A stretch of DNA of 64,000 bases from the NCBI GenBank assembly GCA_903879335.1, contig CAIRLC010000017.1:124001-188000 (forward strand), written 5' to 3'. Below, in pieces: positions 1 to 64,000 of the stretch. How positions within the stretch are numbered: position 1 is the first letter of the stretch; the number at the start of each line of letters is the position of its first letter. The position numbers and the translations under genes were made by a program. The notes under the pieces are model-generated. The model worked only from the letters and a program-made list of their open reading frames with translations, searched no databases and was not told where the DNA came from. The DNA comes from an uncultured Pseudomonadota bacterium (GTDB lineage: Bacteria > Pseudomonadota > Gammaproteobacteria > Steroidobacterales > Steroidobacteraceae).

Positions 1-653
1 TGATGGGATACGCCGACCTGGGCCCGCAAGGGCACGTACTGGCGATCTTTATCGCTGCGAATCCGATCGACAATAAACTGCTCGGACACCAGTTGAGAGA
101 CCTTGCTACCCAACTTGGTCTCAATCAAATTGAGCATCAGGTCGAGTGGAGCGACACCACCGGACGCCGTGTAACGGTTCCGGTCGATCGTAAATACTTG
201 ATCTGAAATGATAATTCTGGGAAATTCTTCGCGCAGCGCGGACACATTCTCCCAGTGAATGGTGGCCCGGCAACGATCCAATAACCCGGCTCGGGCCAGC
301 GCATAGCCACCCGTGCACAACGCTCCAAGGCCCGTGCCCTGCTCGGACAAGCGCCGCAGCGCGGCCAGCAGTGTTGGGGTTACCGCGTCGCGTACATTGC
401 GCCCACCACACACAAATACGATATCGGGACGGCCGATCTGGTCGAGACCGACCGTCGGCGACAACGATAAGCCGTTGCTCGCCGATACGGGCTGGCCGTC
501 TAAGCTCGTAATGACCCATTCGTAGGCGAGCTGACCAGAGATACTGTTCGCCATGCGCAACGGTTCAACCGCGTTGGCGACAGCGATCTGTGAGTACTGC
601 GGGAGTGTCAGAAAGACAAACCGGCTCTTGCGGGGTTGCAGCGTCGGTTTCAA
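1..653 (-). CDS. GlxA/AraC-family regulator, N-terminal part (GbdR/SouR-like)
   Basis: Partial gene running off the left edge; about 217 codons of the N-terminal DJ-1/PfpI-like sensing domain are present. Visible hallmarks are a FVFLTLP strand, AVEPLRMAN, the VCGGRN turn, GLGALCTGGYALA and ASGGVAPLDLML, all typical of GlxA-type AraC regulators. The AraC DNA-binding half would lie beyond base 1. No ATG fits the domain start. The frame opens after a TAA and the best start is TTG at 653 (alternatives CTG just downstream or an internal ATG near 553), with no clear ribosome site. It is divergent from the DMGDH/sarcosine oxidase operon. In Pseudomonas, GbdR, SouR and CdhR belong to this family and respond to betaine, sarcosine and carnitine, so a methylated-amine ligand is a reasonable inference. 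Confidence 0.85.
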   Translation of the reverse strand, partial: MKPTLQPRKSRFVFLTLPQYSQIAVANAVEPLRMANSISGQLAYEWVITSLDGQPVSASNGLSLSPTVGLDQIGRPDIVFVCGGRNVRDAVTPTLLAALRRLSEQGTGLGALCTGGYALARAGLLDRCRATIHWENVSALREEFPRIIISDQVFTIDRNRYTASGGVAPLDLMLNLIETKLGSKVSQLVSEQFIVDRIRSDKDRQYVPLRAQVGVSH

Positions 654-706
654 ACGTTTTTAACCGCGGATGTCAGTGGTTTACGCAGTATACGGTCTAC
701 TGGCGC

Positions 707-731
707 ATTTGCGTCAGCATTTGTCGCAAAT
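707..731. promoter_or_regulatory. Inverted repeat in divergent promoter region
   Basis: ATTTGCG (707-713) and CGCAAAT (725-731) form a perfect 7-bp inverted repeat with an 11-bp spacer, between the GlxA-type regulator and the DMGDH/sox operon. Position and symmetry suit an activator site for the divergent regulator. This is inference. Confidence 0.4.
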
Positions 732-834
732 AGAGCCTTGCTGCCCCTAACGATGGTTAGACTCACCGGGTTAAATTATGCCTCCACTCGGCGTCCGCCG
801 AGTGCCCGAACGACTCGAACGGAGAACGAGAGAA

Positions 835-3291
835 ATGAAGACCCATGCACGGGTGGTTGTAGTCGGCGGCGGTGTCGTCGGCGTCAGCACGCTGTACCAC
901 CTCACCAAGAAAGGCTGGTCAGACGTTGTCCTGCTCGAGCGTTCGGAACTGACCGCAGGGTCGACCTGGCACGCGGCCGGCCTGTTGCCGCTCTTTAATA
1001 TGAGCTACACGGTCGGCCAGCTGCACAAGTACTCGGTGGACCTCTACAAGCGACTGCCAGCCGAAACGGGCCAGGATGTCAGCTTTCACGTGACCGGCAA
1101 CCTGCGTCTCGCGACCTGCCGCGATCGTATGGACGAATATCAGAAGTATTGCGGTACAGCGAATACCATCGGTGTTCCGTTCGAAGTGATCACGCCAGAA
1201 CAAGTCAAAGAGCTCTGGCCGCTCGTTGATCTCGGCGGCCACGGCGATACGCCGGCCATCATCGGCGCGCTGTACCACCCGGACGACGGCCACATTGCCC
1301 CAGCGGACCTGACCATGGCGCTGCGCAAGGGCGCGCGCGCTGGCGGCGCTGAAATCTACGAACAAACGGAAGTGTTGTCGGCCGAACAACTGCCAAACGG
1401 CGAATGGCGCTTGACCACGAACAAGGGCGTGATTACGTGCGAGCACGTGGTCTGCGCGACCGGCAACTATGCCCGCCAGACCGGCAAGATGTTCGGCATC
1501 AACGTGCCCGCCATCCCTGTCGAGCACCAGTACATCGTGTACGACAAGTCGCCGGAACTCGAAGAGTATCGCGCCAAGGGCGGTCGTGAGCTTGCTGTTC
1601 TGCGGGAATCCGATAAGTCTTACTACCTGCGTGAAGAACGTCTCGGATGGATTCTCGGCCCCTACGAGCATGGTGCTCCGGCACGCTTTGCAGACGGCGT
1701 CCCCGACTGGTTCGGCAAGAGCCTGTTCGAGGGTGATCTTGAGCGGCTGCTTCCCTATGTCGAAGCGGCGCAGCGTCGCGTCCCAGCGCTTGAGCACTGC
1801 GGTATCAAGGACATCGTGAATGGTCCGATCTCCTACACCCCAGACGGCAGCCCATTGATTGGACCGGCTTGGTCCAAGCGCAACCTGTGGCTCAACGAAG
1901 GCCACAGCTTTGGCATCACCGCCGCAGGTGGTTCAGGTTGGCAGTTGGCTGAATGGATTGTTGAAGGCGAGCCGGGCATCGACATGTTGTCGGCTGACCC
2001 ACGCCGCTTCGGTCCCTACACCTCGAAGCGCTATGTGGTCGAGAAGAACGAGGAGACCTATCGCGAAGTCTTCACGATTCACTATCCAGATGAAGAGCGT
2101 CCGGCGGCTCGCCCGGCCAAGACGAGCCCAATCTACGACAAGCTGAAGAACGCCGGCGCGGTCTTCGGTCAGCGTTACGGTTGGGAGCGTCCGCTGTGGT
2201 TCGCGCCAGCTGGCGTTGAAGCCAAGGACGTCTGGAGCTTCCGTCGCTCGAACTATTTCGAGCACGTGGGTAACGAAGTGCGCCTGATGCGCGAGAAGGT
2301 CGGCATGATCGACCTCACGCCATTCTCGAAGTGGGAAATCAGCGGCGCGGGCGCGGAGGCCTGGCTCGATACCCTGGTCGCGAACAAAGTACCGACCAAG
2401 ATCGGTCGCATTGCCTTGTGCCATGCGCTGACCCAGCGCGGTGGTATCCGGACTGAATTCACGATCACCAAGATCGCAGACAATCATTACTACGTCGTCA
2501 GCGCCGGTGCTGCCGAACGCTACGACAACGATTTCCTTGAAAAGCGATTGCCGAGGGACGGCTCAGTTTCGATGCGCAATATCACGGGCGCCCGTGGTTG
2601 CTTCGTGATTGGCGGCCCTCGTGCTCGCGACCTGATGGCCAAGCTCACCGACTCTGCGCTCGACAATGCGTCGTTCCCTTGGCTCACCAGCCAGGTCATT
2701 GAAGTGGGCTACGCGACCGACGTTTACGCTCTGCGCGTGAACTTCGTCGGCGCGCTGGGTTGGGAATTGCACTTCCCGATCGAATACGCCCACGGCCTGT
2801 TCGATCAGATCTGCGCTGCCGGCGCAGAATTCGGCTTCGGACTTGTCGGCATGCGCGCGATGGAATCGCTGCGTATGGAGAAGTCCTATCGCATGTGGGG
2901 CAGCGATTTGACGCGCGACTACACGCCGTTCGAGGGCTCGTTGGATCGCTTCGTGCGCATGAACAAGCCATATTTCTACGGCAAGGATGCGCTTGAGAAG
3001 CAGTTGGCTGCAGGCGTTCCGCATCGCTTTATCACCGCCGAAGTACACGGTGTCGTCGATGCCGATCCGCTCGGCAACGAACCTCTGTTCTCGAACGGCA
3101 CCATGATTGGCCGTGCAACCTCCGGCTACTACGGTCACACGATCAAGAAGAGCCTGATCATCGGCTACGTCAAACCTGAGTTTGCGACGCCGGGAACGGA
3201 ACTCGATATCTTGGTTCTGGGCGAGATGAAGAAGGCTACGGTCGTCATTGAATCGCCGTACGATCCGGACAACAACGATTTGAGGGCGTAA
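835..3291 (+). CDS. FAD-dependent dimethylglycine dehydrogenase-like protein (DAO + GcvT domains)
   Basis: An 818-residue protein of the dimethylglycine/sarcosine dehydrogenase family, predicted to demethylate oxidatively an N-methyl amine and pass the C1 unit to tetrahydrofolate. The N-terminal Rossmann motif [16 protein letters not shown] (about residues 8-23) is followed by GSTWHAAG, whose His46 corresponds to the histidine that carries covalent FAD in mammalian DMGDH. The C-terminal ~400 residues are a GcvT-type folate domain ([23 protein letters not shown]). ATG 835 is chosen because GGAGAACGAGAGA precedes it and MKTHARVV matches the paralogue at 9644-12067. An upstream in-frame ATG at 778 lacks support. 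Its stop overlaps the soxB start by one base, so it heads the sox operon. The exact substrate cannot be read from sequence. Confidence 0.9.
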
Positions 3292-4544
3292 TGCAAAAGT
3301 TCTCAGGTTGGTCGCTCCTGAAAGAAGCCTTCAGCGGACATCAGGGCTGGAAGACACAGTGGCGTCGTGCGGCGCCTAAGGCCGAATATGACGCCATCAT
3401 CATTGGTGGTGGTGGTCACGGTCTAGGCACGGCCTATTACTTGGCCGCGGAGCACGGTCTCACGAATATTGCCGTTGTAGAGAAAGGATGGATTGGCGGT
3501 GGGAACACCGGCCGCAACACCACCATCATTCGCTCCAACTATTTGTTCGATGAAAGCGCTCGCCTCTACGACCACTCGTTGAAGCTTTGGAAGGACCTGT
3601 CTCAGGTCCTGAACTACAACACGATGTTCTCGCCGCGTGGCGTCATGATGTTGGCGCATACCGTGCACGACATGCAGGTCAGTAAGCGCCATATTCACGC
3701 CAACCGTGGCAATGGCGTCGATAACGAGTGGCTCACCCCAGAGGAAGCCAAGGCGTTCTGTCCGATCCTGAATATCGACCCAAATATCCGCTATCCCGTA
3801 CTGGGTGCGGCCTTGCAACGTCGTGGCGGCGTAGCCCGTCATGACACCGTGGCTTGGGGCTACGCGCGTGCCGCAGACGCTCTTGGCGTCGATATCATCG
3901 AAAATTGCGAAGTCACTGGGATGCGAATGGATGCATCCGGCGCGATTGAGGCCATCGAGACCACCCGCGGCGTGATCCGCGCCAAAAAGGTGGGGGTCGT
4001 TGCTGCCGGCAATACCAGTGTGGTTATGAAGCAGGCGGGCATCCAGTTGCCTCTGGAGAGCTACCCACTGCAAGCACTGGTCTCGGAACCGGTGAAGCCC
4101 CTCATGCCATGTGTGGTGATGTCCAACACGATTCACGCTTATATGAGTCAGTCCGATAAGGGCGAGCTCGTGATTGGCGCCGGTACGGACGCGTACAACT
4201 CTTACACCCAGCGTGGCGGTCTGCACATCAGTGCGCATACGCTCGAATCGATTTGTGAATTGTTCCCGATGGTTCGTCGTTTGAAGATGCTGCGCAATTG
4301 GGGCGGCATCGTCGACACGACTCCAGACCGTTCGCCGATCATCGCGAAGACACCCGTCAAGGGACTCTATGTGAATTGCGGTTGGGGAACGGGTGGCTTT
4401 AAAGCGACCCCAGGTTCTGCAAACGTATTTGCCCATACGATCGCCCACGACGAACCGCACCCGTTGAATGCGCCGTTTACGATTGAGCGCTTCCGGGATG
4501 GTCTACTCATCGACGAGGCTGCGGCTGCGGCCGTCGCCCACTGA
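3291..4544 (+). CDS. soxB: Sarcosine oxidase subunit beta (copy 1)
   Basis: 417 residues, normal length for the beta subunit of heterotetrameric sarcosine oxidase, which oxidises sarcosine to glycine and feeds the methyl group to 5,10-methylene-THF via the alpha subunit. It has a [14 protein letters not shown] Rossmann loop (about residues 39-52), the family block [11 protein letters not shown], and [14 protein letters not shown] with His184, the likely covalent-FMN histidine by family knowledge. The ATG at 3291 shares its first base with the upstream stop (TAATG), implying translational coupling. It is followed nine bases later by soxD, the canonical B-D-A-G order. Confidence 0.95.
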
Positions 4545-4553
4545 GGCCAACAT

Positions 4554-4841
4554 ATGCTCGTCATCCATTGTCCTTACTGCGGGCCGCGTCCCGAGCCTGA
4601 ATTCGCCCACGGAGGTCAGGCGCATATCGCGCGCCCTCACGATCCGGCGAACACGACGGACGAAGAACTACTCCAGTTTCTCTACTTGCGCGAGAATCCC
4701 CGCGGACTATTTCGTGAACGCTGGCGTCATGCCCGTGGTTGCGGTCGTTTCTTTAATGCCATTCGCGACACCAACACGGACTTTTTCGTGACGACCTACA
4801 AGGTTGGCGAACGCCCCGCGTTGCCCGGAGGTGCTCAGTGA
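4554..4841 (+). CDS. soxD: Sarcosine oxidase subunit delta (copy 1)
   Basis: A small 95-residue subunit that binds structural zinc at the interface of the sarcosine oxidase heterotetramer. The N-terminal HCPYC supplies Cys6 and Cys9, and RHARGC supplies His59 and Cys63, which match exactly the Zn ligands known for SoxD. It starts at ATG 4554, ten bases after the soxB stop, and its stop overlaps the GTG start of soxA (GTGA). Confidence 0.95.
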   Translation: MLVIHCPYCGPRPEPEFAHGGQAHIARPHDPANTTDEELLQFLYLRENPRGLFRERWRHARGCGRFFNAIRDTNTDFFVTTYKVGERPALPGGAQ

Positions 4842-7800
4842 AGGCCCGTACTACCGCCGGCGGTCGAGTTGATCGCAGCAAGAAGGTCCGGTTTACTTTT
4901 GACGGTCGAGCCTATGAGGGTCTCGCCGGTGACACACTCGCTTCGGCTTTGCTTGCCAACGGTGTCCACCTGACCGGCCGATCCTTCAAATATCATCGTC
5001 CACGCGGCATCGTCGGCAGCGGTTCAGAAGAACCGAATGCCTTGATCACGGTCATCCGGGATGAAGCCCGCAAGACCCCGAATCTTCGCGCCACGCAAAT
5101 TGAAATTTATGACGGCCTGATCGCGGAAAGCCAAAACCGCTGGCCTTCACTCGAGTTTGACCTCGGCGCCATCAATAGCCTGTTTTCACCGATGCTGCCG
5201 GCAGGCTTCTACAACAAGACATTCATGTGGCCACGCTCCTGGTGGTACAAGGTGTACGAACCGAATATCCGTGCCGCTGCGGGCCTCGGTAAGGCACCGT
5301 CACTGCCGGATCCTGATCGCTACGCGCAACAGTTCGCTCACTGTGAAGTCCTTGTTGTCGGCGCCGGTCCAGCCGGCCTCGCAGCGGCTTTGAGTGCTGC
5401 AAATTCAGGCGCCCGAGTGGTCCTCTGCGATGAGCAGGCGGAAATGGGCGGTTCGCTCTTGTCTGAGCGTAATGCCAACATTGATGGCCTCTCGGCTGCC
5501 GATTGGGTTGCCCGCACACTTGAGACGCTGCGCGCAAATCCCCGTGTACGCCTGTTGGCGCGCACGACCGCCTTCGGCTACTTCCCGCACAACAATATTG
5601 GTCTTGTCGAACGCATCACAGACCACCTCGAGAGCCTGCCGGCGCATGCGCCGCGTGAGCGCCTATGGCAAGTACGTGCCACGGAAGTCGTGCTGGCGAC
5701 CGGCGGCATTGAGCGTCCGCTCATATTCCCGGGTAATGATCGCCCAGGCGTTTTGCTAGCCTCGGCCGCACGGACTTATGCGAATCGCTACGGCGTGCGC
5801 GTCGGCGAACGCGTCGCGGTACTCGCCGGCTGCGATGCCGCTTTCGAAGCCGCGGTCGATTTAAGCGCCGCCGGCTCCACGATTGCCATCATCGCCGACG
5901 CACGTCCGGTCGGGTCGGTCGACGGCCCAGGTTTTGCGGCCGCCAAGTCGGCCGGCTTGCGCATCTTGCCGAGTGCGACCGCACTGGCGGTATCGGGCAA
6001 GTTACGGGTCACGGGCGTACAGCTCGGTATCGTTGGCCAGGATGGAAAAGTCGTTGTCGGTGAAACCATCGCCTGTGACACCATCGTCACGTCCGGCGGT
6101 TTTACGCCGAGCGTGCATCTGCACTCGCAGTCGCGCGGTAAGTTGGCGTACGACGATCAATTAGGCGCATTCGTGCCGGCGGCAACCGCCGAGCGAACCC
6201 GATCAGCGGGCTTCAGTCGTGGGGTTAGCGGCCTCACCGCCGCACTCAACGACGGCGCCACCGCTGGCGCTGACGCCGCGGTCGCGAGCGGACATGCCTG
6301 TACGGCGTTGCAGTTTAGCGCGCAGGCACTCGACGTCGGCTTGGCGGGCAGCCCCGGCGCATTGCCGCAGTTGGCTGGACCCATTCCACCGGCAAAAGCC
6401 TTCGTTGACTTCCAAAATGACGTCACGACCCGCGACCTTGCCCTCGCCCAGCGCGAAGGCTTCCAGTCGATCGAGCACATTAAACGCTACACGACGACCG
6501 GCATGGCGACGGATCAAGGCAAGACCTCGGGCTTGAATGCTCTGGGTATCGTCGCGGATGCGTCCAACCGCCGTCTCGCCGACGTCGGACTCACCACCTA
6601 CCGGATGCCGTATACGCCAGTCACCTTTGGTGTGTTCGCAGGCCCCGCGCGTGGCGACCAGTTCGATCCGGTACGCCGCACGCCTAGCCACGATTGGGCC
6701 GTCGCCCGCGGTGGCGTCTTTGAGGATGTCGGCAATTGGAAGCGGACCCGGTACTTCCCGGTCGGCAACGAAGACATGCATGCCGCCGTGGACCGTGAGT
6801 GCTTGGGCGTTCGCAATTCCGTCGGTATGTTCGATGCCTCGACCCTCGGCAAAATCGAGGTCGTTGGTAAAGACGCCGCCGAGTTCTTGAACCGCTTCTA
6901 CGTGAACAACTGGTCAAACCTGGGCGTTAACCGGTCGCGCTACGGCATTCTGTGCCGTGATGACGGCTTTGTTTACGACGACGGCGTCATCGTTCGTCTT
7001 GCTGAGGATCGTTTCCACGTCACGACCACGACCGGCGGCGCCGCGCGCGTGTTCAACATGATGGAAGACTATATCCAGACCGAATGGCGCGACCTGTCGG
7101 TGTGGATCACGTCGACGAGCGAGCAATGGTCCGTCGTCGCCGTGCAGGGCCCGAAAGCCCGCGATGTCTTGGCTAAGCTCGTCACCGACATTGACCTGTC
7201 GGCGGCTGCACTGCCGCATATGGGTGTGGCCCGCGGTCACATCGCCGGCATTCCGACGATACTCATGCGAGTCAGCTTCACCGGCGAACTCGGCTTTGAG
7301 GTGAATGTGCCGGCCGAATACGGCGCTGACCTGTGGGAAGCCATTTACGCGGCCGGCCAGGAGTTCAACATCACTCCGTATGGCACAGAAGCTATGCACG
7401 TGCTGCGTGCCGAGAAGGGCTACATCATTGTCGGCCAAGACACGGATGGAACGCTGACACCTGATGACGCAGGGGTCGCCTGGGCCATCGGTAAGACCAA
7501 GCATGACTTCGTTGGCAAGCGCGGTATGGACCGCGCGGCGCTGAAAGCTGCCGGTCGCAAACAACTGGTGGGCCTGCTGACCGAAGACCCGAAGGTCGTC
7601 CTTGAAGAAGGCGCCCAAGTGGTCTTGGCGCCGAATCAGTCGATTCCATTCGAAATGGTCGGCCATGTCACCTCGTCCTATTACAGCGCGAACCTGGGTC
7701 GGTCCATAGCGATGGCCGTCGTCGCGGGCGGCCGCTCGAAAATGGACCAGACGATCTATGTCGCCATGCCTGGCGGCGATATTCCCGTCAAAGTGGTATC

Positions 7801-7843
7801 GACCGTGTTCTACGATCCGCAGGGAGCCCGACTCAATGTCTAA
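4838..7843 (+). CDS. soxA: Sarcosine oxidase subunit alpha (copy 1)
   Basis: 1001 residues, the full length of the alpha subunit. Order of parts: an N-terminal ferredoxin-like fold (GDTLASALLANGV, RSFKYHRPRG, about 15-100), an NAD-binding Rossmann fold (VLVVGAGPAGLAAALS, about 171-186), a conserved linker (HIKRYTTTGMATDQGKTSG), then a C-terminal GcvT/tetrahydrofolate domain (about 610-1000) with DVGNWKR, STLGKIEV and the FTGELGFEV motif. It transfers the sarcosine methyl to folate. The start is GTG 4838, preceded by GGAGGTG and overlapping the soxD stop. Its 3' end overlaps soxG by 8 bases. Confidence 0.95.
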   Translation: MKARTTAGGRVDRSKKVRFTFDGRAYEGLAGDTLASALLANGVHLTGRSFKYHRPRGIVGSGSEEPNALITVIRDEARKTPNLRATQIEIYDGLIAESQNRWPSLEFDLGAINSLFSPMLPAGFYNKTFMWPRSWWYKVYEPNIRAAAGLGKAPSLPDPDRYAQQFAHCEVLVVGAGPAGLAAALSAANSGARVVLCDEQAEMGGSLLSERNANIDGLSAADWVARTLETLRANPRVRLLARTTAFGYFPHNNIGLVERITDHLESLPAHAPRERLWQVRATEVVLATGGIERPLIFPGNDRPGVLLASAARTYANRYGVRVGERVAVLAGCDAAFEAAVDLSAAGSTIAIIADARPVGSVDGPGFAAAKSAGLRILPSATALAVSGKLRVTGVQLGIVGQDGKVVVGETIACDTIVTSGGFTPSVHLHSQSRGKLAYDDQLGAFVPAATAERTRSAGFSRGVSGLTAALNDGATAGADAAVASGHACTALQFSAQALDVGLAGSPGALPQLAGPIPPAKAFVDFQNDVTTRDLALAQREGFQSIEHIKRYTTTGMATDQGKTSGLNALGIVADASNRRLADVGLTTYRMPYTPVTFGVFAGPARGDQFDPVRRTPSHDWAVARGGVFEDVGNWKRTRYFPVGNEDMHAAVDRECLGVRNSVGMFDASTLGKIEVVGKDAAEFLNRFYVNNWSNLGVNRSRYGILCRDDGFVYDDGVIVRLAEDRFHVTTTTGGAARVFNMMEDYIQTEWRDLSVWITSTSEQWSVVAVQGPKARDVLAKLVTDIDLSAAALPHMGVARGHIAGIPTILMRVSFTGELGFEVNVPAEYGADLWEAIYAAGQEFNITPYGTEAMHVLRAEKGYIIVGQDTDGTLTPDDAGVAWAIGKTKHDFVGKRGMDRAALKAAGRKQLVGLLTEDPKVVLEEGAQVVLAPNQSIPFEMVGHVTSSYYSANLGRSIAMAVVAGGRSKMDQTIYVAMPGGDIPVKVVSTVFYDPQGARLNV

Positions 7844-8378
7844 TCTCACGAGACGCTCACCGCGTATCGAGGCGCAGTCTTGGCTTGAGCCGTTGCCGGC
7901 TAAAACCCGATTGAGCTTTCGCGGCGGCCCGGACGCCATTGCCGCCGCCTCTCACGGCTTCGGCGTGAATTTATCCACGGACGCTTGCCGAGCCGCCAGC
8001 GCGAACGATCGAGCCGCGCTGTGGCTGGGTCCGGACGAATACCTCCTGCTTGCACCGGAAAGCGACGCCGCAGCGGTGCGCACGACGCTGGCCGAAGCGT
8101 TGGGCGAAATTCCGCACTCCATCGTCGATATCAGCCATCGGCATGCGGCCTTTGTGGTCAAAGGGCCTCAGGCCGAATGGCTACTCGGCGGTGGCTGTCC
8201 GCTCGATTTGGACCTCGCGGCCTTCCCAGTCGGCATGTGCACCCGCACGGTGTATATGAAATCCGAGATTTATTTGTGGCGCACCGCCGCAGATGCCTTC
8301 CACATCGAGACCTGGCGTTCGTTCACACCCTACGTCGTCGACCACCTGATCGACGCAGCACGGGAGTGCGGCGGTTGA
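7836..8378 (+). CDS. soxG: Sarcosine oxidase subunit gamma (copy 1)
   Basis: A 180-residue GcvT-fold-like gamma subunit of heterotetrameric sarcosine oxidase. Recognisable features are LGPDEYLLL, SIVDISHRHAAFVVKGPQA, the LGGGCPLDLD segment and a C-terminal FHIETWRSFTPYVVDHL helix. ATG 7836 is preceded by AGGGAG and lies 8 bases inside soxA, so the two are translationally coupled. A longer in-frame opening at 7758 is within soxA and has no ribosome site. Gamma is the least conserved subunit; assignment rests on both motifs and operon position. Confidence 0.92.
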   Translation: MSNLTRRSPRIEAQSWLEPLPAKTRLSFRGGPDAIAAASHGFGVNLSTDACRAASANDRAALWLGPDEYLLLAPESDAAAVRTTLAEALGEIPHSIVDISHRHAAFVVKGPQAEWLLGGGCPLDLDLAAFPVGMCTRTVYMKSEIYLWRTAADAFHIETWRSFTPYVVDHLIDAARECGG

Positions 8379-8404
8379 TCGGGCGCCGCGGACGGGTGGG
8401 TCGC

Positions 8405-9502
8405 ATGAGATCCCTCCCGTTCGCGGTCGTCGTTCTCATGACCGCCCTTCTCGGTGGTTGCAGCCAAGACGACCCGTCGCAACGTACGGTCAGCGTCTAT
8501 AACTGGGCCGACTTTATCGGCAAACACACGCTCGCTGATTTTGAACAAGCCAGCGGCATCAAGGTCGATTACGAAACCTTCGATGCAGACTCGACGGTCG
8601 AGGCCAAAATGTTGGCCGGTGGGTCCGGCTATGATGTGGTCGAGACGTCGACCCTTTTATTCAGTCGGCAGATTAAGGCTGGCGCCTACCTGAAGCTCGA
8701 CCGTTCGAAGTTGAAAGGTCTGGATAATATCGACCCGAAAATCCTCGCGTTGTATGCGCGATTCGATCCCGGCAATGAACATGCTGTTCCGTATCTGCAT
8801 TCGTTAAACGGGTACGCCTACAACGTCAAAAAGATCCGCGAGCGGATGCCTAACGCTCCGGTGAATAGTCTCAAACTCATCTTTGATTCCGAGATCGCTA
8901 GCCGTTTTGCCGACTGCGGCATCACCTTCCTCGACTCGCCCCGCGATGTCCTGCAATTGGCGATGGTCTATCTGGGGATTGATCCCAACTCGACCCGCAA
9001 ACAAGACTTTACCGCGGCCGAGGATTTGGTCCTGAAGGTTCGGCCTTACATCCGCAACTTCGATTCGTCGGAATACATCAACTCGTTGGCGAATGGAGAA
9101 ACCTGCATCGCCATGGGATGGTCCAGTGACTATGCCACGGCCATGACTCGCGCTCGCGCAGCGGGTGTCAAACTCGATCTCAAGTTCACGGTGCCGAAAG
9201 AAGGCACGAACGCAGACTACTCGGCTTTTCTAATCCCCGCAGATGCGCCCCACGTGGCTGCTGCCTATGAGTTTCTCAACTTCATTTTGAAGCCAGAGAC
9301 GATCGCTGCCATCAGTAACGACATTTTCTACGGTAACGACAACCGCGCCGCAGACGCCCTTGTCTCTCCCTTGATCCGGCGCAACCCGTCGCTGTATCCA
9401 ACGCCCGATGTCGAACAGCGCATGTTTCTCTCAGCGGAAGTCAGTCCGGCAACCGAGCGCTTAGAGACGCGCTCATGGACCCGAATCAAGACGAGTCTGT
9501 AA
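8405..9502 (+). CDS. Extracellular binding lipoprotein, spermidine/putrescine (PotD/PotF) family
   Basis: 365 residues. The start MRSLPFAVVVLMTALLGGC is a lipoprotein signal with a GGC lipobox (Cys19), so it is probably anchored in the envelope. Mature sequence begins with the PotD/PotF pattern VSVYNWADFIGKHTLADFE and continues with GYDVVETST, INSLANGETCIAMGWSSDY and FLIPADAPHVAAAYEFLNF. It sits 26 bases after soxG, in the same operon, which suggests a methylated-amine rather than polyamine ligand (inference). No permease or ATPase follows; PotB/PotC-like permeases lie 44 kb away at 52738-54497. The ATG at 8405 is chosen because it opens the signal peptide. Confidence 0.88.
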   Translation: MRSLPFAVVVLMTALLGGCSQDDPSQRTVSVYNWADFIGKHTLADFEQASGIKVDYETFDADSTVEAKMLAGGSGYDVVETSTLLFSRQIKAGAYLKLDRSKLKGLDNIDPKILALYARFDPGNEHAVPYLHSLNGYAYNVKKIRERMPNAPVNSLKLIFDSEIASRFADCGITFLDSPRDVLQLAMVYLGIDPNSTRKQDFTAAEDLVLKVRPYIRNFDSSEYINSLANGETCIAMGWSSDYATAMTRARAAGVKLDLKFTVPKEGTNADYSAFLIPADAPHVAAAYEFLNFILKPETIAAISNDIFYGNDNRAADALVSPLIRRNPSLYPTPDVEQRMFLSAEVSPATERLETRSWTRIKTSL

Positions 9503-9604
9503 GGCCATAGGATCGATTGCGAGGCTCAGCCATCGAGAGGCCTCAACTTTTGCCCCTCGATGATGCCCTTTGCACCCACCACGCGAGCGCCATCCATTGG
9601 ATTC

Positions 9605-9631
9605 CCGGTCCGCACATCCTGTGCGGACCGG
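9605..9631. terminator. Hairpin between convergent genes
   Basis: A perfect 12-bp stem (CCGGTCCGCACA / TGTGCGGACCGG) with a TCC loop sits between the convergent binding-protein and DMGDH-like genes. There is no T run on either side, so it may be a bidirectional stem needing a factor, or only an mRNA 3'-end stabiliser. Confidence 0.5.
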
Positions 9632-9643
9632 AATGCCCAAGGC

Positions 9644-12067
9644 TCAGGCTCGAAGTCGTGCGTTAGTCGGATCGTAAAGCGGTTCGATGCCCACTACGGC
9701 CTTCTTGCGCTCACCCAGAATCTCAATCGTCAATTCCTTGCCAGGTACGGCCAAATCCGTACGCAGGTAAGCCAGTGCGATGCTCTGATTCAATCGGTAG
9801 CCAAAGCCGCCGGAGGTTACGAGACCCACCACGGCATCGCCGTCATAGACGATTGACACCGCTGACGCGTCCGCATCGCCCGCATCGACAATGAGCGGCA
9901 CAAAGCGCTCTGGCGGGCCTTGCTCGACCAATTGTTTTAGCGCCGGTTGACCGATGAATCCCCCAGCCTTATCCAGCTTCACAAAGCGGTCGAGTGAGGC
10001 CATATACGGCGTGTAGTCCGTGGTCAGATCCGCCTTCCACGAGCGATAGCACTTCTCAAGTCGCAAGCTATCCATCGCATACAAGCCAAAATCGGCAATC
10101 CCAAACTCGGCTCCGGCTTCAAACAGCAAGTCGTAGACGGACGCGACATGTTCGGATGGGATATGGAGCTCCCAACCCAGTTCACCGACATAGTTCACGC
10201 GGAACGCGAGCGCCTTCGTGTAGGCAATCTCGATCGAGCGCACGCTCAGCCACGGGAAGCCACTATTGGATAGATCCGCGGACGTCAGTTTAGCCAGCAC
10301 TTCCCGCGAACGCGGTCCCACCAGAATCAAGGTGCCATAGCGAGCGGTTTCGTTCGTGACCGTCACCGAGCCGTCGCTCGGCAGATGCGAGTGCAACCAA
10401 TGCAAATCGTGCCGCTCACCAGACGCTGCACTGATGAGCCAGTACTTGCCGTGGCCCAAATTCGTAACCGTCATTTCGGTCACGATGCCACCGCTGGGTG
10501 CGAGGAAGTAGTTCAGCGCCGTGCGGCCTTCTTTCGGTAACACGCCCGTGATTAAGCTGTCGATCCAGGCTCCTGCACCAGCACCAGTGACTTCAAATTT
10601 AGTGAAGCCCGGCAGGTCTAAGACGGCGACGCGCTTCTCGACCGCCTCGCACTCGCGCTTAACGGCTTCATGCCAATGGCAACGTCGGAAGGAGGTGTCC
10701 GTCCCACCCTTATCTCCGGGCTGCCGGAAGTAGACGGCGCGCTCCCAGCCACCTCGGGCTCCGAACTGAGCACCCTTGGCTTTGAGACGATCATAGAGCG
10801 GGGAAGCTTTCGCAGGCCGGCCGGCTGGACGCTCTTCCTGCGGATAGCCGATGCCGTACTCGTGTTGGTAGGTCTCAATCGCCTTGGCCAACGTAAACTT
10901 CTGGTTGGCATGCTCCAGGTAGCGCCGATGATCGAAGGGCCACATATCCCACTCAGGATGGCCGTTAACGACCCACTCTGCGATCGACTTGCCAGCACCA
11001 CCAGCCTGAGCGATTCCAAAGGTAAACGCACAGCAATGGTAAAAGTTGGGCAAGCCAGGCGCCGGGCCCATCAACGGATTACCGTCTGGAGCATACGGTA
11101 TCGGACCATTGATCACCGTCTTAATGCCGACGCTGCCCAAGATCGGTACCTGACCGATGGCACGTTCAATGTAGTCGCCTAAGCGGTCCAGATCATCCTC
11201 AAATAACTGGTTCGCGAATTCCTCGGGGACACCATCCAGCCAGTGTGCCCGCGCTTCCCACTCATAGGGTCCAAGCAGCAGGGAATGGCGTTCCTGACGC
11301 AGGTAATAGCTGACATCCGGGTCACGCACGAGCGGCAAGCGCGCGGTACCGCGAGCGACCAACTCGGGAATGTCTTCAGTCACCATGTATTGGTGCGACA
11401 AGGTGACGATCGGCAGGTACTGACCCACCATCGCCGCGATCTCACCGCCGCGGTAGCCCGCGGCGTTGATCACTGATTCCGCCGTGATATCACCTTTGTC
11501 GGTCGTGATCTTCCATTCACCCGTGGCAGTGCGGGAAATCGCCGTGACCTTGGTATTGCGATAAACCTCTGCGCCGCGATCGCGCGCACCCTTCGCCAAG
11601 GCCTGGGTCAGCTGCGCCGGGTCAATGTCACCATCGTACGGATCGTAGAGTGCTGCTTTGATGTCACTCACGTTCATGAACGGATGCATTGCGGCGACAT
11701 CTGAGGGTGTCATGAACTCAAATTCAATGCCCTGCGCGCGCGCCTGCGCGACGACGTGCTTGAATTCATCCACACGGTCGTCTTCATGGGCAATACGGAT
11801 ACTACCGGTGATGTGATAGTTGATGTCGTAGCCCGTCTTCTTTGCCAAGTCGGCATAAAGCTTGGTCGAATGCCGCTGCAACTTAATGGTGTTCCAGGAC
11901 GTCGAGAAATTCGGGCAATTGCCGGCGGCGTGCCAAGTCGACCCAGCCGTCAATTCGTCGCGCTCGAGCAGTACGACGTCGGTGACGCCCAACTCGGTTA
12001 AATGATAGAGCGCACTGGCGCCGACGGCACCACCGCCGATGATCACAACACGTGCATGCGTTTTCAT
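9644..12067 (-). CDS. FAD-dependent dimethylglycine dehydrogenase-like protein
   Basis: 807 residues with the same architecture as the protein at 835-3291. An N-terminal FAD Rossmann (VVIIGGGAVGASALYHL) is followed by GSTWHAAG with putative covalent-flavin His46, a DAO domain, then a GcvT folate-binding C-terminus (EKCYRSWKADLTTDYTPYMASLDRF). It begins MKTHARVV like that paralogue. ATG 12067 is the family start. It lies 57 bases downstream of a further DMGDH-like gene on the same strand, probably in one operon led by the XRE-cupin regulator. The substrate is predicted to be an N-methylated amine; the differing residues after WHAAG (NCPNFSTSWN) argue for a different substrate from the 835 copy. 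Confidence 0.9.
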   Translation of the reverse strand: MKTHARVVIIGGGAVGASALYHLTELGVTDVVLLERDELTAGSTWHAAGNCPNFSTSWNTIKLQRHSTKLYADLAKKTGYDINYHITGSIRIAHEDDRVDEFKHVVAQARAQGIEFEFMTPSDVAAMHPFMNVSDIKAALYDPYDGDIDPAQLTQALAKGARDRGAEVYRNTKVTAISRTATGEWKITTDKGDITAESVINAAGYRGGEIAAMVGQYLPIVTLSHQYMVTEDIPELVARGTARLPLVRDPDVSYYLRQERHSLLLGPYEWEARAHWLDGVPEEFANQLFEDDLDRLGDYIERAIGQVPILGSVGIKTVINGPIPYAPDGNPLMGPAPGLPNFYHCCAFTFGIAQAGGAGKSIAEWVVNGHPEWDMWPFDHRRYLEHANQKFTLAKAIETYQHEYGIGYPQEERPAGRPAKASPLYDRLKAKGAQFGARGGWERAVYFRQPGDKGGTDTSFRRCHWHEAVKRECEAVEKRVAVLDLPGFTKFEVTGAGAGAWIDSLITGVLPKEGRTALNYFLAPSGGIVTEMTVTNLGHGKYWLISAASGERHDLHWLHSHLPSDGSVTVTNETARYGTLILVGPRSREVLAKLTSADLSNSGFPWLSVRSIEIAYTKALAFRVNYVGELGWELHIPSEHVASVYDLLFEAGAEFGIADFGLYAMDSLRLEKCYRSWKADLTTDYTPYMASLDRFVKLDKAGGFIGQPALKQLVEQGPPERFVPLIVDAGDADASAVSIVYDGDAVVGLVTSGGFGYRLNQSIALAYLRTDLAVPGKELTIEILGERKKAVVGIEPLYDPTNARLRA

Positions 12068-12124
12068 AGTGTTCAGACTCCGTGGCGCGCATTGCGCCGC
12101 TGATGTTTAAATTCCGTGGATGAC

Positions 12125-14584
12125 TTAGGCTTTGATGCGCTCATTCTTAGGGTCGTAGAGCGGCTCAAGCTGCACGCGCGCGGTGTAGCGCTTCGTGGCC
12201 ACTTCAACCTCCCAATGACCTTCAGCAAGCCATTCCTTGGATACGCCGGCCGGGCAGCCGACGAAACCCATCCCAATGGACTTGCGAATGCGATGCCCCC
12301 AGGCGCCAGACCGGATGGATCCGACAATGACGCCGTCCTTAAGAATGGGTTCTTCGTGATACATGAGTGGGGCTGAATCCGAGTCGTCGTCCAGCACGAC
12401 TTGAACGAGACGCTTGGTCGGCGCGCCCTTTGCCCGATGCTCGAGCAACACTTCGCGGCCGATAAAGCCACCGGCTTTGTCCCAGGATACGGTGAAGGCG
12501 AGCCCCGATTCCATCGGTGTATCTTCGTCCGCAATATCGTGGCCCCAGCTGCGATAGCCCTTCTCCACACGGCAGGATGCCATCGAGTGATAGCCCGCGT
12601 GCTTCAGTCCGAACTCGGCGCCCGCAGCGATGATGCGCTCGTAGACATCAAGGATGTGTTCGGCTGAAACATAGAGCTCCCATCCAAGTTCGCCCACGTA
12701 GGTGATACGGCTGGCGCGAACGGTCGCATAACCGATCTCGACTTCCCGCGACCAAGCGAAAGGATGCGCCGCGTTCGAGAAATCTTCGCCGGTCAGTTTT
12801 TCGAGCAGTGGACGACTGTTCGGCCCCATGAGGCCGAGCATCGCGATACCGGGCGTCACATCAGTAATCCAGCAGTTTGTAAGCCCGAGCGACTCGCGAT
12901 GCTTCCGCAACCAAGCGAGGTCGCGCGTCTGACACGCGGCGGCCGTGACAACCATGAACTCATCTGTCGCGAGGCGCGTGATGGTGAGATCGGCCTCGAT
13001 GCCGGCACGCGCATTCAGCCACTGCGTGTAGACGAGCTTGCCCGGCGCAACATCCATCTTCGCAGTCGACAATTGGTCCAAGAGCCGGAGTGCATCCGGA
13101 CCTTGCACCAGAAATTTCGCAAAGCAGGTCTCGTCGTAGAGGCCCACGGTATCACGTACCGCTTCGCACTCTGCGCGGCAAGCATCAAACCAGTTCTGAC
13201 GGCCGTAGGAGTATTCGTATTTCGGGTTTGACCCGGGTGCCGCATACCAGTTTGGACGTTCCCAACCGGCCAACTCACCCATACAGGCACCCGCCGCGAC
13301 CAAACGATCGTGCAGCGGGGTACGCCGTGAATTGCGTGCTGTCTGGTACTGGTAATACGGCCAATGCATGGCGTACAGCAGACCCAATGTTTCAACCGTC
13401 CGATCGTGCAGATAACGACGATTCTTCTGAAAGGGCTGAATTCGACGGACATCAACATCGGCCAGATCCATGGGCGGCCGACGCTCGACAATCCAGTCTG
13501 CGAGCACCTTGCCCGCGCCGCCACTACCGGCGATACCGACCGAATTAAAGCCGGTCAGCAGAAATAAGTCCTTCACCTCCGGCGTTTCACCCATGTAATA
13601 CCGATCATCAGGCGTAAAGCTCTCAGGCCCATTGAAGAAGAGCTGAATGCCAGCATCAGCGAGCTTCGGCATCCGCTTGATTGCCATATTCATGATCGGT
13701 TCGAAGTGATCGTAATCTTCAGGCAAGGAGTCGAAGCAGAACTCCTCGGGAATACCATTCATGCCCCATGGCTTGGCGACCGGTTCAAAGCAGCCCATCA
13801 AAATCTTGCCGGCATCTTCTTTGTAATACGCACACTCGTCGGGTATGCGCAGTACTGGAAGATTGGAAGGAACCCCTTCGAGAGGCTCGGTCACGATGTA
13901 GAAGTGCTCTGCAGCATGCAGCGGCACTGCGACACCGACGTCTGCCGCTAAGCCATGCGACCACATGCCGCCACACAATACGACCGTATCGGCGCGGATC
14001 ACACCATCTGCGGTTTCAACACCGACCGCGCGCCCATTCTCGACCAAGATCTTCGTGACTTTCGTGTTCTCGAAAATCTTAGCGCCGCGCTGCTTCGCGC
14101 CTTTGGCGAGCGCTTGCGTGACGTCGATCGGATTGGTCTGACCGTCTTTAGGCAGAAAAATACCACCGACGACATCCGTCAGATCGAGCAGTGGCCACTT
14201 CGACTTGATGTCCGATGGTGTCAATAAGTCCACCTCGAGACCAAAGCATTTGCCCATCGACATGCCGCGCTTCAGTTCTTCAAAACGCGCCTCAGTCTTG
14301 GCGACACTGACCGATCCATTCTGTTTAAAGCCGGTGGCCTGCCCGGTTTCCGCTTCCAGTGAGCCATAGAGCGTTGCCGTGTACTTGGCGAGCTCCGTCA
14401 GGTTGCGCGTCGCGCGCAATTGACCTACGAGCCCTGCGGCGTGCCAAGTGGTGCCGCACGTGAGCTGTTTGCGCTCCAAGAGCACCACATCAGTGACGCC
14501 GATTTTGGTGAGGTGATACGCCACCGAACAGCCAGCGACGCCGCCGCCGATGATCACTACATTTGCATGAGAAGGAATTGCCAT
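12125..14584 (-). CDS. FAD-dependent dimethylglycine dehydrogenase-like protein, divergent paralogue
   Basis: 819 residues. It has the DAO FAD domain (VVIIGGGVAGCSVAYHL), GTTWHAAG with His48 as presumed covalent-FAD site, DDRYYMGETPE and GFNSVGIAGSGGAGKVLADWI, then the GcvT domain (ASCRVEKGYRSWGHDIADEDTPMESGL). This is the usual DMGDH/sarcosine dehydrogenase layout, and it is clearly the least similar of the four paralogues in the window. It starts at ATG 14584, 29 bases after the XRE-cupin gene. A role in C1 oxidation of a methylated amine is inferred from family and context. Confidence 0.9.
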   Translation of the reverse strand: MAIPSHANVVIIGGGVAGCSVAYHLTKIGVTDVVLLERKQLTCGTTWHAAGLVGQLRATRNLTELAKYTATLYGSLEAETGQATGFKQNGSVSVAKTEARFEELKRGMSMGKCFGLEVDLLTPSDIKSKWPLLDLTDVVGGIFLPKDGQTNPIDVTQALAKGAKQRGAKIFENTKVTKILVENGRAVGVETADGVIRADTVVLCGGMWSHGLAADVGVAVPLHAAEHFYIVTEPLEGVPSNLPVLRIPDECAYYKEDAGKILMGCFEPVAKPWGMNGIPEEFCFDSLPEDYDHFEPIMNMAIKRMPKLADAGIQLFFNGPESFTPDDRYYMGETPEVKDLFLLTGFNSVGIAGSGGAGKVLADWIVERRPPMDLADVDVRRIQPFQKNRRYLHDRTVETLGLLYAMHWPYYQYQTARNSRRTPLHDRLVAAGACMGELAGWERPNWYAAPGSNPKYEYSYGRQNWFDACRAECEAVRDTVGLYDETCFAKFLVQGPDALRLLDQLSTAKMDVAPGKLVYTQWLNARAGIEADLTITRLATDEFMVVTAAACQTRDLAWLRKHRESLGLTNCWITDVTPGIAMLGLMGPNSRPLLEKLTGEDFSNAAHPFAWSREVEIGYATVRASRITYVGELGWELYVSAEHILDVYERIIAAGAEFGLKHAGYHSMASCRVEKGYRSWGHDIADEDTPMESGLAFTVSWDKAGGFIGREVLLEHRAKGAPTKRLVQVVLDDDSDSAPLMYHEEPILKDGVIVGSIRSGAWGHRIRKSIGMGFVGCPAGVSKEWLAEGHWEVEVATKRYTARVQLEPLYDPKNERIKA

Positions 14585-14613
14585 AGGGGTACTACCTGAG
14601 TCGGTCAGTGAAA

Positions 14614-15234
14614 CTAATAACGGGGTGGCGCAATCACCCAGAGCGAGACAGACTCCTCGCGACCCGGGTTTGACGCTGTGAATGGTTCGCCGCGGCCGAT
14701 TCTGAAACTATCGCCCGCTTTAAGTAAAAACTCTCGGTCCAGCACCTGGAGCTCCAGCTCGCCGGAGAGCACTACGCCTGACTGTTCGGCCATCCGCGAC
14801 ACCTGGACGTCACCGCTGCGCGCTCCCGGCGCGAAGCGGCTCATGATCAACTCCGCTTCACCATTCAGTGTCGGTGAGAGCAGTTCTTCTTCAATACCGG
14901 TGCCGGGAAAATCGAGACGACGGCGATGCTCGCGTCGGACAACATAGCCATGCTCGCTGGGTTCGCGTGGGTCGTACCCCTGAAAAAACCAACTGATGCT
15001 GACGCCCAGTGCGTCGCTGATCGCTTTCAGCGTGGAGATGGAGATCTCCGAGCGCCCGCGCTCAATTTGGCTCACGTAGCCGATGGACTTACCGATCGAT
15101 TGCGCGAGCTCAGCCAATCGCATCCGACGTGCCTCCCGCAGGTCTCTAATCTGCGCACCGAGGGGGCTCGGCGGGCGAGCGGCGGCCGCGACTGCCGGTA
15201 CAGCGTCAAGCCTGGTGGCTATCGTGTCGGACAT
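14614..15234 (-). CDS. XRE-family regulator with C-terminal cupin domain
   Basis: 206 residues: a disordered Ala-rich leader, a helix-turn-helix (about 28-85; MRLAELAQSIGKSIGYVSQIE, SISTLKAISDALGVSISWFF) and a C-terminal cupin (about 125-203; GVVLSGELELQVLDREFLLKAGDSFRI). This is the PuuR-like architecture in which the cupin binds a small amine-derived ligand. ATG 15234 follows a strong purine-rich site (GGGAGGGGG). It precedes two DMGDH-like genes on the same strand and is divergent from an alcohol dehydrogenase, so it probably controls both and itself. Confidence 0.9.
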   Translation of the reverse strand: MSDTIATRLDAVPAVAAAARPPSPLGAQIRDLREARRMRLAELAQSIGKSIGYVSQIERGRSEISISTLKAISDALGVSISWFFQGYDPREPSEHGYVVRREHRRRLDFPGTGIEEELLSPTLNGEAELIMSRFAPGARSGDVQVSRMAEQSGVVLSGELELQVLDREFLLKAGDSFRIGRGEPFTASNPGREESVSLWVIAPPRY

Positions 15235-15285
15235 ACCCCCTCCCGCAGAATCTATTTCACGCTGGAGTTTACGCCCGGTGTGTTA

Positions 15286-15299
15286 TTCACGTTCGTGAA
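15286..15299. promoter_or_regulatory. TTCACG-TT-CGTGAA palindrome
   Basis: Perfect 6-bp arms about a 2-bp centre in the divergent XRE/alcohol dehydrogenase promoter region. It is followed by GAAATTT(N7)AAATTTC at about 15297-15317. It is a candidate operator for the XRE regulator by position; binding is inference. Confidence 0.4.
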
Positions 15300-15399
15300 A
15301 TTTTTCTTCCAAATTTCATTTAATTCGACCGACTGATCGCTTGTTGGCAGCAGCCCCGCCCTTCTAGACTGAGGCCTACCCCTTCGTGAGCTTGCCGCT

Positions 15400-16467
15400 A
15401 TGCCTGATCGCGCTTCACCCCACATGCAAGCCATGCTGCTCGCCGGTCACGGGGGTGTCGACCGACTGATCGCGTCTGAGGTGCCGATTCCGACTGCGGG
15501 CCCGGGTGAAGTCCTCGTGCGCCTCGGTGGCGCCGCCGTGAACAATACGGACATCAACTTGCGGGTGGGCTGGTACTCAAAATCAGTCGTCGAAGCCACC
15601 GAAGCCACTTCCCATGGCGAGGCTGACACCCGCGATGCTGGATGGGCCGGTAATGCCCTGCACTTCCCACGCATTCAAGGCGCGGATGGCGTGGGGCACA
15701 TTGTTGCCGTTGGCGCCGGTGTCCGCGCTGAACGCATCGGGTCGCGCGTCATCATTGATCCCATTCTGCGTTCGGGATCGACGGTTCAGTACTTTGGCTC
15801 AGATACGCCAGGGTCCTTTGCCCAATACACCTGCGTGCCGGATAGCAATGCCGTGACTATCCATAGCCACTGGTCAGATCCCGAACTGGCGACCTTCCCT
15901 TGCTCATCGCTCGCGGCCTTGCATCTCATCAGCCGGGCCCAGGTGCAAGCTGGCCAGCGCGTGCTCATCACGGGCGCCTCCGGCGGTGTCGGCACCGCCG
16001 CCTTACAGTGGGCGGTCGCCCGTGGCGCAGAGGTCACAGCGATCGCCGACGCATCAAAATCGGCGGCATTGGAGACGCTAGGTGCAGCTGCGGTCTTGCC
16101 TCGTTACCAAGGCGTATCACAGGTTTTTGGAGAGAGCGCCTTTGATGCGGTGATTGATGTCGTCGGCGGACCTGCATTTCCAGATCTGCTCATCGCACTG
16201 CGCCCACATGGACATTACGCCACGGCCGGCGCGATCGCCGGCCCCGTGGTGGAACTCGATCTACGCACGGTCTATCTGAAGGATCTGACCCTACACGGGT
16301 GCACAATTCCCCCGACCGGAATGTTTGCTGATCTGGTACGGGCGATTGAAGACGGCACGCTTCGCCCGCTGGTCGCCGCCACCTATCACCTATCGGACTT
16401 AGGTGCAGCGCAGCAGGAATTCTTGCTCAAACGCCACGTGGGCAAGATTGCGCTCAGCATCGACTGA
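15400..16467 (+). CDS. Zinc-less alcohol dehydrogenase / quinone oxidoreductase (MDR superfamily)
   Basis: 355 residues of the medium-chain dehydrogenase/reductase superfamily. Visible are the GroES-like N-terminus (GEVLVRLGGAAVNNTDINLRVG), GADGVGHIVAVGAGV, and the NADPH fold VLITGASGGVGTAALQWAVARGAEVTAIA. The catalytic-zinc ligands and structural-zinc cysteines of classical alcohol dehydrogenases are not evident, so a quinone-reductase/crotonyl-reductase-like enzyme is likely. ATG 15400 has no clear ribosome site, and ATG 15424 or 15433 would give the more usual N-terminus. Convergent with folD 24 bases away. Its substrate and its link to amine catabolism are unknown. Confidence 0.85.
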   Translation: MPDRASPHMQAMLLAGHGGVDRLIASEVPIPTAGPGEVLVRLGGAAVNNTDINLRVGWYSKSVVEATEATSHGEADTRDAGWAGNALHFPRIQGADGVGHIVAVGAGVRAERIGSRVIIDPILRSGSTVQYFGSDTPGSFAQYTCVPDSNAVTIHSHWSDPELATFPCSSLAALHLISRAQVQAGQRVLITGASGGVGTAALQWAVARGAEVTAIADASKSAALETLGAAAVLPRYQGVSQVFGESAFDAVIDVVGGPAFPDLLIALRPHGHYATAGAIAGPVVELDLRTVYLKDLTLHGCTIPPTGMFADLVRAIEDGTLRPLVAATYHLSDLGAAQQEFLLKRHVGKIALSID

Positions 16468-16491
16468 GGCTGAGCGCGGCCCCGATCGGAG

Positions 16492-17358
16492 TCAATCCTC
16501 GTCGATACCGACCGTGCGCTCCGCCGAGCGCAGCGTATTGAACAACAACATCGTGACCGTCATCGGACCCACACCGCCCGGCACTGGCGAGATCAGCGAC
16601 GCTTTCTGACGGACGCCTTCAAAATCGACATCACCGACGATACGGCCATCCGGCAGGCGATTGATGCCGACGTCGATGACCACCGCACCGGTACGAACCA
16701 TTTGCGGCACGATCAGGTTCGGCACGCCAGCGGCGACCACCAAGATATCGGCCATGAGCGTGAACATCGCCAGATCGCGTGTCAGTTTGTGACAGATCGA
16801 TACGGTGGCGTCCTTCTGCATCAGCATCATCGCGACTGGCTTGCCCACGATATTGCTCGCGCCGACGACACAGACATTGCGGCCTGCAATTTCGACGTTC
16901 TCGTGCTCCAGCAACTTCTGTACGCCATAGGGGGTGCACGGCGGAAATACGGTTGAGCCCGTCAGCAAGCCACCCACGTTGTACAGGTGGAAGCCATCGA
17001 CATCCTTGGCGGCGGAAATGCGCTCAAGCACGGCGCTGACTTCGATGTGCGCCGGCAATGGCAACTGCACGAGGATGCCATGCACGGTTGGATCGTCATT
17101 CAAGCGATCAATTTCAGCCAGGAGCCTGTCCTGAGACACGTCCGCCGGCATGACAATCCGCTCAGAGCGGATGCCGACATCTTCGCAGGCCCGCACCTTA
17201 TTACTGACATAGAGCTGCGAGGCTGGGTTTTGGCCAACCAAAATGACGGCCAAACCGGGCGTCAACCCGTGGCTGGCCGCGAGTTTGGCGATGCGGGCCT
17301 TGTATTCAGCGCGCAATTTCTTGGCAACAGCCTTGCCATCAATAATCCGAGCGGTCAT
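16492..17358 (-). CDS. folD: Methylenetetrahydrofolate dehydrogenase / cyclohydrolase
   Basis: 288 residues, full-length FolD. It converts 5,10-methylene-THF to methenyl-THF and 10-formyl-THF in the cytosol, generating NADPH. Motifs: SQLYVSNKVRACEDVGI (catalytic Tyr...Lys), GILVQLPLP, VDGFHLYNVG, FPPCTPYGV, the Rossmann segment GRNVCVVGASNIVGKP and PGGVGPMTVTMLL. ATG 17358 is the family start. Its neighbours (four DMGDH-like enzymes, two sarcosine oxidases and methyltransferases) produce methylene-THF, so this copy is probably dedicated to oxidising amine-derived C1 units. Whether a housekeeping folD exists elsewhere cannot be told here. Confidence 0.96.
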   Translation of the reverse strand: MTARIIDGKAVAKKLRAEYKARIAKLAASHGLTPGLAVILVGQNPASQLYVSNKVRACEDVGIRSERIVMPADVSQDRLLAEIDRLNDDPTVHGILVQLPLPAHIEVSAVLERISAAKDVDGFHLYNVGGLLTGSTVFPPCTPYGVQKLLEHENVEIAGRNVCVVGASNIVGKPVAMMLMQKDATVSICHKLTRDLAMFTLMADILVVAAGVPNLIVPQMVRTGAVVIDVGINRLPDGRIVGDVDFEGVRQKASLISPVPGGVGPMTVTMLLFNTLRSAERTVGIDED

Positions 17359-17482
17359 GGGCGGGATACTCTGGGTTCTGTTGGGAACATTTCCGAATTC
17401 TACCCGCGCGCTGTGACAGTGGCATGGTCATTCAGCGCAATTGCATGAAGCGCCGCGCGCAGTCCTGAGGATTCCGGATCGC

Positions 17483-17519
17483 CGAAAACGAAACCGCCGG
17501 CTCAAAGCCGGCGGTTTCG
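17483..17519 (-). terminator. Rho-independent terminator of mttB-like gene
   Basis: A perfect 14-bp stem (17489-17502 with 17506-17519) with a 3-base loop is followed, on the minus strand, by a TTTT tract (17484-17487). It lies 21 bases beyond the methyltransferase stop. Confidence 0.8.
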
Positions 17520-17539
17520 TCGCAAGCCAACGATCTGAG

Positions 17540-19108
17540 TTACTTCGCCCGCATTCCAGAGCGCGGCAGTCGGACCGGGAACTTCGCCCGGATGACCTCG
17601 TCCACTTCCTCAGCGATGTGCGCTGGGAAGTGCGTGCCCAACAGGTCTTGGACCTTTTTCGCCGCGCGATCGAGCACGCTGGTCGAGCCCTGCTCGATCC
17701 ACTCGTTCGGACTGCGACGATCGCCAACGCCCGGGTAGATGTATTCGGTCTGCATCAATTGCAGCGTCTGATCGGCGCCGAGGTAGTGTCCCGGACCGTT
17801 CAAGCAGACATCCTTAATGACCTCAAAGGACAACTTCTCTTCGTTGACCTCAATACCCTTGATCGTTCGCTGCGCCGCACCGATCGTATCGTTGTCGATC
17901 AGAAGGCTTTCAAGCGAGTAGCCAAGCAAGCTGGCGTGCATGCCGGCCGACTCATAGATCATGTTGGCACCGGCGTTGCCGACGAGGGCATGGTTTAGCG
18001 CCTTTTCGGCACCCGCCTGCTCGTCCGCAATCTTCGAATCGGTCATGCCGGAGGCTGTTCCACCGGTCAAATTATAGAAGTGAGCCATCTGACCGGCCGC
18101 CGCCGACAGCAATGCTTGCTCAGGGCTACCGCCGGACATGGCCCCGGTGCGCAGATCGGACACGAAGCACCAGGTGCCGAAGATTGCCGGATGGCCCGGC
18201 TTGATTGCGTTCACATAGACGATGCCCGCCAAACACTCGGCCACTTCCTGGGCCAAGGCTCCGGCGATCGCCGCTGGCGCTGTCGCGCCGGCCTGCCCGG
18301 CCGAAAGCAAGAGCACGGGCATGCCACCGCGAACCGCGACTTCCAAGCACTTGCAGGCGTCGGTCGCAAACTTCATCGGCGGGACAACAAAGCAATTGGA
18401 CTGGCTGACAAAGGGGCGCTCGCGCCATTTGTCTTCACCGCCCGCGATCATGTGCAGCATTTCGAGGGACTTCTCGAGGTGCTCAGGCAACACCCAGCTC
18501 GAACCGACGTGCTTGGTCGTGCTCGACACCGCGGCGTAGCAGGTGTTGAAGTCCATTTCGTAAGGATCCGGCAGGTCGCGGGGAACCACGGCACGCTGGA
18601 AGAAGTGAATGTGTTCCAACGTGTCGACGATGCGTCCGATGTCGTAGAGATCTTGGATCTTGGACTCGCGATAGGTGCCGTCGGCATTGACCATGTTCAC
18701 GGCAGCGCCGGCAGTACCGAAGTAGACCTTCTTGCCCCACGGCTCGAGGTCAAACTTAGGATCCTGAGCGTATAGCGGGAAATTGCGTCCGGCCTTGGCG
18801 AGCATGTCCTCCACCAGCGCACGCGGGAAGAGCAGTCGGCCGCGGTCACTGAGGGTGCAACCGGCGCGCGTCAAAATCTCGACGCCAGACTCCGGCGCAT
18901 CAGCCAAGCCCACCTCTTCGAGCAACCGCAGCGCGGTCTCGTGGATCTGCTGGATGTCGGAATCACTCAGCGGGCGGTAGGAACCACCGGGCATGCCTGG
19001 CACCACAGGGCGCAGGTGATCGGGCAAGCGCCCTGAACGCTCCGCGCGGCGGGCATCTCGACCAGAAGGGCGGCGGGCTCGGACAGTGGACTCTTCAGAC
19101 ACAGACAT
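17540..19108 (-). CDS. Trimethylamine methyltransferase (MttB) family protein, non-pyrrolysine
   Basis: 522 residues of the MttB superfamily. Members move a methyl from a quaternary or tertiary amine to a cognate corrinoid protein; characterised non-pyrrolysine members act on glycine betaine, proline betaine or carnitine. Motifs include the LRLLEEVGLADAPESGVEILTRAG N-terminal region, FGTAGAAVNMV, SAGQAGATAPAAIAGALAQEVAE and TGGTASGMTDSK. The frame is continuous without an internal amber codon. ATG 19108 is chosen for the GGAG seven bases upstream; an in-frame ATG at 19162 gives an unlikely extension. An Arg-rich N-terminal tail (RARRPSGRDARRAERSGR) is shared with the second copy. No corrinoid-protein gene is nearby. 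Confidence 0.9.
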   Translation of the reverse strand: MSVSEESTVRARRPSGRDARRAERSGRLPDHLRPVVPGMPGGSYRPLSDSDIQQIHETALRLLEEVGLADAPESGVEILTRAGCTLSDRGRLLFPRALVEDMLAKAGRNFPLYAQDPKFDLEPWGKKVYFGTAGAAVNMVNADGTYRESKIQDLYDIGRIVDTLEHIHFFQRAVVPRDLPDPYEMDFNTCYAAVSSTTKHVGSSWVLPEHLEKSLEMLHMIAGGEDKWRERPFVSQSNCFVVPPMKFATDACKCLEVAVRGGMPVLLLSAGQAGATAPAAIAGALAQEVAECLAGIVYVNAIKPGHPAIFGTWCFVSDLRTGAMSGGSPEQALLSAAAGQMAHFYNLTGGTASGMTDSKIADEQAGAEKALNHALVGNAGANMIYESAGMHASLLGYSLESLLIDNDTIGAAQRTIKGIEVNEEKLSFEVIKDVCLNGPGHYLGADQTLQLMQTEYIYPGVGDRRSPNEWIEQGSTSVLDRAAKKVQDLLGTHFPAHIAEEVDEVIRAKFPVRLPRSGMRAK

Positions 19109-19697
19109 TTCTCCAGCGAATTCGACCCAAGGGCAGCCAAACAGCCCCCCGGAACTGCGCATGAGATTCGCACGTTAGCGCCTCCGCCGCAGTACTGTTT
19201 TTCTACCAGAAATGAAATTTTTTATGCCCTAGACAGCCATCGCCCTCTCCCCGAACGTCCAGTACAGGCACCCAGACGAGCAAGATGAGGCCAATGCGCC
19301 ACTTGCGCGGGTCCGCAACGCCACCGGGACCTAAGACTGTCTAGCGTTTTGATTCGCGCAATGGCCGATCAAGATCAACCCTGAAGGATTCATCTGATTA
19401 TAACGGCGTTGATAACTATGCAATCGTTTGCAATTAGACAGCACTTAGACAGCCCTCAATAACAAATTTGACCGAATGGTCAATCAATTTAAACCTGAGC
19501 TGTTGCCTAAGCGCAACTTCACAAAACACATGAAAATGCTGTAGGTTACGCGCAGGATCATCCGGGCTTACCGATGGTCTTTTGTTTTGTTGCAACGAAC
19601 TGAGTCGCGAAGTGCTTGCACTTTCGAACCACAACAATCGGGACGGGGCTCACCGATTTGTTGAACGATTGAGCCACATAGAGAAGAGGGGAATCGC
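19109..19697. other. 589-bp divergent intergenic region
   Basis: No gene recognised. AT-rich compared with its surroundings; must hold the promoters of the mttB-like gene and the TonB receptor. It contains four copies of a TAGACAG core (about 19230, inverted at 19336-19344, and 19434 and 19445 in direct repeat), a TGAAATTTTTT stretch at 19213-19223 shared with the XRE/ADH promoter, and a small palindrome AAGTGC-TT-GCACTT at 19610-19623. Confidence 0.6.
19434..19453 (+). repeat. Tandem TTAGACAGC direct repeat upstream of TonB receptor
   Basis: TTAGACAGC occurs at 19434-19442 and again at 19445-19453, an 11-bp period that places both copies on the same DNA face. CTAGACAGC occurs at 19229-19237 and an inverted CTAGACAGT at 19336-19344. 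Candidate regulator-binding array. Confidence 0.5.
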
Positions 19698-22316
19698 TTG
19701 AAACTCAATACCAAGCTGACCTACGCGGTCATGGCGGCACTCAGTGCCGGCACCGGCTCCGTAGCTTTTGCCGCAACGGCGGACGAATCCAAGGCTTCGA
19801 GCCTTGAAATCGCAGACGTCGTCGTCACCGCGCAGCGTCGTTCGGAAAATATCCAGAATGTGCCTATCAGCATCCAGGCGCTCACGGGCGAAACGCTGAA
19901 TGAACTGAAGGTCACCACGATCGACGAGTTCGTGAAGTACCTGCCTAGCGTCTCGACCGCAACCCTCGGCCCAGGCCAAGGCAACATTTATATGCGTGGT
20001 CTCAGCGTCGGCGCACTCGGTACGCAAGGTTCGGGCTCGGTCGGCGCATGGCCGAACGTGGCGGTCTACCTTGACGACCAGTCGACCCAGATCCCTGGCC
20101 GCAACCTTGACGTGTACGCTGCTGACCTCGAGCGCATCGAAGTGCTCGAAGGCCCACAGGGCACCCTGTTCGGCGCCGGCGCCGAAGCAGGCGTGCTGCG
20201 CTACATCACGAACAAGCCAAAGCTTGGCGTGACCGAAGGTTCGTTCAATGCAGGCTTCGACACCACGGCACACGGCTCGCAGAGCGCGAAAGCCGAGGGC
20301 ATGATCAACCTGCCGCTCAGCGACAACCTTGCTGTTCGCGCGGTGATCTATAGCGACTCGCGTGGCGGTTATATTGATAACGTACCGTCGACCTTCACCC
20401 GTCGCGGCACCGATCTTGGTTTTGCCTTCCGTACTGGCGGTCGCGTACCGACCGATAGCGTTGTTGCAGACAACTACAACATCGCCGGCAAGGACATCAA
20501 CCCGGTGAATTACAAGGGCCTCCGCGTTGGCATTGACTACAAGATCAATGACGACTGGAACGTTCTGTTGACTCAGAGCTATCAGGATATGCACGCGTCG
20601 GGCGTGTTCTATCAGATGCCTGTCGGCTCGGAAGGTCAGCATCTGAACCCGTTGGAAGTGACGACGTTCAACAACGGCACCACGACGGACAAGTTCTCGA
20701 ACACTGCCTTGACGGTAAACGGCAAAGTGGGATCGTTGGATGCGGTGTACACGGGCGCCTACTTGGTCCGTGACTCCTTCCAGATTCAGGACTACACCAA
20801 CTACGCGCGTGGCGTTTGGGGCACCTATTACCAGTGCACCGGCTACTCGGGTAGCTCGGTGAACAAGTGCTACACGCCATCGAGCGTATGGCGCGACACC
20901 ACCCATAACGTCAACCAGAGCCACGAATTCCGCCTCAGCACACCAACCGATTGGACGGTGAGCGGCGTGGCCGGCGTGTTCTGGGAGCAGCGCAAGCTGA
21001 ACGACGATACCGAGTGGCAGTACAAGTCGGTACCAGAGTGCTCGACTGGCGGTCCGTCGAGCTGCTTCCTGTCGCTGAATGCGACAGCGAGCGGCAAGTT
21101 CACGAATGCCTCCATGAACGACATGGGCCAGCGCCTGTCGAACGTCGGCTTTGTGGATGACTTCCAGCGCACCTACACGCAGAAGGCGGCGTTCGCGTCG
21201 GCCGACTGGCACATCAACAGTGCCTTGACCCTGACCGTCGGCACCCGCTACTACAACATCAACAACGAGATGTTGGGTGGCAACATGGGCAGCTTCTTCT
21301 GCAAGGTCTACGGCACCGGCGAAACCGGCCCATGCACCGGGGCACTTTATGGCTACGGACTCAAGGCGCCATACGGCACCAACCTGAATGATCAGGATCC
21401 GCACAGCCAGAAGTCGTCGGGCTTCAAGAGCCGCGCCAACTTGAGCTGGCACGTCACCGACAAGACCCTGTTGTACGCAACCTGGTCGCAAGGCTACCGT
21501 CCAGGCGGTTTCAACCGCGGTTCGGGCTGCCACCTGCCGGGCACCGACGGAAAGAACCAGTGGTGCTCGCCGAAGCAGTACGAGTCGGATACGCTCGTGA
21601 ACAAGGAGTTGGGTTGGAAGACCTCGTTCATGAACAACCGCGTCCAATTCAATGGCGCGGTCTACCAGGAAGACTGGAAGAACGTTCAGACCGGTATCTT
21701 CGCACCGCAGCTTGGCCTCGGTAACCTCACCCTCGGGCTGAATGGTCCGGACTACCGCGTCAAGGGCGTTGAAATGAGCTTGATCGCACGTGTGGCCGCT
21801 GGCCTCACCGTGCAGGGCTCGGCCTCGTACAACAAGTCGGAACTCGTGAACTCGCCGCAGTTGCCTTGCAACGGCCCGAGCAGCGATTGCGCAGCCGGTG
21901 GTTCGGTTGCGACAGCGACGGTTGGCGGCAACATCGTGTCGGTCGTCGACGTGTTCGGCTCACAGGGCGGTGGCCTTGCGAACTCGCCGAAACTGCAGGC
22001 GAACTTGCGCGCACGTTACGACTGGTCGTCGAACAATCGTGACTACTACTGGCAGTTTGGCTTCGCTCACCAGGGCGCGTCCTTCTCGTCAGCGACGACG
22101 GTCAACCGCTATGAGATGCCAGCCTGGACCCAATTTGACGCCTCGGCCGGCGTCACGAAGGGCCCATGGACGGTTGAGCTCGTAGGATCGAACCTGACCG
22201 ATATCAATAAGAGCATCTTCACATCAGCGGCTCAGTTCATTGTTGCCGAAGTGCCTCAGCGTCCACGTACGCTCGGCGTTCGTTTCGGTTACAAGTTCGT
22301 CGGAACCGGCGAGTAA
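19698..22316 (+). CDS. TonB-dependent outer-membrane receptor
   Basis: 872 residues, with a signal peptide (KLTYAVMAALSAGTGSVAFAA), a TonB-box-like segment (EIADVVVTAQRR, about 37-48), a plug domain (VPISIQALTG, TIDEFVKYLPSVS, NIYMRGLS, ERIEVLEGPQGTLFGAGAEAGVLRYITNKP) and a long beta-barrel ending PRTLGVRFGYKF with a C-terminal aromatic-type strand. It imports a bulky or scarce solute across the outer membrane using TonB energy. The start is TTG 19698 behind AGAGGGG; no ATG fits the signal peptide. The gene has its own terminator, so it is transcribed apart from the sulfotransferases that follow. Substrate not predictable; context suggests a methylated or sulfated compound, which is only inference. 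Confidence 0.93.
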   Translation: MKLNTKLTYAVMAALSAGTGSVAFAATADESKASSLEIADVVVTAQRRSENIQNVPISIQALTGETLNELKVTTIDEFVKYLPSVSTATLGPGQGNIYMRGLSVGALGTQGSGSVGAWPNVAVYLDDQSTQIPGRNLDVYAADLERIEVLEGPQGTLFGAGAEAGVLRYITNKPKLGVTEGSFNAGFDTTAHGSQSAKAEGMINLPLSDNLAVRAVIYSDSRGGYIDNVPSTFTRRGTDLGFAFRTGGRVPTDSVVADNYNIAGKDINPVNYKGLRVGIDYKINDDWNVLLTQSYQDMHASGVFYQMPVGSEGQHLNPLEVTTFNNGTTTDKFSNTALTVNGKVGSLDAVYTGAYLVRDSFQIQDYTNYARGVWGTYYQCTGYSGSSVNKCYTPSSVWRDTTHNVNQSHEFRLSTPTDWTVSGVAGVFWEQRKLNDDTEWQYKSVPECSTGGPSSCFLSLNATASGKFTNASMNDMGQRLSNVGFVDDFQRTYTQKAAFASADWHINSALTLTVGTRYYNINNEMLGGNMGSFFCKVYGTGETGPCTGALYGYGLKAPYGTNLNDQDPHSQKSSGFKSRANLSWHVTDKTLLYATWSQGYRPGGFNRGSGCHLPGTDGKNQWCSPKQYESDTLVNKELGWKTSFMNNRVQFNGAVYQEDWKNVQTGIFAPQLGLGNLTLGLNGPDYRVKGVEMSLIARVAAGLTVQGSASYNKSELVNSPQLPCNGPSSDCAAGGSVATATVGGNIVSVVDVFGSQGGGLANSPKLQANLRARYDWSSNNRDYYWQFGFAHQGASFSSATTVNRYEMPAWTQFDASAGVTKGPWTVELVGSNLTDINKSIFTSAAQFIVAEVPQRPRTLGVRFGYKFVGTGE

Positions 22317-22365
22317 GAGCAGTTAGAATCGCTGGCGGACCTCAACGGTCTGCCAGCACTTTTAG

Positions 22366-22395
22366 AATGGCGGGCATTGTCCCGCCATTTTTTTT
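22366..22395 (+). terminator. Rho-independent terminator after TonB receptor
   Basis: 9-bp stem AATGGCGGG / CCCGCCATT (22366-22374 and 22381-22389), 6-base loop, with eight T residues at 22388-22395. It lies 50 bases past the receptor stop. Confidence 0.9.
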
Positions 22396-22415
22396 GAGTC
22401 CGATTTGGGGGAAAG

Positions 22416-24428
22416 ATGGACCCAGCCTCGCAGCCATCGACAACTATTGATTTACAAACCACGCTCGACACTTTGCGAGCGCTGCTAGCCCAAGGGAAGT
22501 TCGCCGCCGTACTGGAAGGTTTAGTCGAGCCGCGTGCCATGCACCCCCAAAGCCGCGACGTGCTGTACTTGAGCGCTGTGGCACACCGCATGTTGCGACA
22601 GATACCCGAAGCACTGACTGATCTGCAGTCCCTTGAGGCCTACCACCCAACGTACTCGCGAACATTCCAAGAACGCGGTCACTGCCACATCTTCTTGCGT
22701 AATGCCGAGGAAGCAATTAAAGCATTTGAAAAAGCGGTCCAGCTAAATCCCGCTTTGCCGGCGAGTTGGAACTCGCTTCAGATGCTGTATCGGATCGTGG
22801 GGCGTCACGATGAATCGTCAGTGGCCGAACAGCACGCAAAAAAATTAGAGCAACTGCCGCCCGCCGTAACCACGGCACGCAGCATGGTGGCTGACGGGGA
22901 ACTGGCGCAAGCCGAACTACTGATACGACCTTATTTGGCTCAATACCCAAACGACGTCGAGGCACTGCGCATTCTGGCGACAATCGCCCGCGACAATGAA
23001 TTTACAGCGGATGCTGAGGCTATCTACTTACGCATCCTTGAGTTAGCGCCCGACTACCACCCGGCCAGATACGACTATGCGCTAACCTTAGTTGACCTGC
23101 ATAAACACAAAGCCGCTCGCAAGGAAATTGAGTTTCTTTTGCAGAATGAGCCGAACAATCAAGGCGCTCATGTCACCCATGCCAGCATTTTGCTTGCTCT
23201 TGGCGAGGTTGACGCTGCTATCAATGGCTACCAAGCATGCATCGAACGGATGCCGTCGGACCCCGAGCTGCGACAGTCTCTTGGGCACGCCTATAAGACC
23301 AATGGGCGACAGTCCGATGCAATTGAGTGTTATCGGAACGCAGCGGAACTACGCGTCGGCTTTGGCGAGGCATTTTGGAGTCTGGCTAATTTAAAGACCT
23401 ATCGGTTTACTGACGCCGAAATCAAATCCATGCGCGAACGTGAAGCCGATCCGAGCCGTCAACTCGTTGATCGTTATCATTTATGCTTTGCGCTAGGCAA
23501 AGGACTGGAGGATCGCGGCGAATACGACGAATCTTTTTCTTACTACGCGCGCGGCAACGCGTTAAAGAAGGCGGAAGTCCGATACCGGGCTGACATGCAG
23601 GAAACTGCAGCGCGTCGCCAGCAGGAAATCTGTACACCTGAATTTTTTGACGAACGGCGTAGTTGGGGCGACAAAAGTTCCGCTCCGATTCTCATCGTCG
23701 GACTCCCCCGCGCGGGTTCAACTCTTCTTGAACAAATCCTTGCGTCCCACTCTCAAGTTGAGGGGACTATGGAACTCGCGAATATTCCTCGACTCGTTGG
23801 CTCCCTTGGCGGCCATGACCGATCAAGCGAAACGCGATATCCAGGAGTGCTCACTGAATTAACCGAAGAACAATGCGTTTCATTCGGCCGTCAGTACCTT
23901 CAAGAGACGATGGATTATCGGACCGGAAAGCCATACTTCATCGATAAGATGCCGAACAATTTCCGCAATATCGCGCTGATACAGCTCATGCTCCCCAACG
24001 CGCGAATCATAGACGCCCGTCGTGATGCCATGGATTGCTCCTTTTCAAATTTCAAACAACTCTACGCATCGGGGCATCAATTCGCTTACAGCCTGAGCGA
24101 TATCGGAAGGTATTACCGAACGTATGTTCAGATGATGGATCATTGGGAAAAGACACTGCCGGGCAGAGTTTTGCGAGTTCATCACGAGGATGTGTTGGAA
24201 GACTTGGAGGGCAGCGTTCGCCGAATACTGGATTATTGCGGGCTTCCATTTGAATCCGCCTGTGTTGAGTTTCACAAAACTCAGCGACGCGTCCATACAG
24301 CCAGTTCTGAGCAAGTTAGACGCCCCATCAATCGCGATGGTGTTATGCAGTGGAAGCCTTTTGAACCATGGCTTGAGGAATTGAAGCAAACCCTCGGGCC
24401 TTTGGCTGAATCAGAAGTCCCCGAATGA
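22416..24428 (+). CDS. TPR-repeat sulfotransferase, copy 1
   Basis: 670 residues: about 400 residues of tetratricopeptide repeats (for example AFEKAVQLNPALPASWNSL, YLRILELAPDYHPARYDYA, AIECYRNAAELRVGFGEAFWSLANLKTYRF) followed by a PAPS-dependent sulfotransferase domain. The 5'-phosphosulfate loop is GLPRAGSTLLEQIL (from about residue 429) and the 3'-phosphate segment is DARRDAMDCSFSNFKQLY; EQVRRPINRDG is the family C-terminus. It would transfer sulfate to a hydroxyl or amine acceptor, with TPRs binding partners or substrate. ATG 22416 follows GGGGGAAAG directly after the receptor's terminator. It is a tandem paralogue of the next gene, and its codons look more AT-rich by eye. Confidence 0.9.
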   Translation: MDPASQPSTTIDLQTTLDTLRALLAQGKFAAVLEGLVEPRAMHPQSRDVLYLSAVAHRMLRQIPEALTDLQSLEAYHPTYSRTFQERGHCHIFLRNAEEAIKAFEKAVQLNPALPASWNSLQMLYRIVGRHDESSVAEQHAKKLEQLPPAVTTARSMVADGELAQAELLIRPYLAQYPNDVEALRILATIARDNEFTADAEAIYLRILELAPDYHPARYDYALTLVDLHKHKAARKEIEFLLQNEPNNQGAHVTHASILLALGEVDAAINGYQACIERMPSDPELRQSLGHAYKTNGRQSDAIECYRNAAELRVGFGEAFWSLANLKTYRFTDAEIKSMREREADPSRQLVDRYHLCFALGKGLEDRGEYDESFSYYARGNALKKAEVRYRADMQETAARRQQEICTPEFFDERRSWGDKSSAPILIVGLPRAGSTLLEQILASHSQVEGTMELANIPRLVGSLGGHDRSSETRYPGVLTELTEEQCVSFGRQYLQETMDYRTGKPYFIDKMPNNFRNIALIQLMLPNARIIDARRDAMDCSFSNFKQLYASGHQFAYSLSDIGRYYRTYVQMMDHWEKTLPGRVLRVHHEDVLEDLEGSVRRILDYCGLPFESACVEFHKTQRRVHTASSEQVRRPINRDGVMQWKPFEPWLEELKQTLGPLAESEVPE

Positions 24429-24486
24429 GCTTTTTCAAGGCAAAACTCGTTCATTCGATAAGTTCCAGCTTATGCGTGGTGGATCC

Positions 24487-26493
24487 ATGACCGTAAACGA
24501 TCCTGATACGCTGAATAAAACCTCAGTGATCGAACAGAAGGTCCACGATCTTCAGGTTTTGATTCAGTCTGGTCAGTACGAGTTAGCCTTAAAGTCGGCG
24601 GACGCACTGCGCACAGAAGTGCCGGACAACCGCGATGTCGCTTACATGCGCGCGGTCGCACTACGGTATCTGAATCGAATTGCTGAAGCCCTGGCTGCTT
24701 TGGCAGAGCTCGAGAAGAAAAACCCCGGGTTCAGCCGCTTATATCAAGAGCAGGGCCATTGCTATGTCGCATTGCGTGATGCGCCAAAAGCCATCGACGC
24801 GTACCAGAAAGCTGTGCATCGTAATCCGGCCTTACCAGCGGCGTGGAGCCGACTGGTGACGCTCTATCGGATGACGGGGGATGAAGCGAGCGCACGCACC
24901 GCGCAACAGCATGTCGATATCACTTCAAAGATGCACTCCGCGATCATTACCGCCACCGGGCTACTGAGCGACGGCGATGTATCGCAGGCGGAGAAGATCA
25001 TCCGCCCTTATTTGCTGCAAAACCCCCAAGACGTCGAAGCCATGCGCATCCTGGCGCGCATCGCCTTGGAATTCGACGTGCTGCACGATGCCGACTTTTT
25101 ACTCGAGGCCGTCATTGAACTGGCGCCAGACTATCGCGCCGCCCGTTACGACTACGCGCGCGCCTTGCTGCGCCGTCACCGTCATCAGGTGGCGCTCGAG
25201 CAGCTGAACATTCTGTTGAAAGCAGAGCCTGAAAATCGCATGTACAAGACCACCTACGCCACGACGTGGGTTGGTCTCGGTGATCACGAAATGGCCCTGA
25301 AGCTTTACCGGGAACTGCTGGATGGGGCACCGAATGCAGCCGATCTACACTTGTCGATTGCGCATACGTTAAAGACTCTGGGTCGAACAGACGAGTCCAT
25401 TGAAGAATATCGCCGCGCCGCCGATGCGCGACCGCATTTCGGAGACGCCTTCTGGAGCCTTGCAAACCTGAAGACCTACCGGTTCACGAGCGAGGAAATC
25501 GATCGGATGATCGCCTCCGAGGCGAACCCAGACATTGACCTCTTAGACCGATACCACATGTGTTTTGCGCTCGGCAAAGCACTGGAAGATCGCGGCGATT
25601 ACGCCCGCTCATTTGAGTATTACGAGCGCGGCAACGCCTTGAAAAAGTCAGACAGTCCGTTCATGCCGGAGTTGGTGGAAAAAAACACCGCCGAGCAAAA
25701 ACAGGTCTGCACGCCTGAATTTTTTAGCGCTCGCCAAGGCTGGGGGTGCCCAGATCCAGCGCCTATTTTTGTGGTCGGCCTGCCGCGGTCGGGCTCAACG
25801 CTACTGGAGCAGATCCTCGCGTCCCACTCGCAGGTAGAAGGCACCATGGAGCTTTCGGATATCGCCACCGCGGTGGTCGACCTTGAAGGTCATAACCGTG
25901 ATGCCGACAACCGTCGCTACCCGCGTGTCTTAACCGAACTGTCCGCCATCGACTATCAGCGCATCGGCGAAAAATATATCAACGACACGCGTGTCTATCG
26001 AACCGACAAGCCTTTTTTCATCGATAAGATGCCGAATAACTTCCGGCACATCGGCTTGATCCACCTGATTCTTCCGAACGCCAAAATTATCGACGCGCGC
26101 CGTGAGCCGATGGCCTGCTGCTTCTCGAATTTCAAACAGCTGTTTGCGGCCGGGCAAGAGTTCACGTACTCGATTGAAGACATTTCACGGTACTACCGCA
26201 CCTACGTGGAGCTCATGGAGCATTGGGACGCCGTGTTGCCGGGCCGCGTGCTGCGAATTCAGCACGAGGAAGTGGTCGACGACCTCGAGGCCAACGTTCG
26301 GCGCATCCTCAACTATTGTGGCTTGCCTTTTGAAGAAGCGTGCCTGGAGTTTCATAAAACCAAGCGCAGTGTACGCACGGCGAGCTCCGAGCAAGTACGC
26401 CGCCCGATCTTCCGCGATGGTCTTGATCAATGGCGCCATTTCGAGCCTTGGCTCGGCCCATTGAAAGCCGCTTTGGGAGATTTGGTACCGTGA
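24487..26493 (+). CDS. TPR-repeat sulfotransferase, copy 2
   Basis: 668 residues with the same plan as the preceding gene: N-terminal TPR array (AIDAYQKAVHRNPALPAAW, LLEAVIELAPDYRAARYDYARALL) then a sulfotransferase domain with GLPRSGSTLLEQILASHSQ (from about residue 431), DARREPMACCFSNFKQLF and EQVRRPIFRDG. Similarity to copy 1 over the whole length indicates a local duplication. ATG 24487 is taken because GGTGG precedes it; ATG 24472 is five codons upstream with a poorer site. Its TGA overlaps the GTG start of the next gene (mttB-like), so both are translated together. Acceptor substrate unknown. Confidence 0.9.
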   Translation: MTVNDPDTLNKTSVIEQKVHDLQVLIQSGQYELALKSADALRTEVPDNRDVAYMRAVALRYLNRIAEALAALAELEKKNPGFSRLYQEQGHCYVALRDAPKAIDAYQKAVHRNPALPAAWSRLVTLYRMTGDEASARTAQQHVDITSKMHSAIITATGLLSDGDVSQAEKIIRPYLLQNPQDVEAMRILARIALEFDVLHDADFLLEAVIELAPDYRAARYDYARALLRRHRHQVALEQLNILLKAEPENRMYKTTYATTWVGLGDHEMALKLYRELLDGAPNAADLHLSIAHTLKTLGRTDESIEEYRRAADARPHFGDAFWSLANLKTYRFTSEEIDRMIASEANPDIDLLDRYHMCFALGKALEDRGDYARSFEYYERGNALKKSDSPFMPELVEKNTAEQKQVCTPEFFSARQGWGCPDPAPIFVVGLPRSGSTLLEQILASHSQVEGTMELSDIATAVVDLEGHNRDADNRRYPRVLTELSAIDYQRIGEKYINDTRVYRTDKPFFIDKMPNNFRHIGLIHLILPNAKIIDARREPMACCFSNFKQLFAAGQEFTYSIEDISRYYRTYVELMEHWDAVLPGRVLRIQHEEVVDDLEANVRRILNYCGLPFEEACLEFHKTKRSVRTASSEQVRRPIFRDGLDQWRHFEPWLGPLKAALGDLVP

Positions 26494-28022
26494 CCGAGCG
26501 CCGCCCGGGTCCGCGCCGGCGCGATGAGGCTCGCGCCCGCCAGCCGAGTCCAGCCTCGGCGACCGCGCTTGGGGCGCTGCGCCCGGCCGGCCCACCGCTC
26601 GAAGTGCTCTCGACTGAGCAGGTTGAACGCATCGTACTCACCGCTTATCGCGTCCTTGAAGAACTCGGTCTAGAGATCCGCAGCCCGCGCGCTCGCGCCA
26701 TTTACGCGAGCGCTGGCGCGTTGGTAGATGACGAGACCGGGATCGTGCGTTTGGGTCGAGATCTGATCGAGGCGCAATTGGGCACCGCGCCTGCGTCCTT
26801 TGTCCTGCACGCCCGCAATGCGTCGCGACATTTGCAGGTCGGCGGGAACGCCGTCAACTTCGGTCCGGTCCATGGGGCGCCGAATATTCGTGATGGCCGT
26901 GATGGACGCCGTTACGGCAATCTCGAAGCGTTTCGCAACATCCTGCGGTTGACCCACGCGTTGGGAGTTACCCAGTGGCAAGGCGGTATCGTCGTAGAGC
27001 CAACCGATGAACCGGTGGCTACCCGTCATCTGGATGCCTATCTCGCCCACATCGAGTGTTCAGACATAGTCTGGGCGGCCCGCGGCGTCGGCCGCGAGCA
27101 GGCGGAAGACGCCCTCGCCCTCTCCGCCATCGAACACGGCTGCAGCCTCGAGGGGCTCGCCGAGCGGCCGACGCTGATGACGGTCACGAACGTCAATTCG
27201 CCGCGTCGAGTGGACGAAGAGATTCTCGACAACATCATCACGATGGCCACGCACGGCCAATGCGTGGTCATCACGCCGTTCACGCTGATGGGAGCGATGG
27301 CCCCGGTGACCTTGGCCGGTGCCTTGGCGCAGCAGACGGCAGAAGCACTGGGAATTGTTGCCCTGTGCCAACTGGTACGTCCCGGCGCGCCGTGCGTGCT
27401 CGGCGGCTTCACCTCGAATGTGGACATGAAATCCGGATCGCCCGCTTTTGGCACACCGGAATACGTACAGGGCGTGATCGCCAGCGCACAAATCGGCCGC
27501 CGCTTGGCTCTACCTGTGCGCACCAGTGCCGTGAATGCCTCGCCCTGCGTCGATGCGCAGTCGACCTATGAAACGGCCTTCGCGCTGCAGGCGGCGATCC
27601 TCTCTCACAGCCATCTCGTCAGTCATGCGGCCGGATGGCTCGAGGGCGGTCTGTCTGCGTGCTACGAAAAGATCATCGTCGATGCGGAACTGATCCGGCA
27701 TTGGGCCGGGATCCTGCGGCCGGTCGAATTTACGGAGGATGACCTCGGCTTTGAGGCCATACGGGACGTACCGCCGGGCGGACATCATTTTGGAACTGCA
27801 CACACGCTGGCCCGCTATCAGAAGGCGTTTTATCAGCCGTTGTTGTCGGACTGGTCGAGTTACGAGGCGTGGACGCAGGCGGGTTCCCGTGACGCGACCC
27901 AGCGTGCGACGCAGATTTGGCAACGTGTGCTCGACGACTATAAAGCGCCGGCCTTAGACCCGGCCGTGCACGAAGCCGTCACGGACTATGTCATTCGCCG
28001 CAAAGCAGAGCGGCGGCCATGA
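26490..28022 (+). CDS. Trimethylamine methyltransferase (MttB) family protein, copy 2
   Basis: 510 residues of the MttB superfamily. It shares with the copy at 17540-19108 the Arg-rich leader, the LTAYRVLEELGLEIRSPRARAIYASAGALVDD-type N-terminal region (here VLEELGLEIRSP), the GGNAVNFGPVHGAPNI core, FTLMGAMAPVTLAGALAQQTAEAL and GGFTSNVDMKSGSPAFGTPE. There is no internal stop, so no pyrrolysine. The sequence is diverged enough from copy 1 to suggest another methyl donor. The start is GTG 26490 in a GTGA overlap with the sulfotransferase stop; longer in-frame openings lie inside that gene. Its stop overlaps the next start by ATGA. No corrinoid protein or activase is in the operon. Confidence 0.88.
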   Translation: MTERRPGPRRRDEARARQPSPASATALGALRPAGPPLEVLSTEQVERIVLTAYRVLEELGLEIRSPRARAIYASAGALVDDETGIVRLGRDLIEAQLGTAPASFVLHARNASRHLQVGGNAVNFGPVHGAPNIRDGRDGRRYGNLEAFRNILRLTHALGVTQWQGGIVVEPTDEPVATRHLDAYLAHIECSDIVWAARGVGREQAEDALALSAIEHGCSLEGLAERPTLMTVTNVNSPRRVDEEILDNIITMATHGQCVVITPFTLMGAMAPVTLAGALAQQTAEALGIVALCQLVRPGAPCVLGGFTSNVDMKSGSPAFGTPEYVQGVIASAQIGRRLALPVRTSAVNASPCVDAQSTYETAFALQAAILSHSHLVSHAAGWLEGGLSACYEKIIVDAELIRHWAGILRPVEFTEDDLGFEAIRDVPPGGHHFGTAHTLARYQKAFYQPLLSDWSSYEAWTQAGSRDATQRATQIWQRVLDDYKAPALDPAVHEAVTDYVIRRKAERRP

Positions 28023-28834
28023 GTCGATTCATCGCTAACGCCCGCATGTATGCCGTGACACCCGCCGTGGAAGCGCACTGGCAGACTGTCATCGACCATG
28101 TCGCTCAGGATGCGGACGTTGCGCTCGATTATTGGCCCTACCCCGCCCCACAACCCTTGGAGGATCTCTGGCGTCGGCCGGATCTTGGTTGTGTGCTGAT
28201 GTGTGGTTACCCCATCGCGTTGCGAATGGCGCCAGTAGTCCCTCTCGCGGCGCCAATCCCGGCCATGGCCTGGGCCCAAGGTCGTGCGCTGTATCGCAGT
28301 GATCTGATCGTGCGCTCAGAGTCTTCATTTCAGACCTTAGAAGACACCTTTGGCCATCGGGCTGCTTGGACGGTGCGGCACTCCCATTCCGGCTTCAATG
28401 CCTTTCGGCACCATCTTCTGCGGTACCGCAGCGCGGTGCGCTCACGTCTATATCGCGAGATGGTGCCGGACCTCGTCACAGCTCGGGCCATCCTCGATGG
28501 TGTGCGCGAGGGTCGCTTCGACGTCGGCCCACTCGATGCCTACTGGCATTGGCTGATCGCGCAACACGCACCGCAGATCACCGCAGGTATCCGTGTCCTC
28601 GAGTCCACAGACGTGGCGCCGATGCCGGCTTTTGTGGCGGGTGCTGGGATGCCTGAGGAGACGATTGCACGTTTAAAGGCGGCCTTCGCGGCGGCGGCGA
28701 AGAGACCGTGGTTTGCGGCGTGCACCGCTCCGCTCGGACTCGTCGGCTTCGCGCCGGTGACCCATGATGACTTTGCGTTAACGTTGGCGCGCGATCAGGC
28801 CGCGCACGCAGCCGACTACCCGCTGCCAGCCTAA
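28019..28834 (+). CDS. PhnD/SsuA-like substrate-binding-fold protein, no signal peptide
   Basis: 271 residues resembling the type 2 periplasmic-binding fold of phosphonate/sulfonate binding proteins (CVLMCGYPIALR, ALYRSDLIVRSESSFQTLEDTFG, SHSGFNAFRHHLLRY, GRFDVGPLDAYWHWLI, RVLESTDVAPMPAFVAGAGM). The N-terminus MSRFIANARMYAVTPAVEAHW has no signal peptide or lipobox, so it is predicted to be cytosolic. Its ATG overlaps the methyltransferase stop (ATGA), giving obligate co-translation. A role as a substrate-binding or accessory partner of the MttB-like enzyme is inference; an exported protein with a missed start is possible but upstream sequence is methyltransferase coding. Confidence 0.75.
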   Translation: MSRFIANARMYAVTPAVEAHWQTVIDHVAQDADVALDYWPYPAPQPLEDLWRRPDLGCVLMCGYPIALRMAPVVPLAAPIPAMAWAQGRALYRSDLIVRSESSFQTLEDTFGHRAAWTVRHSHSGFNAFRHHLLRYRSAVRSRLYREMVPDLVTARAILDGVREGRFDVGPLDAYWHWLIAQHAPQITAGIRVLESTDVAPMPAFVAGAGMPEETIARLKAAFAAAAKRPWFAACTAPLGLVGFAPVTHDDFALTLARDQAAHAADYPLPA

Positions 28835-28840
28835 CCTTGC

Positions 28841-29785
28841 TTAGTGCGGCACGCGTCCCATGGGATGGACAGTCACGTCGTGCGGCTTAAAGAGATACCG
28901 ACGCGCCACGTCAAAATAGGTCTTGTAGACGAGCCCATGATTGAGGTGGATTAATTCATCCCGCCGCAGGCGGTACCGACGCAGATAGGCATACCACGGC
29001 ATCAACGGTTCATCGTGGTGCAGCACATGAAGGTTGTTGAAAAGGAACAGCGGTCCAAAAAACCAGCTGCCCTCGACAATCGCGATGCGCTCATGCACCG
29101 ATGGCCGCGCGCGGTGTTCTGCAAACGACCGCACGGAGCCTAAGCTTTTACTTGGCCACACCACCGCCAGAGCATAGAGCGCGATTGGCAGGTGACATAC
29201 AGCGCTCAACCACACCAGCACCACAGCGCACCAAACGAGATGCTCAAACCACGCTGCGCGCGCACCCGTTTCGTTACGCCGAACTGCACGCCACTCGCCC
29301 AGCCAATACATGCCGATGTGCAGCGGCGGACCGATCGTGACGCGCCCGAACAGCGTCTGATCGAACCTCCATAAGACACGCATCGGCGCGGACATGGAGG
29401 CCCAGTGCGCTTCGGTGAGGTAGTAGGACTCCGGATCGTCCACCGGGTCGGTCAGTCGGTCATTGTTATGGTGTTTGAGATGCAGCCGCTTGTAGCGGGT
29501 ATAGGGGATCCACAGGGAAATCGGCAGCATGCCGAAGAGGTCATTGATGCCGCGCCACCGCGTCGGATGGCCGTGCAGCACTTCGTGCTGTAGCGAACCG
29601 TGCCAGGCCACCAAGATCGCGAGCAACGGCAACACAAGCGCGAGCGGCCAGTCGTGCCAGTGGTAGGTCAGGACCGCCCACCCGCCATAAATCAGACCCG
29701 CCAATGCAACCGTCGGCCACTCGACCCGCGGGGCATCCGCGTAACGAGCAGGCTCAGCGGTGAATAGGTGGGTAAAAATCGACAT
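28841..29785 (-). CDS. Membrane fatty acid desaturase-family diiron protein
   Basis: 314 residues with the three histidine clusters of membrane desaturases/hydroxylases: HEVLHGH (67-73), HLKHH (102-106) and HVLHH (about residue 253). Hydrophobic segments lie near 25-40, 46-62, 84-95 and 190-210. Family members use a diiron centre and O2 to desaturate or hydroxylate acyl chains and some small molecules. It is 74 bases downstream of the yehW-like permease on the same strand, so it may share the importer transcript. Whether it acts on lipids or on an imported quaternary amine cannot be decided from sequence. Convergent with the PhnD-like gene 6 bases away. Confidence 0.85.
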   Translation of the reverse strand: MSIFTHLFTAEPARYADAPRVEWPTVALAGLIYGGWAVLTYHWHDWPLALVLPLLAILVAWHGSLQHEVLHGHPTRWRGINDLFGMLPISLWIPYTRYKRLHLKHHNNDRLTDPVDDPESYYLTEAHWASMSAPMRVLWRFDQTLFGRVTIGPPLHIGMYWLGEWRAVRRNETGARAAWFEHLVWCAVVLVWLSAVCHLPIALYALAVVWPSKSLGSVRSFAEHRARPSVHERIAIVEGSWFFGPLFLFNNLHVLHHDEPLMPWYAYLRRYRLRRDELIHLNHGLVYKTYFDVARRYLFKPHDVTVHPMGRVPH

Positions 29786-29859
29786 GGTCCAAGGGTCCTG
29801 ATCACGACGGGTCGAGTGTAGCTGAACATCGGCATGATGGGATTGTGAGTCGCCCTCCG

Positions 29860-30591
29860 TTATCCCTGTCGCGGCAGGACGTAGGCACCGATTCGGCCGA
29901 TCGCATCGTGCAACAGAATCGCCATGAGCCCGGTGAGCAGACCACCCTGCAGTACGAAGGCGGTATTGTCCGACAGCAGGCCCGCGATGATGACCTCGCC
30001 GAGGCCTTTGGCGGCAACCGTAGACCCCAAAGTTGCGGTCCCCACGCTGATGACGAGGGTCTGACGCAAGCCCTCAACGATCAGCGGCCCAGCCAAGGGC
30101 AGCTCGATGCTCCATAAGCGCTGCCAGGCATCCATGCCGACCCCATCGGCCGCCTCTAAAACCGAGGCCGGCAGCTCAGCAAGTCCGGTCAGTGCGTTTT
30201 CAAAGACCGGCAACAAGCCGTAAGCCACCAGCGCGATCAGCGCGGGTAATGAGCCAAATCCAACCAGCGGCACGGCCACGGCCAGCACAGCGACCGGCGG
30301 AAAGGTCTGACCGATACTGACCAACGAACGCGACATTGGCAGAAATGCCCGACCAGGTCCTCGGGTCACGACCACCGCGAGCAGAACTGCGATCACTGCA
30401 CTCAGGGCCGTGGCGAACAACACGAGTCCAAGATGCGCAAGCGCGAGATCAGCCAGATCCCCCTGGTCATAAATTGCCGGTGCGCCGTCGTGGGTGAACG
30501 GCGCGAATACGGCGGCAAAGGCGCTCGGGCGCCACAGGAAGGCGATGACACTCAGCCAGACCGCTGTCCGCAGAAGCGTCGCCGGTCTCAT
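29860..30591 (-). CDS. yehW: Quaternary amine ABC transporter permease (YehW-like)
   Basis: 243 residues with about six membrane segments and the permease coupling signature [28 protein letters not shown]. Length matches E. coli YehW (243). ATG 30591 overlaps the ATPase stop by four bases. It forms an inner-membrane channel with the 384-residue permease for import of betaine-like solutes. Confidence 0.88.
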
Positions 30592-31526
30592 TGATGCGCC
30601 GCCCCGCGCGCAAGAATGGCCTCGAGCGTCACCTGGCCGACGACCTCACCGTCAGCCCCACACACGGTAGCGGCCCGAACACCAGCCCAGATCAACGCCG
30701 ACAGCGCATCCCGAAGGCTCATGGATGCCGACAACTGAAGCCCGTCAGCGTGCCCTGGCGCCATCGCAACCATCACCGTGTCGAGCGACAGCAGGCGTAG
30801 CGCCCGGTCGGCGGTACCCGTCAATGCCGAGACCTGCGCAGAGGCGGGTGCCGTCAGCAAACGAGTCGGCTTGTCGTACTGCAATAATCGGCCGTTATCG
30901 AGTACCGCAATACGATCGGCCAATAGGAAGGCTTCGTCCATATCGTGGGTGACGATCACGATGGTGGTCTTCAGTTGTTGCTGGATGGCGCGCAAATCCG
31001 TTTGAGCTTTCGCGCGGATAATCGGATCGAGTGCGCCGAACGGCTCATCCATCAGAAGCACCGACGGCCCCGCAGCAAGCGCGCGCGCGACCCCCACGCG
31101 CTGCTGCTGACCGCCTGACAGCTCTGCCGGCAATCGCTGCGCGTGGATCTGCGGATCTAAGCCAAAGAGCAGCAACAGCTGTTCGATCCGTGCCGCAATT
31201 CGTACATCCGACCAGCCCAGCATTCGGGGCACAGTAGCGATGTTCTCCGCCACCGTGCGATGTGGAAAAAGGCCGTTGCCTTGGATCACGTAGCCGATGC
31301 GGCGGCGCAACGCATGCGCCGGTTCTTCCGTCGTCAGACGGCCATCAATGCGCACGGTGCCGGCCGAGGGCTCGACCAATCGATTGATCATCCGTAGCAG
31401 CGTCGACTTACCAGAGCCCGAAGTGCCAACGATCGCAGTGATCGAGCCTGTCGGTACCCGCAAATCAACCGCATCGACCACCGTAGTGCCGCCGTAGCGT
31501 TTGGTGAGTCCATCGATCTCAATCAT
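30588..31526 (-). CDS. yehX: Quaternary amine ABC transporter ATPase (YehX-like)
   Basis: 312 residues. Walker [10 protein letters not shown] (34-42), signature [15 protein letters not shown], Walker [13 protein letters not shown] and switch VTHDMDEAF are all intact. A C-terminal ~70-residue segment ([27 protein letters not shown]...) resembles one CBS-type regulatory module, as in OpuA/OpuC ATPases that sense ionic strength. ATG 31526 overlaps the YehY-like stop (ATGA). Confidence 0.92.
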
Positions 31527-32677
31527 GCGCGTCTCCGTCGCTCAAGCCTTTCGACGAGTGCGTCCAGTAGCACACCTGCCACCAACGCGAGCATTACCAT
31601 TGGCAGTGCGCCAAGCAGCACAAGGTCGATAGCGGTCTGGCCGATACCTTGAAAAATGAACGCCCCAAGGCCGCCACCCCCGACCAGCGCGGCAATCGCG
31701 GCCAGTCCGATATTCTGCACGAGCACCACGCGAATGCCGGTCACAATCGTCGGCAAAGCCAAAGGCCAGCGAATACGGGTCAGCAGTTGGAATCGTGTTA
31801 AACCCATACCGTAGGCCGCATCCACGACAGCGGCATCGACACGCTCAAGTCCAAGCACCGTGTTCGCGACGACCGGCAACAAGGCGTAGAGACATAACGC
31901 AATAAACGCAGGCGCATAGCCAATACCGCCGATGCCCCACTGCGCTAGCGCAGGCCAGGCAGCCGCCAGCGCAGCGAGTGGGGCCATGAGCATGCCGAAC
32001 AGTGCGATGGACGGTACGGTCTGTACCACACTGAGCGTCGCGAGCACGCTCTGTCGTAGCGTGGCTCGGCCATGACAAACGATCCCGAGCGGCAGTCCCA
32101 GCCACACGGCAACGAGGACCGAACCGAGGGACAGGAGCAGGTGCCGACTGAACTCGTGGGCGAAACGGTCGGCGTTAACCGCGTACTCCCGCATCACCGA
32201 AATCGAGTCAAAGTGACCGCTGTGCAAACCGAGCGCACCGACGACGACCGTCAACGCAATGAGCACGCACTGTCGGCTCGCGCTCAACTGCAGTCTCGCA
32301 ACCGCGTCAGTCACGAGCAACAGCAATGCGCCAAGCGCGCACCAGAACCCCACCCCGGGCGCGATCCGCTGCACAGCGTTCTCATCCATCACCTGGACGG
32401 CTGCCGCGCTGCCGAGCCCGTACAGGAGCGTGGCAACGGCGACGCCCCCGGCAATCAGGCGGAGCCATGGGCGGCGCGCAAAGGTCGCCGTGGACACCGC
32501 GCATAACAGCACCAGCCACCAGGGCCAGTACGCGACCGGCAGGGCGAGTTCCACGTCGATGCCAATCCCGGGGACGACCCGACTGCTCTTCTCAACCAGA
32601 AACGGCCAGCCGAAGAGCGCCCATAGGCCGGCACCTCCGAACAATAATCCAGGCAGATTGCGGGCAAGCCGGGTCAC
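31523..32677 (-). CDS. yehY: Quaternary amine ABC transporter permease, long type (YehY-like)
   Basis: 384 residues, close to the length of E. coli YehY (385). An N-terminal block of extra membrane helices precedes a standard permease core with the coupling loop [25 protein letters not shown]. The order binding protein, long permease, ATPase, short permease is the yehZYXW (osmF) order. The start is GTG 32677 in a GTGA overlap with the binding-protein stop. Confidence 0.9.
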
Positions 32678-33597
32678 GGCAGAAAGCCCGCGCGACGTAG
32701 ATAATCCCGGGCCACCACGGCGGGCGCCTCACCACCGATCTGCACGCGTTCGTTCAGGCGCTGCAAGCGCTCACGGTCCAAACTCTGCATGAGCGGCGCA
32801 AGGACCGCCGGGATGGCCGGGTAGCGCTGCAGCACCACCTCGCGCACGGTGGGTACCGGCGCGTAGATGGGCTGATCGTGACGGTCGTCTTCAAGGACGC
32901 GCAAATGGGCGCTGACGATCCCACCATCGGTGGCGTACACCATCGCCACGTTGACCGCATTGGTCCGAGCGGCTGCGGCACCGATCGTCGCTGAGGTCTC
33001 GCCACCCGCCAGAACAATTTTCTGCTCCGGTCGTAGATGAAAACCGTAAGTTGACTCCAGAGACTTGAGCGTACCGGCATTGGCAAACTCGGCCGAACAG
33101 GCCAAGACCACCGATCCACCGCCGCGCACCCAGCGGCCGAAGTCGCTCAACGTGACGAGACCTGCCTGGCGGGCAACGTCCTCGCGGACAGCGAGTGCCC
33201 ACGCATTGCTCGCTGGCGCCGGGGTCAGCCAGACGATCCGATGCGAGAGGAGATCCAGCCTCGCACCTTCCTGATACCCTGCAGCCGCGTCTTTCCAGAC
33301 TCGATCAGCCGAACGGTTGTAAAAAAATCCAGCATTACCGGTGTACTCAACGTACAGGTCGATTTCACCTGCGAGCAGCGCGCGACGCACCACGGGCGTA
33401 GCGCCGAGCGTCATGCGATCGACGGTCGGAATGCCCCGTGCCTCAAGCAACAACCGGATCATCTGCCCGATCATGGCCGACTCGGTGGACAACTTCGAGG
33501 AGACGACCACGGGCACGGGCGCGGCGGCGCTCGCCGTCGTGGCGAGCGCCACGATCGCCATGAGGCTGAGAATGAGTCCCCGAACCCTACTGCGCAC
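32674..33597 (-). CDS. osmF: Quaternary amine binding protein (OsmF/YehZ-like)
   Basis: 307 residues with a Sec signal peptide (GLILSLMAIVALATTASAAA). Mature sequence has the ProX/OsmF pattern: SKLSTESAMIGQMI, LYVEYTGNAGFFYN and MVYATDGGIVSAH. It binds glycine betaine, choline or related compounds in the periplasm for the YehYXW-type membrane complex. The start is GTG 33597 behind GGGAGG. First gene of the importer operon, divergent from soxB copy 2. In enterobacteria this system is low-affinity, so a catabolic rather than osmoprotective role is plausible here. Confidence 0.9.
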   Translation of the reverse strand: MRSRVRGLILSLMAIVALATTASAAAPVPVVVSSKLSTESAMIGQMIRLLLEARGIPTVDRMTLGATPVVRRALLAGEIDLYVEYTGNAGFFYNRSADRVWKDAAAGYQEGARLDLLSHRIVWLTPAPASNAWALAVREDVARQAGLVTLSDFGRWVRGGGSVVLACSAEFANAGTLKSLESTYGFHLRPEQKIVLAGGETSATIGAAAARTNAVNVAMVYATDGGIVSAHLRVLEDDRHDQPIYAPVPTVREVVLQRYPAIPAVLAPLMQSLDRERLQRLNERVQIGGEAPAVVARDYLRRAGFLP

Positions 33598-33777
33598 GCT
33601 GGCACCTCCCGACCCATGACGAATGCCGGATCGACCCTGTCACCTTGGAGATTGGCGCGCAGAGCGTCAAGCGCCACAGCGCTTGTCATCCATCGCGGCG
33701 CATGGTGACATGCGAGATTACTGAAAGTTCGCGGCGCGAGGAACGCTCGCCCGTCGACGAGAGAACTGGCTGACATC

Positions 33778-35082
33778 GTGAAGTTATCGTTGCAACGCAC
33801 ACGCAAGACACGCGCTGATGGCGCGGATAGCGGAGACTACGGCCTGCTCCGACTGCTGCGCGAGGGCCTGTTTGGGCATCAGGGCTGGACCCCGGCATGG
33901 CATAAAGCAACGCCACGCGCGCATTACCGCGTGATCGTGGTCGGCGGCGGCGGCCAGGGGCTCGCTACCGCCCATGCCCTCGCGACCGAGCACGGGATCA
34001 CGGATGTTGCCGTGCTGGAGAAGGGCCCGATTGGTCTAGGCAATGTCGGTCGCAACACGACCATCATTCGCTCCAATTATTTCCAGCCCGACAATATTCG
34101 CTTCTATGAGTATTCCTTAAAGCGCTGGGAGCAATTGGAGCGCACCCTCAATTTCAATGCGATGGTGAGTCAGCGCGGGACGCTGAATCTGTTCCACACG
34201 GAAGCCCAGCGAGATCTCTTCACGCGTCGCGCGAATAGCATGCGCTTGCTCGGTGTCGATGCCGAGGCACTCGACCGCAAGGAGGTCAAGGAGCTTGTGC
34301 CACTCGTCGATCTCGATCACGGCCGATTCCCGGTTTTGGGCGGATTTTTACAGCCTCGCGGCGGCACGGTCCGGCACGATGCCGTAGCCTGGGGCTATGC
34401 CCGCGCCGCCTCGCGGGCGGGGGTCGACATCGTCGAACACTGCGATGTGCGCCGGGTCGTGGCCGAGCGCGGCCGGGTGACCGGTGTCGAGACAAGCCGA
34501 GGTTTCATCGGCGCCGATATCGTGTGTCTGGCCGTGGCGGGCCACTCGTCGACGCTGGCAGGCACAGTCGGCCTGCGACTCCCGCTCGAAAGCCACGTGC
34601 TGCAGGCCTTTGTCAGCGAGTCGATCAAGCCGGTACTGGATGTGGTTGTCACCTACGGCGCTGGTCACTTTTACATCAGCCAGTCGGACAAAGGCGGACT
34701 GGTCTTCGGTGGCCCGATCGACGGCTATAACACCTACGGACAGCGCGGCACGCTGCCGGTAGCCGAAGAGGTCGCGGCTGCAGGACTGACGATGCTACCG
34801 GGACTTAGCCGTGTGCGCGTCTTGCGTCAGTGGGGCGGCGTGATGGACATGAGTATGGACGGATCACCGATCATTTCGCGCACCCCCCTCGATGGCCTGA
34901 TCCTGAATGGCGGCTGGTGCTACGGCGGCTTCAAGGCCATACCTGCTGGGGGCATCGCCACCGCACATCTGATTGCGACGGGCGAACCGCACGAGATTGC
35001 ACGCCACTACGATCTGGATCGATTTGCCGACGGCCGTACCATCGACGAACGTGGTACGGGCCCATACCCGTGGGCCCACTGA
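33778..35082 (+). CDS. soxB: Sarcosine oxidase subunit beta (copy 2)
   Basis: 434 residues, slightly longer than copy 1 through an N-terminal extension. Rossmann loop VVGGGGQGLATAHALA (54-69), [12 protein letters not shown], and [13 protein letters not shown] with His200 as presumed covalent-FMN ligand. SQSDKGGLVFGG and GGWCYGGFKAIPAGG are family blocks. Start GTG 33778. First gene of a second soxBDAG operon, divergent from the osmF-like importer. Clearly diverged from copy 1, so not a recent duplication; it may act on a different N-methyl amino acid. Confidence 0.93.
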   Translation: MKLSLQRTRKTRADGADSGDYGLLRLLREGLFGHQGWTPAWHKATPRAHYRVIVVGGGGQGLATAHALATEHGITDVAVLEKGPIGLGNVGRNTTIIRSNYFQPDNIRFYEYSLKRWEQLERTLNFNAMVSQRGTLNLFHTEAQRDLFTRRANSMRLLGVDAEALDRKEVKELVPLVDLDHGRFPVLGGFLQPRGGTVRHDAVAWGYARAASRAGVDIVEHCDVRRVVAERGRVTGVETSRGFIGADIVCLAVAGHSSTLAGTVGLRLPLESHVLQAFVSESIKPVLDVVVTYGAGHFYISQSDKGGLVFGGPIDGYNTYGQRGTLPVAEEVAAAGLTMLPGLSRVRVLRQWGGVMDMSMDGSPIISRTPLDGLILNGGWCYGGFKAIPAGGIATAHLIATGEPHEIARHYDLDRFADGRTIDERGTGPYPWAH

Positions 35083-35083
35083 C

Positions 35084-35365
35084 ATGCTGCGCATCCCCTG
35101 CCCGCACTGCGGGGTTCGCGATGAGACCGAGTTCCGCTACCGCGGCGATGCAACCTTGACTCGGCCGGCGGCGGATGCCGGCGACACTGCGTTCACGCGT
35201 TACGTCTATGAGCGCAACAATCCAAAAGGCTGGCATGCCGAGTGGTGGCTGCATGTCGCGGGCTGCCGCGCGGTACTGCGTGTGGTGCGACATACCGTCA
35301 CCCACGGGATCCACTCAGTGACGTTGCCGCATGAGCCTGCTGACATCCCGGTGGAACTACGATGA
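35084..35365 (+). CDS. soxD: Sarcosine oxidase subunit delta (copy 2)
   Basis: 93 residues. Zinc ligands Cys6 and Cys9 (PCPHC) and His57/Cys61 (LHVAGC) are conserved, with the same spacing as copy 1 apart from a two-residue shift. ATG 35084 is one base after the soxB stop. A longer in-frame opening at 34973 lies inside soxB and is discarded. The stop overlaps the soxA start (ATGA). Confidence 0.92.
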   Translation: MLRIPCPHCGVRDETEFRYRGDATLTRPAADAGDTAFTRYVYERNNPKGWHAEWWLHVAGCRAVLRVVRHTVTHGIHSVTLPHEPADIPVELR

Positions 35366-38301
35366 CCGGACCTACACGTATCGGCACGGGTTTCTTCGAT
35401 CAGTCGGCGACGCCGGTCCATTTTCGCTTTGACGGTCAGACCTACCTCGGCCGTGACGGCGACACGCTTGCCTCGGCGCTCCTCGCCAACGGTGTGCAGG
35501 TGGTCGGTCGCAGTTTCAAATTCCACCGGCGCCGCGGCATCTATACCGCAGGTCCTGAAGAACCGAGCGCGTTGGTCACAGTGATCGGCCCCTATGGACG
35601 CGAACCGAACCGACCGGCTACGACGCTCGTGCTGTATGACGGCCTGGTAGCCGAAAGCCAAAACCGTTGGCCATCCCTGCGCGTCGATCTACTGGCGGTG
35701 TTCGGTCGCCTATCACGCTTTCTGCCAGCCGGTTTTTACTACAAGACATTCATGTGGCCTGCAGCGGCGTGGGAGCGGGTGTACGAGCCCCTGATTCGGC
35801 GCGCCGCGGGATTAGGTCGCCACCAAGCGGCGACGAACGCGCACAAGATCCCGGCAGCCACGGCACAGGTTCATACGGACGTACTCGTCATCGGCGCAGG
35901 CCCCGCCGGCTTGAGTGCCGCGCTCAGCTTGAGCGCCGCTGGATTGCGCGTGATTCTGGCCGACCAAGATGAGCATCTCGGCGGCGGCACAACGCTTGAT
36001 CCCGACTGGCACCCGTGGCGCGCCGCGATGCTCGAGCGATTGTCCGCCGATCCACTCGTCCGCTTATGGCCGCGGACAACCGTGATTGGGGCCTATGGGC
36101 ATGGCGTCTTCGGCGCGCTGCAAACGACAAGGCGGCGCGCCGGACCGGCGGGCGATATCGTCCCAGAAACACTGCAGATCATTCGCGCCGCGAGCACTGT
36201 GCTTGCCACCGGTTGTGTCGAACGTTTGATCGCCCTGCCGGGCAACGACTTACCCGGCGTCATGCTCGCCGGCGCAGCACTGCGTTATCTCGTTGGTCAC
36301 GGCGTGGCCCCGGGTCATCGCACGGTGATCTTTACCAATAACGACGATGCCTATGCCACGGCAGTGGAGAGCCGGCGGCGAGGCAGTGCAATCGAAGCCA
36401 TCGTCGATGTCCGTGAGTACTCGCCAGCGGCCGATCGAGCCCGGGGGGCGGGACTGACCGTGTACGCCGGCGCGAAGATTGAGGCAATCCTCGGTGAGCG
36501 TGCGGTGCGCGCCGTGCGCGTGCGGGACCGCGAAGGCCAACGCTTCACACTGCCCGTCGACTGCGTTTTGCTCTCCGGCGGTCAGACGCCTGCAACGGCG
36601 TTGGCCACGCAACTGAGCGCGGATCTGCGTTGGAATTCAGCGATCGCGGCCTTCACGCCGGACCTGTCGCCGATGATTGGCCAAGTCGCAGGTGCTGCGC
36701 ACGGCGTCTGTGGACTATCGGCCGCCGTTGAGGACGGGCAATCCGCGGCCCAACAGATTGCGCAGACGCTCGGCCTCAGACCCATCGTGATTTCCGACTT
36801 CCCGACCGCCCCTGCGGACGCGCCGCGCGCCGATCTTGAGCCATGTTGGGAGATCGCGGGTCCCGGTAAAGCCTTTGTCGACCTGCAGCATGACGTCACG
36901 ACCGCTGACATTCGGCTAGCACGGCGCGAAGGCTATGAACACGTCGAGCACATGAAGCGGTACACCACTCACGGCATGGCCACCGATCAGGGTCGAATCG
37001 GCGGTCTCGTGGGCCACGCAGTGCTGGCCACTGCTCGGGGTATCGACATCGCTGCAGTCGGTCAGCCGCGAGCGCGGCCATTCCTGGAAAGCGTCCCGTT
37101 GGCCGCCTTGGCTGGCGGCGAGACTGGCGAACACTTCAAGCCCAAGCGCCGCCTGCCTCTGCACGACTGGCACACGGCGCACGGCGCCAGCTTTGTGAAT
37201 GCAGGGCTTTGGTTAAGGCCATTGGTGTACTCACACGATACCGGCTGGGACGCCGTGATGGACGAGGCCCGCCACGTGCGCCGCGAGGCTGGCATCACCG
37301 ACGTGTCGAGTTTGGGAAAGATCGAAGTGGCCGGCAGCGATGCCGCAGCGTTTTTGGACTTCGTCTATGCCAATCGACTGTCGACACTGGCGATGGGCCG
37401 GTGTCGGTATGGCCTGATGCTGCGTGAAGACGGGATCGTCTTCGACGACGGCACGGTGGCCCGGCTCGGAAAGGATCACTTCCTACTGACAACGACGACT
37501 GCCAATGCCGCGGCCGTGCTCGAGCATTTGGAGTTTCATCGCCAGACAATCTACCCGCATTGGGACGTGACTTTGACCGATGTCGGCGATCACTGGGCGC
37601 AGTTCGCGGTCGCCGGACCGCTCTCCCGCACGGTGCTCACGGAAGTCATTGAGGGTGTCGACCTCGCGAACGACGCCTTTCCGTTCATGGCGGCCGCCGG
37701 CGCCCGTATCGCTGGCGTGCCGGGCAGGCTGTTTCGAATCTCTTTCTCTGGCGAACTGGCCTATGAGGTGGCCGTACCGGCGCGGTACGCGCGGGAGGTG
37801 TGGTCGCGGATCCTAGAGACCGGAGCGCCACTGGGCTTGAAGCCCTACGGGCTCGACGCGCTGAACACCCTGCGCATTGAAAAAGGCCACATCACGAGCG
37901 CTGAACTCAATGGCCAAACCAGCGCGCGCGATCTAGGCCTTGAACGCCTTGGCAAAACTGACGGCGACCATATCGGCGCGACACTGGCCCGCCGTCCGGC
38001 GCTACAGGGTGCGGGTCGCCTCGAACTGGTCGGAGTGCGGCCGGTGGATTCTGAGCAGCGACTGCGTAATGGCACCCATCTCATCGATCCCGACGCGCCA
38101 ACCACGAGTCTCGGTTACGTCACTTCCTGCACGCCCGCGACAGAACAGGTCGGCTGGGTTGGCCTCGCCTTGCTGAACGATGGACGAATTCGCATCGGAC
38201 AGCGCCTACTCGCAGTGTCGCCATTGCATCACGAGTCCCATGCGGTGGAGATTGTCAGCCCCCACCATCTCGATCCGGAGAACCGTCGTGTCCGCGCCTG
38301 A
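35362..38301 (+). CDS. soxA: Sarcosine oxidase subunit alpha (copy 2)
   Basis: 979 residues with the complete alpha-subunit layout: N-terminal ferredoxin-like segment (GDTLASALLANGVQVVGRSFKFHRRRG), NAD Rossmann (VLVIGAGPAGLSAALSLSAAG), HMKRYTTHGMATDQGRIGG, then the folate-binding GcvT domain (SSLGKIEVAGSDAAAFLDFVY, FSGELAYEV). ATG 35362 overlaps soxD; its last 14 bases overlap soxG. The C-terminal half is notably diverged from copy 1. Confidence 0.93.
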   Translation: MTGPTRIGTGFFDQSATPVHFRFDGQTYLGRDGDTLASALLANGVQVVGRSFKFHRRRGIYTAGPEEPSALVTVIGPYGREPNRPATTLVLYDGLVAESQNRWPSLRVDLLAVFGRLSRFLPAGFYYKTFMWPAAAWERVYEPLIRRAAGLGRHQAATNAHKIPAATAQVHTDVLVIGAGPAGLSAALSLSAAGLRVILADQDEHLGGGTTLDPDWHPWRAAMLERLSADPLVRLWPRTTVIGAYGHGVFGALQTTRRRAGPAGDIVPETLQIIRAASTVLATGCVERLIALPGNDLPGVMLAGAALRYLVGHGVAPGHRTVIFTNNDDAYATAVESRRRGSAIEAIVDVREYSPAADRARGAGLTVYAGAKIEAILGERAVRAVRVRDREGQRFTLPVDCVLLSGGQTPATALATQLSADLRWNSAIAAFTPDLSPMIGQVAGAAHGVCGLSAAVEDGQSAAQQIAQTLGLRPIVISDFPTAPADAPRADLEPCWEIAGPGKAFVDLQHDVTTADIRLARREGYEHVEHMKRYTTHGMATDQGRIGGLVGHAVLATARGIDIAAVGQPRARPFLESVPLAALAGGETGEHFKPKRRLPLHDWHTAHGASFVNAGLWLRPLVYSHDTGWDAVMDEARHVRREAGITDVSSLGKIEVAGSDAAAFLDFVYANRLSTLAMGRCRYGLMLREDGIVFDDGTVARLGKDHFLLTTTTANAAAVLEHLEFHRQTIYPHWDVTLTDVGDHWAQFAVAGPLSRTVLTEVIEGVDLANDAFPFMAAAGARIAGVPGRLFRISFSGELAYEVAVPARYAREVWSRILETGAPLGLKPYGLDALNTLRIEKGHITSAELNGQTSARDLGLERLGKTDGDHIGATLARRPALQGAGRLELVGVRPVDSEQRLRNGTHLIDPDAPTTSLGYVTSCTPATEQVGWVGLALLNDGRIRIGQRLLAVSPLHHESHAVEIVSPHHLDPENRRVRA

Positions 38302-38812
38302 GACCTCCGCGAGCCTGCGTATCGAACGTTCCACCGGTGACGTCGTGGAAGTGAGCGCGCGCCGTGGCCGAGTGCGCGACGTGGACTATGCTGGGCGAGC
38401 ACGTGACTTGAACTTACCAGCACTCGGCAGCGCCACGTGGTCTGACACGTATGTCGCCGCCTCAACACGCCCAGACCGGTGGTGGATCATCGGGCCTGAA
38501 CGTGCGCCGGCTGAAACTGCGGCCCGCATCGCGGGACTCCTCGGCACCGGCGCGATCGTGGTGGATCAATCATCCGGCTTTGAGACCCTCGACCTTGTGG
38601 GTGCAGGCTGGCGCGAACGTCTCGCGCGCAGTTGCCGCCTAGATCTCGACCCTGCCGTATTTGTGCCCGGTCAAGCCGCGGCCACGACCATCGCGCAGGT
38701 CAATGTCATTTTGATCCCGCACCCGTCGGGATTACTGGTCCTCATTCCAGCCACCTACGCGCAGCACCTTCGCGACTGGCTGACTCATTTGTGTGGAGAA
38801 TCGCATTCATGA
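38288..38812 (+). CDS. soxG: Sarcosine oxidase subunit gamma-like (copy 2)
   Basis: 174 residues in the position of soxG. Weakly conserved: WWIIGPERAPAE replaces the LGPDEYLLL block of copy 1, followed by VVDQSSGFETLDLVGAGWRERLARSCRLDLDPAVF, which fits the gamma/GcvT pattern. The start is GTG 38288, preceded by GGAGA and lying 14 bases within soxA; the first in-frame ATG (38180) is inside soxA. The stop overlaps the next start (ATGA). Assignment relies on operon order more than on similarity. Confidence 0.8.
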   Translation: MSAPETSASLRIERSTGDVVEVSARRGRVRDVDYAGRARDLNLPALGSATWSDTYVAASTRPDRWWIIGPERAPAETAARIAGLLGTGAIVVDQSSGFETLDLVGAGWRERLARSCRLDLDPAVFVPGQAAATTIAQVNVILIPHPSGLLVLIPATYAQHLRDWLTHLCGESHS

Positions 38813-41223
38813 AGACATCGGCGCAGGTCGTCATCATCGGCGGTGGTGTGGTTGGGGCCAGTGTCCTCTACCACCTCGCCAAGATCGGCTGGACCGACGC
38901 CGTGTTGCTCGAACAGAGCGAACTCACCTCCGGTTCGACCTGGCACGCCGCGGGCGGCATGCACACCTTCAACGGGGAAGCGAATATCTCGCGCCTGCAG
39001 AAGTACACCATTGATCTCTATCGCGAGATCGAGCAGTTGTCGGGGCAGTCGTGCGGCTTGCACCCGAATGGTGGCCTCATGTTGGCCGCGACCCCGGGTG
39101 AACTCGATTCCCTGAAACTGATCTGCTCACGCGCCCGCTATCTCGGCATGGAAACCGAGATGATCACGATCGAGGAAGCCACGCGCCTTAATCCGCTGAT
39201 CGACCCGCAGTACTTCACCGGCGCGCTGTGGCGCGCCGACGGTGGGCACTGCGATCCCTCCGGCACCACGCATGCGTATGTGAAGGCCGCTCGCGCGCTC
39301 GGCTCCTCGGTGGAGCGCTTCACGCGCGTCGAGCGCCTCGAGCCACGTTCCGACGGCAGCTGGACCGTCATCACCAACAAGGGTGAGATCCACGCCGAGC
39401 ACGTCGTCAACTGCGGCGGTCTGTGGGCCCGGGAAATCGGCCGGATGGTCGGCATCGAGTTGCCGGTGCTCGCGATGGAGCACCATTACCTCCTGACCGA
39501 AGACATCCAGGCCCTCGCCGGTCGCGACAAGGAAATCGTCAACACCACGGATTACTCCGGCGAGATCTACATGCGCCAGGAGCGCGGCGGGGCACTGATC
39601 GGCACCTATGAGCCGAACGGTCATGTCTGGTCGCCGGACACGACGCCGCAAGACTTCTCGATGCAGTTGCTGCCCGATGATTTCGAGCGTCTGGCGCCGT
39701 ACTTCGAGGTGGGCTTCCGGCACTTCCCGGCGCTCGGTCAGGTCGGCATCCGCAAAGCCATCAATGGCCCCTTCACCTTCGCCCCCGACGGCAACCCGCT
39801 CGTGGGCCCGGTGCGGGGCCTGAAGAACTACTGGGTCGCCTGCGCCGTCATGGCCGGCTTCAGTCAGGGTGGCGGCATCGGGCTGATGCTGTCGCGCTGG
39901 ATAGCCGAAGGCGATCCGGGTCAGGACATCCTGTCGATGGACGTGGCGCGCTTCGGCGCCTTTGCCACGCCCAAATACACCTCGATCAAGGTGCCGGAAA
40001 ACTACAGTCGCCGCTTCCGCCTCGCCTACCCCAATGAAGAACTGCCGGCGGCGCGACCGGTGCGCCGCTCGCCGCTGTATGACCGCCTGCTCGCACGCGG
40101 TGCGGTCATGGGGGCGAATTTTGGGCTTGAGCACGCGCTCTGGTTCGCGCCACCGGGCGTTGAAAAAACCGAAACGCCGACCTATCGGCGCTCCGAGGCC
40201 TTCCCCATCGTGCGCGAGGAGTGCCTGGCGGTGCGCAGTCGCGTCGGTGTGTACGAGACCAGCAACTACGGCAAGTACGAGGTCACCGGGGCCGGCGCGC
40301 GCGCGTGGCTTGATCGCGTCTTCGCCTGTCGGATCCCGAAGCCCGGCCGACTGGCGCTCGCACCGATGCTCAATGCCGCCGGTCGCCTCGTCGGCGACCT
40401 GTCGATCGCGTGTCTCGCCGAGGATCGCTACTTCATCGTCGGTTCCGGCTTTGCGGAAGAATTCCACCTGCGCTGGTTCTGGCAGCAGCAGCCGCCGGAC
40501 AATGTCTTTGTGCGCTCGGTCGCCTCGACACTGTGCGGACTGTCCATCGCCGGGCCGCGCGCGCGCGACCTGCTGCAGTCGCTGACCCGCACGGACCTGT
40601 CAAACACTGCCATGCGTCTTTTTGATGTGCGTGAGACGACGGTCGGTTACGCGCCGGTGATCCTCACGCGCGCCGGCTTTACCGGCGAGTTGGGCTATGA
40701 GCTCTGGACCACGCCTGACTACTTTGTGGCCTTGCATGAGGAGATCTGCGTCGCGGGTGAACCGCTTGGGCTCGTGCATTTCGGCGGGCGAGCGCTGTCA
40801 TCCCTGCGTCTCGAGAAAAACTACGGCTCTTTCAATCGGGACTTTCGACCGGATTACACCCCGGCGCAGACTTGGCTCGATCGCTACGTGGACTTCAGTA
40901 AGCCCGATTTTGTCGGCCGTTCAGCGGCGATCGCAGAGCGCGAGGCAGGATCGACGCGTCGCTTCGTGGTCATGGAAGTCGCGGCCCAGGATGCTGACGT
41001 CGTCGGCTATGAATCGATCATAAAGGGCGATCAAGCGATCGGCTATGTCACTTCCGGCGCTTACGGGCACTGCATCGGGCGCAGTCTTGCAGCGGGTTTT
41101 GTGCCAACTCAATACGCCAATGAAGGCGAGGTCTTCACGATCGATATCTTGGGTCATGTGGCCGAGGCGATTGTGCGACTGCGTCCGTTGTATGACCCCG
41201 AGGGACTGCGCTTACGCGGGTGA
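38809..41223 (+). CDS. FAD-dependent dimethylglycine dehydrogenase-like protein (fourth copy)
   Basis: 804 residues. VVIIGGGVVGASVLYHLAKIGWTDAVLLEQSEL and GSTWHAAG with His46 (presumed covalent FAD) mark the dehydrogenase domain; GCVACAVM-type flavin contacts are replaced by VACAVMAGFSQGGGIGLMLSRWI. The C-terminal GcvT domain has AGFTGELGYELW and EKNYGSFNRDFRPDYTPAQTWLDR. ATG 38809 overlaps the soxG stop by ATGA, making it the fifth gene of the second sox operon, whereas in the first operon the DMGDH-like gene is first. The middle of the gene looks more GC-rich than its neighbours. Confidence 0.9.
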   Translation: MKTSAQVVIIGGGVVGASVLYHLAKIGWTDAVLLEQSELTSGSTWHAAGGMHTFNGEANISRLQKYTIDLYREIEQLSGQSCGLHPNGGLMLAATPGELDSLKLICSRARYLGMETEMITIEEATRLNPLIDPQYFTGALWRADGGHCDPSGTTHAYVKAARALGSSVERFTRVERLEPRSDGSWTVITNKGEIHAEHVVNCGGLWAREIGRMVGIELPVLAMEHHYLLTEDIQALAGRDKEIVNTTDYSGEIYMRQERGGALIGTYEPNGHVWSPDTTPQDFSMQLLPDDFERLAPYFEVGFRHFPALGQVGIRKAINGPFTFAPDGNPLVGPVRGLKNYWVACAVMAGFSQGGGIGLMLSRWIAEGDPGQDILSMDVARFGAFATPKYTSIKVPENYSRRFRLAYPNEELPAARPVRRSPLYDRLLARGAVMGANFGLEHALWFAPPGVEKTETPTYRRSEAFPIVREECLAVRSRVGVYETSNYGKYEVTGAGARAWLDRVFACRIPKPGRLALAPMLNAAGRLVGDLSIACLAEDRYFIVGSGFAEEFHLRWFWQQQPPDNVFVRSVASTLCGLSIAGPRARDLLQSLTRTDLSNTAMRLFDVRETTVGYAPVILTRAGFTGELGYELWTTPDYFVALHEEICVAGEPLGLVHFGGRALSSLRLEKNYGSFNRDFRPDYTPAQTWLDRYVDFSKPDFVGRSAAIAEREAGSTRRFVVMEVAAQDADVVGYESIIKGDQAIGYVTSGAYGHCIGRSLAAGFVPTQYANEGEVFTIDILGHVAEAIVRLRPLYDPEGLRLRG

Positions 41224-41493
41224 TCCGTTCAGCTTGAAAACACAAGAAAGGCGAGCTCGCCGAGCCGCTGCTTGTCACGTGTAAGGCGGCCTTGAAGAGC
41301 GCTGCGGTTGCGCGGATTGAAGGGGTCAATTTACGTAGGGGCGGGTACTCATTGGATCAGTTTGTTCCAACGGATCACGCCGAGCCGACGCGCCGAGTGC
41401 AGACGGTGATCGTCCAGCATGCGCCGTTCTGATATCAGCGTGCATAAAGCGGTGGCAGAACTCATTCTTATCCTGCCTCCTCGCGCTGAGTCC

Positions 41494-42594
41494 CTACGTC
41501 GCCGCGAGTGAGTAACTGGTGCTGCGTCCACCGGCGGAATCTCGGACAAGAGCTCCGCGCTCGACCAAGTCGAGGATGTCGCGGTAGGCCGTATCCTGAG
41601 AACACTGGGTGAGTTTGGCCCATTTGGAAGTCGTCAGCTTACCCTCGAATCCGTCGAGCAACTGATTGAGCACCTTCACCTGTCTTGCGTTGAGCGATGC
41701 CGGGGCGAAGCGCTCCCAGTAACGCGCCTTAGCAACCACGTTCGCCAAAGTCTCGCGCGACGCGGCGATAGCGCGATGCAGGCAGGCGAGGAACCATTCC
41801 TGCCACTGAGTCACATCAAGCCCGGATTTCTGTGTGCGTTCGAGCTGCGTGTAGTAATCATCGCGCTCCCGCCGAATTTGTGCCGACATGCTGTAGAAGC
41901 GCTGCGGACTCTGTTCCGAGCGCGCCAGCGCCATATCGGCGATCGCTCTAGCGATGCGACCGTTCCCGTCATCGAACGGATGGACAGTGACGAACCACAA
42001 ATGGGCGAGGCTCGCTGTGAGCAACGGATCTACATCACTCGGTCCCGCGAACCAATCGAGGAATCGCGTCATTTCCACCGGCACGCGCTCCGCGGGCGGC
42101 GCTTCGTAGTGCACCTTGCGTCGCCCGATGGGTCCTGAGACGACCTGCATGGGTCCACCGGCATCGTCGCGCCAACGGCCAACCATGATCGGTTGCAGTC
42201 CGCTGTGGCCGGTGGGGAACATTGCAGCGTGCCAAGCGAACAGTCGCTCCGCGGTCAGCGGTCGCGCATAGTTTGAGGTAGCGTCAAGCATCATCTCCAC
42301 GACGCCGTCGGTGTTCCGATCCGAGGGCAGCAGTCCGCCGATATCCATGCCGAGACGTCGGGCGAGCGAGGAGCGCACCTGATCGTTGTCGAGCTTCTCG
42401 CCTTCGATTTCGCTCGACCGAACCACGTCCTCAGTCAGTGTGCGCAGGTGGGCTTCGCGGCGCAGGTCGAAGCCGATAGTTTCCATTCTGCCGACCAGAC
42501 GGCCCTGCTCCCGCGCGACTTGAGCTAACAATGGCGCCAAACGGGTGGAGTTGCAGGTGAAGGCCGGCCAGTCATTTTGCTCCCAGAGGTACAC
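41494..42594 (-). CDS. Fic-family AMP transferase with N-terminal inhibitory helix and C-terminal winged helix
   Basis: 366 residues. The catalytic Fic motif HPFDDGNGR is at 205-213; the self-inhibitory motif SSEIEGE (60-66, Glu64) makes it a class II Fic. The N-terminus (YLWEQNDWPAF) is the DUF4172-type leader, and the last ~80 residues (LNARQVKVLNQLL, LTTSKWAKLTQCSQDTAYRDILDLVERGALV) form a winged helix able to bind DNA. It would AMPylate a target protein when inhibition is relieved. The start is GTG 42594, with GGAG six bases upstream; that site lies inside one of two palindromes, so autorepression is likely. No antitoxin gene is adjacent. Its context is unrelated to amine catabolism. Confidence 0.93.
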   Translation of the reverse strand: MYLWEQNDWPAFTCNSTRLAPLLAQVAREQGRLVGRMETIGFDLRREAHLRTLTEDVVRSSEIEGEKLDNDQVRSSLARRLGMDIGGLLPSDRNTDGVVEMMLDATSNYARPLTAERLFAWHAAMFPTGHSGLQPIMVGRWRDDAGGPMQVVSGPIGRRKVHYEAPPAERVPVEMTRFLDWFAGPSDVDPLLTASLAHLWFVTVHPFDDGNGRIARAIADMALARSEQSPQRFYSMSAQIRRERDDYYTQLERTQKSGLDVTQWQEWFLACLHRAIAASRETLANVVAKARYWERFAPASLNARQVKVLNQLLDGFEGKLTTSKWAKLTQCSQDTAYRDILDLVERGALVRDSAGGRSTSYSLAAT

Positions 42595-42601
42595 ATTAAT
42601 C

Positions 42602-42671
42602 TCCGCTATTAATGCGGATATTGTGATTCAAAAGGCCGCCGACTACAATTTAAATCCGCACATTATGCGGA
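42602..42671. promoter_or_regulatory. Two TCCGC-N7-GCGGA palindromic operators upstream of fic
   Basis: TCCGC TATTAAT GCGGA (42602-42618) and TCCGC ACATTAT GCGGA (42655-42671) share arms, spacer length and AT-rich centres; centres are 53 bp apart, about five helical turns. A half site TCCGC follows at 42690. The proximal arm overlaps the fic ribosome site. CATTAAT-N7-ATTAATG (42594-42614) overlaps it too. Likely bound by the Fic protein's winged helix (inference). Confidence 0.65.
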
Positions 42672-42835
42672 GATAATGGATCACAATCTCCGCATGCCCC
42701 ACAGGGTGGCCCGGCTTGGTGGTACGCAGTGGCGTTACCGAAATTCCGGCGTCAGGGCGCCGGAGGCAACCGAACGACGACGGTCACTGCTCTGGGCGCG
42801 ACGTCATCGAGCAAACGACAACTAATTAGCCCTGC

Positions 42836-42889
42836 TGGACGAGTGCCTACCTGCCACTGCTGCCGCGGTGGCAGGTAGGCACTCGTCCA
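42836..42889. repeat. Near-perfect long hairpin, 22-bp arms
   Basis: Bases 42836-42857 and 42868-42889 are exact reverse complements. The inner bases add a T-G and two G-C pairs, closing on a TGCC tetraloop, so about 25 bp in RNA. No T run flanks it and no target-site duplication or open frame is evident. It may be a terminator-like stem, a small structured RNA or a mobile-element remnant. Confidence 0.7.
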
Positions 42890-43173
42890 TGGGACTTTAG
42901 GAATTTTGTGTGATCGGGGCTCTAGATGCGGTTCCCTCGCCGCCCTCCTCCAGCCTTTCGAAGACTCTCACAATGGGCGCCAGATAAGTTTCGACATCCC
43001 TGCGTATTTAGTAGGGGATTGATCTTAAATCTGGCGACGCTAGTTGAGAGCCCTGTCTCGCATGAATAACGCGTCATTGCGGAAAGACGGCACGACACCG
43101 GGTGAAGGCGACCTAGCGCTTTTGGTAACGATCAGATCAGCGACAATGCGCGTCGATAAATCTTCTCACCGTT

Positions 43174-43566
43174 CTACCAGCCCAAGCACTGAGTCTCATC
43201 GGATGGGATGGCGTAATAGTCAGCGCGATCCGCGACAAAGATATGACGACTGACGCTTAGCCGTGTGGGACCCGTGATGGACCCCGCCGCAATACTGATG
43301 CGCAGCGGTTCGGCGAGTGGCCGCCAAAAAAGGTTACTGCCGCAGCGCTCACAGAATCCCCGCTCCGCCGAATCAGAGGAACGATACCAACGCAGGCCAT
43401 CAGCGCGAAGGAAGGTGAGGTCAGCAGCGGCCGCCGAGGTATACGCGCTGTAATGACCGCTGGTGCGCCGGCACTGCGTACAGTGACAGGCCACCACATC
43501 GCGCAGTGGACCGGTCACCTCATAGGCCACGGCCCCGCATTCACAGCGACCCGCCACTGGGCTCAT
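43174..43566 (-). CDS. GFA-family zinc protein (glutathione-dependent formaldehyde-activating-like)
   Basis: 130 residues. Zinc-binding cysteines appear in the family order: Cys8/Cys10 (RCECGAV), Cys27/29/32 (CHCTQC) and Cys72/75 (CERCG). Named members were reported to help glutathione condense with formaldehyde, but most GFA proteins are of unknown function. It starts four bases after the enolase-superfamily gene ends, so it is the last gene of the MFS-ALDH-enolase operon. Formaldehyde relevance is attractive near demethylating enzymes but not shown. Confidence 0.88.
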   Translation of the reverse strand: MSPVAGRCECGAVAYEVTGPLRDVVACHCTQCRRTSGHYSAYTSAAAADLTFLRADGLRWYRSSDSAERGFCERCGSNLFWRPLAEPLRISIAAGSITGPTRLSVSRHIFVADRADYYAIPSDETQCLGW

Positions 43567-43570
43567 ACGC

Positions 43571-44758
43571 TCAGATGACCGGGTGACCGGTCATGTCGAG
43601 GTGCAGCATCGTGCCGGTATAGGGATTGGCGCGACAGACGGCTTCGTTCAATTCGATCCCAAGGCCAGGTTCGGTCGGCGGGATGATGTAACCCTCCTCC
43701 CAACGGATGCCTTTGCTCAGGACTTCCGAGTGAAATCCACCCCACGTTTCGATGCTTTCCTGAATGAGGAAGTTCGGACTGCAGGTCGCCAACTGCACAT
43801 TGGCCGCGCCGACGACCGGACCGCAGTAGAGATGTGGCGCGATCTGCACATGGCTGACTTCCGCCATGCCGGCGATCTTCTTCGCTTCCAGAATGCCGCC
43901 GACGCGACCTAAGTTCATCTGCAGAATCGCCGCGGATCCGGCCGAAAGCATCCGACCGAAATCGTATTTGGTCGTCAGGCGCTCACCCGCCGCGATCGGG
44001 ATGGTGGTGCCTCGCGCGACCTTCGCCATCTCCTCCGGCGCATCCGGCGGCACCGGCTCTTCAAACCAGAGCGGATCGTACTTCTCGAGCCGGCGGGCAA
44101 GACGGATGGCCCCCGCCGCGGTCATTTGTCCGTGGGTGCCGAACAGAAGATCGGCCTTTGAGCCCACCGCCTCGCGCAGCACCTCGCAGAACCGCTCCGA
44201 GAGATCTAGCGCATGCAGCGACAGCTGACGCCCGTCAAAGGCGGTGTACGGGCCGGCCGGATCGAACTTGATCGCGGTAAAGCCCTGCGCCACGTATTCC
44301 GCGGCGCGCACCGCCGACAGTTCCGGATCCTGATAGACGTCAACGGTATCGCCGGGTCGCGCGTAGATGTAGGTGTACGAGCGCAACCGCTCGTGCACCT
44401 TGCCGCCCAGGAGGTTGTAGACCGGCTGATTGGCTTCCTTGCCAATAATGTCCCAACATGCCATTTCGAGCGCCGACATGCATCCCATGACCGACAGGTC
44501 CGGATGCTGCGTGAAGCCGGCCGAATAGACTCGCCGCCACATGTGCTCAATCCGGTGTGGGTCTTCACCGCGCATATAGCGGTTGAAGAGGTCTTCGCAC
44601 ATCTTGGCCACGAGGTGCGGCTCAAACGGCACACAGTAGGCCTCGCCGACACCGGAGACGTTGCCGTCCGTCGTGATCTTCACGAACACAAAATAACGAC
44701 CGCCGTAGTGTGGCGGTGGATTGCCCACGACAAACGTTTCAATGTCGACGAGTTTCAT
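43571..44758 (-). CDS. Enolase-superfamily (mandelate racemase/muconate lactonizing) acid-sugar dehydratase-like
   Basis: 395 residues: N-terminal capping domain (MKLVDIETFVVGNPPPHYGGRY) and TIM barrel. LFGTHGQM replaces the DxHG-type first metal site; WFEEPVPPD and PIAAGERL supply the second and third acidic ligands; IAPHLYCGP carries the likely catalytic His. This resembles gluconate/galactonate-type dehydratases, which remove water from sugar acids. ATG 44758 is chosen because it matches the family N-terminus; an opening at 44863 overlaps the ALDH gene. It follows ALDH by four bases, so the two may act successively. Confidence 0.87.
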   Translation of the reverse strand: MKLVDIETFVVGNPPPHYGGRYFVFVKITTDGNVSGVGEAYCVPFEPHLVAKMCEDLFNRYMRGEDPHRIEHMWRRVYSAGFTQHPDLSVMGCMSALEMACWDIIGKEANQPVYNLLGGKVHERLRSYTYIYARPGDTVDVYQDPELSAVRAAEYVAQGFTAIKFDPAGPYTAFDGRQLSLHALDLSERFCEVLREAVGSKADLLFGTHGQMTAAGAIRLARRLEKYDPLWFEEPVPPDAPEEMAKVARGTTIPIAAGERLTTKYDFGRMLSAGSAAILQMNLGRVGGILEAKKIAGMAEVSHVQIAPHLYCGPVVGAANVQLATCSPNFLIQESIETWGGFHSEVLSKGIRWEEGYIIPPTEPGLGIELNEAVCRANPYTGTMLHLDMTGHPVI

Positions 44759-44762
44759 TGAC

Positions 44763-46196
44763 TTACGCCTCGTAGTAGCCGTTGATCGCCTTGAATTCCA
44801 AGAAGTCGAGCAAGCCGTAGGTGCCCCACTCGCGGCCGTTACCCGACTGCTTGAAGCCACCAAACGGCGAGCTGTAATCCTGACCGGCGCCGTTCAAGTA
44901 GACGCTACCGGCGCGCAGCCGCTTGGCGACATAGAGCGCCTTCTGGTGGTCGCCCGTCTGCACGTAGGCCGCCAAGCCATACGGCGTGTCGTTGGCGATC
45001 GCGATCGCATCGTCGAGATCCTTGAACGGAATCATCACGAGCACTGGCCCGAAGATTTCGTTGCGGGCGATCTTCATCTGGTTGTTCACACCGGCGAACA
45101 CGGTCGGACGGGCGTAGTAGCCCTTCTCGATGCCTTCCGGCCGACCTGGACCACCAGCGACAAGGCGTGCCCCTTCCGCGATGCCTTCCTCGATCCAATG
45201 CTGAACGCGCTCGAACTGGATCTTCGACGCCAAGGGCCCAATGTGGTTGCCCGACTGAGTGGGATCGCCAACCTTGACCTGCGCCGCGGCCGCAGCCGCA
45301 ACCTCGACCGCCTGCTCATAGACGGAGGCCTCAACCAGCATGCGGGTCGGGGCGTTGCACGACTGACCGGTATTACCCATGCAGTGCAACACACCGCGCT
45401 TGACGGCTTTTGTAACATCCGCATCGGCAAAGACGATGTTGGGCGACTTGCCACCGAGTTCCTGCGACACGCGCTTAACCGTCTCGGCCGCCGCTTTCGC
45501 CACCGCTATACCGGCACGGGTTGAGCCGGTGAACGACATCAGTTCGATGTCGGGGTGCACCGACAAGGCATTACCCACTTCAATGCCAGTGCCGTGCACC
45601 ATGTTGAAGACGCCGGCTGGATAGCCGGCCTCATGCACGCACTCAGCAAAAATCTGCGCCGACAACGGGCTCTGCTCGGATGGCTTCAACACCACCGTGC
45701 AGCCGGCCAGCAATGCCGGGGCCACCTTGGCGGCAACCTGGTTCATGGGCCAGTTCCACGGCGTAATGAGACCGCACACGCCAATCGGCTCGCGCACCAC
45801 ATTACCGCGTGCGCCACTGCGCACTTCCCAGTCGAGTTCCCGCGCAGCTTTGAGGGTCTCCTTGATATGGCCCGAGCCACACTCAGCCTGCGCATTGAAG
45901 GAGAAATCCTTCGGGGCGCCCATCTCAGCGGTGATCGCTTCGGCCATCTCACCGTAGCGACGCATGTACACCTCAAGCAGCTTTTCCATGAGCGCGATCC
46001 GCTCATCGAGCGTCGTCAACGAATAGGTCTGAAAAGCGCGGTGTGCGGCGGCAATTGCAATATTCGCGTCATCCGCGGATCCCATCGCGATCTCGGCTTC
46101 CTGCGCCTCGGTCGCCGGATTAATGACTGCAAAGCGGCCCATATCCGTTACCGGATTCACGAAGGCGCCGTCGATGTAATGCAATAAAGTCTTCAT
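44763..46196 (-). CDS. NAD(P)-dependent aldehyde dehydrogenase
   Basis: 477 residues. Catalytic Cys280 (NTGQSCNAP) and general base Glu246 (QELGGKSP) are present, as are the cofactor motif FTGSTRAG and substrate loop GGFKQSGNGREWG. It oxidises an aldehyde to the acid. ATG 46196 has GGAG upstream; a 29-residue longer opening reaches into the MFS gene. It is in an operon with an MFS transporter, an acid-sugar dehydratase-like enzyme and a GFA protein, which points to sugar or sugar-acid use rather than betaine aldehyde. Confidence 0.92.
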   Translation of the reverse strand: MKTLLHYIDGAFVNPVTDMGRFAVINPATEAQEAEIAMGSADDANIAIAAAHRAFQTYSLTTLDERIALMEKLLEVYMRRYGEMAEAITAEMGAPKDFSFNAQAECGSGHIKETLKAARELDWEVRSGARGNVVREPIGVCGLITPWNWPMNQVAAKVAPALLAGCTVVLKPSEQSPLSAQIFAECVHEAGYPAGVFNMVHGTGIEVGNALSVHPDIELMSFTGSTRAGIAVAKAAAETVKRVSQELGGKSPNIVFADADVTKAVKRGVLHCMGNTGQSCNAPTRMLVEASVYEQAVEVAAAAAAQVKVGDPTQSGNHIGPLASKIQFERVQHWIEEGIAEGARLVAGGPGRPEGIEKGYYARPTVFAGVNNQMKIARNEIFGPVLVMIPFKDLDDAIAIANDTPYGLAAYVQTGDHQKALYVAKRLRAGSVYLNGAGQDYSSPFGGFKQSGNGREWGTYGLLDFLEFKAINGYYEA

Positions 46197-46260
46197 CTCG
46201 AATCTCCAGAGTGTCGCCGCGGGTGCCCTCACCCGCGGTTTGGGTTCGCGGTCGCGAACC

Positions 46261-47571
46261 TCAGATTTTAATACCCGTCGCACGCTCTTGGTCTTGTACC
46301 AACTGGCGCGCCGCGCGGAAGTAATGGAAGGTGGCCCAGAAACCGACCGGAGCCAAGCACAACAGTGCCAAGCGCAAGGACTCGGCCGTGCCCTGACCGG
46401 CGGGGTCGAAGAAGTTGCTCAGACCGCCCACATAGGACGGCGCGATCAACAGGTTCCCCACGTTGGCCACGAACAAAGTCGCCGCACAGAACATGGCTCG
46501 CATGCGTGGTTTGGCAAGGTTATTCAGGAGACCAAAGCAAGGTCCGATATAAAAATAGATCGAAGGGATGAAAATCCAGAACAAGGCATGCGCTAAGGCC
46601 AAATCCCGAGTCCAATAGATCCCGATCGAGGCAAAGGTCGCGACACCGATGATCGCACCCATAAACCAGACGATTCGCCGCGGGTCTTTAAAGGCACCGA
46701 GGCCCAACAACCAACCGGTCGCGGCGGTCGCAAGTCCACCACCCCAGAGGTGAATGGGACCGGTGATATCGCCCGCCTGCGAGGCGTCGAGGTGATAGAT
46801 GCGCTGCAAGAAGGACGGGGTGAAATAGATCAATCCCCAACCCCACAAGGCGGTTAGCGCGCTGCCGAGCATCACGTGCACCGCAGAACGTTGCTGCCAA
46901 AGAAAATTAGCGGTTTCCCGCACGCTCGGCGGCGCGCCCTCAACCGTAAGGTCGAGTTGGCCACGTTTCGGCTCTTTGATTGTTAACCAGATCAATAAGC
47001 CGACAAAGAAACCTGGGGCGCCCAAGACCCAGAAAACCTTGCGCCAGCCGTAATGCACGGCAATGTCGCCGGCAAAGTTATAGGACAGCCATGCGCCCAA
47101 GGGTGCACCCAACGAGAATATCGTCAACGCCATGGGTCGACGGAAGGCTGGGAAATAGTCGGAAAGAATGGAATTCGCACCGGGCGTACCGCCCGCCTCA
47201 CCGACACCCACGCCGATCCGCGTGAAGGCAAAGCCAAGGACCGATTTCGTCATGCCGCAAAAAATGGTCATCGCTGACCATAAGACGATAGAAATCGCGA
47301 CGATGTTCCGACGACTGCGGCGATCCAAGATGTAGGAAATGGGAAAGCCGAGAAGCACGTAAAACAGCGCCAAAGGCCACGACGTCAACATCGCCACGCC
47401 GCCGTCGGTTAAATGCAACTCCGATTTGATGGAGTCCAGCACGGTCGACACGACGTACCGATCAGCAATGCTGAGTGTGTACACCAAGACCATCATGATC
47501 AGGACGTACCATCGAATCAGAGTCGACGTCGTATTCTCAACGTCGCCCGTTTTGAGTGAATTCTGCTCCAC
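46261..47571 (-). CDS. MFS transporter
   Basis: 436 residues with about 12 membrane segments in two halves. The MFS cytoplasmic loop between TM2 and TM3 is FPISYILDRRSRRN, and RIGVGVGEAGGTPGANSILSDYFP is the TM4/5 signature of the Spinster/hexuronate-type subfamily. The start is GTG 47571 after GGGGG; the next Met falls inside the first helix. It heads the ALDH-enolase-GFA operon, 64 bases upstream of ALDH. Predicted to carry the operon's substrate, perhaps an acid sugar or aromatic acid. Confidence 0.9.
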   Translation of the reverse strand: MEQNSLKTGDVENTTSTLIRWYVLIMMVLVYTLSIADRYVVSTVLDSIKSELHLTDGGVAMLTSWPLALFYVLLGFPISYILDRRSRRNIVAISIVLWSAMTIFCGMTKSVLGFAFTRIGVGVGEAGGTPGANSILSDYFPAFRRPMALTIFSLGAPLGAWLSYNFAGDIAVHYGWRKVFWVLGAPGFFVGLLIWLTIKEPKRGQLDLTVEGAPPSVRETANFLWQQRSAVHVMLGSALTALWGWGLIYFTPSFLQRIYHLDASQAGDITGPIHLWGGGLATAATGWLLGLGAFKDPRRIVWFMGAIIGVATFASIGIYWTRDLALAHALFWIFIPSIYFYIGPCFGLLNNLAKPRMRAMFCAATLFVANVGNLLIAPSYVGGLSNFFDPAGQGTAESLRLALLCLAPVGFWATFHYFRAARQLVQDQERATGIKI

Positions 47572-47708
47572 GCTGCCCCCCCATCAACCGAATAGGGCCT
47601 CCCCGCACGGGGGACCCGCTCGGGCAGCCGTCTACCCGCAGCCTTGGCATCATATACTGAGCCGTGACCTGCTGCGCCTCACTCCCGAGTCGCCAAAATT
47701 ATTGTGTG

Positions 47709-47737
47709 GCCGGGCAAAAAAATTCACTTGCCGGGCA
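47709..47737 (+). repeat. GCCGGGCA direct repeat, 21-bp spacing
   Basis: GCCGGGCA occurs at 47709-47716 and 47730-47737, two helical turns apart, in the divergent region between the MFS operon and the dehydrogenase at 47830. It is a possible regulator site. Confidence 0.35.
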
Positions 47738-47829
47738 TTTTCGCGGATCGCTAGCCTTTCCCTATCGCCGGGCTGTAGATTTCGGGCAGCCTCCCCTTTT
47801 TTAAAACCTATTCCAAGAAAGAAATCCCC

Positions 47830-48798
47830 ATGACCCTTCCTAAGATTGGATTTATTGGTCTCGGTAATGTTGGCGCAAGCCTCGCCGGCAACTTGTTGCG
47901 CAGTGGCGCCGACCTGACCGTGCGCGATCTGAATCCTGAGCTCGTTGCCAATTTTGTGGCCATGGGAGCGAAAAGCGCCGCCTCGCCGAAGGAAATGGCT
48001 GAGCAGGTCGATGTCGTCATCACCTGCCTGCCCTCACCGGCAGCATCAGCCGAAGTGCTGGAAGCCGCTGATGGCGTTATCGCCGGCCTCACGCCGGGCA
48101 AGATTTGGATGGAGATGAGCACGACCGATGAAGCGGAGATCAAGCGCCTCGCGCCGCTCGTCGAGGCCACTGGCGCGCTCGCCATGGAGTGTCCCGTTTC
48201 GGGTGGCTGCCACCGAGCGGCAACCGGCAATATCTCGATCTTTGCCGGCGGCGAACGCGCCGGCTTCGAGCGCGTCTTGCCAATCCTGTCGATTCTGGGC
48301 TGCCAGATCCTGCACACCGGCGCGATCGGTACGGCCTCGGTCTTGAAGGTGATGACGAACTACCTGTGCACCGCGCATCTGGTGGCGCTGGCCGAAGCCT
48401 TGACGACGATGAAGGTCGTCGGACTCGACATGAACACCGTGTACGAAGCGATCCGCATTTCGTCCGGCAATTCGTTCGTGCACGAAACCGAGTCTCAAGT
48501 GATCCTGAACGGCAGCCGCGACATCAACTTCACGATGGACCTTGTGATCAAAGACGTCGGGCTGTTCGATACGATTGCGAAGAAGAACCACGTGCCGCTG
48601 GAACTCTCGCCGTTGATTTTGGATATCTTTAAAAAGAGCGCGGCGACGTACGGCCCGCGCGAACTGTCCCCGAACGTCATCCGACGCTATGAAGAACCGA
48701 TGGGCGTGAAAGTGTTGGGCATTGGCTTCCCTGCTCAGATGACCGATGACAAGCCGAAGGAAGCGGGCTACGAAGTAGTGCCTTCGAACCGCAAGTAG
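47830..48798 (+). CDS. NAD(P)-dependent beta-hydroxyacid dehydrogenase (3-hydroxyisobutyrate dehydrogenase family)
   Basis: 322 residues: N-terminal Rossmann IGFIGLGNVGASLAGNLL, substrate segment CPVSGGCHRAATGNISIFAGG, and the conserved Lys in GTASVLKVMTNYL followed by all-helical C-terminal domain. Family members oxidise 3-hydroxyisobutyrate or reduce tartronate semialdehyde. ATG 47830 is preceded by AAGAAAG. It is transcribed alone and divergently from the MFS/ALDH/dehydratase operon, so it may act on the same carbon compound. Exact substrate undetermined. Confidence 0.9.
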   Translation: MTLPKIGFIGLGNVGASLAGNLLRSGADLTVRDLNPELVANFVAMGAKSAASPKEMAEQVDVVITCLPSPAASAEVLEAADGVIAGLTPGKIWMEMSTTDEAEIKRLAPLVEATGALAMECPVSGGCHRAATGNISIFAGGERAGFERVLPILSILGCQILHTGAIGTASVLKVMTNYLCTAHLVALAEALTTMKVVGLDMNTVYEAIRISSGNSFVHETESQVILNGSRDINFTMDLVIKDVGLFDTIAKKNHVPLELSPLILDIFKKSAATYGPRELSPNVIRRYEEPMGVKVLGIGFPAQMTDDKPKEAGYEVVPSNRK

Positions 48799-48881
48799 TT
48801 CAACTGCAAACCAAGCAAGCCTCTGTATTGGGAGAACGGCTGAGGCTATAAGACTTCTGACGGACTATACCTTGGCCAAGG

Positions 48882-48910
48882 CACATGCGCTCCCAAAGCG
48901 AGCGCATGTG
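48882..48910 (+). terminator. Hairpin after 47830 gene
   Basis: Perfect 11-bp stem CACATGCGCTC / GAGCGCATGTG with a 7-base loop, 83 bases past the stop, followed by a weak T-rich stretch (ATTCAATTCTTA). Probable terminator, imperfect tail. Confidence 0.55.
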
Positions 48911-49108
48911 ATTCAATTCTTATGCGTCGATATCGTTGGAGTGGTTAAGACGGCAATAGCCACATAAACAACAGTTTTACGCCTCCACACGAGGCCTCTG
49001 TCTCACTTGAGACTGATGCAAAGCCAGCGTTAATTACACTCCGCTAATATGGACGATCGCTACTTGATGTCTTAATTTGTATCTAGTACTCGCAAATCAT
49101 GATGGTTC

Positions 49109-49318
49109 TTAAGCTGGCGTAGTGTGCTTCTCAAGCCAAGCACAGATTTGAACGTTACTTAATTCTCCCGCCGCCAGATCTATGAAGGTTGTTGCGCATT
49201 CATGGTCTGAAGCTATGAGCCTGTTACCGTTTAACTGTAGGAATAAATCCACGCAGCTACAGAGATCGGATAAATGGCTTCCTTTGGGAGCACAACACCC
49301 AAGGATTTTGCGAGTGAG
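49109..49318 (-). pseudogene. Remnant of death-on-curing (Doc/Fic-fold) toxin
   Basis: A 69-codon minus-strand open stretch, from a TAG at 49319-49321 to TAA 49109-49111, reads VDLFLQLNGNRLIAS, TTFIDLAAGELS and AWLEKHT. This matches the C-terminal pattern of the death-on-curing family (FLELNG-RL-AS ... LAAGEL ... WL). The region that should carry the Fic motif (HPFVDGNKR-like) is not readable in this frame and no start or ribosome site is present; a neighbouring frame shows QNPW...CSQRK, hinting at frameshifts. It is therefore a truncated, decayed gene. No Phd-like antitoxin is visible. Recognised from memory of the family pattern; a profile search would settle it. Confidence 0.65.
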
Positions 49319-49483
49319 CTATTTTAACTTCTATCATGTGATCGGTTCATAACAAGCGTAAAACCATCACAAGCCGGAATGCGTAGATTTATCGGCTCAA
49401 ATTTCGATCAACCCCAGCTATCCCGCCGGCGGCAGGCGCCGCAGATGTACGCGTTCGAACCCATCAAAGAGACCTTTTTAGCA

Positions 49484-50398
49484 TTACAAGCCGTCTGCGT
49501 CCGATCGACCAAACCACTGCATGAACGCTTGAACTTTCAAGTTCTCCAATGCGTCGCGTCGACAGATCAACCCCCACGCCCCTGGGCAACGAACGACGTG
49601 ATCGAATGGGGTCACGAGTCGACCGGCCTTAAGGTCGTCACTCGCAAACGGACCGTTGACGAGCGCGACCGCGGTGCCGTCAAGGGCCATCTGTATAGCC
49701 ATAGCCTCCGTATCGACAACTATGCGCCCGTCCGGGGTATGGTCGATATTGGCCGCCTGGAACCAGTTATCCCAATTGCGCGTCTCGGTATAGACGACAA
49801 CAAGCGGCAAGCCGATCAAATCTTTCGGCTGTGGGCGCTCGGGTAGTCGCTTGCGCATCGCCGGATTGCAGACCGGATATAGCGCATAATCAAACAGCGG
49901 AACCCACTCAAAATCCGGCCCCGGTGGCGCCTCGCGATAGACGAGGCCGACATCGCCTAAGGTTTCGTCAAAGTCCCACTCGACAGCACAAGTCGACAAC
50001 TGCAGACGGATCTCAGGATGATTTTCCTGAAACGCGGGTATCCGCGATGCCAACCAACGAATTGAGGCCGTCACGTAGGTCTGCACCCTTAAGGGTTGCT
50101 CCACCCGCGAGCGCCTTAAGGTTTCGGCGCCCTCAATCAAGGTATCGAGTGCCCGCCGGACGTAACCGTAAAAGAGGCGTCCCTCCGCCGTCGGTGCGAT
50201 CGTGCGGCCCTCACGTGAGAACAACTGCACGCCCAGATCGTTTTCAAGCAGCTGGATCTGATGGCTAACCGCCGGGTGGGTCACGCAAAGCTCATCGGCA
50301 GCATCGCGCACGCTATGCCGACGGGTCGTTGCCTCAAAGCCCTTCAGGGCATTCAGCGGCGGCAGCTTGCGCAAATCAATTTTCGTCGTCACGAACAT
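49484..50398 (-). CDS. LysR-family regulator (GcvA-like)
   Basis: 304 residues. The winged helix is at 10-70 (LPPLNALKGFEATTRRHSVRDAADELCVTHPAVSHQIQLLENDLGVQLF), followed by a LysR substrate-binding domain (LPLVVVYTETRNWDNWF, MAIQMALDGTAVALVNGPF). The N-terminus LPPLNALKGFEA is typical of the GcvA subgroup, which often controls amino acid or amine genes. ATG 50398 is preceded by GAGGA. Divergent from the GMC oxidoreductase, its probable target. Confidence 0.92.
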   Translation of the reverse strand: MFVTTKIDLRKLPPLNALKGFEATTRRHSVRDAADELCVTHPAVSHQIQLLENDLGVQLFSREGRTIAPTAEGRLFYGYVRRALDTLIEGAETLRRSRVEQPLRVQTYVTASIRWLASRIPAFQENHPEIRLQLSTCAVEWDFDETLGDVGLVYREAPPGPDFEWVPLFDYALYPVCNPAMRKRLPERPQPKDLIGLPLVVVYTETRNWDNWFQAANIDHTPDGRIVVDTEAMAIQMALDGTAVALVNGPFASDDLKAGRLVTPFDHVVRCPGAWGLICRRDALENLKVQAFMQWFGRSDADGL

Positions 50399-50425
50399 TC
50401 CTCATGTTGGGCAAGTCTTCGGCGG

Positions 50426-50438
50426 TTGCCTGCGGCAA
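50426..50438. promoter_or_regulatory. TTGCC-TGC-GGCAA palindrome
   Basis: Perfect 5-bp arms around a 3-bp centre, 28 bases upstream of the LysR start and about 90 bases upstream of the GMC gene. It fits a LysR recognition site by place and form (inference). Confidence 0.45.
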
Positions 50439-50528
50439 ACATCGACTGACGGCGGTAGACTAGCAGGATGTCAAGGTTATCCGCAGTTTCGCGCAACGAC
50501 CTACGCCGTGCCTCTTTGGAGAAGCCCT

Positions 50529-52139
50529 GTGTCGCAATTTGATTACGTCATAGTCGGCGCCGGCACCGCCGGATGTGTCATGGCCGCTCGCCTGTCGGAA
50601 GACGGGCGCTACTCGGTTTTGCTTCTGGAAGCCGGCGGGTCGGACTTGAGTCCGTGGATTCGGGTACCGGTCGGCTACGGCATGACGTTCCGGCATCCCA
50701 AATTCAACTGGATGTACGAGATGGAGCCTGACGCCACCATGGATGGCCGTCAGGGCTTTTGTCCACGGGGTAAGGTATTGGGTGGCTCCAGTTCCATCAA
50801 CGCGATGGTGTACATGCGCGGCCATCCCGGTGACTTTAATGACTGGGCCGCCATGGGGAATACCGGCTGGTCGTACAACGAGGTGTTGCCGTATTTCCGC
50901 AGGAGCGAAGATTATGAGCGCGGCGCGTCCGCCTACCACGGCGCGGGGGGGCCCATGCACATCTCCGGCATTCGAGGTCTGACGCATCCGATCTGCGACA
51001 ACTTTCTCGCCGGTTGCGATGAACTTGGCATCCCCCGCACGGATGATTTCAACGGCGCCCAAATGGAGGGCTCTGGAACCTGGGATTTCGCCTTGCGCAA
51101 AGGGTGGCGAGTCTCAGCCGCAACGGCATTTTTGCGGCCCGCGATGGGCAGGCCGAACCTAGCCGTGGAGACCCATGCGCACGTCACCAAAATCGTTATT
51201 CGCGATCGAGAAGCTCGCGGCGTGGAGTACATCCGTCAAGGCCGGCGTCACGTGGCAGAGGCCCGTCGCGAGGTCATACTGTGCGCCGGCGCGATCAACT
51301 CACCTAAGCTGATGCTCTTATCCGGCGTTGGTGATCGCCAAGTGCTGGATCAGTTCGGTATTACCACGGTCTTGAATCAGCCCTGCGTGGGCCAGGGACT
51401 TCAGGACCACGTCGCAGTGTCGTATTACTACCGCTGCACGGAACCGACGATGAACGACGTGCTCCATCCGTTCTCAGGGAAGGTCAAAGCAGCCTTGCAT
51501 TGGGCGTGGAACCGAGGCGGGCCGTTGGGGCGCAGCGTGAATCAAGCGGGAGCCTTTGTGCGTAGTCGCGACGACTTAGAGCGACCGAACCTGCATATTT
51601 ACTTTAACCCGCTGACCTATACCGCAAGCTCTATTAAACCGAAGAGCTTGACGAACGCGGATCCCTTCTCCGCATTCCTGATCTCGTTCAATACCTGTCG
51701 TCCAACTAGCCGCGGCTCCGTATCGCTACGCTCCGCTGACCCTTCAGCACCACCTAAGATCAATGCGGCATTCTTAGGCTCTGCCGAGGACATCGCCGAC
51801 GTGTACGAGGGCGCGCGTTTCCTACGCCGTCTTGCCGCAACCGGACCGATACGGAAGATCACACAGTCGGAGTATCTCCCCGGCCCATCCGTCGTCGACG
51901 ACGCCGCAGTGCTCGCGGATTTCCGGCAACGTGCAGGCACGGTCTATCATTCCTCGTGCACGTTGCAGATGGGGCCCGACCCGAAGCGCTCGGTCGTAGA
52001 CCCTCAATTGCGCGTCCACGGACTGGATCGATTGCGAGTGGTCGATGCCTCCGTGTTCCCCACAGTAACCTCTGGCAACACGAACGCACCCGTCACGATG
52101 GTCGCTGAGAAGGCGGCCGATTATATCCGCCAAGGTTGA
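50529..52139 (+). CDS. GMC-family oxidoreductase (choline dehydrogenase-like)
   Basis: 536 residues. FAD-binding VIVGAGTAGCVMAARL (near the N-terminus), GMC signature 1 GKVLGGSSSINAMVYMRGHP, signature 2 GAINSPKLMLLSGVG, and the C-terminal active site VYHSSCTLQMG (catalytic His) with VDASVFPTVTSGNTNAP. It oxidises an alcohol, plausibly choline or a related amino alcohol, passing electrons to the respiratory chain. The start is GTG 50529 behind GGAGAA; upstream in-frame openings lie in the LysR gene. It is followed 13 bases later by an HD-domain gene. Confidence 0.9.
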   Translation: MSQFDYVIVGAGTAGCVMAARLSEDGRYSVLLLEAGGSDLSPWIRVPVGYGMTFRHPKFNWMYEMEPDATMDGRQGFCPRGKVLGGSSSINAMVYMRGHPGDFNDWAAMGNTGWSYNEVLPYFRRSEDYERGASAYHGAGGPMHISGIRGLTHPICDNFLAGCDELGIPRTDDFNGAQMEGSGTWDFALRKGWRVSAATAFLRPAMGRPNLAVETHAHVTKIVIRDREARGVEYIRQGRRHVAEARREVILCAGAINSPKLMLLSGVGDRQVLDQFGITTVLNQPCVGQGLQDHVAVSYYYRCTEPTMNDVLHPFSGKVKAALHWAWNRGGPLGRSVNQAGAFVRSRDDLERPNLHIYFNPLTYTASSIKPKSLTNADPFSAFLISFNTCRPTSRGSVSLRSADPSAPPKINAAFLGSAEDIADVYEGARFLRRLAATGPIRKITQSEYLPGPSVVDDAAVLADFRQRAGTVYHSSCTLQMGPDPKRSVVDPQLRVHGLDRLRVVDASVFPTVTSGNTNAPVTMVAEKAADYIRQG

Positions 52140-52152
52140 CCGAGAACTCAAC

Positions 52153-52731
52153 ATGACAGCAGTTGCACAGTTTCGCCAGATGATTGATGGCACTCGCGAT
52201 GATTACGAAATCATTGGTCATCACGAGCATGAGTACGCCAAACACCTGCCTGAACGAATCTTGGAGGCGCTTGCCAAATTAGAAGGCGGCCTTGGAATGG
52301 GCGGCTACCCAGTCACTCGGTATCAACACTCACTGCAGAGCGCGACGCGCGCCCTGCGCGACGGAGCGGATATTGAATACGTGGTCGCAGCGTTGATACA
52401 TGACATCGGCGACGACTTGTCGCCGTTCAATCATTCGGACATCGCAGCCGCCATTCTCAAACCTTACGTTCGGCCTGAAGTGACTTGGGTCGTCCAGCAG
52501 CACGGCTTATTCCAGAGTTACTACTTTGCCCACCACTACGATAAAAACCGAAATGGCCGAGATCGGTTTAAAGATCATCCGTGGTACGACGCCTGCGTCC
52601 GATTTTGCGAACGCTGGGATCAAGCGTCATTTGACCCTGACTATCCGACTGAGCCACTGTCCACGTTTGAACCAATGGTTCGAGAAATCTTCTTGCGCCC
52701 CGCACACGATCCGATCTTCGTCACGACCTGA
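52153..52731 (+). CDS. HD-domain protein, PhnZ/TmpB-like diiron oxygenase candidate
   Basis: 192 residues. The HD pattern has His59 (YQHSLQSA), His83-Asp84 (IHDIGDD), His94, His117 (QQHGLF) and Asp156 (RWD). That is six potential ligands, the number used by HD-domain mixed-valence diiron oxygenases such as PhnZ and TmpB rather than a simple phosphohydrolase. TmpB converts a hydroxylated trimethylammonium phosphonate to betaine and phosphate. The Tyr/Glu pair I recall preceding the first His in PhnZ seems replaced (Met49, Tyr52). It is in an operon with a choline-dehydrogenase-like enzyme. A phosphohydrolase role remains possible. Confidence 0.7.
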   Translation: MTAVAQFRQMIDGTRDDYEIIGHHEHEYAKHLPERILEALAKLEGGLGMGGYPVTRYQHSLQSATRALRDGADIEYVVAALIHDIGDDLSPFNHSDIAAAILKPYVRPEVTWVVQQHGLFQSYYFAHHYDKNRNGRDRFKDHPWYDACVRFCERWDQASFDPDYPTEPLSTFEPMVREIFLRPAHDPIFVTT

Positions 52732-52737
52732 GCCGAT

Positions 52738-53568
52738 TTAGATTCCGGCCGCTTGCATTTCGCGCTCGCGCAGTCGCTCTGCGCGACGCATGAGCACGCT
52801 CGCCAGAATCACACAGACGCCCACGCCGGCGATGATGAGGGTCGCCATCGCGTTGATATCCGGGCTCACACCCAGCTTCACTTTCGAATAGATCACCATC
52901 GGCAGGGTGCTCGACCGAGGCCCTGAGACGAAGCTTGAGATGACGAGGTCATCTAAAGATAGGGTGAACGAGAGTAACCAACTGGACAGCAGGGCCGGCG
53001 CAATCAGTGGCAACGTCACATCAAGAAATGCCCTGGGGCGCGTTGCGCCAAGATCCATCGCGGCTTCCTCGAGGCTCATATCCGCCGATTGGAGTCGAGA
53101 CTGCACGGTCACGGCCACGTACGCCGTGCAGAACGCGACGTGCGACAAAATGACCGTCACCACGCCACGACTCGGCCAGCCCAGTAACTGCAGCATGGAC
53201 ACGAATAACAGTAACTGCGTGATCCCTGTGATGATTTCGGGCATGACCAACGGCGCATTAATCATGCCCGCCAGCAAGAATCGACCGCGGAAAATCGGAA
53301 ACCGAACCAAAGCGATTGAGGCGAGCGTACCGAGCAACACTGCCAAAGTTGAACTTGCGAATGCGATCTCCAAGGAGAGCATCGCGGCTTTGCGAATGTG
53401 CGCATCCTCCAGCAGGGCGGCATACCACTGGGTGGAAAAACCACCCCAAACACTTCCGAGCGCCGAAGCGTTAAAGGAGTAGCCGATCAAAATCAGGATC
53501 GGCACGTACAAAAAAGCGATGCCCAAACAAAGCACGGAGACGAGGGAAATCGGCATGCGCGAGTCCAT
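52738..53568 (-). CDS. ABC transporter permease, spermidine/putrescine (PotC/PotI) type
   Basis: 276 residues with about six membrane helices. The coupling motif is EEAAMDLGATRPRAFLDVTLPLIAPAL, typical of PotC/PotI. ATG 53568 is two bases after the stop of the partner permease. No ATPase or binding protein gene adjoins; it may use the lipoprotein at 8405 and an ATPase outside the window. Confidence 0.9.
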   Translation of the reverse strand: MDSRMPISLVSVLCLGIAFLYVPILILIGYSFNASALGSVWGGFSTQWYAALLEDAHIRKAAMLSLEIAFASSTLAVLLGTLASIALVRFPIFRGRFLLAGMINAPLVMPEIITGITQLLLFVSMLQLLGWPSRGVVTVILSHVAFCTAYVAVTVQSRLQSADMSLEEAAMDLGATRPRAFLDVTLPLIAPALLSSWLLSFTLSLDDLVISSFVSGPRSSTLPMVIYSKVKLGVSPDINAMATLIIAGVGVCVILASVLMRRAERLREREMQAAGI

Positions 53569-53570
53569 AC

Positions 53571-54497
53571 TCAGTACTCCTCCTGACGCACCCTGTAGTA
53601 CTGATGGATCGCGATCGGACCCGCCAATAAGACTAGAAAGGCGATGGCGACCGCCGAGGCCACCGGCCAGTCATGGTTGCCGAAAAACTCATCCCAGAGC
53701 ACGCGGCCGATCATGAGATTGTCGGGGCCACCCAAAAGCGCCGGGATCACGTATTCGCCGACCGCTGGAATAAAGACCAACATCGACCCAGCGATAATCC
53801 CAGGCACCGACAGCGGCAATGTCACGTCGACAAACGCCCGCCATGGGCGGCTTCCTAAATCAGACGCCGCCTCCAATAACGAGCGATCCAGCTTTTCCAG
53901 CGTCGCGTAAAGCGGTAGCACCATGAAGGGTAAGTAGGAGTAGACGATGCCCAGATAGATGGCAAAGGTCGTGTGCATCATCCGCAATGGGTGGTCGATG
54001 ACGCCCAACTGCAGGAGTGCCGTGTTTAATAAGCCATTGTCGCGGATTAGGCTTTCCAAGGCGTAGACACGCAGCAAAAACGAGGTCCAGAACGGCAGGA
54101 TGATGACCATCATCAGAATATTTTGGGTCGACTTTGACGCGCGAGACATGGCGTAAGCCATGGGGTAGCCAACCAAAAGGCAAATCAGCGTCGCGAATAA
54201 CGCGGTTCGCAAGGAATACAGCACGGAGACGATATAAACGTCGTCAGTCAGCAGGTATCGATAGCTGACCCAAGTACCCTGCCAGTGGAGGTGACCGGCC
54301 GCATCCCGACCAAAGAGATCGGTAAACGGCGGGATCCGCAGAGCCGCCTCGCCAAAGCTAATCTTGAGTGCGAAGCCGAACGGGATCAGGAAGAATAAGA
54401 ACAAAAATACCAAAGGCGGCAGGATAATGAACCATCGGCCACGCCGTGCGACGAGCTTCGCCAACTGTCCACCCACCCTCAACCCCCTGAGGAGCAT
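53571..54497 (-). CDS. ABC transporter permease, spermidine/putrescine (PotB/PotH) type
   Basis: 308 residues with an N-terminal helix (FIILPPLVFLFLFFLIPFGFALKISF), a large periplasmic loop, then the six-helix permease core with LLEAASDLGSRPWRAFVDVTLPLSVPG as coupling loop. ATG 54497 is chosen because an upstream extension to 54713 would run through the divergent regulator. Divergent from the TetR-Rieske fusion, which may control it. Confidence 0.88.
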   Translation of the reverse strand: MLLRGLRVGGQLAKLVARRGRWFIILPPLVFLFLFFLIPFGFALKISFGEAALRIPPFTDLFGRDAAGHLHWQGTWVSYRYLLTDDVYIVSVLYSLRTALFATLICLLVGYPMAYAMSRASKSTQNILMMVIILPFWTSFLLRVYALESLIRDNGLLNTALLQLGVIDHPLRMMHTTFAIYLGIVYSYLPFMVLPLYATLEKLDRSLLEAASDLGSRPWRAFVDVTLPLSVPGIIAGSMLVFIPAVGEYVIPALLGGPDNLMIGRVLWDEFFGNHDWPVASAVAIAFLVLLAGPIAIHQYYRVRQEEY

Positions 54498-54579
54498 GCA
54501 TGTGCCCCATCTGCCGAGTCTGCCGTAGGCCGACGATCCACGGAAGCCCTTTGTTCGTGCAGGGACTAGAATTCGAGAA

Positions 54580-56052
54580 ATGGCCATAAAGAAAGCAAAA
54601 GCCAAACAGGTGGTAACCGCGCGCACGGCGCGTGCGCGCCATCGGCCCCACCTCATCGATGCTTGCATCTCAGCGCTGCACTTGTATGGTCCATCCAAGA
54701 CAACCGTAGACAAGGTGGTCGCGATCGCGGGACTGTCGCCGGGTATCGTTCGGTTCTATTTTGACTCCAAGGACGCCATGCTCGTGGCCTCGCTGGAGTT
54801 TCTTGCCAGCGAATTCGAGCAGACGCTAGTTGTGCCCGTGGCCGCCCAGGTCGGCGATCCCATTGCAGCCCTGAACCTGTTGGTCGACTTGTATCTGGGT
54901 CCTGAGCTCGCAAGTGCCCGCAAAGTGTCGGTGTGGTACTCCTTTTGGGGCGAAGCCAGTTCGCGCCAGGAGTATTACGACATTTGCGGTTCTCGGGATG
55001 CGAAGTTCGAAGCTCTCGTACACGAATTGACTCGGCGGCTTCTGGCGCGCGAACCCGCGAGCGTAGCGGAGCCCGAAGCCATCGCATTGGGCCTAATCGG
55101 TACTTTGGAAATGCTCTGGCAGGGCTTTGCGTTTCAGACCGAGGCGGCCATCGACCGGGCAGCGGCGCGGCGGCAGATGGACAGTTATTTACGCTCGGTC
55201 TTCCCGACTTCGTATGTCCATCAACGTCTGACAACGAACCGACGGCTTCAGACCATTCCCGGCTGGTCCTTCGCGGGCACTGTCGCTGACCTGGCGATGC
55301 CGGGACAGGCGATCGGTGTTGATCGCCAGGGCGACTCCATACTGGTCGTTCGCGGCGCTGATGATCAAATCCGTGCATTTGCAAATCGCTGCCCCGTGCG
55401 ACCACACGGTCTACTGCTCGATCCAAAGCGGCAAATGCTGCGCCGGATTGAATGCCGAATTCACGGCGTAGCCTTCGACCTGAACGGAGCGAATTTCGAT
55501 GCAGCCCACCAGCATCTGCCGTCGCGCCGATGCGTCACCGCAGACGACCTCGTTTGGGTCACGGACGATGAAACAAGCCCACCACCCTCGCCCGCCATCG
55601 CCGCGGCCATCCGTGACACGCCACTGAGCCTAAGCCGGGTCGTCGAGGTCAACGTTACGGCGGACTGGACGGTGTTGGTCGATCTTTGGCGGGGCAATGG
55701 TGCGATCAATGACCGATCAACGAGTCTGGGGCGCATCCCCAGTTGGTCGCAGGATCGCTTCGAACGCCTCACCTCGGAGTTAGATCCAGGTCTGCAGATC
55801 TGGGTCGAGCCTCACCAGATACTCGACTTCGGCCCAGCCGGACTCACCGTCACTGCAATCCTTCCGCGTGGACCCGGGCACACGACGGTGCGGCAGTGGC
55901 GCTACGATCGGTTAGAAAATCCGCAACTCACAAAAATCCTGCGGTACCTTATCAACCGAAATTTCAAACACAGCCTCGTTGTCGCGGCGTCCATTCAGCG
56001 CGGCATACACAACGATGCACTCGTACCTACTCGGTGCGACGCAATTTCATGA
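54580..56052 (+). CDS. TetR (BetI-like) regulator fused to a degenerate Rieske oxygenase
   Basis: 490 residues in one uninterrupted frame. Residues 1-210 are a BetI-like TetR protein: helix-turn-helix TTVDKVVAIAGLSPGIVRFYFDSKDAML (41-68) and a BetI-type ligand domain (VWYSFWGEASSRQEYYDICGSRDAKF, GTLEMLWQGFAF). Residues about 225-330 are a Rieske fold: GQAIGVDRQ, ILVVRGADDQIRAFANRC (Cys271), IECRIHGVAFDLNG (Cys292, His295). The CxH half of the motif reads CPV, so one cluster ligand is missing or moved (His276). Residues about 350-476 resemble the catalytic domain of ring-hydroxylating oxygenase alpha subunits (VTADWTVLVDLW ... NPQLTKILRYLINRNF ... IQRGI) but lack the N-HxxxxH-D iron ligands. 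Probably a ligand-sensing regulator of neighbouring betaine genes, not an enzyme. Confidence 0.85.
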   Translation: MAIKKAKAKQVVTARTARARHRPHLIDACISALHLYGPSKTTVDKVVAIAGLSPGIVRFYFDSKDAMLVASLEFLASEFEQTLVVPVAAQVGDPIAALNLLVDLYLGPELASARKVSVWYSFWGEASSRQEYYDICGSRDAKFEALVHELTRRLLAREPASVAEPEAIALGLIGTLEMLWQGFAFQTEAAIDRAAARRQMDSYLRSVFPTSYVHQRLTTNRRLQTIPGWSFAGTVADLAMPGQAIGVDRQGDSILVVRGADDQIRAFANRCPVRPHGLLLDPKRQMLRRIECRIHGVAFDLNGANFDAAHQHLPSRRCVTADDLVWVTDDETSPPPSPAIAAAIRDTPLSLSRVVEVNVTADWTVLVDLWRGNGAINDRSTSLGRIPSWSQDRFERLTSELDPGLQIWVEPHQILDFGPAGLTVTAILPRGPGHTTVRQWRYDRLENPQLTKILRYLINRNFKHSLVVAASIQRGIHNDALVPTRCDAIS

Positions 56053-56106
56053 ATCACTTTCGGTGCGGCACTATCGCCGCATGAGCTTGAACAACGGAGT
56101 CTAAAG

Positions 56107-57597
56107 ATGACAACCATGACTACTCAAGATTGGCACCAGCGCGCAACAACGCTGCGATACCACACGGGACATTTCATCAATGGCGCGCATGAGGCAGGTG
56201 GCTTGGCCCGCTTCTCTGTGACGAATCCGGCGACGGGCCTTGAGTTGTGTAACGTCGCTGAGGGTGACGGCGCGACCGTAGATCGAGCGGTCGCCTCCGG
56301 CCGCGCCGCATTCGCGAGCGGCGTATGGCGTTACATGCCGCCACGTGATCGCATGGCTGTACTGCAGCGATTTGCTGACCTGATTGATGCGCATGCAGAG
56401 ACCTTCGCGTTGCTCGATACGCTATGCATGGGCAAACCAATCCGCGACATGCTGTCCATTGATGTGCCGTCGTCATCGCAGACTTTCCGATATTTCGGCG
56501 AACTTTCAGACAAAATCGATGGCAGCGTCACGAGCACGGCCGCCGACGCGTTCCATTACATCCTGCGCGAACCACTCGGCGTCGTCGGCTGTATCGTTCC
56601 GTGGAATTACCCGTTGCTGATGGCATCGTGGAAAGTGGCGCCGGCATTAGCGGCGGGCAACTCCGTCGTGCTGAAGCCGGCCGAACAGTCCCCACTTTCG
56701 GGGCTACTCATGGCCGAACTCTTTGTCGAAGCCGGCGGCCCAGCGGGCGTATTCAACGTGGTGAACGGCCTTGGGGAATCGGTCGGCGCTGCATTATCGC
56801 TGCACATGGACGTCAATAAGATTGCGTTCACGGGATCGACAGAAGTCGGCAAGCTGATGTTAGTGGCCGCCGGTCGCTCCAATATGAAACGGGTCAGCCT
56901 CGAGTGCGGCGGGAAATCGCCGCAAATTTTCTTACCCGATCTCGGTGACATGGACCGTGCCGTCAGCTACGCCATCAACGGCATTTACGGCAACATGGGC
57001 GAAGTCTGCAATGCCGGCTCACGACTGCTCGTCCATCGCTCAATCGCCGATGAATTTGTGGCGAAGTTTTGTGCCGCCGGTCGCGACGCTTATCGAGCCG
57101 GCGACCCGTTGGATCCCAACACGAACCTTGGCCCATTGGTCACCGCCTCACACTGTAACCGCGTGGCCGGGCTGATCGAAACCGGTATCCGTGAGGGCGC
57201 CAAAGTGGAGTTCGGCGGCGACCGTCCAGCCCTACCCGGCGCTTATGTGAATCCAACGCTGTTCTCTGGGGTCACGAACCAGATGACCATCGCGCGCGAG
57301 GAGATTTTCGGGCCGGTCGCGTCCGTCATCGTATTTGATGATCTGGCCGAGGCAATTCGCATTGCCAACGATTCCATCTACGGTCTGGCCGCCTCGGTTT
57401 GGACGCGTGATCTCGTGACGGCCCATAAGACCGTCCGCGCCTTGGAAGCTGGAATCATTTGGGTCAATTGCTTTGATCACGGCGACATGACTCAGCCGTT
57501 CGGTGGTTACAAGCAGTCGGGACAAGGACGCGACAAGTGCCTTGAAAGTCTGCTGAGCTACACCCAGACCAAATCAGCCTGGGTGCATTTGGGCTAA
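56107..57597 (+). CDS. Aldehyde dehydrogenase, betaine aldehyde dehydrogenase-like
   Basis: 496 residues. Catalytic Cys301 (MGEVCNAGS), Glu266 (SLECGGKSP), cofactor motifs PWNYPLLMASWKVAPAL and FTGSTEVG, and C-terminal FGGYKQSGQGRDK. Similar in layout to BetB and gamma-glutamyl-aminoaldehyde dehydrogenases. Start ATG 56107 with GGAG upstream (56116 is an alternative Met). It follows the TetR-Rieske fusion by 54 bases and is convergent with the Rieske oxygenases. Oxidation of betaine aldehyde or formaldehyde-linked amino aldehyde is likely but not certain. Confidence 0.9.
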   Translation: MTTMTTQDWHQRATTLRYHTGHFINGAHEAGGLARFSVTNPATGLELCNVAEGDGATVDRAVASGRAAFASGVWRYMPPRDRMAVLQRFADLIDAHAETFALLDTLCMGKPIRDMLSIDVPSSSQTFRYFGELSDKIDGSVTSTAADAFHYILREPLGVVGCIVPWNYPLLMASWKVAPALAAGNSVVLKPAEQSPLSGLLMAELFVEAGGPAGVFNVVNGLGESVGAALSLHMDVNKIAFTGSTEVGKLMLVAAGRSNMKRVSLECGGKSPQIFLPDLGDMDRAVSYAINGIYGNMGEVCNAGSRLLVHRSIADEFVAKFCAAGRDAYRAGDPLDPNTNLGPLVTASHCNRVAGLIETGIREGAKVEFGGDRPALPGAYVNPTLFSGVTNQMTIAREEIFGPVASVIVFDDLAEAIRIANDSIYGLAASVWTRDLVTAHKTVRALEAGIIWVNCFDHGDMTQPFGGYKQSGQGRDKCLESLLSYTQTKSAWVHLG

Positions 57598-57608
57598 TCC
57601 GCCCGCAG

Positions 57609-57638
57609 ATCGCTCGGAGTCAGCGCACTCCGAGCGAT
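57609..57638. terminator. Bidirectional hairpin between convergent ALDH and Rieske gene
   Basis: Perfect 12-bp stem ATCGCTCGGAGT / ACTCCGAGCGAT with loop CAGCGC, extended outside by CCGCC/GGCGG. It overlaps the last codons of the Rieske gene and has no T run, so a bidirectional stem-type end is likely. Confidence 0.5.
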
Positions 57639-58795
57639 TGGCGGACCCACTCTTGGAACCGCCAAACATCGTATTCCTCGGGCATCAGCGTGCCATGCGT
57701 ATGGGGCGCGGCATGTAAACCGCGCTGCGCCAACTCGCAGACGGCGGCGTCTTCCTGCATGACCCTTGCCGAGAAATTGCAGGCGTTCATGATATCCACG
57801 CTTGAATCCGCCAAGGTCTCTCGAGGAAACAGCCACTCAATCTCCAGCTCGGTTTCCTCGGAGCTCAGGGCCAAAATTCGTGACGACCGCACATGGTCCA
57901 CGTGCAGTACCAAATAGTGCGATGGCAGGCTCGTCATATAGTGATAGCCCAAAGCGCGCTCCGCCTCGGTCAATTGTGAAAACTCATGACCAAGCGACTC
58001 GCCATTTGTGCTCCATGTGACGGCACCCGCCTTTAATCCACCTTTGTACAGTGGATCTTGGCGATCGGCAGTGGACCGCCAATTCGGATCATCACGCTCC
58101 TCCATGATGCCGCGTCGATAAATAGGTACCGCATCAATGAGACTCGGATGCACGGCCGGACAATGCAGGCACTCGTTATAGTTTTCCCAGAATACTTTCC
58201 AGTTACACCGAATACGCTTCGTCAGCCGATGACCGACCACCAGATCCTCGAGCGGCCAGTGATCGAATAACTGCAAATTTGCATTGAAGTTATCACCGAG
58301 CGCCGCGCCCTCGCCGGCAAGGTTGACGTAAACAAACCCGCGCCAAACCTTCACAGCGATCGAGTGTAAGTGTGTGTTCGCGATATCAACAAAATGAGAA
58401 CGACCAGCGTTTGGGATTCGCGCCAGTTGGCCATTCAATCGATAATTCCACGCGTGATAGGGACACGAGATACCCGTCGGGGGTAATCGACCCGATGCAT
58501 CGCTGCACAATGTAGCGCCGCGATGACGACAGGCGTTATAGAAGGCCCGAATATCTCCAGACTCGTCGCGGAGCAGGATTACAGGCTGGCCGACCAGATC
58601 GAAGGTCCGATATGAGCGAGTGTCGGGTAGTGAGCCCGCGCGACAGAGGTAAACCCATTGTTTGGACCAGATGTCTCGCAGTTCCCGCTGGTAGTGGTCC
58701 TGATCAAAGTACCAATGACTTGGCAGCGTATCGACTCGTTGCCTGAGACCATTGAAGTCGCCCGCCGTTGGATCGGATGGGTGTTCATGACTCAT
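57620..58795 (-). CDS. Rieske oxygenase alpha subunit, glycine betaine monooxygenase (GbcA)-like
   Basis: 391 residues. The Rieske centre is Cys89-x-His91 and Cys111-x2-His114 (NACRHRGA, CPYHAW). The catalytic domain has NWKVFWENYNECLHCPAVHP (bridging Asn and the two iron His) and the C-terminal acidic ligand region MQEDAAVCELAQRGL. AVHPSLIDAVPIYRRG resembles the GbcA/stachydrine demethylase group, which N-demethylates betaines. It lies 14 bases after the other Rieske gene on the same strand. No reductase (GbcB-type) gene is in the window. Confidence 0.9.
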   Translation of the reverse strand: MSHEHPSDPTAGDFNGLRQRVDTLPSHWYFDQDHYQRELRDIWSKQWVYLCRAGSLPDTRSYRTFDLVGQPVILLRDESGDIRAFYNACRHRGATLCSDASGRLPPTGISCPYHAWNYRLNGQLARIPNAGRSHFVDIANTHLHSIAVKVWRGFVYVNLAGEGAALGDNFNANLQLFDHWPLEDLVVGHRLTKRIRCNWKVFWENYNECLHCPAVHPSLIDAVPIYRRGIMEERDDPNWRSTADRQDPLYKGGLKAGAVTWSTNGESLGHEFSQLTEAERALGYHYMTSLPSHYLVLHVDHVRSSRILALSSEETELEIEWLFPRETLADSSVDIMNACNFSARVMQEDAAVCELAQRGLHAAPHTHGTLMPEEYDVWRFQEWVRQSLGVR

Positions 58796-58809
58796 GTTGA
58801 CCTCGGCTC

Positions 58810-59955
58810 TCAGGGGGCAAAACGCTCAGGCGTTTTCGGAAGTCGGACTTCAGGGATCGCGCGCTCGAGCAGATCATGAAACTCAAACATCCACTTTTCG
58901 AGTGCGGATAAAGGTCCGGGGGTATAACTGGAGGATTGAAGTCCGCGCTGTACGCGCTCGCACAGCCATCGGTCTTCCGCATTGACGGCGGCGTTGATCC
59001 TGGTACCCAACCACCGTAACGCACGAATTTCCCGTCGCGTGTCGGACTGGCCAAACAATGCATAGCGAATCGAACACCGCCCGGGACCACGCGGCAAAAT
59101 CTGAAAGAAATCCATCTGCTCGGGATACAGATCGATACCGAGATTGGGTAGTCCACTGTAGAAGCGCCATGACTTCTGGAGTTCATCTGGCATATCCATT
59201 GGGGTCCGTGCCAGTAGCGTTTGATAAGCCCGCTCACTCCAGCGTGACGATGGGGCCTCACGCAACCAACCAATTCCGCGGGCGAAACCGGGGAAGCCGC
59301 GCTGGTCTTCATAGTCGGGTGTAGTCAGCCGGTTGAGACCAGGGTGACCGATCGGAACATGGTAGGACTCTAGATAGTTGTCCATCGCGATCTTCCAATC
59401 CACGTCCCAATGTTCTACCCCGATCGGACCCAAGGGCAGCATGGTTTCGATACGGTAAGGCGAAAGTTCAGGCAGTAGCGGGCCCCAGACGTCATGCAAG
59501 CTCGCAGGCGGCTCGTCCGCAAGACAGACAAACACGAGCCCTAAGATGGTGTCGACATGGGCGGGCTTTAGCCCATGCGCCTCGCGGGCCAAGCCGGGGA
59601 AGGTGTCTCTGAGAGGCACGCCCGTCAGGCGCCCATCGTACTGATAACTCCAGCCGTGGTACGGGCACACGATCAGACCCTGGCAATGGCCTTCTCCGTC
59701 GAGCAAACGCGCACCACGGTGGCGGCAGACGTTATGGAACGCTCGAATAAGACCGTCGCGATCACGGACAACGATCACACTGTCTACGCCGAGATCGACC
59801 GTCAGGTAATCGCCGGGCGTCGGTATGGAATTGATGTGGCAGGCAATTTGCCAACTGGGCCGAAGGACGCGCTCAGTCTCCAGACGCGTCATTTCCGGGT
59901 GGTTATACACCCAAGGAGGTAGGGCCTGATGAGGGACGGAACTAGGGTTCGTCAT
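58810..59955 (-). CDS. Rieske oxygenase alpha subunit
   Basis: 381 residues. Cys77-x-His79 and Cys97-x2-His100 (NVCRHRGA, CPYHGWSY) hold the [2Fe-2S] centre; DWKIAMDNYLESYHVPIGHPGL supplies bridging Asn and iron His residues; NAEDRWLCERVQRGL carries the acidic ligand. Both catalytic sites are intact, in contrast to the TetR fusion nearby. ATG 59955 follows GGGAG. First gene of a two-gene operon, divergent from the aminotransferase, with a TATACGATCGT site 19 bases upstream. Substrate: an aromatic or quaternary amine compound. Confidence 0.9.
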   Translation of the reverse strand: MTNPSSVPHQALPPWVYNHPEMTRLETERVLRPSWQIACHINSIPTPGDYLTVDLGVDSVIVVRDRDGLIRAFHNVCRHRGARLLDGEGHCQGLIVCPYHGWSYQYDGRLTGVPLRDTFPGLAREAHGLKPAHVDTILGLVFVCLADEPPASLHDVWGPLLPELSPYRIETMLPLGPIGVEHWDVDWKIAMDNYLESYHVPIGHPGLNRLTTPDYEDQRGFPGFARGIGWLREAPSSRWSERAYQTLLARTPMDMPDELQKSWRFYSGLPNLGIDLYPEQMDFFQILPRGPGRCSIRYALFGQSDTRREIRALRWLGTRINAAVNAEDRWLCERVQRGLQSSSYTPGPLSALEKWMFEFHDLLERAIPEVRLPKTPERFAP

Positions 59956-59973
59956 TCCAAGGCTCCCGATTTG

Positions 59974-60162
59974 TATACGATCGTTCAATCTACGCGCTGA
60001 ATAGCCAGCACCGCAAGACCTAGCAGCGCACGCTGCACGGGTCTTACCATCCCAATAATTGTCTATATTGATGATTTTTATAACTATTAAATCCGATTGC
60101 CGGTCGCAATTGGTAACCGAGCCATTGCTGCGGTGCGCCAAAAATGGTTTCTATACGATCGT
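59974..60162. promoter_or_regulatory. Paired TATACGATCGT sites in divergent promoter
   Basis: The 11-mer TATACGATCGT, with palindromic core ACGATCGT, occurs at 59974-59984 (context TTG...TTCAA) and 60152-60162 (context C...ACAAAA). One copy lies near the Rieske start, the other 85 bases before the aminotransferase. The form suits a TetR-family operator; the fused BetI-like regulator is the obvious candidate (inference). Confidence 0.55.
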
Positions 60163-60246
60163 ACAAAATCGCGTGGACGCAACGGCATCGGAGTGCTAGC
60201 GTCGCACTCTGTCACACACCTCTCCTTTGAACTGCCGGAGCTTTTC

Positions 60247-61578
60247 ATGCCGCGCGATCTCACTCGAAGTAATGAACACTTTAAGAAGGCAGTGACTCGC
60301 CTCCCACTCGGTGTCGCATCTAACTTCCGGTATTGGGGCGATGACCGAACGATTTACGTCAAACAAGGTCGTGGCGCGCGCGTCGAAGACATCGATGGCA
60401 ACCACTACGTCGACTATCGACTCGGCTACGGTCCGGCGATTCTTGGCTATGCTCATCCTGAAGTCGACGCCGCGGCCCGTGAGGGCATGGACGTCGGTGG
60501 CGTTTTCGCACTCGCCACCGAACGGGAGTTCCGGGTGGCTGAACGCATCTCCAAAATGGTGCCCGCGGCCGAACTGGTGAGGTACTCCAATTCCGGTACT
60601 GAGGCCGTCATGGCTGGGCTGCGCCTCGCGCGCGCCTACACCGGTCGCGACGAATACATCATCCTAGAAGGCAGCTATCACGGCCTCTTTGATGCGGCCA
60701 TGTGGTACACCCCAATGGAGAAGTGGTCACAGAGCGGCGAACCGGAAGTGGCCCCATACAGTCAGGGCATCCCCCTCGGCGTACGCAGCTTCGCTCACTT
60801 TGTGCAGGCCAACGATCTCAATCAGCTAGAAGAGACGTTCAAACGCACTGCAGGTCGCATCGCCTGTCTGCTGATCGAACCCATTATGGGTAACTGCTTA
60901 GGTATCGCGGCCGACCCGGAGTATTTACGCGGTGCGCGCGCCCTCTGCGACAAATACGGCGTATTGCTGTTCATTGACGAGGTAAAGACCGGATTCCGAG
61001 TGGCACGCGGCGGAGTCCAGCAGCTGTACAACGTCCATGCGGATATTTGCACCTTGGCCAAGGCAGTTGCCAACGGCTACCCGATTTCTGTGGTCGCCGG
61101 GCGCGAAGAGATCATGCGCAAATTTGGCAAGGGCGTAGCCCACGGCGGCACCTACACTGCGCATTCCGTGTCGCTCGCGGCTGCTGAGAAGTGTCTCGAG
61201 ATCCTCGACGAAACCGACGCGCTTGAGCGTATCGCCGATTACGGCACGCGCCTGATGCAGGGCATGACAAAAGTACTGTCAGCCCGCAACATCGCTCACA
61301 GCTTCGTCGGTCACCCGTCGATGCTGGGCCTTTATTTCGATGCTCAACCGCCACGGAACTATCGGACATGGAAGAGCAGCGATTACGCATTCTATGATGC
61401 TATGGCGCAGGTGTTGCATGACGAGGGCGTCCTCTGCGAACCCGACTCGCGTGAACCGTGGTTTATCTCAGCGGCACACGACGAGTCGTGCCTGAACGAC
61501 ACGCTGAAAGGGTTTGAGGTGGCAGTCGACGCCACGCTCGAAGCTCGCGCGTCCGGTCAGCTCGAAAAGCACGGTTAA
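60247..61578 (+). CDS. Class III PLP aminotransferase (glutamate-1-semialdehyde aminomutase-like)
   Basis: 443 residues. PLP Lys272 in LAKAVANGYP; cofactor motifs SNSGTEAVMAGLRLARAYTGR, GSYHGLFDAAMW and LFIDEVKTGFRVARGG. The family moves amino groups between an omega-amino compound or aminoaldehyde and a keto acid. ATG 60247 is used for its GGAG and family N-terminus; a 50-residue upstream opening has no support. It is in an operon with two CrtI-like flavoproteins and divergent from the Rieske pair, so it may process a product of amine oxidation. Confidence 0.9.
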   Translation: MPRDLTRSNEHFKKAVTRLPLGVASNFRYWGDDRTIYVKQGRGARVEDIDGNHYVDYRLGYGPAILGYAHPEVDAAAREGMDVGGVFALATEREFRVAERISKMVPAAELVRYSNSGTEAVMAGLRLARAYTGRDEYIILEGSYHGLFDAAMWYTPMEKWSQSGEPEVAPYSQGIPLGVRSFAHFVQANDLNQLEETFKRTAGRIACLLIEPIMGNCLGIAADPEYLRGARALCDKYGVLLFIDEVKTGFRVARGGVQQLYNVHADICTLAKAVANGYPISVVAGREEIMRKFGKGVAHGGTYTAHSVSLAAAEKCLEILDETDALERIADYGTRLMQGMTKVLSARNIAHSFVGHPSMLGLYFDAQPPRNYRTWKSSDYAFYDAMAQVLHDEGVLCEPDSREPWFISAAHDESCLNDTLKGFEVAVDATLEARASGQLEKHG

Positions 61579-61583
61579 AACAT

Positions 61584-63191
61584 ATGGGCAGTACGAGAAC
61601 CAAGGAACATGATGTCATCGTGGTCGGCGCCGGCCACAACGGTCTCGTCGCTGCCTGCTATCTGGCCCGCGCGGGGTTAGACGTCTTAGTCGTCGAACGT
61701 AACGACTACATTGGCGGTGCCGCCGTAAGTCGCAACTTATTTGAAGATTTCACGTACTCAAATTGTTCGTACGTCTGCAGCCTGTTGCGCCCAGAAATCA
61801 TGCGCACGCTCGAACTTCCGAAACACGGCTTGCAAATCATTCCCTACGATTCGGGCTGCACGATGATGCGCGGCGGCGGCCATCTGGCCCTGTACGACAA
61901 CCATGACGCCTTGCGGCGGGAGATTGCGCGCCACTCTTCTCGCGATGCTGAAGCCTACGACCGCTACTCACGCGATGTGATGCGTCAGTGCAAATTCATC
62001 CGCCCTTTACTGCTGCGCGAGCCACCCGATCCGACGTCGTTTAAGCCGAGGGATCTGAATGAACTGCTCTACCTAGGTGCCCGATTTAATGGCATGGGCG
62101 AGCAAAGAATGTATGACACCCTCCGATTCTGGACGATGTCTGCGGCCGACTTCCTTGATGAGTACTTTGAGAGCGAAATCGTCAAAGCGCACTTTGCCGG
62201 CAGCTCCATTATCGGAACGGCCCTCGGCCCGCGCTCGCCAGGCAGCGCGTACGTGCTCCTCCATCATTACATGGGGGATATCGACGAGACCGTCGGTGCG
62301 TGGGGCTTTGCCCGTGGCGGGATGGGCTCGGTTACCGCGGCCCTGACCTCATCGCTGCGCGCAAGCGGTGGCGATGTGCGCGTATCCGCGCCCGTTGATC
62401 ACGTACTGGTGCAAGGTAGCCGGGCCCGGGGCGTCGTACTCGAGTCCGGCGAAGAAATTCGGGCGCGCGTGGTTATCTCCAATATGGATGTCAAGCGCAC
62501 GTTCCTCAATTGTGTGGCACCAGAACACTTACCCGAAGATTTTCTGACGGCCGTTCGGCGTTTCAAAATTCGCGGCTCGTCGGGCAAGTTAAATATTGCC
62601 TTGGATGGGCTACCCTCATTCCCAGCCATTCCGGCGGGCAGCCCGGCTATCCGCGGTGATATGCACATCACGGATACCCTGGAAATGATGGAACGCGCCT
62701 ATGACGACTGGAAAGAAGGTCGCTGGTCGCGGGCGCCGTATGTCGACATGCTGATGCCTTCCCAAATCGATCCGACAATGGCGGCTGATGGCAAACACTA
62801 CATGTCCGTTTTTGTGCAGTACTGCCCGTATGAATTGGCCGACGGACCGTGGACCGATGAAAAACGCCAGGCCTTCGGCAACACAGTCATCGATGCCATT
62901 GCCGAGCATAGCCCGGACTTCAAGAGTTTGATTCGGCACGCGGAAATTCGCACGCCGTGGGATATCGAACGGGAAGTTGGCCTCACGGAAGGCAATATCT
63001 TCCAAGGCGAACTCACGATGGATCAATTGTTGTTCAATCGCCCAGTGCCCGGCTATGCCCAATACCGAACACCGGTCAAAGACCTCTACATGTCGGGCTC
63101 ATCCACACACCCAGGGGGTGGCGTAATGGGAGCACCGGGCGCCAACTGCGCACGTCGCGTGCTGGCTGACCTGGGACGGGTTTCAGCATGA
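61584..63191 (+). CDS. FAD-dependent oxidoreductase, phytoene dehydrogenase (CrtI)-like
   Basis: 535 residues. N-terminal FAD motif VIVVGAGHNGLVAACYLARAGLDVLVVERNDYIGGAA and C-terminal YMSGSSTHPGGGVMGAPGANCARRVL are the CrtI/NAD(P)/FAD family landmarks. Characterised relatives desaturate carotenoids, but this N- and C-terminal style is also common in flavoproteins of unknown function, and no other carotenoid gene is present. It starts five bases after the aminotransferase stop; its stop overlaps the next gene by ATGA. An amine or amino acid derived substrate is inferred from the operon. Confidence 0.85.
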   Translation: MGSTRTKEHDVIVVGAGHNGLVAACYLARAGLDVLVVERNDYIGGAAVSRNLFEDFTYSNCSYVCSLLRPEIMRTLELPKHGLQIIPYDSGCTMMRGGGHLALYDNHDALRREIARHSSRDAEAYDRYSRDVMRQCKFIRPLLLREPPDPTSFKPRDLNELLYLGARFNGMGEQRMYDTLRFWTMSAADFLDEYFESEIVKAHFAGSSIIGTALGPRSPGSAYVLLHHYMGDIDETVGAWGFARGGMGSVTAALTSSLRASGGDVRVSAPVDHVLVQGSRARGVVLESGEEIRARVVISNMDVKRTFLNCVAPEHLPEDFLTAVRRFKIRGSSGKLNIALDGLPSFPAIPAGSPAIRGDMHITDTLEMMERAYDDWKEGRWSRAPYVDMLMPSQIDPTMAADGKHYMSVFVQYCPYELADGPWTDEKRQAFGNTVIDAIAEHSPDFKSLIRHAEIRTPWDIEREVGLTEGNIFQGELTMDQLLFNRPVPGYAQYRTPVKDLYMSGSSTHPGGGVMGAPGANCARRVLADLGRVSA

Positions 63192-64000
63192 GCCGCGCGT
63201 GGGACACTATTGTCATCGGGGCGGGCCACAACGGCTTGATCTGCGCACAGCAGCTCGCCAATGCCGGCCATAGCGTGTTGGTTCTCGAAGCCGGGGCAAC
63301 CGTCGGCGGATTTGCTGCGAACCGTGCGTTCGCCCCAGGGTTCCATGCGGCGGTCGGCGCGCACCTCGTGCACCAATTCTCTGACAAACTCAGTCGGACA
63401 TTGGAGCTTGAGCGCCACGGTCTGCGCTGGGCGGCTCGCCAGCTGGCGACAACCGTCATATCTGCGGATGGTCAGCTGCGTATCGGCGGCGGTCAGGTAG
63501 ACGGCGCCAATGCAAAAGATGTGGCCGCTTGGCGGCATCTGGCGGCACGGCTGAATCGCTTCAGCCGCTTCCTCGCCAGCATCAATGCGACCTGCCCTCC
63601 CCGACTCGGCACGGCGAGTTTTGAAGATCGGTGGAGTCTCCTCAAGATGGGACTTCGACTGCGCTTGCTTGGCAAACGGGATATGCGAGAGTTTTTACGC
63701 GTCGCAGGCATGAACGTCTATGACCTGGCGACCGACGAACTAGCGGACCCACTACTGCAAGCTGCACTCGGCATGGACGCCATTCTCGGCTCCAATTTCG
63801 GCCCGCGAGCACCCGGCACCGTGCTGACGCTACTCAGTCGTCGCGCAGGCGAATCCGTCACCCGTTCCGGGTATTCCATTCCCATGGGCGGCGTTGCTAG
63901 CTTATCGAATGCACTTGCAATGGCAGCACAGGCCGCTGGCGTCACGGTCCGTACCGACGCGCCCGTTGCTGGCATCGTTGTCGACAATGACCGTGTGGTG
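63188..64000 (+). CDS. FAD-dependent oxidoreductase, CrtI-like, N-terminal part
   Basis: Partial gene cut by the window end; 271 codons are present, all open. It begins MSRAWDTIVIGAGHNGLICAQ with FAD motif and VLEAGATVGGFAANR, then LGSNFGPRAPGTVLTLLSRR, parallel to LGPRSPGSAYVLLHHY of the preceding protein, so the two are paralogues. ATG 63188 lies in an ATGA overlap with that gene. The two may form a heterodimer (inference). Confidence 0.85.
   Translation, partial: MSRAWDTIVIGAGHNGLICAQQLANAGHSVLVLEAGATVGGFAANRAFAPGFHAAVGAHLVHQFSDKLSRTLELERHGLRWAARQLATTVISADGQLRIGGGQVDGANAKDVAAWRHLAARLNRFSRFLASINATCPPRLGTASFEDRWSLLKMGLRLRLLGKRDMREFLRVAGMNVYDLATDELADPLLQAALGMDAILGSNFGPRAPGTVLTLLSRRAGESVTRSGYSIPMGGVASLSNALAMAAQAAGVTVRTDAPVAGIVVDNDRVV

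Follow-up and report, generated by a model that had tools for sequence, protein, structure and literature searches.

The window, a 64,000-nucleotide stretch of DNA from an uncultured bacterium of the Steroidobacteraceae, carries at 54580..56052 on the plus strand a gene for a protein of 490 amino acids that begins as a TetR-type repressor and continues as a Rieske oxygenase (RHO). Its frame is open throughout, as a first-pass annotation of this DNA had stated. The TetR part (54652..55203, +) is composed of TetR_N at residues 25-70 (26 bits against a Pfam cut-off of 24) and the "BetI-type" TetR_C_6 at residues 94-208 (39.8 bits against 27), such that both the helix-turn-helix and the C-terminal domain of the TetR family score above their cut-offs. 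The assignment of this part to a BetI-type TetR protein therefore stands for the two domains, but its likeness to BetI is only a broad one: the protein falls below the equivalog cut-offs for BetI (68.5 versus 201.3 bits for TIGR03384 and 61.9 versus 118 bits for NF001978). With BetI and other TetR repressors it shares 210 N-terminal residues that hold TetR_N and TetR_C_6, and with BetI a cluster that includes choline-dehydrogenase-like and betaine-aldehyde-dehydrogenase-like genes, whereas its sub-threshold equivalog score and 270 extra residues set it apart.

These extra residues contain a Rieske domain at residues 229-306 (55264..55497, +; 35.9 bits against a Pfam cut-off of 20.3), so that the match whose absence had been named as evidence against the fusion is in place. 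They also contain a shortened RHO catalytic-type domain at about residues 338-478 (55591..56013, +), from which the HxxxxH segment is deleted. When searched alone, the last 153 residues give no Pfam match above cut-off. A profile built from 37 tails of the family nonetheless aligns along the full length of RHO alpha subunits in the PDB, the top matches being CntA (6y9c, E 2.8e-36) and the stachydrine demethylase Stc2 (3vca, E 3.3e-28). This end-to-end alignment places a Rieske and a catalytic domain in one chain, and bears out the claim of a shortened oxygenase domain. The structure prediction that had been proposed as a check gives the same picture: the tail as modelled by AlphaFold2 (pLDDT 86.9, pTM 0.83) adopts the RHO fold, including the Rieske fold, and resembles RHO alpha chains with TMq values of 0.57-0.72 among the 50 Foldseek matches listed. 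The full-length model has a pLDDT of 84.3 and a pTM of only 0.55, too low to place the tail against the TetR part with confidence. Descent of the C-terminal part from a quaternary-amine-type Rieske oxygenase is thus supported. Like the group V enzymes CntA, GbcA and Stc2, the tail has the RHO fold and aligns over its full length, and it has in common with CntA a histidine five residues after the first cysteine; unlike those enzymes, it lacks the histidine at Cys+2 and the HxxxxH segment, and is attached to a DNA-binding protein.

Two ABC permease genes lie on one side of the fusion gene, the first PotH/PotB-like (53571..54497, −; start codon picked from sequence) and the second PotI/PotC-like (52738..53568, −). 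On the other side are an aldehyde dehydrogenase gene, PuuC/betaine-aldehyde-dehydrogenase-like but below the cut-offs (56107..57597, +), and two genes for intact Rieske oxygenase alpha subunits, as annotated previously: RHO2 (57620..58795, −) and RHO1 (58810..59955, −), the latter GbcA-like and below the GbcA cut-off. These are followed by a class-III aminotransferase-like gene (AT; 60247..61578, +), whose nearest model is GntE at a score below its cut-off, and by an FAD-dependent oxidoreductase gene (61584..63191, +) that is CrtO-like but far below cut-off. The neighbourhood is conserved, with two polyamine-type permeases on one side and, on the other, one or two intact RHOs, the aminotransferase and FAD oxidoreductases, joined in part of the loci by the aldehyde dehydrogenase. 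Neighbours of amine type comprise a choline-dehydrogenase-like GMC protein, the betaine-aldehyde-dehydrogenase-like ALDH, the GbcA-like RHOs, the polyamine-type permeases and a sarcosine-oxidase-alpha protein. None reaches the curated cut-off of the model for which it is named, and together they suggest that the substrate of the pathway may be an amine.

Several further genes of the window deserve mention. About 16 kb from the fusion locus, the region 35362-41223 contains the sarcosine-oxidase-alpha family gene (1087 bits, cut-off 1164), followed by a GcvT/dimethylglycine-dehydrogenase-like frame that was named partly by reading. An HD-domain oxygenase-like gene, weakly similar to PhnZ/TmpB, is found at 52153-52731 and in many of the related loci.

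A search for the same fusion in other genomes, suggested in the first-pass annotation, shows that it recurs. One scan of genome contigs yielded 58 loci. Real relatives make up 51 of these (L001-L051); the other seven (L052-L058) are weak TetR-only loci and were left out. All 51 come from metagenome-assembled Proteobacteria, and five are assigned to the Steroidobacteraceae. In 40 of the 51 there is a fusion whose Rieske motif is complete, although one of these (L006) has an in-frame stop after that motif; such a fusion is also present in three further genomes (L087-L089). The remaining 11 comprise L047, in which Rieske box 1 is deleted, four loci with short tails, five in which the TetR gene is unfused, and one that ends at a contig edge inside the TetR part. 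Ten of the 51 loci have thus truncated or lost the tail, which appears to be dispensable in places. Before alignment A1 was made, 14 of the 51 rows were removed: L006 for its in-frame stop; L019, L028 and L051 for contig ends; L030, L041, L042 and L049 for short tails; L047 for the box 1 deletion; and the unfused L044, L045, L046, L048 and L050. For the motif count, L006, L019 and L028 were returned and L087-L089 added.

We considered that the five unfused loci, where an RHO gene precedes a standalone TetR gene, might preserve the ancestral separate parts, and rejected the idea because the RHO there is the intact RHO1. The TetR proteins of these loci nest within the fused ones, and their unfused state hence represents losses. 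Of 296 genomes drawn from the order, 32 have a fused or unfused match at E ≤ 1e-60, and 31 of the 32 belong to the window's own family. A class-wide draw of 369 genomes at E ≤ 1e-40 gave 16 genomes with matches and three full-length fusions. Among 398 genomes drawn from the phylum (E ≤ 1e-60), 22 have matches and none has a full-length fusion, and the family therefore seems narrow.

The most constant feature of the tail is the Cys/His quartet of its Rieske site. Box 1 of the window protein (55390..55407, +) reads C271-P-V-R-P-H276, and box 2 (55453..55464, +) is C292-x-x-H295. The first-pass annotation was correct that Cys271-Pro-Val replaces CxH and that Cys292 and His295 are retained, but it overlooked His276, the Cys+5 residue. 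All 44 rows (38 aligned rows plus six further complete motifs) have Cys271, His276, Cys292 and His295, and the four are among the only nine strictly invariant columns of the 276 in the tail, a coincidence with a probability of 5e-7 if columns were interchangeable. Measured against the cluster ligands of CntA, which are reported to be Cys86, His88, Cys106 and His109 (PMC7948474), three members of the canonical C-x-H and C-x2-H set are present in the window and the fourth is replaced: Cys+2 is Val, and a residue other than His in 37 of 44 rows. Of the 38 aligned rows, 32 have R, V, Q, A, E, I, S or K at this position (273) and six have His; overall, His occurs in seven of 44. The box 1 loop is gapless in the alignment, and Pro275 is present in 37 of 38 rows. 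The Cys+5 His is also found in CntA, in six of seven TetR proteins fused to an intact RHO (see below) and in three of ten other RHOs, and in none of 14 RHO1, four RHO2 or two tandem-RHO rows. From these counts it appears that a histidine which does not serve as a ligand in CntA became fixed while the usual ligand drifted. The pattern suggests that the Rieske site is re-registered rather than dead, a metal site in a new register being the best reading. Alternatively, the four residues may have a structural role or form a disulfide.

The mononuclear iron site of the catalytic domain has been lost in the window. The CntA helix that bears the bridging Glu and two His is retained in the tails through "DWKxxVEQWLE" and is then cut. 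In the window the HxxxxH segment falls in the deletion and the Asp position is Ser, so that the 2-His-1-Asp ligands are missing, in agreement with what had been read from the sequence at first. Only four of 37 tails have an HxxxxH after the WK region; it is in place, two residues early, in L033 and L035 only, and lies elsewhere in the tail in L003 and L004. CntA is reported to bind quaternary ammonium through Tyr203 (PMC7948474). When positions are paired by reading the CntA profile alignment, the Tyr203 position is Trp in 29 of 38 rows (Trp370 in the window), and the position of the bridging Glu205 is Glu in 25 of 38 rows and Gly in the window. The tail is best read as a module without catalytic function that a regulator has recruited. 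The earlier proposal of a dead oxygenase recruited as a sensory module is thus upheld in its recruitment into a regulator without catalysis, and is too simple in calling the Rieske part dead, where four invariant Cys and His residues are found.

Two degenerate fusions, at L033:2488-4155 and L035:800-2530, keep CxH (with His273), CxxH, the early HxxxxH and, by alignment reading, an Asp at the third-ligand position. L033 is the first branch among the degenerate rows of the TetR tree. Both look like possible intermediates of decay.

Seven genomes encode a TetR protein fused to an RHO in which C-x-H, C-x2-H and HxxxxH are all intact. Four were found in the order draw (G155, G077, G289 and G085) and three in the class draw (G634, G414 and G507). 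The genes lie at L098:7444-9300 (+), L099:9033-10880 (−), L100:2197-4041 (−), L101:198-2051 (−), L102:1489-3468 (−), L103:1420-3303 (+) and L104:1171-3231 (+). In all seven, TetR_N, TetR_C_6, Rieske and Ring_hydroxyl_A score above their Pfam cut-offs, and thus these relatives, unlike the window protein, combine a DNA-binding domain and a complete enzyme domain in one chain. Several lie near genes of the window's pathway. A counterpart of the window's aminotransferase, 65-67% identical, is present in six of the seven genomes and shares a contig with the intact fusion in G155, G077, G634 and G414; in L098, the HD-domain oxygenase-like gene is directly downstream of the fusion. In three of the seven genomes (G085, G289 and G077), only the fused RHO closely matches the window's RHO1: it ranks first at 41-43%, and the next RHO is at most 36% identical. 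Another close RHO exists besides the fused one in G155, G634 and G414, and in G507 the fused RHO leads at 38%.

The TetR tree unites every fused protein, whether intact or degenerate, with the family's unfused and short-tailed proteins in one clade (98/94), a result to be read with caution for the long rows L126 and L108. The RHO tree has long branches and gives no clear placement of the degenerate tails relative to the intact ones; its 12 degenerate rows, the window included, come from 14 named loci, those missed by the collecting search being absent. In the same tree, the fused RHO of L104 is placed beside a separate RHO (L106), apart from the other six intact fusions. The existence of seven genomes with TetR fused to a fully intact RHO indicates that a repressor-enzyme fusion probably came first. 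The simplest story would be a single fusion of TetR to a working RHO, which served as a PutA-like repressor-enzyme in some lineages, became a pseudoenzyme in the window's clade, and was later truncated or lost in the 10 loci noted above. Standalone TetR genes at L140:149-934 (−), L142:18383-19087 (+) and L118:1462-2145 (−) are sister to the fused clade; they adjoin the aminotransferase in genomes that also hold an intact TetR-RHO fusion.

A candidate operator is found at the pathway genes. The palindrome TATATGnnCATATA is present between the RHO and aminotransferase genes in all 34 loci that have this gap. A symmetric motif search of the RHO1(−)/AT(+) gap returned TTTATATGnnCATATAAA in 34 of 34 gaps, the window included, with a log-likelihood of 620.7 versus 87-92 for three shuffles; the best scores within the excised gaps range from 12.8 to 34.1 bits. 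When all 719 kb of L001-L051 were scanned at 17 bits, sites were found in 38 loci, often two in each, and a single match (L014:410) lies outside the RHO1/AT gap or the edge of the RHO1/AT matches. The 13 siteless loci have no RHO1/AT gap in the available DNA; most of their contigs stop short of it, and in L030, L035 and L036 RHO1/AT genes were not found beside TetR. In the window, candidate operator O1 (59970..59991; 12.8 bits) is 15 bases upstream of the RHO1 start at 59955, and O2 (60148..60169; 21.4 bits) is upstream of the aminotransferase start at 60247. Across the 3.14 Mb genome from which the window derives, the core pattern matches exactly at two places, both in the RHO1/AT gap, and with one mismatch at two more, both elsewhere. 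In the window, the palindrome is absent from the interval that separates the fusion gene from the permease gene.

Wherever the gap is available, the palindrome is kept in loci with a missing or truncated tail, which indicates that binding to DNA would not depend on the tail in those loci. A LysR gene occurs in 11 of 51 loci. Both the loci with an unfused TetR and many loci in which LysR was not found retain the site, a distribution that points to the TetR part as the protein that would bind the palindrome. We consider it probable that the palindrome is an operator, and its assignment to the TetR of the fusion is inferred from context. The strong motif returned by the first operator search was rejected, since by position and letters it sits inside the permease coding sequence, and the gap upstream of the fusion gene has a weaker motif in a subset of loci. 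For the intact fusions, a TGAATGAA word in six of 13 gaps and palindromes in G414 are hints only, and the matrix of the window's clade finds no site of at least 14 bits in the nine intact-fusion stretches scanned.

Taken as a whole, these observations might be explained by a one-component repressor of the TetR family whose sensory module was made from a retired Rieske oxygenase, an explanation that we hold to be about as likely true as false. A TetR dimer would bind the RHO1/AT palindromes and repress the aminotransferase-FAD genes as well as RHO1 and, along with it, RHO2. In its old active-site pocket, the pseudo-oxygenase would bind a substrate or product of the amine-type pathway, while a metal or [2Fe-2S] centre on Cys271, His276, Cys292 and His295 could stabilise the module or report redox or iron state. 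The bound state would then be relayed to the TetR core and cause release of DNA. As to the ligand, the Trp at the position of CntA Tyr203 and the amine-type neighbours are hints, and only hints, of a quaternary amine. It is also possible that the BetI-type pocket of the TetR core itself is the only sensor.

The last possibility has a stronger form, which we regard as unlikely, in which the tail is a vestige, still decaying, of an earlier repressor-enzyme and senses nothing, and a TetR core with a BetI-type pocket does the regulating. Such decay would be consistent with the truncation or loss of the tail in 10 of 51 loci and the internal stop in an eleventh (L006), and with the far greater conservation of the TetR part, whose mean pairwise identity is 74%, compared with 40% in the Rieske part and 33% in the remainder. 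Values of dN/dS also favour relaxation: in the five closest pairs they are 0.09-0.31 for TetR, 0.12-0.55 for Rieske and 0.27-0.54 for the rest. Among the 12 pairs listed, more distant ones reach 1.3 in the tail, values that were set aside as unreliable because synonymous sites are near saturation. However, the tail domains remain below 1 in all five closest pairs, and the tail is thus under purifying but relaxed selection. Also speaking against a relic are the constancy of four Cys and His residues in 44 of 44 rows amid neighbouring positions that vary freely, and the retention of Trp370 and the WK motif in most rows.

Alternatively, the tail could be a pure redox or iron sensor that uses a Rieske-type or altered cluster and binds no small molecule, which we judge to be quite improbable. 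The constancy of the Cys/His quartet is what this reading would predict, and the Rieske scaffold can be redesigned to hold mononuclear iron, so that it tolerates other iron sites, according to a review (PMC2946596). The review also states that an archaeal Rieske ferredoxin no longer assembles its cluster once Cys replaces the His equivalent to position 273, which weighs against a cluster here, and the conserved Trp370 hints that a pocket has been retained. A related and more specific proposal is that the first His ligand moved from Cys+2 to Cys+5 and that the resulting C-x4-H...C-x2-H Rieske site senses redox state, iron or oxygen in a TetR repressor descended from a bifunctional repressor-oxygenase, one that performs and regulates its own pathway step and survives in related bacteria. 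We offer this only tentatively, as a doubtful but specific possibility.

At least as improbable as a pure redox or iron sensor is a docking role, in which the tail would join the head-to-tail trimers of RHO1/RHO2, or their reductase, and the level or redox state of the enzyme would pull the repressor off DNA. CntA is reported to be an alpha3 trimer (PMC7948474), and the tail retains the overall RHO fold and adjoins the RHO1 and RHO2 genes. However, the helix that has degenerated bore a bridging residue of the interface in CntA, and this Glu is replaced by Gly in the window. Finally, an artefact of assembly or frame that joins two genes, a sequencing error of the kind named at the outset as a possible objection, has practically no probability, since the fusion recurs in 40 of 51 loci and three more genomes with tails only 20-47% identical to that of the window, and we found no point in its favour.

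IscR and RsrR are iron-sulfur regulators of the Rrf2 family. The window protein resembles them as a DNA-binding protein for which a Cys/His-ligated centre is possible, but it belongs to another DNA-binding family, and IscR and RsrR have no Rieske fold. The statement in the first-pass annotation that no regulator with this arrangement had been described is consistent with our full-text literature search, which misses most subscription journals: no TetR-Rieske regulator is described among the matches listed. One candidate match, PMC8552027, was discarded as unrelated to such regulators. If the proposed mechanism is correct, the tail would represent a new kind of sensory domain for one-component regulators, and possibly a new ligand pattern for the Rieske fold. 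Several stages on the path from an enzyme fused to a repressor to a pure sensor would have present-day examples, and the series from intact fusion through partly decayed fusion and pseudoenzyme sensor to lost tail would make visible how an enzyme turns into a sensor.

Each intact TetR-RHO fusion would be a repressor with a Rieske oxygenase in the same chain. By analogy, the window regulator might act as a one-component repressor whose sensor derives from an enzyme. The intact branch might resemble trifunctional PutA, in which a DNA-binding domain is fused to a proline catabolic enzyme (PMC5293562). PutA and the seven intact fusions both unite a repressor and a pathway enzyme in one chain; they differ in that PutA pairs a ribbon-helix-helix domain with a flavoenzyme, as opposed to TetR with a Rieske oxygenase, and the enzyme part in the window lacks its catalytic ligands.

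Two other arrangements were encountered. A 302-codon frame of another family (L108:1276-2181, −) encodes TetR with a short Rieske remnant, and only its TetR domains score above Pfam cut-offs. In two genomes of the window's family, frames of 707-711 codons (L123:1177-3309, +; L124:16-2136, −) encode a BetI-type TetR protein fused to a betaine aldehyde dehydrogenase. TetR_N, TetR_C_6 and Aldedh exceed their Pfam cut-offs in both, and the PRK13252 scores are 789 and 779 bits (cut-off 593), by which these proteins are identified as a second repressor-enzyme fusion.
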